The notes under the pieces: model-generated
What the model was told of the DNA's origin: nothing
The model's input: only the letters and a program-made list of their open reading frames with translations
Databases searched by the model: none
Program-made: the position numbers and the translations under genes
In this document: positions 1-30,207 of the stretch, in pieces
Position numbering within the stretch: position 1 is the stretch's first letter
Layout: the number at the start of each line of letters is the position of its first letter
IMG/VR virus record: IMGVR_UViG_3300022602_000020
Span: 1 to 30,207 of that record
From: a virus
DNA: 30,207 bases
Strand: one strand, 5' to 3'

Positions 1-85
1 CAGACCCTTCTTTGCTCGCAACCATTCTTCAATTTGCCAGCAAGTCAAAGAATTGCCGATGATAGTAATCCAGAAAGCCATATCG
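1..85. repeat. Terminal direct repeat, left copy
   Basis: These 85 bases are identical to the last 85 bases of the window. One small reading frame continues without interruption across the join, so the repeat most likely reflects a circular molecule, or a circularly permuted one, assembled as a linear contig with overlapping ends. The unique genome is then 30,122 bp. A real short terminal repeat is possible but less likely because the repeat falls inside a gene. Confidence 0.9.
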
Positions 86-231
86 TCGCCTGCTTTGGTC
101 AGGCGCTCGATTTCGGCCTTGAGGCGGGCGTTTTCGGCTTCCAACTCTTTTGCCATATCGCGCTCGATGGTATAGCAACGCCACAGGTCGATGACGGCTT
201 CGCTAATCTTGAAGGGATCAGGTTCGCTCAC
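1..231 (-). CDS. Coiled-coil array protein A, 5' part of a gene crossing the circular join
   Basis: The frame starts at a GTG at 231, runs off the left edge and continues at the right end of the window to a TGA at 30060, giving about 97 residues. The start overlaps the stop of the upstream gene as GTGA and has AGAGGT about 8 bases upstream, a plausible ribosome binding site. The product begins VSEPDPF, then has a charged heptad-like helix (KELEAENARLKAEIERL) followed by LTKAGDDMA. That block recurs in the proteins at 228-626 and 29737-30063, so these are paralogues. No enzymatic motif is visible and the function is unknown. The gene belongs to a tightly overlapping set of five. Confidence 0.75.
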   Translation of the reverse strand, partial: MSEPDPFKISEAVIDLWRCYTIERDMAKELEAENARLKAEIERLTKAGDDMAFWITIIGNSLTCWQIEEWLRAKKGL

Positions 232-626
232 GGCTGCACCTCTTTTGCGGCGTTCCATTCTGGAATAAGTTTTTTCCATCCAATCGGGAGGTATTGAAAC
301 GACCCCCAGTGTGCTAAAAGAGCGTGTTCAGCCATCGCATCACCGGCCTTTGTCAGACGCTCGACCTGTGCTTGTAGTTGCTCATTCGGAATAATGGTTC
401 GCGTAGTAAATGATCTGAGACGCACGATTTCGGCTTTGGCGTTTTCTAACGATTGTTGAGCTTTATCTTTTTCAAATCTCAAATCATTCAAATCTTTACG
501 GGAAATCTGACGGTCTTGTTTGAGGGTTAATTTAAACTTTTTTACCTCGGCCTTGAGGCGGGCGTTTTCTTCTTCCAGCGCCTTCACCGCTAATTCGGCG
601 GCTTCAATAGTAATCCAGCGACTCAT
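228..626 (-). CDS. Coiled-coil array protein E (132 aa), unknown function
   Basis: The ATG at 626 overlaps the stop of the RecE-like gene as ATGA and is preceded by AAAGGAGGT at ideal spacing. This is one of the strongest Shine-Dalgarno sequences in the window, although it also encodes the end of the upstream protein. The product is mostly one long charged helix (residues about 10-95, many E, K, L and R), then VERLTKAGDAMA and a Trp-containing tail. The AGDAMA block and flanks match the array proteins at 1-231 and 29737-30063. A 32-base stretch (331-362) differs from 29837-29868 at only two positions, indicating fairly recent duplication. Function is unknown; a structural or adaptor coiled coil is the only supportable description. 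Confidence 0.75.
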   Translation of the reverse strand: MSRWITIEAAELAVKALEEENARLKAEVKKFKLTLKQDRQISRKDLNDLRFEKDKAQQSLENAKAEIVRLRSFTTRTIIPNEQLQAQVERLTKAGDAMAEHALLAHWGSFQYLPIGWKKLIPEWNAAKEVQP

Positions 627-1411
627 TTCAAACCTCCTTTGATTTGCTCAACGTCAATTACTTGTGGATCAGTAGAATAACCTGGGAAGGCCTTTTGGTT
701 TAAGCATTCCGCGTAAAGCTTTACCACAAGCTCAAAATCCGCAGCTGCCAGGTTAATCATTCCTGGGCCCATTTCAAAAATGGCTACGCCATTAGGTGCA
801 TTCTTTTCCACCACAATGAAACGAAAACCTTTAGGCGCTTGCTTCATTAATAAGTTATAACAAACAGCGTAAAAGTAGGCCTGCAGGTGGTAACGAAAAC
901 TAAATGCAGTGTTTTTAAAACTGCGTGGGGTAGCATCGTCGTTAGTGGTTTTAATGTCATATAAGTAACCATCATTACCCACTGCATCGATGGCAAATTT
1001 AAGGGGAACATTACCGTAATCTACCTGGCCCATTAGCTCCGTGGTGGCGAACGTAATGCCATTAGCGAGCATAATGCCAGCGATGGCCTTAGCCATATTT
1101 TCTAAACTTTCATTTTGTTCCTGGGTGATAATGGCCTTTCCTTCATTGGCCTGGGTAAAAGATTCCCAGATGGCCTTACCATCCTTTGTGCGTCGGTCAA
1201 CTTCCGGCGCCACCGCGTAAATGTCGGCAGCTTCATTAGGTTGCAAAACCTTTGCGTGCAAAGCTCGGCCCAGGGCCAGCGCTGGGGTGTCTTTCTTTTC
1301 CTCCTGTAGCCAATGCAAGTAATGCAGTGGGCTTTGGAGTAACATTTTACTGCCAGAGTAGTTTAAAGCTACAGTGGCATCATAATTTTGTCGGGTTTTG
1401 ATGATGGGCAT
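623..1411 (-). CDS. RecE-like PD-(D/E)XK exonuclease
   Basis: This 262-residue protein resembles the nuclease domain of RecE/exonuclease VIII and related phage exonucleases. An N-terminal LNYSGSKMLLQSPLHY segment is followed by ALALGRALHAKVLQP (residues about 45-57), the family's conserved GxALH region. The catalytic core shows D142 in FAIDAV, then YDIKTT with D152 and K154, and a downstream YHLQAYFY with Gln176, the order seen in lambda-exonuclease-like folds. The family resects double-stranded DNA ends 5' to 3' to expose single strands for annealing. An Erf-type annealing protein at 3827-4381 and an SSB-like protein at 2398-2892 lie upstream, forming a two-component recombination module. 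The stop overlaps the next start. Confidence 0.85.
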   Translation of the reverse strand: MPIIKTRQNYDATVALNYSGSKMLLQSPLHYLHWLQEEKKDTPALALGRALHAKVLQPNEAADIYAVAPEVDRRTKDGKAIWESFTQANEGKAIITQEQNESLENMAKAIAGIMLANGITFATTELMGQVDYGNVPLKFAIDAVGNDGYLYDIKTTNDDATPRSFKNTAFSFRYHLQAYFYAVCYNLLMKQAPKGFRFIVVEKNAPNGVAIFEMGPGMINLAAADFELVVKLYAECLNQKAFPGYSTDPQVIDVEQIKGGLK

Positions 1412-1416
1412 AATGA

Positions 1417-1821
1417 TTAGGTGGATTTCTTTTTAGTGGGTTTAGTAGTTTTATATTTATTTTGGGCTTTTAAATATCTGGTAACGTCCTGGTGATCTTC
1501 GTGCTGGAATAAGCTATAGGTACCGTTGCCGGGTGGTTTAGGAAATCTGGTCCTATATTTAAAACCTTGGGCGATAAGCTCCTTAGCTTCAAGGTTAAAC
1601 ATTTTGGCAGCGTCATAAGCTCCGATGCCCAGGCGCTTGGCCTCATCGATTTGAACCTGTAAATTAAAAGGTACTACCTCTACCTGGTGATCTTTACGAA
1701 AGAATGCATTCTGGCGATGGGGGCAGGCAACCAGGAATTTGGCACGTTCGTAGCTAATTCCTAGCACATAAGCTCTGACCCGTAAATCAAAGGCCAACGG
1801 CCTAATGTTATTGGTCACCAT
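1417..1821 (-). CDS. Hypothetical protein in recombination operon (134 aa)
   Basis: No family is recognised. The product is basic, especially the C-terminus, which ends in a lysine/threonine-rich tail (KYKTTKPTKKKST), suggesting nucleic-acid or acidic-partner binding. It contains CPHRQN near residue 34 and two helical segments rich in E and A. It sits between the nucleotide kinase, with which it overlaps by 14 bases, and the RecE-like nuclease, with only a few bases between them, so it is almost certainly co-transcribed with both. A role as a partner of the recombination nuclease is inference from context only. Confidence 0.7.
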   Translation of the reverse strand: MVTNNIRPLAFDLRVRAYVLGISYERAKFLVACPHRQNAFFRKDHQVEVVPFNLQVQIDEAKRLGIGAYDAAKMFNLEAKELIAQGFKYRTRFPKPPGNGTYSLFQHEDHQDVTRYLKAQNKYKTTKPTKKKST

Positions 1822-2398
1822 AGCTAGCCAGCTTATCGGCCAATGATTCGCCCATAAGCTTAATAACTTTTTCCCATCCCCAAGTAAACGAATAATCGTG
1901 GTCCATTGGTATTTCTCGCGTAATTTCGCCTATAGACAGGCCTTCTTCAACATTTGCAGCTTCTACATCCGGGCAATTCATCCGAATCGTAATGATTTGG
2001 GCATTACTCATCGTTTCCTTTAAATAGGTATATTCGTTTAAATAACGCCAATCGCTAACGACGATGTAGGTTAAAGGTTCGCCTTTGCTCGCGTTATAAA
2101 CTTTATTAAACAGCTTTTCAATAAATACCGTGGAATTGATGGACCTGGCAAGCTTACCACAGGTTACCAGAAAATCCCGGTATTTAAGTTTATCGCCTAC
2201 ATTATAAGATAGGTCCACCTTTAGATCCAAATGCTCAAAAAACATATCACAGGCGTATTTTAAGCTATCCGCAAAGTTAATATGGTAACAGCGCTTACCC
2301 TGGGCCTTTAACCTGGTGCAAATGCTATTACCCAGGGTAGTTTTACCGCTTCGAGCATATCCGGTGATAAGCAGCAGGATGATGTTTTTATTTTCCAT
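1808..2398 (-). CDS. Deoxynucleoside monophosphate kinase-like P-loop protein
   Basis: The 196-residue product opens with a beta strand and a Walker A loop GYARSGKT at residues 13-20. Later it has a VVSDWRYLNE segment, which resembles the conserved DxRxxNE block of phage T4 gp1-type dNMP kinases, and an IITIRM strand after it. Such enzymes phosphorylate dNMPs to dNDPs, feeding the dNTP pool during phage replication. The start overlaps the SSB-like stop as TAATG, indicating translational coupling. Another P-loop kinase role cannot be excluded, but the neighbours (SSB, nucleases) and motif order favour dNMP kinase. Confidence 0.75.
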   Translation of the reverse strand: MENKNIILLLITGYARSGKTTLGNSICTRLKAQGKRCYHINFADSLKYACDMFFEHLDLKVDLSYNVGDKLKYRDFLVTCGKLARSINSTVFIEKLFNKVYNASKGEPLTYIVVSDWRYLNEYTYLKETMSNAQIITIRMNCPDVEAANVEEGLSIGEITREIPMDHDYSFTWGWEKVIKLMGESLADKLASYGDQ

Positions 2399-2892
2399 TA
2401 AAATGGCACCCCATCATCGGCCGCATCGTCGTCAGGTGGGCCAGGCAAGCGCTTGGCTGGTCCGTTAGATGCACCGCCAATGGTTTCAATTTTATTAAAC
2501 TTATATTTGTAACTAGGGCGGCCGTTAAAGGGTTTATCTTCTTTAACGTCTAAATGAAAATTACCATAGCAACCGAAAGCTGGTTCCAGGATGGTAAACA
2601 AATCATTCAAATCCATATCTTGGCTGGGCGTTTCAATCTTACGGCCCGTTAAGCGGCCTACCAGGATAGCGATGGCCTGTGGGTACTTAGCGCTAAAATA
2701 CTTATTTAAACAATTACCAGCTTCATCCGCAAAAAAAAGCGTACAGGTGGCATAGGTTTTATTTGTATCCTTATCTGGTTTGGACCATTTAAACTTTAAA
2801 GCTACCTTTTCATCTTTTGGACGAAAGAGCTTAAGCTTATAGGTGCCAGATTTGCTAATGGAAACAAACGGTGGGTAATCGCGACGTTGCAT
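2398..2892 (-). CDS. Single-stranded DNA-binding-like protein
   Basis: The 164-residue product ends in DDDAADDGVPF, the acidic tail with terminal aromatic residue typical of SSB proteins, which recruits partner enzymes. The body has alternating beta-strand segments with aromatic and basic residues (YKLKLFRP, ALKFKWSK, ATCTLFFAD), compatible with an OB fold. No precise family can be named from sequence alone, and divergent phage SSBs are common. Genomic position between an Erf-type annealing protein and a nucleotide kinase supports a role in coating single strands during replication and recombination. The stop couples to the next start as TAATG. Confidence 0.7.
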   Translation of the reverse strand: MQRRDYPPFVSISKSGTYKLKLFRPKDEKVALKFKWSKPDKDTNKTYATCTLFFADEAGNCLNKYFSAKYPQAIAILVGRLTGRKIETPSQDMDLNDLFTILEPAFGCYGNFHLDVKEDKPFNGRPSYKYKFNKIETIGGASNGPAKRLPGPPDDDAADDGVPF

Positions 2893-2900
2893 AGGGAAAA

Positions 2901-3248
2901 TTAGTAATCCTGGTTATCTTCGTTAGTGTTATCTTCCACTGCTCCTGCAATATTATTAGTAATGTCTAGGGCGGCCTCGATGCGTTCCTCTAGCCGGCCA
3001 ATGGTATTACGAATTACTTTAATGGAGCTGTGGACGTTTTTTAGACGGTCATAAAGAAATTTCAGGTCAGCAGCTTCCTCCAGGGTATCCGCGTCTAATC
3101 GGCCGTGTTCGGTTTTAGCTGCGTTAATGCTATCCACTAAATGGCGCGTATCATCGCCTACCAGATCCATATCACTAAACAATTCAAGGTAATCGATATG
3201 GTCTTTAACCTCATTCAACATCCTGCGTACATTTTCTATGTTATGCAT
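2901..3248 (-). CDS. Hypothetical coiled-coil protein (115 aa)
   Basis: No family is recognised. The sequence is highly acidic and helical, with heptad-like stretches (VRRMLNEVKDHIDYLELF and IRNTIGRLEERIEAALDI), and ends in a very acidic tail (EDNTNEDNQDY). It overlaps the upstream gene by 8 bases and precedes the SSB-like gene by 8 bases, so it belongs to the same operon. The start is preceded by an A-rich run and no Shine-Dalgarno sequence. A partner of the recombination or replication proteins is possible, but this is context only. Confidence 0.7.
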   Translation of the reverse strand: MHNIENVRRMLNEVKDHIDYLELFSDMDLVGDDTRHLVDSINAAKTEHGRLDADTLEEAADLKFLYDRLKNVHSSIKVIRNTIGRLEERIEAALDITNNIAGAVEDNTNEDNQDY

Positions 3249-3525
3249 TTTTTTTAGAGGGAAAATTTTCGTTAGTAATTATGGCCGGGCCTTCGGCCGT
3301 ACCCGTGGCGATATAGAATTGCACGTTAGCTTTTACTAGGGCAGGTAATTCATTCCTGCGCCATTTAATGATGGCATCTAGGAACCTGTTAGAGCTGGTG
3401 CTGTGAACTTCTACGTAAAAGTTAACATCATCTAAAAGCATAACCAGGGCGTGGTGGCCGCGTTTAAGTTTTAACTCTTTTACCTTTTCGGTAACTGATT
3501 TGGGTACTGGTTTAGCTACTTTCAT
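3241..3525 (-). CDS. Hypothetical protein (94 aa)
   Basis: The ATG at 3525 is chosen because it overlaps the upstream stop as ATGA; a longer in-frame ORF begins at 3576 but would overlap the upstream gene by 55 bases. The product is basic at the N-terminus (MKVAKPVPKSVTEKVKELKL) with a central HALVMLLDDVNFYVEVH strand and a helix containing KWRRNELPALVKA. No family is recognised. It lies in the Erf-SSB-nuclease operon and overlaps the next gene. Confidence 0.65.
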   Translation of the reverse strand: MKVAKPVPKSVTEKVKELKLKRGHHALVMLLDDVNFYVEVHSTSSNRFLDAIIKWRRNELPALVKANVQFYIATGTAEGPAIITNENFPSKKNA

Positions 3526-3827
3526 ATAATGTCCTGTGGGTGAACCATAAAATGGTGGTGTTTCCATTTGGACCAAAGCTCATAATTACGATTTGTGGGA
3601 ATCGTCGGTAGCACCGTTTTTTTCCATCGAGCCCATTCACCACGCCAGCTAAAATATTCTTTACCAAAAACTTCCCCACCGTCCAGGGTATCAGCTCCAA
3701 ATTCAGCATTCTCTACCTTGCCATCATCCCACATTAAAACCAGGGCATAATCGCAGGGCATTTTATTAAACATCATCGTAACCTTATCCGGTGGGGTACG
3801 ATGTTTACTAGGATAAGCGCACCCCAT
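3522..3827 (-). CDS. Hypothetical protein (101 aa)
   Basis: No family is recognised. The product is rich in Trp, Lys and His, with CDYALVLMWDDGKVENAEF near the N-terminus and WKHHHFMVHP near the end. Its start couples to the Erf-like gene as TAATG and its stop to the next gene as ATGA, so it is certainly within the operon. The two in-frame Met residues near position 18 (VTMMF) are alternative starts, but coupling favours the first ATG. Confidence 0.65.
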   Translation of the reverse strand: MGCAYPSKHRTPPDKVTMMFNKMPCDYALVLMWDDGKVENAEFGADTLDGGEVFGKEYFSWRGEWARWKKTVLPTIPTNRNYELWSKWKHHHFMVHPQDII

Positions 3828-4381
3828 TATTCTCGTGGTGGGAAAATGGGTTTAGTAGTCGAACCTGAATTAATGATGGTTTTAACGTTCGGTAACGTGG
3901 GGCCTGCACCCAGGCCAGCTACAGCGTTACCATCATCATCTAGATCCACTGCGATAACGCAGGCGGTACAAAGGTGCTGGCGGCGCAAGTATGTTAATAC
4001 CCCACCGATGTGTTGAGGGTTAGTAATATGCTCAACGCTGTATCCCAATGGTTTCTTATGGAAAACATCACCAGATTTATGGCGAAATGAAGTAACCACA
4101 TATACCATTTTATTTTCGCCACTGTAAGCATCCTGCTCCACTGCCAGGTTATGTTTAGCCAAAATTGGTTTAATGGTTTCAATAATTTCGGCCAATGACG
4201 CATAACGGGATTTAAAAGCAGGGTTAACGCGATCTGCGGAAACATTACCTACTTCATTAAGAAAGTTGCGGTAATCTTCCCAAGGCGTATTAGCTACAGC
4301 TGGTGCTGGAGCTGGTGCTGGAGTTGTTTGATTCATAGGTAATTCAGCTTCATTCTTTTTAATGGGCGTGGTTTTAATCAT
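3827..4381 (-). CDS. Erf-family single-strand annealing protein
   Basis: The 184-residue protein shows two ERF hallmarks: NPAFKSRYASLAEIIETIKP (about 54-73) with the conserved KxRYA(S/P)Laeii block, and a downstream GGVLTYLRRQHLCTACVIA followed by DLDDDGN, matching the usual GxALTYarRYalxalxGiaxddDdDgn signature. Family members bind and anneal complementary single strands and initiate phage recombination and genome circularisation. The N-terminus contains a repeated Ala-Pro linker (residues about 22-29). It pairs functionally with the RecE-like nuclease at 623-1411. A second Met at residue 16 is a possible start. No Shine-Dalgarno is visible. Confidence 0.85.
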   Translation of the reverse strand: MIKTTPIKKNEAELPMNQTTPAPAPAPAVANTPWEDYRNFLNEVGNVSADRVNPAFKSRYASLAEIIETIKPILAKHNLAVEQDAYSGENKMVYVVTSFRHKSGDVFHKKPLGYSVEHITNPQHIGGVLTYLRRQHLCTACVIAVDLDDDGNAVAGLGAGPTLPNVKTIINSGSTTKPIFPPRE

Positions 4382-4384
4382 AGG

Positions 4385-4588
4385 TTATTTTAATTTTTCT
4401 AGGTCTTTAATGGAAATTTCTTTAGCGCCACGTCGGCCTTTAAGCACCGGTGAATAATAAACTTCCCCATCTTTAATCGATGAAGGGGTAAGCAATCGGG
4501 CCAGCTTATCACCGTCGATAAGAATGTACCGCGTGCCAGGAATTACGTGGATCTTCGCGTTAGGTGGAATAGGTTTTAATTTTGACAT
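4385..4588 (-). CDS. Hypothetical small basic protein behind iterons (67 aa)
   Basis: No family is recognised. The product is basic and compact, with predicted strands (KIHVIPGTRYILIDGD, GEVYYSPVLKG) and a C-terminal helix ending KDLEKLK. Its ATG sits inside the last of four 12-bp tandem repeats (4581-4628), leaving no room for a standard leader, so its translation or transcription may be controlled by whatever binds the repeats. Autoregulation by this small basic protein is a reasonable but untested idea. The Erf-like gene follows after three bases. Confidence 0.65.
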   Translation of the reverse strand: MSKLKPIPPNAKIHVIPGTRYILIDGDKLARLLTPSSIKDGEVYYSPVLKGRRGAKEISIKDLEKLK

Positions 4589-4628
4589 ACAAAATGACGT
4601 ACAGGATGACGTACGGGATAACGTACAA
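4581..4628 (-). repeat. Four tandem 12-bp iterons
   Basis: Read on the minus strand, four consecutive 12-base units occur: TTGTACGTTATC, CCGTACGTCATC, CTGTACGTCATT and TTGTATGTCAAA. The core GTACGTCAT is nearly invariant in the middle copies and the last copy is the most degenerate. They fill the 41-base gap between the RuvC-like gene and the 67-aa gene and cover the latter's start codon. The arrangement resembles an iteron or operator array that binds a protein on successive turns of the helix (12 bp spacing is close to one turn). Confidence 0.8.
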
Positions 4629-4629
4629 A

Positions 4630-5109
4630 TTAGTTAATGGCGTTTCGTTTTGCTGCGTCAAGGATTAGTAAAGCATCTGCGGACCATAGCGTTACGGCCA
4701 CATCTGGGTAAAGCTCACCAGCTCGCTGTTTTAATTTATTCTTCCAAGCTGTGGTGCTTAGGTCCCCCTTGGTTCCTACCGGGTGAGCTTTTAACCATTT
4801 GGGTGGGCGTACCAGGTTAATTTTCCATTTGTGCGCTACCGCAGCACCATAGATAACACCCACATTACGCTGGAGCTTACCAATGGCCGAACCTGGGATA
4901 AGGCGGCCAGTAAACATAGGAGGATCTTCTAGGTGAAGCTCTACCCAGCTGGTAAGCTTGGCAAGCTTTGCGATAAATTCGGCCACATCAAAATCCGTTG
5001 GTGGCATTTTCACCGCGTAAACCTTCCCTTGAAATTGCCAAACTACGCCACCATTAACACCGGGGTCAATAGCCACAATTAGCAATTCTGACGATTGGGC
5101 GGCGGTCAT
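4630..5109 (-). CDS. RuvC-like Holliday junction resolvase
   Basis: The 159-residue protein has the RNase H-like resolvase pattern: IVAIDPGVNGG with Asp15 on the first strand, VELHLEDPPMF with Glu61/Asp62, and a C-terminal WSADALLILDAAKR helix with Asp145. These acidic residues match the metal-binding set of RuvC-type enzymes. Length is normal for the family. Such phage enzymes cleave branched DNA before packaging or during recombination. The gene heads the recombination operon, followed by the iterons and the Erf-like gene. A small fraction of related proteins act as other RNase H-fold nucleases, but the motif spacing favours resolvase. Confidence 0.85.
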   Translation of the reverse strand: MTAAQSSELLIVAIDPGVNGGVVWQFQGKVYAVKMPPTDFDVAEFIAKLAKLTSWVELHLEDPPMFTGRLIPGSAIGKLQRNVGVIYGAAVAHKWKINLVRPPKWLKAHPVGTKGDLSTTAWKNKLKQRAGELYPDVAVTLWSADALLILDAAKRNAIN

Positions 5110-5180
5110 AAGTTATTCAATACACCGTTCCCGCTGTGTAAGGCAACGGGAATAATAAAAGGGTGGTCGGGCTTGGGATT
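5110..5180. other. Intergenic region upstream of the resolvase gene with inverted repeats
   Basis: No gene is supported here. Two inverted repeats are visible: TTCCCG/CGGGAA flanking 13 bases near 5128-5152, and one arm (GGTCGGG at 5165-5171) of a longer-range pair whose partner CCCGACC is at 5254-5260. On the minus strand the stretch after the long-range stem reads CCCTTTTATTATT, so weak termination of the lysis operon or leader structure for the resolvase gene is possible. No clear promoter was identified. Confidence 0.4.
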
Positions 5181-5282
5181 TCACCAGCCAAAGAACGCTT
5201 GCAATCGCTCCCTGAACACCTTGCCTTGCGACTGAACTAGTAAGTCGCTTGCTCCCGACCGTAAAAAGTAAGTGTTGGTCAT
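5181..5282 (-). CDS. Possible 33-aa peptide downstream of the transglycosylase
   Basis: An ATG at 5282 lies seven bases after the transglycosylase stop codon and opens a 33-codon frame beginning MTNTYFLRSGASDLLV and ending FREREL-like charged residues then AFFGW (the exact end is RLQAFFGW). The close spacing to the upstream stop suggests translational coupling. The region also carries the inverted repeat GGTCGGG/CCCGACC (5165-5171 with 5254-5260) and a GCGACT/AGTCGC hairpin, so it could instead be a structured RNA. No homologue is recognised. Treat as tentative. Confidence 0.35.
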   Translation of the reverse strand: MTNTYFLRSGASDLLVQSQGKVFRERLQAFFGW

Positions 5283-5289
5283 TCAAAGT

Positions 5290-5736
5290 TTACTTGCAAA
5301 GATTCCCGACGCGTTCCGCAGCGTCCTTGCTTGTGGCTGGGGCGTTGATGGGATTAAAGCTTAATTTCTTCGCACCGTCAAAACCAAGGTTCCACGCTAG
5401 GGCAATTTGCTCCGGCGTTGGGTTAATAATCCCTTCAGAGCTGAAACGATTCCGTAACCATCGCAAATACGCGTACCCGATGGCCTCCTGGGCGGCCGAT
5501 GAGCGCCAGGAGGATAATGGCCAGGTACGGTGGCCTTCGGCCTTAAGCTGGGTATTAGCATCGTGCCAGGAGGCCACGTGCTGCTGGTACTTACCGAACG
5601 CGGTATAATGGTCCCCTAGGGCGTTAGGGTTATTACCCGATTCTACTAGGCCAATGGCCTGCATAATCTTGTCATCGGTCAAGGCCTGGACATAGGGCGT
5701 AGAAGCCATTAGGATGGCCAGCAGTAGGGGTTTCAT
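5290..5736 (-). CDS. Exported lysozyme-like lytic transglycosylase (endolysin candidate)
   Basis: The 148-residue product begins with a signal peptide (MKPLLLAILMASTPYVQA, residues 1-18), followed by an SLT/lysozyme-like domain. The IGLVESGNNPNALGD segment carries the catalytic Glu32, and AFGKYQQH plus IALAWNLGFDGAKK are the expected substrate-groove segments of family members. It cleaves peptidoglycan, releasing progeny; export by the host Sec system means the holin may act mainly by altering the membrane. A structural tail-lysin role is less likely because it lies among lysis genes and carries a signal peptide. The start overlaps the upstream stop as ATGA. Confidence 0.8.
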   Translation of the reverse strand: MKPLLLAILMASTPYVQALTDDKIMQAIGLVESGNNPNALGDHYTAFGKYQQHVASWHDANTQLKAEGHRTWPLSSWRSSAAQEAIGYAYLRWLRNRFSSEGIINPTPEQIALAWNLGFDGAKKLSFNPINAPATSKDAAERVGNLCK

Positions 5737-6008
5737 AATCGGCGAGGGGTTTGGCTACCAGTAACATTATGGCCATCGTAATTATAACTATAAACTAGGC
5801 CAATCCACCCACCTCCTGCTTCAAATGGATCTAGTAAGATGTTAGAAGCTCCTGCGGCCTCCAGGGCCTTCCGACATTTTTTAACGGGATTATGCAGGAT
5901 GGGAAACGCGTAGCGTGCGTTATAAATGTCGCCGGTCATTATGCGTTCGTTAACGAAATAGATTTCTTGCAAAAGCTCCTGGAGCGCATCGCTAATTTCG
6001 TTATGCAT
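5733..6008 (-). CDS. Hypothetical protein (91 aa)
   Basis: No family is recognised. The N-terminal half is helical (NEISDALQELLQEIYFVNER) and the C-terminal half has Gly and Tyr-rich strands (GGGWIGLVYSYNYDG). It immediately precedes and overlaps the transglycosylase gene, so it may act in lysis timing, but nothing in the sequence shows this. The start has an A/T-rich run and no Shine-Dalgarno. Confidence 0.65.
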   Translation of the reverse strand: MHNEISDALQELLQEIYFVNERIMTGDIYNARYAFPILHNPVKKCRKALEAAGASNILLDPFEAGGGWIGLVYSYNYDGHNVTGSQTPRRL

Positions 6009-6013
6009 AGTTT

Positions 6014-6292
6014 TTATTTTTTATATTCTTCTGGGACGGGTTTGGCATCGGGTACGATGGCAGTACCAGCTGTTATAGCGTCGGTAAGGAATAAAATGCG
6101 TTGGCGCATCTTTTCTAACTCCTTAGACTGTTCATCAATCACCTCGGCCTGGAGATCTATAATGTTATTCGCTTTGCGTACGTAATTGGCTAGCACGCGT
6201 GCATTTGTTTGCAAATGCGTGGCCGTTAACCAGGGGAAAAGCCACCATCCGCGTGGCATTTCATCAAAATTAAGACGTTTCAATTTACGCAT
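6014..6292 (-). CDS. Hypothetical coiled-coil protein (92 aa)
   Basis: The ATG at 6292 is chosen because it overlaps the end of the upstream HTH gene by 8 bases; a longer frame starting at 6316 would overlap more. The product has an aromatic N-terminus (MPRGWWLFPWLTA) and then a long helix (about 28-75) rich in E, K and I. A short membrane-associated N-terminus followed by a coiled coil is possible. No family is recognised. Confidence 0.6.
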   Translation of the reverse strand: MRKLKRLNFDEMPRGWWLFPWLTATHLQTNARVLANYVRKANNIIDLQAEVIDEQSKELEKMRQRILFLTDAITAGTAIVPDAKPVPEEYKK

Positions 6293-6491
6293 TGTTAGCT
6301 TTGCGATAAGGACCACGTACCCGGTAGTTATTCCATTTAATGTTTAAGCGCTTGGCGTATTGCATTACGGTGGGCGTTGAAACCTTTAAACGTTCGGCCG
6401 CTTCTTTAAAGCTAAGGCCAGCAGTGTTATATTCGTTTAAAGGTGCTAAGGCGGCCTCTAAACGTTTTTTAATGATATTTTGATTACGCAT
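6285..6491 (-). CDS. Small HTH DNA-binding protein (68 aa)
   Basis: A helix-turn-helix is visible at residues about 25-50: LSFKEAAERLKVSTPTVMQY followed by AKRLNIKW, the pattern of small winged or Fis/resolvase-like HTH domains. The C-terminus is basic (RVRGPYRKANN). It probably binds DNA and may regulate the surrounding lysis and small-gene operon, or it may be a recombination accessory factor. It has no visible dimerisation or ligand domain. The gene is overlapped by the next downstream gene. Confidence 0.65.
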   Translation of the reverse strand: MRNQNIIKKRLEAALAPLNEYNTAGLSFKEAAERLKVSTPTVMQYAKRLNIKWNNYRVRGPYRKANNA

Positions 6492-6502
6492 TGTGGGAAG
6501 GT

Positions 6503-6610
6503 TTAGAAATGTGGGTTTTCAATAATTTCGATAAGGTTGGGGCCATCGGCCAGAAAATAAATCATCGCAGCCAGAAATAATGCTAAAGCAATAATTTTAA
6601 TAATATTCAT
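6503..6610 (-). CDS. Possible 35-aa single-span membrane peptide
   Basis: A short frame starts at ATG 6610, begins MNIIKIIALALFLAAMIYFL and continues ADGPNLIEIIENPHF before the stop. The first 20 residues form one hydrophobic membrane span with a lysine near the N-terminus. It fills the otherwise empty interval between the genes at 6627 and 6491 with normal operon spacing. No family is recognised; small membrane peptides in phage lysis regions can modulate holin action. The ORF is below common length cut-offs, so it is easily missed. Confidence 0.5.
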   Translation of the reverse strand: MNIIKIIALALFLAAMIYFLADGPNLIEIIENPHF

Positions 6611-6626
6611 AGGAGTAAAACCTGAG

Positions 6627-6848
6627 TTATTTTTTAGCTTCGTCAGAAATGGATTTTTGAATTTCGTATTCAGTTTGATAGATCACCATCATAGCTTCAC
6701 CCAAAAGAAGGGAGACGCGGCCAGCTGGTGATGTTGGCGTAGGTTTGCATTCATCTACCCCGGCCTTGAGGCCAGCGATATGCTCGGCCAGCGCCAGGAA
6801 CGGGTTAAGATTTTTAACTGCTTTAGCTTTTTTAGTTTTTTTGGGCAT
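6627..6848 (-). CDS. Hypothetical small protein (73 aa)
   Basis: No family is recognised. The N-terminus is very basic (MPKKTKKAKAVKNL), followed by helical segments (NPFLALAEHIAGLKAGVDE and GRVSLLLGEAMMVIYQTEYE). Small basic-then-helical proteins of this kind often bind nucleic acids, but no motif proves it. The gene is 12 bases downstream of the small gene at 6861-7052 and is likely transcribed with it. Confidence 0.6.
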   Translation of the reverse strand: MPKKTKKAKAVKNLNPFLALAEHIAGLKAGVDECKPTPTSPAGRVSLLLGEAMMVIYQTEYEIQKSISDEAKK

Positions 6849-6860
6849 TGTGATGTTTGA

Positions 6861-7052
6861 TTACATTTGCGAAAGACCGTTTTTCACGTTCCAAGCGTGG
6901 GCAAGGTTATCAGTTTTAATCCAAGCCGCGTAAGCTTTGAGGTCGGCAAGTTTTTTCGCTTCGCGTTCAGCGAGCGACATTGCTTGCCAAGCACGTTGAG
7001 CTTCGGCGTTTTTGATTTTGTTGAGGGCGTTTTGAGCGGTGGTGTTTTTCAT
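6861..7052 (-). CDS. Small charged helical protein with its own promoter (63 aa)
   Basis: The start at 7052 is preferred over 7091 because a promoter-like sequence (7067-7091) would otherwise lie inside the gene. The protein begins MKNTTAQNALNKIKNAEAQR and is almost entirely helical and charged, with many Ala, Lys and Trp residues (RAWQAMSLAEREAKKLADLKAYAAW). Its codons look different from neighbours: GTT/GCG-rich with G at third positions and few of the GGCC words common elsewhere. It may be a recent acquisition or highly expressed. Function unknown. Confidence 0.6.
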   Translation of the reverse strand: MKNTTAQNALNKIKNAEAQRAWQAMSLAEREAKKLADLKAYAAWIKTDNLAHAWNVKNGLSQM

Positions 7053-7066
7053 AACGCTAACAGTTG

Positions 7067-7091
7067 AATATAATTTTTTATTCAGTGTCAA
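7067..7091 (-). promoter_or_regulatory. Promoter-like site upstream of 6861-7052
   Basis: On the minus strand TTGACA (7086-7091) is followed after 13 bases by TATATT (7067-7072), with an A-run between. The spacing is shorter than the usual 17 for sigma70, but the five virion motifs elsewhere also place TTGAC 12-13 bases before a TATA-like box. The ATG of the next gene lies 15 bases downstream, leaving a very short leader. Confidence 0.45.
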
Positions 7092-7197
7092 CGTCTTAAA
7101 TAAAATAATTTATTAGACGGCCGTCCCAGGGTAACTTAGCCATCCCAGGCCACCCAATCCAGGCCACCAGCACCCCTTAAATCAGTCAGAAATAGGC
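7092..7197. other. Non-coding interval with repeats
   Basis: No supported gene. On the minus strand two copies of GGTGGCCTGG lie about 15 bases apart, followed by a perfect 10-base palindrome GACGGCCGTC at 7116-7125 and an AT-rich stretch leading to the promoter-like site. A 25-codon frame from a GTG preceded by AAGGG exists here but is too short and repetitive to support. The interval separates the lysis membrane genes from the downstream small genes. Confidence 0.4.
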
Positions 7198-7527
7198 CTA
7201 GGCGGCCTTTTCCCTTATCATTCGTATAATCACCGCCACCCCAACCCCTAAGCACCCTATTCCTAGGGCCCATCCTAGATCGCGACAGGCCTTGAGCGCT
7301 AATGTTGCGGTACTGAGCTGGTGCTCTAGGTTTTTATCGTCGGATTTTATTCCACCATCGGTAATTAGCAGGGCCATAGCGTTAGAGCTACCAAAGCTAT
7401 CTAGGACATAATTACAGATTAATGCCACGACCAGGGCCGTTATAGCTGCTGCAGTTAGCAGGCCTATAATCGCCAGGTGCAGGTTAACGTGATTTGCGTC
7501 CTGCTTTACGACGTTTCGGCTTTTCAT
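7198..7527 (-). CDS. Two-span membrane protein in lysis cassette (109 aa)
   Basis: The ATG at 7527 (MKSRNVVKQ) is preferred to one at 7551, and still overlaps the holin candidate by 44 bases. Two hydrophobic segments are clear: LAIIGLLTAAAITALVVALI (about 15-36) and LGWALGIGCLGVGVAVIIRM near the C-terminus, separated by a hydrophilic loop that includes SDDKNLEHQ. This is compatible with a second holin, an antiholin or a pinholin-like partner. No specific family is recognised. The AAG-rich N-terminus and the RMIREKAA tail are positively charged. Confidence 0.6.
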   Translation of the reverse strand: MKSRNVVKQDANHVNLHLAIIGLLTAAAITALVVALICNYVLDSFGSSNAMALLITDGGIKSDDKNLEHQLSTATLALKACRDLGWALGIGCLGVGVAVIIRMIREKAA

Positions 7528-7855
7528 ATTTGGCGAGCTCCTGTTTACCACGGGCGTGGATAATCTTTAAAAGGTAGTCCAAGCTTTCCGGTGATGCGTA
7601 ACCGAAAGCACCGATAATAGCCATTTTAAGGGAAACACTGTTAATTTTATCATCGATGGCGTACCCGACAAAGCACGCGGTAATCGACGCTGCCAGGATT
7701 CGACGAACCACCCACCAGAAAGTTACCTTTTCCGTGGAAAGTAAAAGTCGCGCTACCATAGCCAGCGAACCCAGTACGCCAGAAATTATCCCATCTTTAA
7801 TCTGCTGGTTAGCCAGGACGGTATCTGAATCTACTGGTGATGGGGGGGTAGCCAT
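7484..7855 (-). CDS. Holin candidate (123 aa)
   Basis: The protein has a short hydrophilic N-terminus, then hydrophobic segments around GVLGSLAMVARLLL (about 25-40), RRILAASITACFVGYAI (about 51-67) and MAIIGAFGYASPESLDYLL (about 78-96), and a strongly basic tail (KPKRRKAGRKSR). This layout, with a Gly-Ala-rich final span and Ser-Pro-Glu motif, resembles the LydA/lambda-like phage holins that permeabilise the inner membrane to trigger lysis. It overlaps the metallopeptidase gene as TAATG and the next membrane gene by 44 bases. Confidence 0.65.
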   Translation of the reverse strand: MATPPSPVDSDTVLANQQIKDGIISGVLGSLAMVARLLLSTEKVTFWWVVRRILAASITACFVGYAIDDKINSVSLKMAIIGAFGYASPESLDYLLKIIHARGKQELAKYEKPKRRKAGRKSR

Positions 7856-8139
7856 TAGGTAATTTTAACTGGAGTAGTGTGTTTGCTTTGCACCACGCGT
7901 CGGTAATTTTGGGCCCAGATGATTTTAGCGATGGCCTTGCCCATCGCATCTATCCTGCTTTCCGAAAGCTCAGGGAATTCAAGATGGCAGATTTCGTGGC
8001 ACAAAACCTCCAGCTCGCGGAACGGTGATAACCTGGTGTCGATTTCGATAAGAGGGTTAGCTGGATCGTGGTGGGCTTGTCCCCAGGCACGTTCGCGGCC
8101 CAGCTTGCGCCAGATTACTTTAACCTTTCTTTTGGCCAT
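7855..8139 (-). CDS. Mini HExxH zinc metallopeptidase-like protein (94 aa)
   Basis: The start at 8139 (MAKRKVKVIW) has a Shine-Dalgarno-like GAGGA about 7 bases upstream, unlike most genes here, and replaces a longer frame beginning at 8214. The product carries LCHEICHLEFPELSESRID, in which HEICH is a classic zinc-binding HExxH motif with a downstream Glu as possible third ligand. This resembles the small WLM/SprT/YgjP-like metallopeptidase folds. Catalytic function is inferred from the motif only. Its position between the spanin-like lipoprotein and the holin suggests a lysis role or attack on an envelope protein, but it could also act inside the cell. Confidence 0.6.
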   Translation of the reverse strand: MAKRKVKVIWRKLGRERAWGQAHHDPANPLIEIDTRLSPFRELEVLCHEICHLEFPELSESRIDAMGKAIAKIIWAQNYRRVVQSKHTTPVKIT

Positions 8140-8845
8140 TTTTTTCCTCGGTGAAAATGTGCCAAGTAATGATGAATAGGACCACCAGGGCCAGCAGGCC
8201 AATGATAGGGACAAACCAGTTAGAATTAAGCAGGTAGGGTACTGCGCCGACGATGGTACCAGAAACCATTAAGCCACCACCAGCCATTACCCGGCCTAAA
8301 GCTAGGGCGATGCCACCCAAGGTAAGCAGGCCTACTGCTGCCATTGTGTAGAGCTTGCGGTCAGCATCGCGTTCCACTGCTTCCACCTTCTTCTGCAGCG
8401 TTAAAATCTCCTGGTTTTTAAGAGCTGAGACGCGAGCAGCTTCTTTCTGGTCGGATTCCATCTTATTAAACGCATCGTCAATTTTCTTTTGTAAAGTCAT
8501 CCCGTAAGAAATGGCTGCTTTATATTCCTCTGCGTTCATCCTTTCAGCTCGTGCGTGGGCAGCTGCCAGATCAGCGGCCGTGGGCGTGGGAAGGAAAGCA
8601 GCAGCCACTGATAATTCGTTTTCGGTTTTAGCAGTTTGTCCTAGTTTATTTTGGGCGCGAGCTTCGGCCACAGCAGCAGCCACCTTGGCATCAGATTCCG
8701 ATTGCTTCTTATCCGCGTCATCTACGGCCGTGGGCATTACAGGGCCACCAGGTTGCAGTGGTAACACTGCAGGACCTGGAGCTGAAAAGAAGCTGCACCC
8801 AGAAAGCAAGATTACTGCTAGTAAACTGAATGCAACTTTTACCAT
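8120..8845 (-). CDS. Lipoprotein with C-terminal membrane helices, spanin-like (241 aa)
   Basis: The N-terminus MVKVAFSLLAVILLSGC is a lipoprotein signal with Cys17 as the lipidated residue and Ser after it, which favours outer-membrane sorting in proteobacterial-type cells. Residues about 35-165 form a charged helix/coiled coil. The C-terminal third has three hydrophobic segments (LYTMAAVGLLTLGGIALAL, GGLMVSGTIVGAVPYLL and WFVPIIGLLALVVLFIITW) and ends in EEKNGQKKG. Lipoprotein signal at one end and membrane anchor at the other is the layout of a unimolecular spanin, which fuses the two membranes at the end of lysis. Several spans instead of one is unusual. The start couples to the upstream 58-aa gene as TAATG. 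Confidence 0.65.
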   Translation of the reverse strand: MVKVAFSLLAVILLSGCSFFSAPGPAVLPLQPGGPVMPTAVDDADKKQSESDAKVAAAVAEARAQNKLGQTAKTENELSVAAAFLPTPTAADLAAAHARAERMNAEEYKAAISYGMTLQKKIDDAFNKMESDQKEAARVSALKNQEILTLQKKVEAVERDADRKLYTMAAVGLLTLGGIALALGRVMAGGGLMVSGTIVGAVPYLLNSNWFVPIIGLLALVVLFIITWHIFTEEKNGQKKG

Positions 8846-9021
8846 TAAGGTTTTTGCTTTAACGCGTTGAGAAGCTCTTGGGCCTTAGCTTTATCATTAG
8901 CTAATTCAGCTTCCACCTTGGCCGCATCTGCCTCCACCTTATCGCGATTATTACGATAAGCCAGGATTCCGGTGATAGCACCCAGGAGGAAACCAGCTAG
9001 GAAAACAATTAGGTAATTCAT
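8845..9021 (-). CDS. Small N-terminal membrane/coiled-coil protein (58 aa)
   Basis: A short frame from ATG 9021 encodes MNYLIVFLAGFLLGAITGIL as one membrane span, then YRNNRDKVEADAAKVEAELA and DKAKAQELLNALKQKP, a charged coiled coil. The topology, with the N-terminus inside and the coil outside, resembles an i-spanin or a small phage membrane adaptor. It overlaps the lipoprotein gene as TAATG, so the two are translationally coupled and probably work together, perhaps as a spanin pair. It falls just below common ORF size cut-offs. Confidence 0.65.
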   Translation of the reverse strand: MNYLIVFLAGFLLGAITGILAYRNNRDKVEADAAKVEAELANDKAKAQELLNALKQKP

Positions 9022-9030
9022 ATGCGTAAA

Positions 9031-9336
9031 TTATTTAGCAGGAGTAGATGGAGCTGGTGCTGGGGTGCCAGCTGATTGCACACCAGGCACGTAGATCCAT
9101 TTATTAGTGGTGATGGCGGCCGTGGCCGTGGCCGTATCCGCATAGATGTTCGCCTGCCAGCCGGTGTAAATGCGCGTATCGATTTTAACGGTTTTAACTA
9201 CCATAACTTTGTTAACTGCGGTATCGACGAGCACCACTGTTTTACCAGCTGGGACGTTAACGTCTTTCGGGCCAGCGGGGGCGGCGGGGGGAGGGGCCAA
9301 TGGAGCAGGAGGAGGAGTAGATGGAGTAGTTGCCAT
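9031..9336 (-). CDS. Pro/Ala-rich structural protein candidate (101 aa)
   Basis: No family is recognised. Both ends are proline/alanine-rich linkers (TPSTPPPAPLAPPPAAPAGP and TPAPAPSTPAK), flanking a compact beta-rich core (KTVVLVDTAVNKVMVVKTVK, IYTGWQANIYADTATATAAI). The gene directly follows the tail-fibre genes, so it is probably a virion surface or fibre-attachment protein. It is placed before the lysis cassette in the same transcription unit. Confidence 0.6.
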   Translation of the reverse strand: MATTPSTPPPAPLAPPPAAPAGPKDVNVPAGKTVVLVDTAVNKVMVVKTVKIDTRIYTGWQANIYADTATATAAITTNKWIYVPGVQSAGTPAPAPSTPAK

Positions 9337-9339
9337 AAT

Positions 9340-10332
9340 TTAAGAAAGGGTGAAAGGAGATGAGTGCCACGTTCCAGAGCCGTCTTTGTAGGCGAGGACA
9401 TAGGACGAAACCGATGCAGCGGTTGATACGGTAAAGTATTGACTAAAATAACCGCCAACGCCGAAAGGTTGGAATCCGTCAAAGGGACAATAATTTGAAC
9501 CATCCCAAACGCCGATTTGTCCGCTGGTCACATAACTTACAAATCCTCCGCCAAAAGTAGAAGCAGTATAATCACCACCTGTGTTATTAGAACCATTATT
9601 AAAGAAGATTTGAAGAGGAGTTGCGTAATAATTTAATTCATAAAACCAACTAAACAATGTCGCACAAATGGAAAGGTTTGCCACGCTCGTTGCATCAACA
9701 CCACCACTTGCCGCCGTGGTCTGAACGCTACCGTCTGCAAAAGTCACCGAACCGCCATCGCCATTAGTCAGCGTCAAGTTCTGGCAATTCACTTGCCCAG
9801 CAGGAGACGAAAAGTTGCCACTTGAAAGGTTGTAGCCGTCACAATTTAAATCGCCGCCAAGTTGCAAAGCACCTGTCATCGCTCCACCAGACAAAGGTAA
9901 AAAAGTCCCAGCTGTAAAAGCAGTGGTTTGCGTGGTCGAGTCAGCGAAAATAATGCCACCAGCAGTGACGCTCGTCGTATTCGTTCCGTCCGTGACCGAC
10001 ACTGTGCTATTCACCGTCCCGCCGTTGAAAACCGTTGGAGCAGTCGTCATTATGCTACTATCACTAAACGTGATCCCGTAGCTTGAAACGGTAAGGCCAC
10101 CCGTAAGAGTACCACCAGCTAAAAGCAAATAATTTGCGAATTCATTCTGCAAATCTGTTTGCGTGCTGATATCACCAGAAATGCTTCCCCAGGTTGCGCT
10201 ACCACCACCACCGGTAAGAATTGCCCAGGCCGCATTTTGGCGAACATATTGATAACCATCTACCGGGGCTTCTCCTACCTTAGTAGCCAGAAGGCCATCA
10301 ACGCTTTCCTTGGAATAAATATTTAATGCCAT
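9340..10332 (-). CDS. Tail fibre/spike-like protein with internal repeats (330 aa)
   Basis: After an N-terminal segment (residues about 1-40) comes a WGSISGDISTQTDLQNEFA block shared with the protein at 10334-10999, and then repeated beta-rich units rich in Gly, Ser and Thr. Two near-repeats of ITFSDSS/IIFADSTTQTTA and a third VTFADGSVQTTA lie about 40-70 residues apart, typical of stacked-sheet phage fibres. The C-terminal domain (about 220-330) contains aromatic, Gly-rich segments and may bind the receptor. The host receptor is unknown. The gene is in the fibre cluster after motif copy 11346-11368. Confidence 0.7.
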   Translation of the reverse strand: MALNIYSKESVDGLLATKVGEAPVDGYQYVRQNAAWAILTGGGGSATWGSISGDISTQTDLQNEFANYLLLAGGTLTGGLTVSSYGITFSDSSIMTTAPTVFNGGTVNSTVSVTDGTNTTSVTAGGIIFADSTTQTTAFTAGTFLPLSGGAMTGALQLGGDLNCDGYNLSSGNFSSPAGQVNCQNLTLTNGDGGSVTFADGSVQTTAASGGVDATSVANLSICATLFSWFYELNYYATPLQIFFNNGSNNTGGDYTASTFGGGFVSYVTSGQIGVWDGSNYCPFDGFQPFGVGGYFSQYFTVSTAASVSSYVLAYKDGSGTWHSSPFTLS

Positions 10333-10333
10333 T

Positions 10334-10999
10334 TTAGTAAACGATTAGCTGAGTCCAGTACCCATTTTGCTGAATGTAGTAATTACCATTATTCGGAGCA
10401 AGGGGAACATAGGTGCTCGCGGCCGTGGCCGAAAGCAAATAGGGCGATAACGCAGCGCTGGTAATGTATCCTTGGGATGTTACAAAAGTTTGCGTGGCGT
10501 ACCCAGATAAAGCGGAGTTAGTAATATATCCAGCTGGGTTCGTCGTGGAGTATTTACCATTTAAAGCTGTTTGGAGATCTGTTTGGTTACTAATTAAACC
10601 TGTTATATTTCCCCAAGCCACCGTCGATGTGCCAGCGTTTACCCATTGGGTATTATAATTTGTGCCGTCGATTTTAGCTAGGACCTGGCCAGCTATCCCA
10701 CCCGTCGGCACGCCAGGACCAGCAGGGCCCGTACTTCCAGTAGGTCCAGGAATCCCTTGCGTCCCTTGAGGGCCTGTTTCGAGCTGGAAATTAAAAACTG
10801 CGGCCGATGAAGTACCCGAATTATTTACAGTAGGGGGGGTGCCATAAGGTACAGCGCTTACCGTACCGATAGCGATAGTAGCAGCTTCACCAGGCAGGCC
10901 ACGCGGACCTGGCAGGCCAGTAGTTACCGTTACGGTAGCTGGTGATGGCGTTGACGCGGCCAGGTTAGCGGCCGTCAGTAATGTAATATTCAGCGCCAT
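10334..10999 (-). CDS. Collagen-like tail fibre protein (221 aa)
   Basis: Two runs of Gly-X-Y triplets are visible: GLPGPRGLPGEA near residue 28 and GPQGTQGIPGPTGSTGPAGP near residue 76. Such collagen-like shafts are frequent in phage fibres and form triple helices. Between them lies a beta-rich segment (IAIGTVSAVPYGTPPTVNNS). The later part contains a WGNITGLISNQTDLQTALN block shared with the next fibre protein, then a Tyr/Asn/Gly-rich C-terminus with WTQL at the end. Likely part of the adhesion apparatus. Confidence 0.75.
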   Translation of the reverse strand: MALNITLLTAANLAASTPSPATVTVTTGLPGPRGLPGEAATIAIGTVSAVPYGTPPTVNNSGTSSAAVFNFQLETGPQGTQGIPGPTGSTGPAGPGVPTGGIAGQVLAKIDGTNYNTQWVNAGTSTVAWGNITGLISNQTDLQTALNGKYSTTNPAGYITNSALSGYATQTFVTSQGYITSAALSPYLLSATAASTYVPLAPNNGNYYIQQNGYWTQLIVY

Positions 11000-11347
11000 T
11001 TAGTTATAAATGCTGCCAGATAAAAAACTCCCGGTAACGCTGGGCAGGATAAAGAATTGAATGCTTTGGGTTAGGAACGTGCTACCAGCTCCGTAAGTAA
11101 ACATAATATCCCAATAAGCTGGCCCCACTACCCAATTCATCGTGCTGGTAGGGAAAATTACCGTAAACGTGGTGGGGCTGGTAATTGTAACGATTAAAGG
11201 ATAATAATTATAACCTGCATCGCGAATAGCTGACGTAATCACTACGCCAGTTAGATCCACAGGACCACCTTCATCCTGGGTATAAACGCAGCTGGCCCCA
11301 AAGCTGGTACCCTGTTTGAATTGAATTGGGGGAGGGCTAACGGCCAT
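11000..11347 (-). CDS. Tail/baseplate-type protein (115 aa)
   Basis: The N-terminal IQFKQGTSFGASCVY and PVDLTGVVITSAIRDAGYNY resemble the small Ig-like BppU-N-type phage baseplate domains, where the D-L-T-G and I-R-D motifs recur. The rest is beta-rich (YPLIVTITSPTTFTVIF) with no catalytic motif. Its ATG overlaps the final bases of a conserved 23-bp motif (11346-11368), so this gene begins its own expression module, leading to the fibre and lysis genes. Probably a small virion adaptor or baseplate component. Confidence 0.65.
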   Translation of the reverse strand: MAVSPPPIQFKQGTSFGASCVYTQDEGGPVDLTGVVITSAIRDAGYNYYPLIVTITSPTTFTVIFPTSTMNWVVGPAYWDIMFTYGAGSTFLTQSIQFFILPSVTGSFLSGSIYN

Positions 11348-11368
11348 AAAAACGCGTTATAGTCAAAA
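11346..11368 (-). promoter_or_regulatory. Conserved virion-module motif, copy 5
   Basis: On the minus strand this reads TTTTGACTATAACGCG then TTTTTAT, with the A and T of the final TAT being the first bases of the ATG of the 115-aa gene. It fits exactly between the stop of the upstream fibre gene and this start. The core TTTGAC-N3-AACGCGTTTTTAT is shared with four other copies, supporting a specific regulatory site rather than chance. Confidence 0.8.
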
Positions 11369-12568
11369 TTACAGGTTAGGCGTAATTGCAACCGATGGCA
11401 GAAGGCCACCACCTGTAAACTTATCGCTACCCGACCAGGGATTTTCAAATGCCACTTCCTGGCTTTCAAAATCTGGGGTGGTTAGCCAATTAGGTAAGTT
11501 ATCCACCAAGGTATCTGGGCTATAAAAGAAAACCCCACCGTGGATTAAATTATTAGGTAATGTTACCGGGCCTTCCAAATATTGATAAACGTCCCATTTT
11601 TTACTTCCTGCATTATATTTAACTTGGGCAATCAATACGCGCTGGCAGTTATATTGGGCGATGTACGGTGAGGCCTGGGCGGTTTGAAATTTGTTAATGG
11701 CATCGCCTGCGAACATTCCACCGTTAACTGGGTCCAAGCTACCAGGTACTATGATAGAAATCTGGGTAATGTTTCCGTAAATATCGTAATAAACCTGTTT
11801 ATCGGTGCCTTCATTCCAGGGCGTGCTGGCAATATCACCAGCAGATCCAGCTGCGATTACCGAAATTAAAGGCGTGCTGGCGAACGTACCACCACGCGAA
11901 ATGCCATAAGCATTACGAATAATGTAAACGTTGTAGGTATCAGCTCCGTACGTCGATGACGTGCTACCATCTGTGCCAACATTATAGGTTGTGCTGGCAG
12001 CTCCTGGCGTTGGGGTATCACCGCTAAGAGTGTCATTCGTCGTACCCGTGGCCGTACCCGAATCGGCCGTGGTGGTAGCTGAATCGCCTGAGCCCAGCGT
12101 TACCGTATTAGTTACCCCACCGATTACCGTGGTGACCGTGGCCGAATCACCGGAGCCCAGGGTATAGCTTTGGGTATCTCCAGCGCTCAACGTCGCGAGC
12201 ACGTTAGCTAGCGAGCTAGGACCCATCTGCGACGATGAAACCCCAGATGGGGTAATTAAATTAGTATTTGTACCCGTAGATCCACCAGAAGGGTTTAAAT
12301 TATAGGATGTGGTAGCAGTGTTACCTGGCCCCATATTGTAATCCGCGGTACCGTTGCCTAGGGTATAGCTGTGCGTTACCGAATCGCCTGGAGCTGAAAG
12401 GGTATAGGGGACCGTACTACCACCCAAAACATAGTGGCCGTTTACAATACCCGATGTGCCGGCCAGGAATTGCGTGGTACCACTAGGCGATGACAAACTA
12501 TAAGAGGCAGAACCTCCTGTGCCCAGGAACATCGTGCTACTGCCATTATTCGTAATAGGTCCTGACAT
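11369..12568 (-). CDS. Large Gly/Ser/Thr-rich tail fibre or adhesin (399 aa)
   Basis: The first 230 residues consist of degenerate repeats rich in Gly, Ser, Thr and Tyr, such as TQSYTLGSGDSATVTTVIGG followed by VTLGSGDSATTTADSG and an earlier YTLGNGTADYNMGPGN. At the DNA level, the repeats around 12055-12180 show near-identical 20-base stretches, so they can expand or recombine. The C-terminal part (about 230-399) is a distinct domain with many aromatic and acidic residues (KWDVYQYLEGPVTLPNNLIHG). No catalytic motif is visible. Likely receptor-binding or virion-decorating. Confidence 0.65.
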   Translation of the reverse strand: MSGPITNNGSSTMFLGTGGSASYSLSSPSGTTQFLAGTSGIVNGHYVLGGSTVPYTLSAPGDSVTHSYTLGNGTADYNMGPGNTATTSYNLNPSGGSTGTNTNLITPSGVSSSQMGPSSLANVLATLSAGDTQSYTLGSGDSATVTTVIGGVTNTVTLGSGDSATTTADSGTATGTTNDTLSGDTPTPGAASTTYNVGTDGSTSSTYGADTYNVYIIRNAYGISRGGTFASTPLISVIAAGSAGDIASTPWNEGTDKQVYYDIYGNITQISIIVPGSLDPVNGGMFAGDAINKFQTAQASPYIAQYNCQRVLIAQVKYNAGSKKWDVYQYLEGPVTLPNNLIHGGVFFYSPDTLVDNLPNWLTTPDFESQEVAFENPWSGSDKFTGGGLLPSVAITPNL

Positions 12569-12569
12569 A

Positions 12570-13010
12570 TTAAGGGGGTGTGGCTAGCTTGATATAACCA
12601 CCTAGGCCAATGTAGGGTGAGCTTGAATCTGTACCAATGGTATAAGCGCTGGTAGGCCAAACACCATAACTCTGGGTGGTATATTCAATAGTTTCGTTTA
12701 AATTCTGAATGATGATGGTACCGATGACCACCTGGATAGCTGAAAAGGTGGTTTCACCATTGTTAATGGTGTTAACGAAAACATCGTGTTGAAGAAATTG
12801 CGTGGTGCTCTCTGGCATCGGTTCATTAGTGGTAATGATAGATCCACCAGGTAAAAAACTTACATTGGTCCCAGCACCGATGTAAGGCATAGGTAGCGAG
12901 CTTTGGACCGATTGCGTAAGTTCGTTAAGCTGTTTAGCCAGGATTGGCTGGCCAGCTCCAAAGCGCGAATTAAACCTACTACCCGTTCCGTTAAATCCTA
13001 AATCATCCAT
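12570..13010 (-). CDS. Hypothetical virion protein (146 aa)
   Basis: No family is recognised. Gly/Ser/Thr-rich with beta-like segments (TNVSFLPGGSIITTNE, IQVVIGTIIIQNLNETIEYT), it couples to the upstream gene as TAATG and abuts the fibre gene at 12568. Genomic position among distal tail genes points to a tail tip or fibre-chaperone role, without direct proof. An N-terminal LGFNGTGSRFNSRFGAGQP segment is polar and probably flexible. Confidence 0.6.
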   Translation of the reverse strand: MDDLGFNGTGSRFNSRFGAGQPILAKQLNELTQSVQSSLPMPYIGAGTNVSFLPGGSIITTNEPMPESTTQFLQHDVFVNTINNGETTFSAIQVVIGTIIIQNLNETIEYTTQSYGVWPTSAYTIGTDSSSPYIGLGGYIKLATPP

Positions 13011-13885
13011 TAGTCGGGGAAAATTGGTGTGGTCATTGTCGGGTAAATATCTGGGTCCCAGGGGAATTCGCCAGAAATCATAATATCGTAAACCACCTTA
13101 ATCGCAGCTGGCTGGTTAACGTTCCCGATGCATTCCGCGTTGGCCGTGGTTAAAAGGCAATATGCACCCGAAAGAGCACCCACTAAACTGTTAGGGGTAA
13201 TTAGCGTGGTTTGGTCAGGATCGTGCAAACGCCATCCGACGTGGTTGGTCATTAAAGCTGCTTTATCCAAATGGTCCGGCCCTAAGAAAATAGTACCGCG
13301 AACGGTCCACATCGGTTTAAGATATTGACGCACCCCAGCTTTCTTATTGGCGGCCGTGGCCACGTTGGAAACGCCAAACCCATTAAACGCCCAATAATTA
13401 CTGCTAGAATTCTTAGTGAACATCGCGTTATTGTACCGCGTGCCTTCGGCCGTCCCAGCTAATGGCGTAGCTGAATCAAATCCTGTATCCCCACCGTTAA
13501 GCTGGAGATAAGTAAAATTCGGATGGGTTTCAATAGGTTGCGCGGAGGTATTAGCCACGCCCGTACATTGGGCATTACTGTACCCTTCTGCAGCATAGAC
13601 TCCCATATAATCTATGGTTAGCGTCGCGATGTTGGCTTTATCAAAAGTAATATCCCATTTGTAAGCTATCATCGAAAACCCTAAAGATTCTGGGTAAACC
13701 ATTACCGATGAATCCCGGCTTTTAATTTTATTTTGAATGTCAATAATGTTCGACATTTGCGACGGGCCACCGTTAATGCGCCAAATGGTTTGAGCTTGGG
13801 CCATCCCAAAGGGATCATAATGAATTCCACCAGATGGCTGGCGTAATCCTAAATCAGTTAATGCATTTCCGTAATTAGTACTCAT
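13010..13885 (-). CDS. Distal tail structural protein (291 aa)
   Basis: The protein is a single globular unit with scattered beta strands (ITFDKANIATLTIDYMGVYA; MWTVRGTIFLGPDH) and several Trp/Tyr-rich regions (NYWAFNGFGVSNV). No family is recognised. It directly follows the tape measure, overlapping it by four bases, where distal-tail or tail-tip genes normally lie, so a tail-tip assignment is inferred from order. There is no hint of a peptidase or lysozyme domain. Confidence 0.6.
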   Translation of the reverse strand: MSTNYGNALTDLGLRQPSGGIHYDPFGMAQAQTIWRINGGPSQMSNIIDIQNKIKSRDSSVMVYPESLGFSMIAYKWDITFDKANIATLTIDYMGVYAAEGYSNAQCTGVANTSAQPIETHPNFTYLQLNGGDTGFDSATPLAGTAEGTRYNNAMFTKNSSSNYWAFNGFGVSNVATAANKKAGVRQYLKPMWTVRGTIFLGPDHLDKAALMTNHVGWRLHDPDQTTLITPNSLVGALSGAYCLLTTANAECIGNVNQPAAIKVVYDIMISGEFPWDPDIYPTMTTPIFPD

Positions 13886-15153
13886 TTGGCTAAATCTACA
13901 GGTTCGTTAGATGTGGCAGATAAATTTGGGGTTTTGTTATCAATTGATTTTAACGATTCGGCCTGCTGTTGATTCACATCTAAAATCTGTGCCTGCGTAT
14001 CATACGTGGCCTGGTAAACGCTGCCAATGTCACCACCGCCAATGGCCTGCAGTGATGACGCAATTACTTGGGGTGCTTTACTGTTATTTTTTTCTAAAGT
14101 ATCTGCGAAATTAGCGCTAACTTCATCGGTGGCGTTTTCATTACGTTCCGCGATTTCATTAACAATATCATTATAAATCTTTTCCGCAGCTTGTGGGCCC
14201 ATTACACCAGAAACAGGGGAAGTTAACGCAGCATAATATGAACCACCTTCTGCAAACATCTTATTTGCATAATCTAAAATTTCATCGTTTTTCATTCCCA
14301 TTTTTTTACCCGTACGAAGGAATTCGTTAGTGAGCTGCTGCTGTTGCTCTGTGGTAATACCTTCCAATCCGTACCGTTCCAGGCCTTGTTTTTCTAAACT
14401 TTTATCCAGGGCATTTGAAAATTCTTCCTTAATGGCAAATTCACCCAGGCCTGCAGCCAGCTCGCGCATTAATTCATCCCAGGCACGACCAGCTGCACGT
14501 GCGGCCTTTTCAGCTGCCACCCCAGCCCTAATTTCTTCATCGGTAAAAATTTTAGCATTCTCGGCCAGCTCCTTCATATGTTCTGAACCCATTTGAAGTA
14601 CCGGGATTAAATCAGCTCCAGATTTACCGAAAATCTTCATAATGGTTTCGGTATATTGCGTGGCATCACCAGATTTCTTTATGGCATCTGATAAACTATA
14701 AACCACATCTATAGCTTTAACTTGCTTTGCGCTATTTTCATCCGTAGCCAAACCTAAGGCACGTAAGATATTTAAATTAGCGGCCGAACCCTGGGAAGCT
14801 TCATTTAAAAACTTATTTGTCTTAACCAGGGCCATCCCAATTTGCTCAATACCTACCCCAGATTCTTTACCAGCTTTACCCAGGGTTTGTAAATCCGATG
14901 ATGATGCACCCGTTTTCTTCATCGTGTTTTGCAGATCCATAAAGTACTGACCTGCTTCCCGAATCCCGGAATATATGTTACTGACGATAGTAGTAACTGC
15001 AAAGGCACCCAGGAACATCTTAGTGGCCTTATTCGCTGCGTCACCAAAGCTATTAGCCATCGCCATCCCGGCCTGTTCAGCTGCGGCCGATGCGCCTTTA
15101 CTGAGCCCGGAGAAGTCACCACCAAATTTTACTTTTACATCTGAATCTGCCAT
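13882..15153 (-). CDS. Tail tape measure protein (423 aa)
   Basis: Long, mostly helical, alanine-rich protein with an N-terminal VKVKFGGDFSGLSKGASAAA segment, a common start of tape measure proteins, a hydrophobic segment FLGAFAVTTIVSNIYSG (about 47-63) and heptad-like charged stretches (LAENAKIFTDEEIRAGVAAEK). It sits after the tail-chaperone candidate, as in other siphoviruses. At about 0.15 nm per residue, it predicts a tail near 60-65 nm, shorter than most siphoviruses. It lacks a visible lytic domain. Confidence 0.8.
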   Translation of the reverse strand: MADSDVKVKFGGDFSGLSKGASAAAEQAGMAMANSFGDAANKATKMFLGAFAVTTIVSNIYSGIREAGQYFMDLQNTMKKTGASSSDLQTLGKAGKESGVGIEQIGMALVKTNKFLNEASQGSAANLNILRALGLATDENSAKQVKAIDVVYSLSDAIKKSGDATQYTETIMKIFGKSGADLIPVLQMGSEHMKELAENAKIFTDEEIRAGVAAEKAARAAGRAWDELMRELAAGLGEFAIKEEFSNALDKSLEKQGLERYGLEGITTEQQQQLTNEFLRTGKKMGMKNDEILDYANKMFAEGGSYYAALTSPVSGVMGPQAAEKIYNDIVNEIAERNENATDEVSANFADTLEKNNSKAPQVIASSLQAIGGGDIGSVYQATYDTQAQILDVNQQQAESLKSIDNKTPNLSATSNEPVDLAK

Positions 15154-15154
15154 T

Positions 15155-15739
15155 TTAATTTCGGTTTAGGTTATTGTTTTTATTTTGAGATTCAGCGGCC
15201 TTGTAATCCTCCATAGCTTGCCATTCCTGCTCTGAAACTACATCTATCTTCGCACCATTAGCTTTACAATGGGCAATATGCAGCCAAACAGCTTCGGCTT
15301 CTGGCATTGTCCAAGCTTCTTCTAAACTGCACCCATTACGCGTTAGGCCTGCGATAATGGATAAATGCCAGGGGATTCCACAATCACTGCTTTTGCTATC
15401 CTTTTCCCAGAAACGTGGCCATAGCGCCTGGGCATTAAAATAGTTAATCAGCTTTATAGCTTCGCGTAAAAAAACAGCAGGCCTATGGTTATATAAAGCT
15501 AGTAAATAGCTTTCTTTTAGCGTTGGTCCTCCACGCGTGCTTTCCATATCATACGTGCTTAATACCCGTACCGCAAACAGTAGATCCTGGGGCGTAAGGT
15601 TAAGCTTAATATTTAGGACAGGGCTATTTACAGCTTCCAGGGCAACGCGGTGACGTAGGCAGAATGGTAAAAGAGTTTTACCGCAAACCTTGACGGTAGG
15701 CGGTAAAATTGTTGCGGCCTTTATCCACCTATTTTCCAT
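15155..15739 (-). CDS. Tail assembly chaperone candidate (194 aa)
   Basis: Position between the tail-tube candidate and the tape measure is where tail-assembly chaperones lie. The C-terminal half has NGCSLEEAWTMPEAEAVWLH, a W-M-P-E helix typical of such proteins. The N-terminal part (residues about 20-60) includes LPFCLRHRVALEAVNSPVLN and LTPQDLLFAVRVLSTYDM. No -1 frameshift signal or second overlapping frame was recognised here, unlike the classic lambda G/GT arrangement. A metabolic role is unlikely given the setting. The assignment rests mainly on position. Confidence 0.6.
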   Translation of the reverse strand: MENRWIKAATILPPTVKVCGKTLLPFCLRHRVALEAVNSPVLNIKLNLTPQDLLFAVRVLSTYDMESTRGGPTLKESYLLALYNHRPAVFLREAIKLINYFNAQALWPRFWEKDSKSSDCGIPWHLSIIAGLTRNGCSLEEAWTMPEAEAVWLHIAHCKANGAKIDVVSEQEWQAMEDYKAAESQNKNNNLNRN

Positions 15740-15747
15740 CGGTGGGT

Positions 15748-15765
15748 TAATCCCTTTAGGGATTA
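15748..15765 (-). terminator. Hairpin after tail-tube candidate
   Basis: TAATCCC/GGGATTA with a four-base loop overlaps and directly follows the stop codon of the 116-aa gene. There is no long U-run, so it may be a weak terminator or an mRNA stabiliser. The loop and CCC/GGG stem match the hairpin at 26623-26640 (ATACCCC/GGGGTAT), suggesting a recurring element. It would leave the tube candidate at higher expression than the chaperone and tape measure. Confidence 0.5.
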
Positions 15766-16113
15766 CGTGCTAATACCTTGGTATTTCTTCGCCTTGATCT
15801 GAATCTTACGGAAACCATTGTTAGTACCAGCATCATCAGTTGAAATGATAATGTAGCTAATACCGTTATAAGTAATCGTCGATGCAGGCAAGGGAATCGA
15901 GGATGTGGGTTTAAGCACGCCAGTTAACGTAATTTCGTCGCGCTGGTCATCTAAACGCAAGGTGGCTACCACCCCGGTGCTGTCCATTACTTCGGCCTGG
16001 ATTACATCGGTTTTGCTAATGTCATCCGATTGCAACGTAATAAAACCATTAGTAGAAGTTGCGTCATAAACGCCCCAAACCTGGGCGGTTCCGTAAGTAG
16101 TGGGTGTGGCCAT
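15763..16113 (-). CDS. Small tail tube/major tail protein candidate (116 aa)
   Basis: Beta-rich, no Cys, with segments TDVIQAEVMDSTGVVATLRL, DDQRDEITLTGVLKPTSSIP and FRKIQIKAKKYQ. The VxDxxGxV...R.DDxxxEIT pattern occurs in small tail proteins of other phages, as far as can be judged from memory. It begins its own expression module, with the conserved motif at 16119-16141 and a hairpin at its end, which fits a high-copy structural protein such as the tail tube. At 116 residues it is smaller than most tail-tube proteins, so another tail role is possible. Gene order (connectors before, chaperone after) supports the tube. Confidence 0.6.
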   Translation of the reverse strand: MATPTTYGTAQVWGVYDATSTNGFITLQSDDISKTDVIQAEVMDSTGVVATLRLDDQRDEITLTGVLKPTSSIPLPASTITYNGISYIIISTDDAGTNNGFRKIQIKAKKYQGIST

Positions 16114-16118
16114 AGCTT

Positions 16119-16141
16119 ATAAAAACGCGTTTGTGTCAAAA
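16119..16141 (-). promoter_or_regulatory. Conserved virion-module motif, copy 4
   Basis: On the minus strand TTTTGACACAAACGCG is followed by TTTTTAT; the ATG of the tail-tube candidate lies five bases further on. The motif sits in the 32-base gap between that gene and the upstream tail-terminator candidate. Together with copies at 11346, 17810, 19368 and 22835 it defines the core. Confidence 0.8.
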
Positions 16142-16145
16142 TGGA

Positions 16146-16580
16146 TTACTGGGGTGGGTAAACGGCCACTAAACTGTATTGGATAACGTTACCCCATCGA
16201 CGATCAGCTACCCCTTCATCATCCGAAATTACCTGGCTAAAATATAATGTACCTTGCTGCCATAAGCTCTGCATCGTCGCAAAATCCTCCATAATGGCCT
16301 GGGTGGCCTCCACGCGTGCGCGATGCTGTGCCAGGGTAGAATCATCCGCTGAGGAATAGACGTAAATGCGTACCGTAATGGCAAAATTTCCATTAGGGGT
16401 GCCACCTAGATCTGGGTGGGCTTGGGCAGATTCCGCGTGGATAATAATGATAGGTAGGGACCGGATGGCATCGGTTTGACCTGCCACCAGCTCCACGCTG
16501 GGAAGCATCGTCGCGTTGGCCTGGAATAAAGCTAATAGCGATTGCTCAGTGATGGTACGAATTCCGTATAACGTAGTCAT
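16146..16580 (-). CDS. Tail terminator-like protein (144 aa)
   Basis: Length, position just upstream of the tail-tube candidate and the alternating strands and helices (LPIIIIHAESAQAHPDLGG, NFAITVRIYVYSSADD, HRARVEATQAIMEDF) resemble lambda gpU-type tail terminator or tail-completion proteins, which cap the tube. The first helix TITEQSLLALFQANATMLP is typical of that fold. The assignment is by architecture and order, not by a unique motif. The start overlaps the upstream stop by four bases. Confidence 0.6.
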   Translation of the reverse strand: MTTLYGIRTITEQSLLALFQANATMLPSVELVAGQTDAIRSLPIIIIHAESAQAHPDLGGTPNGNFAITVRIYVYSSADDSTLAQHRARVEATQAIMEDFATMQSLWQQGTLYFSQVISDDEGVADRRWGNVIQYSLVAVYPPQ

Positions 16581-17467
16581 AAATTAAAATAGGATGCGGT
16601 ATTGGTAGCTTTCCAAATAACCACAGAATTTTTATTCATATAATTGGCCATCTGGGCACGCATTTTTAAAGCACGCTGGTTAATGGCTGCCTTGGTCCAG
16701 GATTCATTACCCAGCTTATTACCGATAACATTACCCACCGTAATTTCTGGGGTTTGCTTTTGTTGGGATTTATCGATGGCGATAGCGTTACCAGCTGCAT
16801 TTTTATTTTTGGCCCAGGCCGGTACCGTAATTTTTGCACCGATCCTTTGAGCTGCAAACCAGTAAGCAGATTTAAGCAGGCCTACATCCTTTTGCTTAAA
16901 TTTAATGTATTTATTTAATTCATCTTCATCTTGGACAATAGCAAAAGAATGCTCAGCTTCCTTCGCGGATGTTTTAAGTCCACCACGGCCACCATCTAAT
17001 CGGTATTGGCGCATAAAGTTATCCATCGCATCTATGCTACCGCGTGGGAAGTACTTGGTTGGCGTTCCCTGGTTGCCATATTTGGCCTGGAATTGTACCC
17101 ATCGGATTTTACGGCCAGAAGCTGGACCTAACCTATTATTACGTTCACCCCAGGCCTTAAATACGTCATAATCGCCTATAGAAGCGATTTGTTGGCTAGT
17201 CGCGTGCTCAATTGGTTGAAATATCTTCCTGGCCGAATTAGTGACGTTATCAAACCCCACCTTTTTAGCTGCAATAGTACCACCCGTTCCACCCGATGAT
17301 TTGCTAGCAAACGGCCGGGTATATCCCACCATATCTTTACAAAATAAACCGGCCTGCTGGCGAATCACTGTAGATATTTCTTTACCCATAACAGTTGCGT
17401 AGTCCTGGATATGGGCCAGAAAAATAGTGTCATCTACTACTACATTACCACGCGCTCGAATTGCCAT
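16577..17467 (-). CDS. Tail completion or neck protein candidate (296 aa)
   Basis: Located between a head-closure candidate and the tail terminator candidate, where HK97 gp10-like or lambda gpZ-like tail completion proteins are encoded. The protein is basic, has an N-terminal helix (IQDYATVMGKEISTVIRQQA) followed by Gly/Ser-rich regions, and a long helical C-terminal half with many Lys and Asn. An N-terminal segment resembling minor tail gpZ is plausible, but no signature is certain. No nuclease or enzymatic motif is seen. The stop and start couple to both neighbours. Confidence 0.5.
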   Translation of the reverse strand: MAIRARGNVVVDDTIFLAHIQDYATVMGKEISTVIRQQAGLFCKDMVGYTRPFASKSSGGTGGTIAAKKVGFDNVTNSARKIFQPIEHATSQQIASIGDYDVFKAWGERNNRLGPASGRKIRWVQFQAKYGNQGTPTKYFPRGSIDAMDNFMRQYRLDGGRGGLKTSAKEAEHSFAIVQDEDELNKYIKFKQKDVGLLKSAYWFAAQRIGAKITVPAWAKNKNAAGNAIAIDKSQQKQTPEITVGNVIGNKLGNESWTKAAINQRALKMRAQMANYMNKNSVVIWKATNTASYFNL

Positions 17468-17811
17468 TACGTTGGGCCAGCGCTAGACATTACTTTACAA
17501 ATAATCCAGGCCGATGGTGGGCGGTCATTAATTGCGACGATTCTAAATTGTGTACCGTTGTAATTGACCAGGTTACCGTAGATCACAATGCCAGGATTAA
17601 GTACCGTATCGGTACGTAAAAATTTAATATCGTATGAAGTTGAATTAAGAAAACCTCCCGTGGTCATATCCTGCTGAACCATCGGTGCTGACATTAAAAC
17701 GTTAAACGCTACGGGCGTACCGGTAGTAGTGTGCTGAACAGTTACAGCTTTGGGAATTTCGCTAAGAATAATCGCAGCGTCGGCGGCCCATTCATCTTGT
17801 ATCATTCCCAT
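17467..17811 (-). CDS. Head-tail connector/head closure-like protein (114 aa)
   Basis: Small beta-rich protein (AVTVQHTTTGTPVAFNVLMS, YDIKFLRTDTVLNPGIVIYG, QFRIVAINDRPPSAWIICKV), in line with head-closure or stopper proteins such as lambda gpFII or SPP1 gp16-like folds. It is the first gene after the capsid terminator and begins with the conserved motif at 17810-17831, whose final bases overlap its ATG. A second ATG two codons later is an alternative. It likely links the portal-joiner ring to the tail. Confidence 0.6.
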   Translation of the reverse strand: MGMIQDEWAADAAIILSEIPKAVTVQHTTTGTPVAFNVLMSAPMVQQDMTTGGFLNSTSYDIKFLRTDTVLNPGIVIYGNLVNYNGTQFRIVAINDRPPSAWIICKVMSSAGPT

Positions 17812-17831
17812 AAAAACGCGTTACAGTCAAA
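17810..17831 (-). promoter_or_regulatory. Conserved virion-module motif, copy 3, just after the capsid terminator
   Basis: On the minus strand TTTGACTGTAACGCG is followed by TTTTTAT; the final AT overlaps the ATG of the 114-aa gene. Placement directly downstream of a hairpin at 17845-17867 argues that transcription stops after the capsid gene and restarts here. That makes a promoter role more likely than a purely translational element. Confidence 0.85.
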
Positions 17832-17844
17832 GCACGTAAATAAA

Positions 17845-17867
17845 ATGGGCTCCGATTTGGAGCCCAT
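17845..17867 (-). terminator. Strong hairpin after major capsid gene
   Basis: ATGGGCTCC and GGAGCCCAT form a perfect 9-bp stem with a five-base loop, 24 bases beyond the capsid stop codon. On the minus strand it is followed by TTTTATTTA, a moderate U-tract, and preceded by an A-run, so it may also work in the reverse direction. It is one of the best terminator candidates in the window and would limit read-through from the highly expressed capsid gene. Confidence 0.75.
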
Positions 17868-17890
17868 TGTTTTTTGTATTTGAATTACGA

Positions 17891-18856
17891 TTACGAAGTA
17901 AACGCAACTCGAGCAAGCGCAGCAGGATTTCCGACTGCAGTACCCTGGATTAGGTTGGCATTGAAGTGAAGCTTTCCTTCCTGCCAATTATAATATTGAC
18001 GGAAGGCGAGAGAGAAGCCTGAACCACCTTCACCATCTTGACCGTTGTCCGTAATAATCTCCTGCGTGCCACCACCGACCGTGATGGTATTGGGCACTCG
18101 AATTACCGACATTAAGCCTTGTTTCGCCGATGCGATGCCATTCAAACCTTCAGTATAAGCAGTACCAGTAGTGGGGAAAGCGCTGTACTCCCAGCAGCGA
18201 AGGCCGTGAAGCTTACCGAAATATCCGTTGGAAAATTCATTAGACTGACCATCGCGAATAACGCTGTTGTCGCCGATGCTCAAGAATTGCGCTACTTGAG
18301 GATCAGCAAGCAATTGAGCATAACCAGAAGGCGAAAGTAATAACGTGCGGCCTTGGTAAGGAATGTTCATTTGCGTTAACTTCGTAACGATAGGAACAAT
18401 ACCACTAGCACGATTAAACGATGCCAAGCTACCAGAGTAACCAGCGTTAGTGAAATTTGCAGACGTGCAAAGAGCTAGCAAGTTGTCAAAAATAGATTTC
18501 GCAACTGACTCTACCATAGGTTCAATAAAAACATTTTTCAACATCGTCGGCGAAATCGCAGCGCTTTCAGTATCAGAAAATGCGATATCAACGAAAGTTT
18601 GCGTGCTCAACGTAACTGCAATATCAGCAGCGTTAGCGCTTTGCTCAGTGAAACCGACCGAAGGGTCATAGGTTTGAGCAGTAAGCGGAGCAGCGAGGCG
18701 CGTATGGACCACGTTACCAATATTCGCAACGTAAGGGGACCAGTCCGTTACGCAGATCTCTTTCAAGGGCTGCAGAACAGGCACCAGCGTGCGAAGGGTT
18801 TCGGCCGCCACGAATTGAGGAGCAAGGCCTTGATTTAAAACGGAATTAGTTGCCAT
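17891..18856 (-). CDS. Major capsid protein (HK97-fold, P22 gp5-like)
   Basis: The 321-residue protein follows the protease and scaffold as expected for a capsid gene. It has an N-terminal helix (QFVAAETLRTLVPVLQ), strands around HTRLAAPLTAQTYD and FVDIAFSDTE, a long central helix (TMLKNVFIEPMVESVAKSIF) and PYQGRTLLLSPSGYAQLL, a segment typical of the P22-type coat family. Length fits a small siphovirus capsid. Codon choice is cleaner and more G/C-rich than in neighbours, as expected for high expression. It is followed by a strong hairpin. The lack of a fused protease domain agrees with the separate protease at 19385-20956. Confidence 0.8.
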   Translation of the reverse strand: MATNSVLNQGLAPQFVAAETLRTLVPVLQPLKEICVTDWSPYVANIGNVVHTRLAAPLTAQTYDPSVGFTEQSANAADIAVTLSTQTFVDIAFSDTESAAISPTMLKNVFIEPMVESVAKSIFDNLLALCTSANFTNAGYSGSLASFNRASGIVPIVTKLTQMNIPYQGRTLLLSPSGYAQLLADPQVAQFLSIGDNSVIRDGQSNEFSNGYFGKLHGLRCWEYSAFPTTGTAYTEGLNGIASAKQGLMSVIRVPNTITVGGGTQEIITDNGQDGEGGSGFSLAFRQYYNWQEGKLHFNANLIQGTAVGNPAALARVAFTS

Positions 18857-18894
18857 TTTGTTTAGTTAATTGTGTTAGGAATTTTTAAGAAAAA

Positions 18895-19362
18895 TTATTT
18901 AATGCCTAGGTGAGCGATAATCTTATTACGATGTTTGTTATAGAAAGTTTGCTTTGCAGCACTAGGTGGCATCGCCAGGTATTCTTCCCAGAGCTCTTTA
19001 CCGGATTTATTTGCAGCTTCTGCTGTGCTACCAGGAATGATTTCTATAGGAGTAGCACCAGCGGCCGCCACGATCTGTGCGGCCTTCTTACCTACTGACT
19101 CAATTTTGTTATTAGCTTCGGCCTTTTCCTTTTCAACTGCGGCCAAGCTCTTTAACAATTCTTCAACCTTGCTAGCCAACGCGTCGCGTTCGGAAACAGC
19201 AGCTGCGGCCATCTCAAACTTTTCAGTCAAGGTAGCAATCTCAGCAGCCAGCGTATCATTCTTTTCTTTTAACGCAGAAACTTCTTTAGCGTGAGCTTCG
19301 GCCTCGGCATTCTTATTAGTGAATGCGGCTTTTAAGGCCTTAAAGGATTCTTCTAAAGTCAT
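18895..19362 (-). CDS. Scaffold-like coiled-coil protein (155 aa)
   Basis: Mostly one long coiled coil (residues about 1-105) with heptads of E, K, A and L (AEAHAKEVSALKEKNDTLAA, AAVEKEKAEANNKIESVGKK), then a Pro/Gly linker and a C-terminal helix (KQTFYNKHRNKIIAHLGIK) rich in basic residues. Helix-plus-basic-tail is the organisation of many phage scaffolding proteins, in which the C-terminus binds the coat. It lies directly between protease and capsid genes. It begins at the end of the conserved motif 19368-19389. No homologue can be named with certainty. Confidence 0.65.
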   Translation of the reverse strand: MTLEESFKALKAAFTNKNAEAEAHAKEVSALKEKNDTLAAEIATLTEKFEMAAAAVSERDALASKVEELLKSLAAVEKEKAEANNKIESVGKKAAQIVAAAGATPIEIIPGSTAEAANKSGKELWEEYLAMPPSAAKQTFYNKHRNKIIAHLGIK

Positions 19363-19367
19363 AGGTT

Positions 19368-19389
19368 ATAAAAACGCGTTCGTGTCAAA
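19368..19389 (-). promoter_or_regulatory. Conserved virion-module motif, copy 2
   Basis: On the minus strand TTTGACACGAACGCG is followed by TTTTTAT; the scaffold ATG is five bases later. The protease stop codon lies inside the TTTGAC part, so the site overlaps the end of the upstream gene. It is the same core as the four other copies and marks the start of the scaffold-capsid module. Confidence 0.85.
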
Positions 19390-20956
19390 TGGTCCGGCCT
19401 TTGTGACGTTTTTTAGCACCATCGTTTTGCTTCTTTTCCGTCTCCAGAGCTTCTTCCGCGTCGGCCTCATCATCCATTTTTTTAACGGTATCTGGGTGAA
19501 TACAATGCCAGCCAGCTTCGGTATAGGCCTCAGCACAATGCTCATCATTTTCGACGATATGGGCGATATGATGACCTTCGGCCTCAATTTTACCTACTAC
19601 GTCCACCTTGTAATACGGGGTGGCGCGTTCGTCAGCTTCCTGCTTCATATGCAGGCCGTGGTGCTCGACATTGTGTTTAGCCAAATACTCGCTAACTTTA
19701 GCACGATCTTCTTCGTGCCGGCCAGTTACCACGTGAATTTCTCGGCCAGCTTTAGCCATCTTTTTAAGGTGACGTGCGACAGATTTATTTAAGGTTTCAT
19801 CCTCATTTTCATTTTTAATCGTGCCATCGAAATCAGAAATAACGATGTGCTTTGATTCCATATGCTTTTCGTCCTTATCTTCATCTTCTTCCTCATCCTC
19901 ATCCATTTTAGGGGGAAGCTTATCAGCTTCTAAATCTGGGGTAGTAGGAACGCCATCTTCATCTTCATCATCATCCTCCTCATCATCCTTTTTAGAGGCC
20001 TGTGGTTTAAGGTTTAAGTTAATACCAACCAAAGCACGTGCGGACGCGGTAAGTAATTTACCTTTAGCTTCTGGCATCGTTTCATCAGCTTCCAGCTGTT
20101 TGTTTTCTTCATCAGCTTCCATTTGCTCAGCCACTGCGGAATCTAAAGATTCCATCAGCTCATCAAACCCATTAATAAGGCCAGTAACCAGGCCAACTGC
20201 GGCCGCTTTCGTACCGCTAAAGGTTTGGCCTTCCATAGACGAATCTTCAACAAATTCGCGGACCGATTTAACTGCCGTTTTAAACTGCGCCCAAATATCG
20301 ATAACTTCCTCCTGGAGCATAGCACGCTGGCGTTCGTCTAAAGACGTGCCAGGAATTCCAGCACCTTTGAACATCCCGGCTTTGATAACGTCCATTTTAA
20401 TACCTTCGTTAGCATAGGCCTGGGACATATCTGGATAAGCGATGTAAACACCTACCGAACCCACCGTAGATGATGGCGTGGCATAGAAGCTCTTAGCTTG
20501 CGATCCAAGCCAGTAGGCAGCGCTGCAGGCCTCGCTATCCGTAAAAGCGATAGTGTTTTTACTGCAATTTTTAATACGATTAGCCAGCTCTGGAACGCCC
20601 ACTGAGCAACCACCAGGCGAATCAATATGGAAAATAATGTTAGTAATACTTTTATCGTTTACTGCATCTTCCAACATTTCTTCAACGTCCTGGATATCGC
20701 AACATCCGCACATCTTTTCCATTTCGGAAAGATTCTTACCGATTACACCTTTAATGGGAATTACCGCGTAAGGAGGAAACTTTTCATAGGTTTGAACTTC
20801 ACCGAAAATGGCTGCAACCATTTCGCCAATATCCGAAATTTTGGTACCCAGGGGAATATGGGTCAGTTGGTTAGTACGCTCCAGGTAAGCTGCAGCTTGC
20901 TCAGATTTAATGAGCAGTGGGCGATTACCCTTAATGTCTTTTAATAAATTCTTCAT
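19385..20956 (-). CDS. Capsid maturation protease (S49/gpC-like) with C-terminal HAD phosphatase-like domain
   Basis: Residues 1-270 are an S49/ClpP-like serine protease of the lambda gpC type: FHIDSPGG (about 109-116), SEACSAAYWLGS with catalytic Ser145, and IKAGMFKGAG with the matching Lys197, 52 residues later as in the family. A Glu/Asp-rich linker occupies 322-365. Residues 366-490 have the complete order of HAD motifs: SDFDGT (Asp375, Asp377), VVTGR with Thr411, Lys450 in YYKVD, and HIVENDEH with Asp471. The latter resembles the 3'-phosphatase domain of phage polynucleotide kinases. An internal ATG at 19861 with AAGGA upstream could give the HAD domain alone, as lambda gpC gives Nu3. 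The fusion is unusual. Confidence 0.85.
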   Translation of the reverse strand: MKNLLKDIKGNRPLLIKSEQAAAYLERTNQLTHIPLGTKISDIGEMVAAIFGEVQTYEKFPPYAVIPIKGVIGKNLSEMEKMCGCCDIQDVEEMLEDAVNDKSITNIIFHIDSPGGCSVGVPELANRIKNCSKNTIAFTDSEACSAAYWLGSQAKSFYATPSSTVGSVGVYIAYPDMSQAYANEGIKMDVIKAGMFKGAGIPGTSLDERQRAMLQEEVIDIWAQFKTAVKSVREFVEDSSMEGQTFSGTKAAAVGLVTGLINGFDELMESLDSAVAEQMEADEENKQLEADETMPEAKGKLLTASARALVGINLNLKPQASKKDDEEDDDEDEDGVPTTPDLEADKLPPKMDEDEEEDEDKDEKHMESKHIVISDFDGTIKNENEDETLNKSVARHLKKMAKAGREIHVVTGRHEEDRAKVSEYLAKHNVEHHGLHMKQEADERATPYYKVDVVGKIEAEGHHIAHIVENDEHCAEAYTEAGWHCIHPDTVKKMDDEADAEEALETEKKQNDGAKKRHKGRTI

Positions 20957-20975
20957 AATTTTTTTTAGTAAATAG

Positions 20976-22553
20976 TTAGGTTAATGTTTTAAATTCTTCG
21001 TCATTATCTTCGGTATCAGCTTTTGGGCCGTTATCACCGTCGATATCCGGGATAGATGTATTGAGAGGCATATAGATGCGCCAGGGCTCCAGGCCTTCCT
21101 CTTTACAACGTTTTAAAATATATTTTTGCTCATTAATGCGGCGCTCGGTTTCATCATAGAAATCACTGCCACGTTCCGCAAAATCATCGCTAAGGGTTTT
21201 CAACCCCATTTGAATATCGCGCTGGTTAGCAGAAGCATCCCGGCCAGCATCTACAGTAATCTTGCGTGGAGTTACCCAATTAACCTTATTGAAATTGTCA
21301 TTAGGTGGTAGATCGCCATTAGCGATAGCGGACGCAATAACGTACGCGTAGGTGGGCGAACATAACCTATCGATTAAAACCTTTTGTCGGGCTTCAAATA
21401 CGCGCTGGGCTTTGGCAGTCACTAAACGTACTCCAGTAGAACCTGGTTTAGATGGATCTACGGTAAATTCATAAGGTAGCACGCCACCTACCGAATCCCG
21501 ATTAAGCTGGTCAATAAAGGTTTGAAAATTCTCGTTAGCTCGCGTGCTGGTGTGTGATTCCAGCTTTTCACCTGGGCTTAATGCCAGGATTTTGCCACCC
21601 ACAAAAGCACCCACCTCACCTGGGTTTGTATAAACTGAATTATTGGTTTGGCCCCAATCTTGAGGGCGCATCCCGAAACTTTGGAAATCGGCCACATCTC
21701 CAGCGAATTCACCAGCTTCTTTAGTGATGGTGCGAACAATATCCGCGTTAGCTTTTACCGCTTCTTTTTCCAGCGATAACATTTCTAAAATATCTACAAT
21801 ATTATTAATACTGTGCTGGAGAGGGGAATAAGCTCGTGCACCACTAACTTGCTCTGGGTGATGCACGTGCATCATCGACGCAGCGGAAACTTCGCGTGCA
21901 TCGCCATCAGATTTGATAATATTATATCCCGTTACCTTACCGTATTTATTAAAAATAATTCCGTCGAAAATCCCAGCTTGTGGGTTTTCAGTATAATTAG
22001 TGGTGCCTACCCGGTGACTCTCGATAATCTGTAGCTGGCAGTTACCCTGGGTGTCGAATGTCTTTAGGGCAAAAACTTCACCGTCGATATCGATGCGACG
22101 CGAACAAATCTGCTGAACGTCAGCGAAATTATAACGGCCCGTTACTTCACAAACCTGGCTACTCCAATTATGAAAGTAATCATAGGCCATTTTATCCCAG
22201 GCCGCATCGCCACTGGCTGGTTGAGCTTTGAGACCATCACCGACGGAATAAAGCGCCATATCACTAACCATCTGACGTACCAGGCCACTATTAACCGAAA
22301 GCCAGCGCATTTTCCGCGTTAGCTCCTGGCGGTCAAAAGTGGACATTACCTTCTTAAAATCAGCAGGATAAGGCGAATTAATCCACTGGCGTTTATTACT
22401 AAACTTAGCTCCTTCAAATTGGCTAAAAATCCCACTACCTCCCCATCCACCTCCAGCACCACCCATCCCATCAGCTCGCGCTTTTAATGGGGTGTTTTTA
22501 CCTGCAGTTTTCTTAACAGGTAAATTAATTTTCTTTTTAGGGATGCGTGCCAT
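20976..22553 (-). CDS. Portal protein (lambda gpB-like)
   Basis: The ATG at 22553 (MARIPKKKINLPVK) is used rather than 22586, which would overlap the upstream joiner gene. The 525-residue protein has FSNKRQWINSPYPADFKKVM, WLSVNSGLVRQMVSDMALYS and QQICSRRIDIDGEVFALKTF segments, which match the core of the lambda-type portal family, where this arginine-rich helix and beta core line the DNA channel. Position after the large terminase and joiner supports it. Twelve copies would form the ring through which DNA enters the head. Confidence 0.85.
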   Translation of the reverse strand: MARIPKKKINLPVKKTAGKNTPLKARADGMGGAGGGWGGSGIFSQFEGAKFSNKRQWINSPYPADFKKVMSTFDRQELTRKMRWLSVNSGLVRQMVSDMALYSVGDGLKAQPASGDAAWDKMAYDYFHNWSSQVCEVTGRYNFADVQQICSRRIDIDGEVFALKTFDTQGNCQLQIIESHRVGTTNYTENPQAGIFDGIIFNKYGKVTGYNIIKSDGDAREVSAASMMHVHHPEQVSGARAYSPLQHSINNIVDILEMLSLEKEAVKANADIVRTITKEAGEFAGDVADFQSFGMRPQDWGQTNNSVYTNPGEVGAFVGGKILALSPGEKLESHTSTRANENFQTFIDQLNRDSVGGVLPYEFTVDPSKPGSTGVRLVTAKAQRVFEARQKVLIDRLCSPTYAYVIASAIANGDLPPNDNFNKVNWVTPRKITVDAGRDASANQRDIQMGLKTLSDDFAERGSDFYDETERRINEQKYILKRCKEEGLEPWRIYMPLNTSIPDIDGDNGPKADTEDNDEEFKTLT

Positions 22554-22564
22554 ATCTACAAATT

Positions 22565-22834
22565 TTATAACCCTCGGAAATTCCACAGGCCGTTATAAAC
22601 GCGCACAGTGTCTCGGTTTCCGTATTGCATTGGGTTTAAAATCTGTAGCGCATAACGACATTCCACTAAGGCCACCTGTGGATCCATAGCGAATTTTTTA
22701 CCCACAGATGTACCGGAATCTGTGTAACTCATCATCGTTTTACCCTCCAAAATCATCGCAGCAGCTTGGTCGCGAATCGCCTCAATAGTGGTTTGAGGCA
22801 ACGTTAAGAAGCAACCGGTAGGGCGTATGCTCAT
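22565..22834 (-). CDS. gpW-like head-tail joining protein (89 aa)
   Basis: The ATG at 22834 is chosen because it lies immediately at the end of the conserved motif 22835-22857; a longer frame starting at 22975 would translate through the motif. The product starts MSIRPTGCF and includes ALVECRYALQILNPMQYG and RDTVRVYNGLWNFRGL. Length and position between large terminase and portal match lambda gpW, which stabilises packaged DNA and prepares the head for tail attachment. The sequence similarity is only general. Confidence 0.65.
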   Translation of the reverse strand: MSIRPTGCFLTLPQTTIEAIRDQAAAMILEGKTMMSYTDSGTSVGKKFAMDPQVALVECRYALQILNPMQYGNRDTVRVYNGLWNFRGL

Positions 22835-22857
22835 ATAAAATCGCGTTACAGTCAAAA
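22835..22857 (-). promoter_or_regulatory. Conserved virion-module motif, copy 1
   Basis: On the minus strand TTTTGACTGTAACGCG is followed by ATTTTAT, then the ATG of the joiner gene. It differs from the other copies at one T of the T-run. It is the most upstream of the five copies and opens the joiner-portal-protease module. Confidence 0.8.
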
Positions 22858-22871
22858 TAACCATAACGGGG

Positions 22872-23006
22872 CTACCAACCTTGCATAACAAGATTGGCAG
22901 CTTTGCGGCTAGACCACCAATGCCCAATGAATCCCACCGCGATGTAAATATGCTTAACTGCTCTGCCATTGTCAAGGGGTAGCAGTTTTATTTTCATCCT
23001 GGCCAT
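22872..23006 (-). CDS. Possible 41-44 aa ORF overlapping the large terminase end
   Basis: A frame distinct from terL and from the joiner extension starts at ATG 23006 (MARMKIKLLPLDNG) or 22997 (MKIKLLPLDNG) and ends with TAG at 22872, just upstream of the motif. It has a hydrophobic, aromatic centre (HIYIAVGFIGHWW) and a basic tail (SSRKAANLVMQGW). It would overlap terL by 26-35 bases, normal for this genome. It fills the only sizeable gap in the head region. No homologue is recognised. Confidence 0.45.
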   Translation of the reverse strand: MARMKIKLLPLDNGRAVKHIYIAVGFIGHWWSSRKAANLVMQGW

Positions 23007-24816
23007 CTTCACTACTATCCTGGTCAACCCGGCCCGTAAGCTTATAGGCCATAGCTGGCAGGAGGCCTATACATTCAGTGTCGAAAAAATGGTTTGGCCT
23101 ATCACCTATTTGTTCCCAGATGGGTTTCCCACCACTGGTAATGGTTCGGCGCTCTGATTGCATTTGAGCTAAGTACTCCTGGGGAACGTCCTGGGCACGC
23201 GTATGTCGGCCACGTCGGATTAACGTGCTGAGGGTGTCCTTAAAACGTAAATTTGAATAATAAAAAACTTTAACCCGTTTCTGGCCACTGGTTTCTATAA
23301 TCGCAGGCGAATAAGGCCTATATTCGGTTTTCGTCATTCCACTAGGTAGGCGAATCTTCCAGGCAAATTCGTTTCTCTGATCGCCACGCGTCGCATTCCA
23401 GCCACGTGCACCACAAGCTGCTAGCACCTCATCTTTCTGGTCACCGCAATCTACGAAAACATTAAATGGGTGAACGTCGTGCTTTTTCTGCACGTCGGCG
23501 AGCTCCGACCAAGCAAACACATAACCACAGGCCACTAACCGGCTTTTACCCTGGGCATCCCAACTTCGGATGGTGTAATAAAATCCACGTTTCTGTACGT
23601 CCACGGAAAGGAACCTACAGCGCACCAGCTCTTTCTGGTTTAAAGGATCTGGTGGTAACGCGATACCCGTCACTGGTTTACCATTAATAAATTTAGCTTC
23701 ATCAGGCCAGGGGTCACCTAATTTATATTCACCCACCGTTTCTTCTATCTTAATTTCATCAGCTTCCTCCTGCCAATGCTGGGCCAAGCGCTTTGTTTTG
23801 AATTCCTGGCGTGCGACGGTATCGCCACGTTCATCGTACGCCCTACTGGCCTCAATACATTCCACTGCCAAATCACCCCAGCTTAATCCCCACTGCGAGC
23901 ATAAGGCGTTAAAGTTATAACCTCGACGCTCTTTAGGTGCTCGTGGATTTGTGGCCACATAAGCACCCGTGGAATTTAACCTGGTGCGTACCGCATTAGT
24001 GTCTTTTAGCTCTGAGCTACATTTCTCACAAATATAAATTACCCCAGCACGTACCTGGTTCAAATCCCATCCCGTGGTAGTCAGAGCTGTTTCCGGAAAC
24101 TTTAACGATGTCCATTTATATTCTTGGCGATGGCCGCAATCTGGGCACGCAAATGTCCAAACCCGTTGGTCCGTGGTTTTCCAGAATTCGGCCCAATCGT
24201 GGCCTTCCGTTCCACCCTGGGAAACAAAAACTGTTTTGCTTTGCCATTTGAAAGCAGTGGTTCGCGCCAAAGCTTCTTTTATAGATCCATTACCCCACTG
24301 CCAAACCTCATCACCCAAAATGTACCGAATTGAACGGCGCTGTAAGTTGCGTTCGTTATTTGCACCCAGCACCCAGGCCGAATTTGTTTTAAAATTAATT
24401 GCTCCTTTTTTAGGAATTCCTTCTGGACCAATAAGATTTTTAACAGCTGGGATAGATTCCCATAACACCCTTAAACGCGTATCCAGCCAATCGTCGGCGT
24501 TACGGTCAATATCTTGAAGCATTAGCGTCGGGCCAGGTGCCAGCAGTGGAATTAAACAGCTCGCTGCTTCCGTCACCCAGCTCTTGCCCATTTGGACCGA
24601 ACCTAGTACCGCAATCTCCTGTACTTCTGGATCAACTAAAGCACGCAAGGGTTCAGCTAACCAAGGCGAATTCTTAATGCGAAACGGTCCAGATTGCGGT
24701 GAGTACGGAATAGATTTAACGTGGTGCTCCAACCAGGCCACTGGGTCCCTATGAGGATCTGGAGCTAATACCGAACGTAATTTGCGCTCAAATGCTATCG
24801 CTGCTGATATCTCCAT
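22972..24816 (-). CDS. Large terminase subunit (GpA family)
   Basis: The ATG at 24816 (MEISAAIAFERKL) is favoured over 24849. The 614-residue protein resembles lambda GpA: AVLGSVQMGKSW (about 69-80) is the Walker A-like loop, RYILGDEVWQW carries the Walker B Asp-Glu (169-170), and two CxxC pairs (CPDCGH at about 224-227 and CEKCS at 263-266) form a zinc ribbon characteristic of the GpA family. The C-terminal nuclease has LSVDVQKRGFYYTIRSWD. It packages DNA by ATP-driven translocation and cuts the concatemer at cos or pac. The downstream end overlaps a small ORF. Confidence 0.9.
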   Translation of the reverse strand: MEISAAIAFERKLRSVLAPDPHRDPVAWLEHHVKSIPYSPQSGPFRIKNSPWLAEPLRALVDPEVQEIAVLGSVQMGKSWVTEAASCLIPLLAPGPTLMLQDIDRNADDWLDTRLRVLWESIPAVKNLIGPEGIPKKGAINFKTNSAWVLGANNERNLQRRSIRYILGDEVWQWGNGSIKEALARTTAFKWQSKTVFVSQGGTEGHDWAEFWKTTDQRVWTFACPDCGHRQEYKWTSLKFPETALTTTGWDLNQVRAGVIYICEKCSSELKDTNAVRTRLNSTGAYVATNPRAPKERRGYNFNALCSQWGLSWGDLAVECIEASRAYDERGDTVARQEFKTKRLAQHWQEEADEIKIEETVGEYKLGDPWPDEAKFINGKPVTGIALPPDPLNQKELVRCRFLSVDVQKRGFYYTIRSWDAQGKSRLVACGYVFAWSELADVQKKHDVHPFNVFVDCGDQKDEVLAACGARGWNATRGDQRNEFAWKIRLPSGMTKTEYRPYSPAIIETSGQKRVKVFYYSNLRFKDTLSTLIRRGRHTRAQDVPQEYLAQMQSERRTITSGGKPIWEQIGDRPNHFFDTECIGLLPAMAYKLTGRVDQDSSEDGQDENKTATP

Positions 24817-25456
24817 TAAAATTTTCGGATGGGGGTGATTCTGGTGCAATAATTTGCTCCGGTGTTACCATCTCAGTTATTGTTTCGGTTTGAGCTTGGG
24901 ACCATTTGGCTAACAGCTTCTGGGCGTGGGCATCGATAGCTTTTAACGCGGTGCCAGGTGATTCGGGGTTTGCGGCCGTGGCTACTTCCATCCCAAAGGC
25001 CAGCAGGTCGGCTTTAATCTCAATTAAAATCTTGGTAAGCTTATCGACGGCCAGGACCACCTTAATCAACTCCTTTGATTCAATTGCGCGTGCCAGGGCT
25101 TCGCGTTCAAATTTAACTAAAGTCCACGCAATCTTCTCATAAGTTTGGTAAAGCTTGTTTTGATTCGGGTCACCAGCGTCGCGAGCTGCGATGTATTGCT
25201 GGCGAGCGTCCTCTTTCAGATCTCGGTGACGCTGTACGGTTTCTTCAAAAGTGGTATCAGCTTGGATAGATGTACGGTCATAATTTATTGGGGCCCGAAC
25301 CTCCACCCCACCACGCTGGCCACGTAAAAGCCGGGCCTCCCTCCAGGTAGTGGCAGCTTCCAGCGAATCCAAGGGGCACCCAGCTCGAACCAAGGCAGCT
25401 GCACGCGATGGGGTCACATTAAAATGGGCAGCCAGGTCTTTATTTGTAAGCGCCAT
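24788..25456 (-). CDS. Small terminase subunit candidate
   Basis: The 222-residue protein lies directly before the large terminase and overlaps it. The N-terminus LTNKDLAAHFNVTPSRAAAL is an HTH-type DNA-binding segment, as in lambda Nu1-like and other small terminases. The middle (ALARAIESKELIKVVLAVDK) is a coiled-coil helix that could mediate assembly into a ring. It would recognise the phage packaging site and hand it to the large subunit. The C-terminal tail is acidic and likely binds the large subunit. Confidence 0.75.
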   Translation of the reverse strand: MALTNKDLAAHFNVTPSRAAALVRAGCPLDSLEAATTWREARLLRGQRGGVEVRAPINYDRTSIQADTTFEETVQRHRDLKEDARQQYIAARDAGDPNQNKLYQTYEKIAWTLVKFEREALARAIESKELIKVVLAVDKLTKILIEIKADLLAFGMEVATAANPESPGTALKAIDAHAQKLLAKWSQAQTETITEMVTPEQIIAPESPPSENFNGDISSDSI

Positions 25457-25462
25457 TTAAAA

Positions 25463-26194
25463 TCAGCTTTTTTGGCCGAAATTTTTCCGCTTCCCCTTAA
25501 TTAAACTGGGTTTTTGAGTGAGAATCTTACGGAGTCGCGGTCGCGTTCGCCTTTTTAAGGCCTTTTCAAAGAGATTCCTTGCCGGGGGGCTCCCTGCTTC
25601 TAAAACGGTCAGGATTCGGCTAATACGCATCGATAATACCGCATTCTGTGGCCTCATATAAACTGAATTTTCCAAACCAAGGCGCCTTAAGAGGTTTGTG
25701 CATCGCCAGGAAACGGTAGCACGAGTAACATTATATTTTTCTGCCAAATCAATCTGCTTAGGTGCGTCGTACATCCCTAGAACAATGCGTACCACGTCCG
25801 CATCTAACCTGGTAGATGGATCAGTAGAATCGTCCATAGATTTGACCAGAAAAATTAGGACCGAGTTTAAGCGCTGTGAAATTGTTTCCATATCAGCTTC
25901 GGTAAGCTGATAAGTTTTAGGTTTTTTTTCTTCTTTGGCGGCCAGGTTTTCAAAAGCAGAATCGTCGATGCCAAATAGCTTAACAATATTATTATGTTTA
26001 GATTCCCTGGTAACTACTGTGCCGGGTTGCATCGATATCGGAGTATCGTTAACCAAAGCACGCGAATCTAATGGGTCACCAAATTCTGGTTCAGATGCAT
26101 CGAAGCATTTAGAATCAATTAAACGCTGCTTTTCGGATGGTTTTAAACCACGCCACCATTTACGGTACTCGTCGGTTAATTCTTTATGGGCCAC
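25463..26194 (-). CDS. HTH protein, possible late regulator (243 aa)
   Basis: A helix-turn-helix lies at residues about 143-173 (APKQIDLAEKYNVTRATVSW then RCTNLLRRLG), similar to sigma region 4-like and other regulatory HTHs. The C-terminal 50 residues are strongly basic (RRTRPRLRKILTQK), favouring DNA binding. The N-terminal half shows no known domain. It is placed before the terminases and could activate late transcription or take part in DNA packaging. It is a candidate reader of the five-copy motif, by inference only. It may alternatively be a second terminase-associated protein. Confidence 0.6.
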   Translation of the reverse strand: MAHKELTDEYRKWWRGLKPSEKQRLIDSKCFDASEPEFGDPLDSRALVNDTPISMQPGTVVTRESKHNNIVKLFGIDDSAFENLAAKEEKKPKTYQLTEADMETISQRLNSVLIFLVKSMDDSTDPSTRLDADVVRIVLGMYDAPKQIDLAEKYNVTRATVSWRCTNLLRRLGLENSVYMRPQNAVLSMRISRILTVLEAGSPPARNLFEKALKRRTRPRLRKILTQKPSLIKGKRKNFGQKS

Positions 26195-26195
26195 C

Positions 26196-26543
26196 CTAGC
26201 TAATCTGGGCAGATTCGTTAGGTACGCAACGCGTTAGCTTCCATTGGTTAACGGTGGTGTCAAATGCCACCAGGGATTTACGCGTTAAGTATTTCATCAT
26301 CGAAGCTGGTTTTAAAGTACCCAAATTAAGATGCAGATCTACCAGGTAAGCTTTAAATTCCTTTTTAGTTTTAGGCCAGCTAGTGGCCTCCAAATAACTC
26401 TGCCATTTATCAGCATATTCCTTGGCCTTAGCTACGTGCTTACCGCGATTAACTTCCAAAGCTATAAACATCTGCATTGGCATATTCCTCCAGCGCTTAC
26501 CCCAGTAGGAATTGTGTCTTATCCTGGTCTTTCTTTTATTCAT
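26196..26543 (-). CDS. Hypothetical basic protein (115 aa)
   Basis: No family is recognised. Highly basic N-terminus (MNKRKTRIRHNSYWGKRWRN) and helical segments (KHVAKAKEYADKWQSYLEAT). As the first gene after the AT-rich region at 26544-26752 it opens the packaging operon. A nucleic-acid-binding role is plausible from its charge, nothing more. The start has no Shine-Dalgarno. Confidence 0.6.
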   Translation of the reverse strand: MNKRKTRIRHNSYWGKRWRNMPMQMFIALEVNRGKHVAKAKEYADKWQSYLEATSWPKTKKEFKAYLVDLHLNLGTLKPASMMKYLTRKSLVAFDTTVNQWKLTRCVPNESAQIS

Positions 26544-26572
26544 TGGAGCTATCAGGAATGTTATAAAATTGA

Positions 26573-26599
26573 GGCCGAACCCATTAAGGGTTCCAGGCC
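26573..26599 (-). other. Bulged stem-loop before the packaging operon
   Basis: GGCC-GAACCC, five-base loop ATTAA, GGGTTC-CA-GGCC. The 10 base pairs are interrupted by a two-base bulge. On the minus strand it is followed by TCAATTTTATAA, a weak U-tract. It could be a terminator, an origin hairpin or part of a leader for the gene at 26196-26543. Confidence 0.5.
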
Positions 26600-26622
26600 G
26601 ATAATTTTATATATATTTTTAT

Positions 26623-26640
26623 ATACCCCTTTAGGGGTAT
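26623..26640 (-). terminator. ATACCCC/GGGGTAT hairpin
   Basis: A seven-base-pair stem with the loop TTTA (TAAA on the minus strand). Downstream on the minus strand comes ATAAAAATATATATAAAA, AT-rich but not T-rich. It shares its CCC-TTTA-GGG core with the hairpin after the tail-tube candidate (15748-15765), so it may be a recurring weak terminator or processing site. Here it would separate the helicase operon from the packaging operon. Confidence 0.45.
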
Positions 26641-26752
26641 TAAAATATTACTAAGTGTCCACGTTTTGGGAGTGGGGTGGGGCATTAGCTTAAAATCGGT
26701 TTTAAGGTGGGTTTAAAGTGGGGGTCTTAGGGTTTATATGGTTCGCACCCTG

Positions 26753-28075
26753 TTATCGCCTTGGCGGCCTGTTTCCGCTTGATTTAGAGGCATCCTGGGA
26801 TTGAGGGGCATCCTCTGACGTGGCATATTCCCACCTTAGCACGTTTCGGTCCCTGGAATGTCGAATTAAGATTTCTGGGGCAAAATCACCGTTAGCGTTC
26901 CGCATATTGGACCTGGAACGGCGCTTAGTTAACGCAAATTTAAAAACAGGGTTTTCGCCTGGCATTCGCATCAGTACGGCCGTCTCCCGAAAGAAATTAA
27001 CAAATTCTGAGCTGCCAAACCCACTATAGGCCAGATCTGCAGTGGTTTGGCCTTCTTTATCCGCGGCCTTCATCGGTTTACCGGTGTGATGCATCGCGAT
27101 AAATATGCATCCCGTTTCCATTAGGACCGGCGCCAAATCGTGGCGTAAAAAATTAGTTACCTCTTTCTGCTGGGATAAATCAATACCTGCAAAGGAAAGT
27201 AATGGATCACAAATGAAAACGTCACAGCTATGTTTGAGGATTAGCTCGCGCATCGTGCGTACAAACTTCTTACCTGTGCTGGTAGCGTCGCGGTAAAAGA
27301 ATAAGTTTTCTTTCAGCACGCGTAAATCAGCTGGGTGTATGTCATTACCAATAGCACCTTTTAACTGCTCACTGCAATCACCAGCGTCATTTTCGGCCTG
27401 CAGAATAATAATCTTTAATGGTTTTTTAGGTCCGATGCCAAAAAAATCCCGGCCCAGGCACCACTGTACCGCGGCCTGAGTCATCGCAGTGGATTTACCG
27501 GTGCCAGATTGGCCTACCCAAAGCAGTGACCCCCCTTTGCATAACCACCGATTACCGAAAACATTATTAGGGTCATTCTCCTTATCAAAAGAAAGCAAAT
27601 CATCTAATAGCATATTTTGCGCACCCTCTAATTTCTTATCCTGGAAATTAATGGCCGATATTGCGTTAAGATTATTAACTAGGTAATCGGTTAGCTTGCG
27701 TGGATCAGTGGCAGGTTCGTTACTGAGCTCCAGGGCACGCGTGGCAGTTTCGACGATGGCACGTAGCGTCGATGTGCGCTTAATGCTTTCTGCCCATTGT
27801 TTGTTTAAAATGCTAAAACCTACCTCAGTGGTTAAAGCTGAAATGTACGCGGCCTGTACGGGCGAATTCCATTTACGCAGTAATTCGGTGACGTTCAGCT
27901 CGTCGGGTAGGTGGCCATCCTGGGCGATGGTTTCCATAGCAGCGTATATATCCGCGTGCTTTGGTTCATAGAAATCACTGCTTTTAAGCTCTGGCAGTGG
28001 TTTCAATTGGTCGCGTAGCAAAACCCCGATAAGGGCACGCTCCGCATCGATAGATGAGGGTATAGGGTTGGGCAT
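26753..28075 (-). CDS. DnaB-N/RepA-like replicative ATPase (440 aa)
   Basis: Residues 1-110 match the DnaB N-terminal domain (DAERALIGVLLRDQ, FYEPKHADIYAAMETIAQDG, YISALTTEV). The rest is a RecA-fold domain of the RepA (RSF1010) type: Walker A GQSGTGKST at 188-196, DVFICDPLLSFAG with Asp290 as Walker B, and FIAMHHTGK near 326-334. The C-terminus is a Ser/Gln/Pro-rich tail. It probably loads on or drives unwinding at the phage origin and uses host polymerase, as no phage polymerase or primase is present. The combined DnaB-N plus RepA-like layout is known in phages but not universal. Confidence 0.8.
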   Translation of the reverse strand: MPNPIPSSIDAERALIGVLLRDQLKPLPELKSSDFYEPKHADIYAAMETIAQDGHLPDELNVTELLRKWNSPVQAAYISALTTEVGFSILNKQWAESIKRTSTLRAIVETATRALELSNEPATDPRKLTDYLVNNLNAISAINFQDKKLEGAQNMLLDDLLSFDKENDPNNVFGNRWLCKGGSLLWVGQSGTGKSTAMTQAAVQWCLGRDFFGIGPKKPLKIIILQAENDAGDCSEQLKGAIGNDIHPADLRVLKENLFFYRDATSTGKKFVRTMRELILKHSCDVFICDPLLSFAGIDLSQQKEVTNFLRHDLAPVLMETGCIFIAMHHTGKPMKAADKEGQTTADLAYSGFGSSEFVNFFRETAVLMRMPGENPVFKFALTKRRSRSNMRNANGDFAPEILIRHSRDRNVLRWEYATSEDAPQSQDASKSSGNRPPRR

Positions 28076-28091
28076 TGGTTAACGGTAAAGA

Positions 28092-28370
28092 TTACTTCAT
28101 TTTCTTAATCAAGGTTTTTTTAATAGAATAGTAATTAGTGGGCATAATTCGGTTATAACTATCTACCGTCCTAAAAACCTTAGTGTCTAAAATATTTAAT
28201 TCTTTTGCTTCGCTAATTAATCGCCGGGTTTGAGTTTCCGACATATTCCATTTTTTCATATAATCTTTAATCGTAAAATAACCAGGTGGTACTTTTTCGG
28301 CCGATTTCTTAATGGCGCTAATAATGGCCTGCAGTGATTCGTCAGTTATTTGGCGGCGTTTCTTTTTCAT
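28092..28370 (-). CDS. Winged-HTH-like protein (92 aa), replication accessory candidate
   Basis: A basic N-terminus (MKKKRRQITDESLQ) is followed by helices containing TIKDYMKKWNMSETQTRRLI, typical of a (winged) HTH, then a beta-wing-like VFRTVDSYNRI and a basic tail. It may bind the phage origin and load the downstream ATPase at 26753-28075, as in other small phage replication initiators, or act as a regulator. The start overlaps the upstream gene by 29 bases. No closer family is recognised. Confidence 0.6.
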   Translation of the reverse strand: MKKKRRQITDESLQAIISAIKKSAEKVPPGYFTIKDYMKKWNMSETQTRRLISEAKELNILDTKVFRTVDSYNRIMPTNYYSIKKTLIKKMK

Positions 28371-28530
28371 CGGGTTTTGTTATTTTGGTTTTATAATACA
28401 TATTGCGCCACATTCGCGTGGAGGCCTCTAGCATTTCGCATTGGAGCTCCAGTTTAATGATCTGGGTGTGCATCTGGTTATATTCGTATCGGTACCAGTC
28501 TAGGGTTCCTTCGGTATATGGGTTAGGCAT
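28342..28530 (-). CDS. Hypothetical small protein (62 aa)
   Basis: No family is recognised. The N-terminus is aromatic (TEGTLDWYRYEYNQMHTQII), the middle is a coiled-coil-like helix (LELQCEMLEASTRMW) and the C-terminus is charged (KPDEKETPPNN). It overlaps the phosphoesterase stop by 8 bases and the next gene by 29. Possibly an adaptor for the replication proteins, by position only. Confidence 0.55.
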   Translation of the reverse strand: MPNPYTEGTLDWYRYEYNQMHTQIIKLELQCEMLEASTRMWRNMYYKTKITKPDEKETPPNN

Positions 28531-29293
28531 TGGTAGAGAAAAATTTAAAATTAGTAGGCCAAACCCATTTGCCGCTCGGTCCAGATTTATGGATTAGCCA
28601 GGCCTTGTAATCATCACCGTCGATGATGCCAGCGACAAATCCACTACCCCATCGGGCAGTGGCTAGACGATTTTTCGCATAAACCATCGCAGATTTATCG
28701 CATAGGCACCCAGCTGAAAACGCATTACCACTACCGTGTTTAATTAACGCTTCGCTGGCCAGGTTATGAGTATGGCCGTGGATTAAGGCACCTCCAGGAG
28801 TAGCATAATGTATTCCCTGCTGGGTGGTGGCATTACGGCCGTGGGCGTACCCGTGGATAAAGGCCACTGGGCCGATGCGATGCACCCCTTTATCATAATG
28901 ATATTTAATAATCTTCCTGCAGCCAAAGCTACGCAATTTACTATGAATCTGGTCCTGCACATCTTCGGCCAGATCGCGTTCCTTAGCGTTAGCCAAGTTA
29001 ATGATGGCCTGGGTAATGCGATCTTCGTGGTTTCCGTAAAGGAAAACGGTAGGCCGGTACCAGCTGAGCATTTTAAATCCTTCCTGTAAATCTGGTTTAC
29101 CAGATTGATTATGTTCCTGGGAATCGGAACCACTGCCTTTACGCCATCCGCGTAAATCAAAGCAGTCCCCCAAATGAATGCGCTCGTGGGGTTTAAAATC
29201 TTTACAAAATTCTTTTAAAGCAGCCAGGGCATTAGGATCACCGTGGTCACCGTGGTTATCACCAGCAGCTACAAATTTGATTACTTTGCCCAT
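28523..29293 (-). CDS. Calcineurin-like metallophosphoesterase (256 aa)
   Basis: The protein has the complete metallophosphoesterase signature in order: AAGDNHGDHGD (Asp12, His14), IHLGDCFD (Asp43), FLYGNHEDR, then FIHGYAHG and LIHGHTHN. These residues bind two metal ions. Family members include phage enzymes with phosphatase, phosphodiesterase or nuclease activity on nucleotides or DNA. The substrate is not evident. It is first in the replication operon with a helicase and DNA-binding proteins, which suggests action on DNA ends or nucleotides. Length is normal. Confidence 0.85.
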   Translation of the reverse strand: MGKVIKFVAAGDNHGDHGDPNALAALKEFCKDFKPHERIHLGDCFDLRGWRKGSGSDSQEHNQSGKPDLQEGFKMLSWYRPTVFLYGNHEDRITQAIINLANAKERDLAEDVQDQIHSKLRSFGCRKIIKYHYDKGVHRIGPVAFIHGYAHGRNATTQQGIHYATPGGALIHGHTHNLASEALIKHGSGNAFSAGCLCDKSAMVYAKNRLATARWGSGFVAGIIDGDDYKAWLIHKSGPSGKWVWPTNFKFFSTNA

Positions 29294-29318
29294 AGTTTAA
29301 TTATTATATTTTCCTGTT

Positions 29319-29558
29319 TTACTTGGCTGGTTTGGCAATATTCCAAATATCCACAGCTGGGTGAATTCCGTATTTTTTAGTTAAGTAATTAGCCATTAAA
29401 TCACCGGTCTCAGTCATTTGATGTACCTGGCATTTTAATAAATCATTTTTAGCTGTAAGCTCATTAATTTCTAAACATAATTTTCTGACCTGTTCGCGCC
29501 AGGCAGGAATGACGCGGCTCGCTGGGACGTTATCCCATTCGGTATTAGGTTCGCTCAC
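29319..29558 (-). CDS. Array protein D (79 aa)
   Basis: The GTG at 29558 overlaps the upstream stop as GTGA and starts VSEPNTEWDN, matching the VSEP starts of other array proteins. A coiled-coil segment (VRKLCLEINELTAKNDLLKC) is followed by MTETGDLMA, a diverged version of LTKAGDAMA, and a Trp-containing tail. It is the most diverged member. An extended upstream ATG frame (29597) is rejected because it would overlap the neighbour and lacks the VSEP start. Function unknown. Confidence 0.7.
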   Translation of the reverse strand: MSEPNTEWDNVPASRVIPAWREQVRKLCLEINELTAKNDLLKCQVHQMTETGDLMANYLTKKYGIHPAVDIWNIAKPAK

Positions 29559-29740
29559 GGCTGCTTGCCTTCTTTTTGCTCGTCGATTCGCACCCATTCA
29601 AAGCAAGGCACCATCGTGACGGAATAATCTTCTTCTCCGTTTTTCTGAACACAAACAACCCTGTAATTAAGGCCGTTTTCGTTTCGGATAATGTCGCCAA
29701 CAGAAGGAAGCGGCTTCCCGATAAATGGATCTTCGCTCAC
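29555..29740 (-). CDS. Array protein C (61 aa), beta-rich
   Basis: The GTG start at 29740 gives VSEDPFIGKPLPSVGDIIRN, followed by strands (LNYRVVCVQKNGEEDYSVTM) and WVRIDEQKEGKQP. It shares the VSE(D/P) start and GTGA coupling with its neighbours but lacks the coiled coil and the AGDAMA block, so it is probably an inserted, unrelated small gene in the array. It resembles small DUF-like beta proteins with a GD.I.....Y.V pattern, but no exact family is identified. Confidence 0.65.
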   Translation of the reverse strand: MSEDPFIGKPLPSVGDIIRNENGLNYRVVCVQKNGEEDYSVTMVPCFEWVRIDEQKEGKQP

Positions 29741-30063
29741 GACTGCACCCCCTTGGCGGCGTGCAACTTTGCCTTCAACCATTTGTCAGCGAGAGAGTAT
29801 CCAGAAACAATGACACCACCATCTCTCAAGGTGTTTGCCATCGCATCCCCGGCCTTGGTCAGACGCTCAATCTGTGCCTCTGCCTTGTTCCGTTCGGACA
29901 GCGTCTCGGCTTGAAGCAGGGTCAGGCGCTCGACCTCGGCCTTGTATCGTTGGCATTTAACCTCAATTTTCTGATAGTCCTCTATGCCCACATAAGGGCC
30001 ACACCACCATTCAACGATATCGCAAGTTTCACGCGACAATCCGTAACGCTTCGGTTCGCTCAC
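29737..30063 (-). CDS. Coiled-coil array protein B (108 aa)
   Basis: The GTG at 30063 couples to the upstream stop as GTGA and has GGAGG six bases upstream, a good Shine-Dalgarno. The protein starts VSEPKRYGL, has an aromatic segment (IVEWWCGPYVG) and a coiled coil (RYKAEVERLTLLQAETLSER), then IERLTKAGDAMA and a polar tail ending KLHAAKGVQS. The AGDAMA region at 29837-29868 differs from array protein E (331-362) at only two of 32 bases. Function unknown. Confidence 0.75.
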   Translation of the reverse strand: MSEPKRYGLSRETCDIVEWWCGPYVGIEDYQKIEVKCQRYKAEVERLTLLQAETLSERNKAEAQIERLTKAGDAMANTLRDGGVIVSGYSLADKWLKAKLHAAKGVQS

Positions 30064-30207
30064 GACTGGCCTCCATTCTTGGCGGCTTTGATTTGTTTCT
30101 CCCTTTGTTCTTTCTCTGAAGGCAGACCCTTCTTTGCTCGCAACCATTCTTCAATTTGCCAGCAAGTCAAAGAATTGCCGATGATAGTAATCCAGAAAGC
30201 CATATCG
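30060..30207 (-). CDS. Coiled-coil array protein A, 3' part after the circular join
   Basis: This is the end of the gene that starts at 231 and crosses the join. Within this window it reads ...IEEWLRAKKGLPSEKEQREK and ends in a basic tail (QIKAAKNGGQS) with TGA at 30060, overlapping the GTG of array protein B. The part at 30123-30207 is the duplicated terminal sequence. The frame is continuous when the ends are joined, which supports circularity. Confidence 0.75.
   Translation of the reverse strand, partial: DMAFWITIIGNSLTCWQIEEWLRAKKGLPSEKEQREKQIKAAKNGGQS
30123..30207. repeat. Terminal direct repeat, right copy
   Basis: Exact copy of bases 1-85. It lets the contig be closed into a circle of 30,122 bp and places one gene across the join. 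Read depth across the overlap would decide between an assembly overlap and a true terminal repeat. Confidence 0.9.

Follow-up and report, generated by a model that had tools for sequence, protein, structure and literature searches.

Promoters of T7-type single-subunit RNA polymerases are about 20 bp long, end at +1, contain a lineage-specific block and stand at the heads of modules. TTGACA-type -35 boxes are recognized by the region 4 domain of sigma factors. The late promoters of phiEco32-like phages depend on sigma factors encoded by the phage (phi32_gp36 and 7-11 gp47) and consist of either about 9 bp (tAATGTAtA) or a bipartite GTAAtg-16-aCTA sequence (PMC8948821). The late promoters of AR9 (AACA-N6-TA/G) are used by a phage multisubunit RNA polymerase and give leaders of 26-491 nt (PMC5312081). 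Short repeats are also present as the start-associated sequences of cluster K mycobacteriophages, which include AGGAG and are located where the ribosome binds (PMC3203893). Literature searches gave no description of the element of the phage clade considered here.

The window analyzed in this study, a stretch of 30,207 nucleotides (IMG/VR record IMGVR_UViG_3300022602_000020), is a complete phage genome of ~30 kb with an 85-bp terminal repeat. The phage belongs to an uncultivated clade with genomes of ~32 kb, the nearest named phage to which infects Verrucomicrobia; a genome contig search gave one remote Clostridia match (25%), and no host was assigned. The longest reading frames of the window are those of the terminase, portal and protease, none of which exceeds 625 amino acids, and the window gave no matches in Rfam or tRNA scans. 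The motif TTTGAC-N3-AACGCGTTTTTAT occurs in five copies, all on the minus strand (Table 1), of which four are exact and the joiner copy departs by one mismatch (AACGCGATTTTAT). The mean over shuffled sequence was 0.04 matches, and five were never reached. The original prediction of five minus-strand copies lying, in its own frame, 0-5 nt from the ATG of a virion gene was thus confirmed. Copy 2 contains the TGA with which the upstream protease gene ends, and AGGAG was not found in the window copies.

Table 1. Element copies, adjacent hairpins, headed genes and the candidate reader in the window (predicted start bases are given as +1).
Feature	Position	Strand	Sequence or description
Copy 1 (joiner)	22837..22855	-	TTGACTGTAACGCGATTTT; predicted +1 A 22836; ATG 22834
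Copy 2 (scaffold)	19370..19388	-	TTGACACGAACGCGTTTTT; predicted +1 A 19369; ATG 19362, 7-nt leader
Copy 3 (connector)	17812..17830	-	TTGACTGTAACGCGTTTTT; predicted +1 is the A of ATG 17811
Copy 4 (tail-tube candidate)	16121..16139	-	TTGACACAAACGCGTTTTT; predicted +1 A 16120; ATG 16113, 7-nt leader
Copy 5 (first fibre-module gene)	11348..11366	-	TTGACTATAACGCGTTTTT; predicted +1 is the A of ATG 11347
Strong hairpin	22871..22901	-	stem of 14 bp; separates terminase from copy 1
Terminator-like hairpin with T-rich tail	17844..17868	-	follows major capsid gene and precedes copy 3; z -5.3
Joiner candidate	22565..22834	-	between terminase and portal; no family match
Scaffold candidate	18895..19362	-	coiled coil; precedes major capsid gene
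Connector candidate	17467..17811	-	first gene past major capsid gene; N-terminus MGxIQDEW conserved
Tail-tube candidate	15763..16113	-	by position; no family match
First fibre-module gene	11000..11347	-	phrog_1084 (unknown function); collagen-like fibre gene next
Candidate reader, 243 aa	25463..26194	-	YxxWW helix at the N-terminus; helix-turn-helix resembling sigma region 4 at the C-terminus (residues about 130-175)

The names of the joiner, connector and tail-tube candidates denote position only, since these proteins have no match in PHROGs or Pfam, and the scaffold candidate has weak coiled-coil matches only. The fifth gene had been called a baseplate-type gene; nothing points to a baseplate, and the gene instead heads the tail-fibre module.

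Comparison with relatives redefined the element. TTGAC is near-invariant at all copies at positions -19 to -15 and is followed, after 14 nt, by an A. A second block at about -10 to -5 is near-identical at all five sites of a given genome and differs between lineages. Within genomes, column identity is 92-100% at -19 to -14 and at -10 to -5 and 98% at +1, whereas the sequence upstream of the element lies at the background of about 26%. The 14 nt after TTGAC match at 85% between modules of one genome, compared with 49% for the same module between genomes (permuted maximum 56%). The element-to-ATG distance varies between 0 and 21 nt, whereas the A keeps a constant place relative to the motif: in the scaffold and tube copies, where it is not part of the start codon, it is still an A in 34 of 35 cases and is preceded by a pyrimidine in 33 of 35. 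This A looks like a start site, which would give leaderless or short-leader mRNAs, and the comparison supports the nearly leaderless mRNAs that had been proposed, the start-like A being kept even where it is not that of an ATG. A Shine-Dalgarno core is absent in most lineages.

The placement of the element is equally regular. In 16 genomes or long fragments it heads one and the same set of five genes, always on a single strand, and in every sufficiently complete relative it precedes the joiner, scaffold, connector and tail-tube candidates and the fibre-module head, in agreement with the proposed position at module heads. TTGAC occurs within 40 nt upstream of the scaffold gene in 17/17 relatives, the tube gene in 18/18, the joiner gene in 16/17, the connector gene in 16/18 and the fibre-module gene in 12/12, in comparison with 0-2 of 17-19 for other virion or packaging genes. 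Each of the 16 long relatives has an orthologue of copy 1, and the distance from TTGAC to the connector ATG is exactly 14 nt at 68 of 75 loci. Furthermore, all 52 occurrences of TTGACTCCCGCGTAG-N4-ATG in viral contigs lie before joiner, connector or fibre-module genes of this clade. Relatives that keep the genes thus keep the site, in a lineage-dependent spelling. Because the signal is retained at the same five places with its own spelling in each lineage, it is very probably a virus-specific switch for virion parts, and the promoter-like nature first proposed for the motif gains support from its relatives.

From these sequence comparisons we infer promoter activity, a start point and the identity of a reader: with a probability of roughly 0.6, the five copies are compact phage-specific late promoters that lack canonical -35 and -10 boxes and are most likely read by a 243-residue helix-turn-helix protein. 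Each promoter would be ~20 bp long and built of two fixed blocks, TTGAC and the lineage-specific block, followed by the +1 A. A sequence-specific factor would bring RNA polymerase to the element, and transcription would start at the A. The polymerase is most likely to be that of the host, because no phage polymerase was found; a search with PF00940 (single-subunit RNA polymerase) gave 0/20 records, the control search being equally silent. At the joiner, connector and fibre-module genes the A is, with few exceptions, that of the ATG or at most 2 nt from it, so that leaderless mRNAs would be produced, and the scaffold and tube mRNAs would carry short leaders, usually of 7-21 nt, without a Shine-Dalgarno sequence. 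Transcription would restart at the joiner and connector copies past terminator-like hairpins. The strong terminator described directly before copy 3 corresponds to a perfect hairpin with a T-rich tail, and hairpins occur between the terminase and copy 1 in most relatives; the median z is -3.2 before the joiner copy (16 genomes) and -2.3 before the connector copy.

The reader had been expected to be a phage or host factor that is not obvious from the sequence. The factor is not wholly obscure: the best candidate, and the most likely one, is the conserved 243-residue protein, which would bind the element through its C-terminal helix-turn-helix, a domain resembling sigma region 4. Its gene lies directly upstream of the small terminase gene, and the protein was found in 16 of the 19 clade records searched, at least one of the misses (G011) being a record cut off at that gene. 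Alignment of the helix-turn-helix domain with hhalign gave probabilities of 91% for sigma region 4, 80% for MarR and 21% for GerE. Foldseek placed sigma-A region 4 among the top matches (E of about 0.1-0.8), and Pfam Sigma70_r4 matched with an E of 0.24 in one member. The N-terminus gave hhalign probabilities of 0.2% and 2.3% against sigma factors; sigma region 2 is therefore not recognized, and the protein is not a complete sigma factor. It had no significant match among PDB sequences and was absent from named phages (tblastn). With the genome background removed, divergence of this protein tracks that of the motif best of all genes (partial r 0.62, permutation p 0.003; 0.25 for its N-terminal part); co-variation is also high for the connector (0.54) and two other genes, and could partly reflect shared ancestry. 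The factor that reads the element has very probably co-evolved with it. A more specific version, of rather low probability, is put forward tentatively, namely that a small phage protein with a lone sigma-4-like domain reads TTGAC beside a -10-like private block rather than as a -35 box and makes the host polymerase start 14 nt downstream. If true, this would be a new form of initiation control in which transcription begins precisely with the start codon, the mRNAs of late virion genes are leaderless and each phage lineage has a private promoter code.

Several other explanations were considered. A phage or host protein might instead bind the mRNA ahead of each module's first gene and control translation of that gene, as has been proposed for the start-associated sequences of cluster K mycobacteriophages, given that every copy ends 0-21 nt from an ATG on the coding strand and that asymmetric repeats abutting starts have a precedent in start-associated sequences (PMC3203893). 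We consider this unlikely, as the distance to the ATG varies over that range while the conserved A is fixed to the motif, the copies come after terminator-like hairpins, beyond which transcription requires a new promoter, and the sole possible hairpin in the motif RNA (CTCCCGCGGAG) is available in some lineages and missing in others. In addition, the capsid, protease and portal genes have their own intergenic gaps and lack the element, which is therefore not a general initiation signal. Somewhat less probable again is an mRNA processing site at which a nuclease cuts long, polycistronic transcripts of the late region ahead of the conserved A and leaves leaderless 5' ends. The fixed pyrimidine-A junction 14 nt past TTGAC would suit cleavage too, and the copies lie within one co-directional late region; however, the lineage block upstream of the cut varies freely between lineages, as DNA-binding specificity does, and the hairpins before two copies would end the precursor RNA.

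Ordinary host sigma70 promoters are very improbable, in agreement with the original prediction. TTGAC(A/T) is the canonical -35 core, and TTGACA-N17-TATTGG-N7-ATG is found upstream of three genes in the distant relative P8625. However, at +6 to +11, where a -10 hexamer would lie 16-18 nt past the -35 box, column identity is near background; transcription would then begin within the coding sequence, although the N-termini show conservation at the protein level (for example MGxIQDEW), and the block at -10 to -5 would be left without explanation. The TATA-like box noted at 12 nt is not conserved, relatives having TAGGTTC, AATTTT, GAGGTTC, CTATTTT and other sequences in its place. Because TTGAC lies at -19, well away from the usual -35 position, and the lineage block is often GC-rich, the element fits no known sigma70-type geometry, which also counts against the late-promoter reading; the canonical arrangement was rejected. 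A generic sigma70 scan found sites no more common than in shuffles, one of which overlaps an element copy (17830-17801). A sigma54 promoter (GG at -24, GC at -12) was also rejected, since the conserved block has TTGAC in place of a GG dinucleotide. Least probable of all is a repressor operator silencing virion genes early, which was dropped because the 8-bp palindrome AACGCGTT to which attention had been drawn, although present in 4/5 window copies, is missing from the joiner copy and all other lineages, and the element is asymmetric and co-directional everywhere.

The late-promoter reading would give uncultivated aquatic phages a concrete promoter code that holds across the clade, and predicts leaderless virion mRNAs. 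The element would also mark transcription units in genomes without any culture. As many lineages offer natural pairs of binding site and candidate factor, DNA specificity and co-evolution are directly testable.

Among described systems, AR9 late promoters are likewise compact, end at the start base and have no -35 box, but no polymerase gene was found here and the predicted leaders are 0-21 nt. The resemblance to T7-type promoters lies in the length of about 20 bp, the end at +1, the lineage-specific block and the position at module heads; unlike these, the present ~32 kb genomes gave no phage polymerase gene (the PF00940 control being silent). The cluster K sequences are also short asymmetric repeats adjoining start codons in related phages, whereas here the distance to the ATG varies, five module-heading genes only are involved and the Shine-Dalgarno core is mostly absent. 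In Verrucomicrobia phage P8625, TTGACA-led repeats similarly lie immediately upstream of the genes that open some of the virion modules, with predicted leaderless mRNAs; these differ in a canonical 17-nt spacer, a -10 box (TATTGG) and a GTATCCA/TGGATAC repeat, and a homologue of the 243-residue protein is absent. Compared with phiEco32-like late promoters, the element pairs TTGAC with a lineage block 4 nt away, and its candidate factor lacks a recognizable sigma region 2. In both systems, however, the sites are few, phage-specific and placed before late genes at conserved positions that are similar between related phages, and the phiEco32-like consensus differs with the phage factor.

The window record represents a complete small phage genome, with its first 85 bases repeated at its end and nearly all of its genes on the minus strand. 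Family matches were obtained for the terminase, portal, head protease, major capsid, tape measure, DnaB-type helicase and phosphoesterase. The five copies of the promoter-like motif described in the original prediction were recovered at their positions on the minus strand only (four exact and one with a single mismatch), against an average of 0.04 matches in dinucleotide-preserving shuffles of the window. The names joiner, connector and tail tube are based on position only; the gene termed baseplate-type does head a module, that of the fibres, but it corresponds to phrog_1084, of unknown function, and the baseplate assignment was dropped. The start contexts listed in the table suggest a host with weak Shine–Dalgarno use.

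Coordinates of the motif copies and of other features observed in the window and in related phages
Feature	Record	Coordinates	Strand	Observation
Joiner copy	window	22835-22857	minus	
Scaffold copy	window	19368-19389	minus	
Connector copy	window	17810-17831	minus	
Tube copy	window	16119-16141	minus	
Fibre-module copy	window	11346-11368	minus	
Head maturation protease	window	19385-20956		C-terminal stretch (residues about 362-499) matches polynucleotide kinase/HAD-type families (phrog_415, phrog_505), a fusion unusual for a capsid protease
Short coiled-coil genes	window	1-640, 29319-30207		paralogous, around the contig ends; common repeats D1, D5-D8 and motif ERLTKAGD
GTACGTYAT tandem repeats	window	4589-4628	minus	adjoin gene 4385-4588 upstream
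Gene starts	window	228-6491	minus	Shine-Dalgarno sequences at few genes; A/T-rich stretches before most starts
TTGACA-N17-TATTGG/TATCTG-N7-ATG	P8625 (L036)	5412-5447, 10736-10771, 15558-15593		before gp08, gp15, gp22; GTATCCA/TGGATAC inverted repeat spans the -10 region
Insertion with several small ORFs	L012	about 8000-9300		between capsid and connector genes; each ORF preceded by (A/C)AA(T/C)GCTCCCAATG, some with TTGAC-led sigma70-like promoters

Among named phages with a terminase match over most of the protein, the nearest to the window phage is Verrucomicrobia phage P8625 (25% identity). Searches of viral_contigs with the terminase, capsid and connector yielded a large clade of phages, mostly of 30-36 kb. 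The comparison set comprised 16 genomes or long fragments, joined and oriented, together with the 16.9 kb fragment G002 and P8625. TTGAC was located within 40 nt upstream of the joiner (16/17), scaffold (17/17), connector (16/18), tube (18/18) and fibre-module (12/12) genes, and was nearly absent (0-2 each) before the small and large terminase, portal, protease, capsid and tape-measure genes and the genes g16577, g16146, g15155, g13010 and g12570. When each of 16 genomes or long fragments was scanned in full with its own consensus, these five places came up again on the coding strand, and stray matches were very few and weaker. The connector ATG lay exactly 14 nt after TTGAC at 68 of 75 loci, the remaining seven having TTGGAC, GTGAC or TTTAC instead. 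As an independent test, the commonest-lineage pattern TTGACTCCCGCGTAG-N4-ATG occurred 52 times in 2.9 million viral contigs, and every occurrence preceded the joiner, connector or fibre-module gene of a clade member.

When modules of one genome were aligned on TTGAC, column identity was at background (about 26%) up to -21, 96-100% at -19 to -14, 75-84% at -13 to -11, 92-100% at -10 to -5, 60-70% at -4 to -1 and 98% at the following base, declining by +4. The spelling of this stretch is private to each lineage: xCGCGTTTTT in the window, xGCAATTTT in the relatives G001 and G002, GCCTAGTCTT in G007, GCGTAGGTTC in G008, TCGCATTAT in G009, GCGGAGGTTC in G012, GCGCTATTTT in G021 and GGCTAAAAAC in G019. 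The palindrome AACGCGTT, previously singled out at the motif centre, is incidental. Within one genome, the 14 nt after TTGAC matched at 85% from module to module, versus 49% for the same module across genomes, and never above 56% in permuted genomes. Sites that change in concert in this way are the hallmark of a trans-acting reader co-evolving with them.

Transcription usually starts at an A preceded by a pyrimidine. The base that follows the 14 nt generally coincides with the A of the ATG at the joiner, connector and fibre-module genes. It lies outside the ATG at the scaffold and tube genes, where 34 of the 35 copies nevertheless have A at this position and 33 have a pyrimidine before it. By these base counts, the preference goes with the motif rather than with the start codon. 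Control at the level of RNA processing or translation at the five sites is less likely than a promoter. The copies at the joiner and connector stand behind hairpins (median z -3.2 and -2.3) that often extend into the T-run of TTTTGAC, and none comparable was found before the other three copies (median about -0.5). A unit starting behind a terminator requires a promoter of its own, and little other than the element separates these hairpins from the ATG.

The clade records searched yielded no T7-like polymerase, though a control search of them was likewise silent, and the gene list of the window leaves no room for one. The candidate reader is a 243-aa protein whose gene directly precedes that of the small terminase. 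It was found in 16 of 19 clade records; one of the other three, G011, ends at its expected place, judging by the spacing in G015. It was not found in P8625, where the upstream elements differ. AlphaFold gave a confident helical domain (residues about 100-172), aligning best, with weak structural support, to sigma region 4, the fold that reads TTGACA-type boxes. Its divergence showed the highest partial correlation with motif divergence of 30 gene sets (0.62; reduced set, p 0.003), whereas its N-terminal part does not follow the motif (0.25). After 'VS', the recognition helix has L or Q in lineages whose private block begins with GCG or GCC, and I, H, W or R in those with other blocks; this pairing is only suggestive, because the latter lineages are also the most divergent.

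Among known classes, a sigma70 promoter was rejected, the element being without a -10, and a phage-sigma promoter was not assigned, as profile comparison did not find sigma region 2 in the candidate reader. The P8625 elements are predicted to be leaderless sigma70-type promoters with a common operator, and the repeat in L012, a related phage, is a second start-associated one. Start-associated sequences (PMC3203893) were rejected as a class for the clade element, from which they differ in position and core. No description of its geometry, in which one helical turn separates TTGAC from a private -10-like block and the putative start falls on the AUG, was found in the literature searched. The element would work like a phage-specific late promoter set, its promoter activity, start point and reader all being deduced from sequence comparison. 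One studied example is that of phiEco32 and 7-11, whose late promoters likewise combine conserved positions with a factor-specific sequence (PMC8948821).
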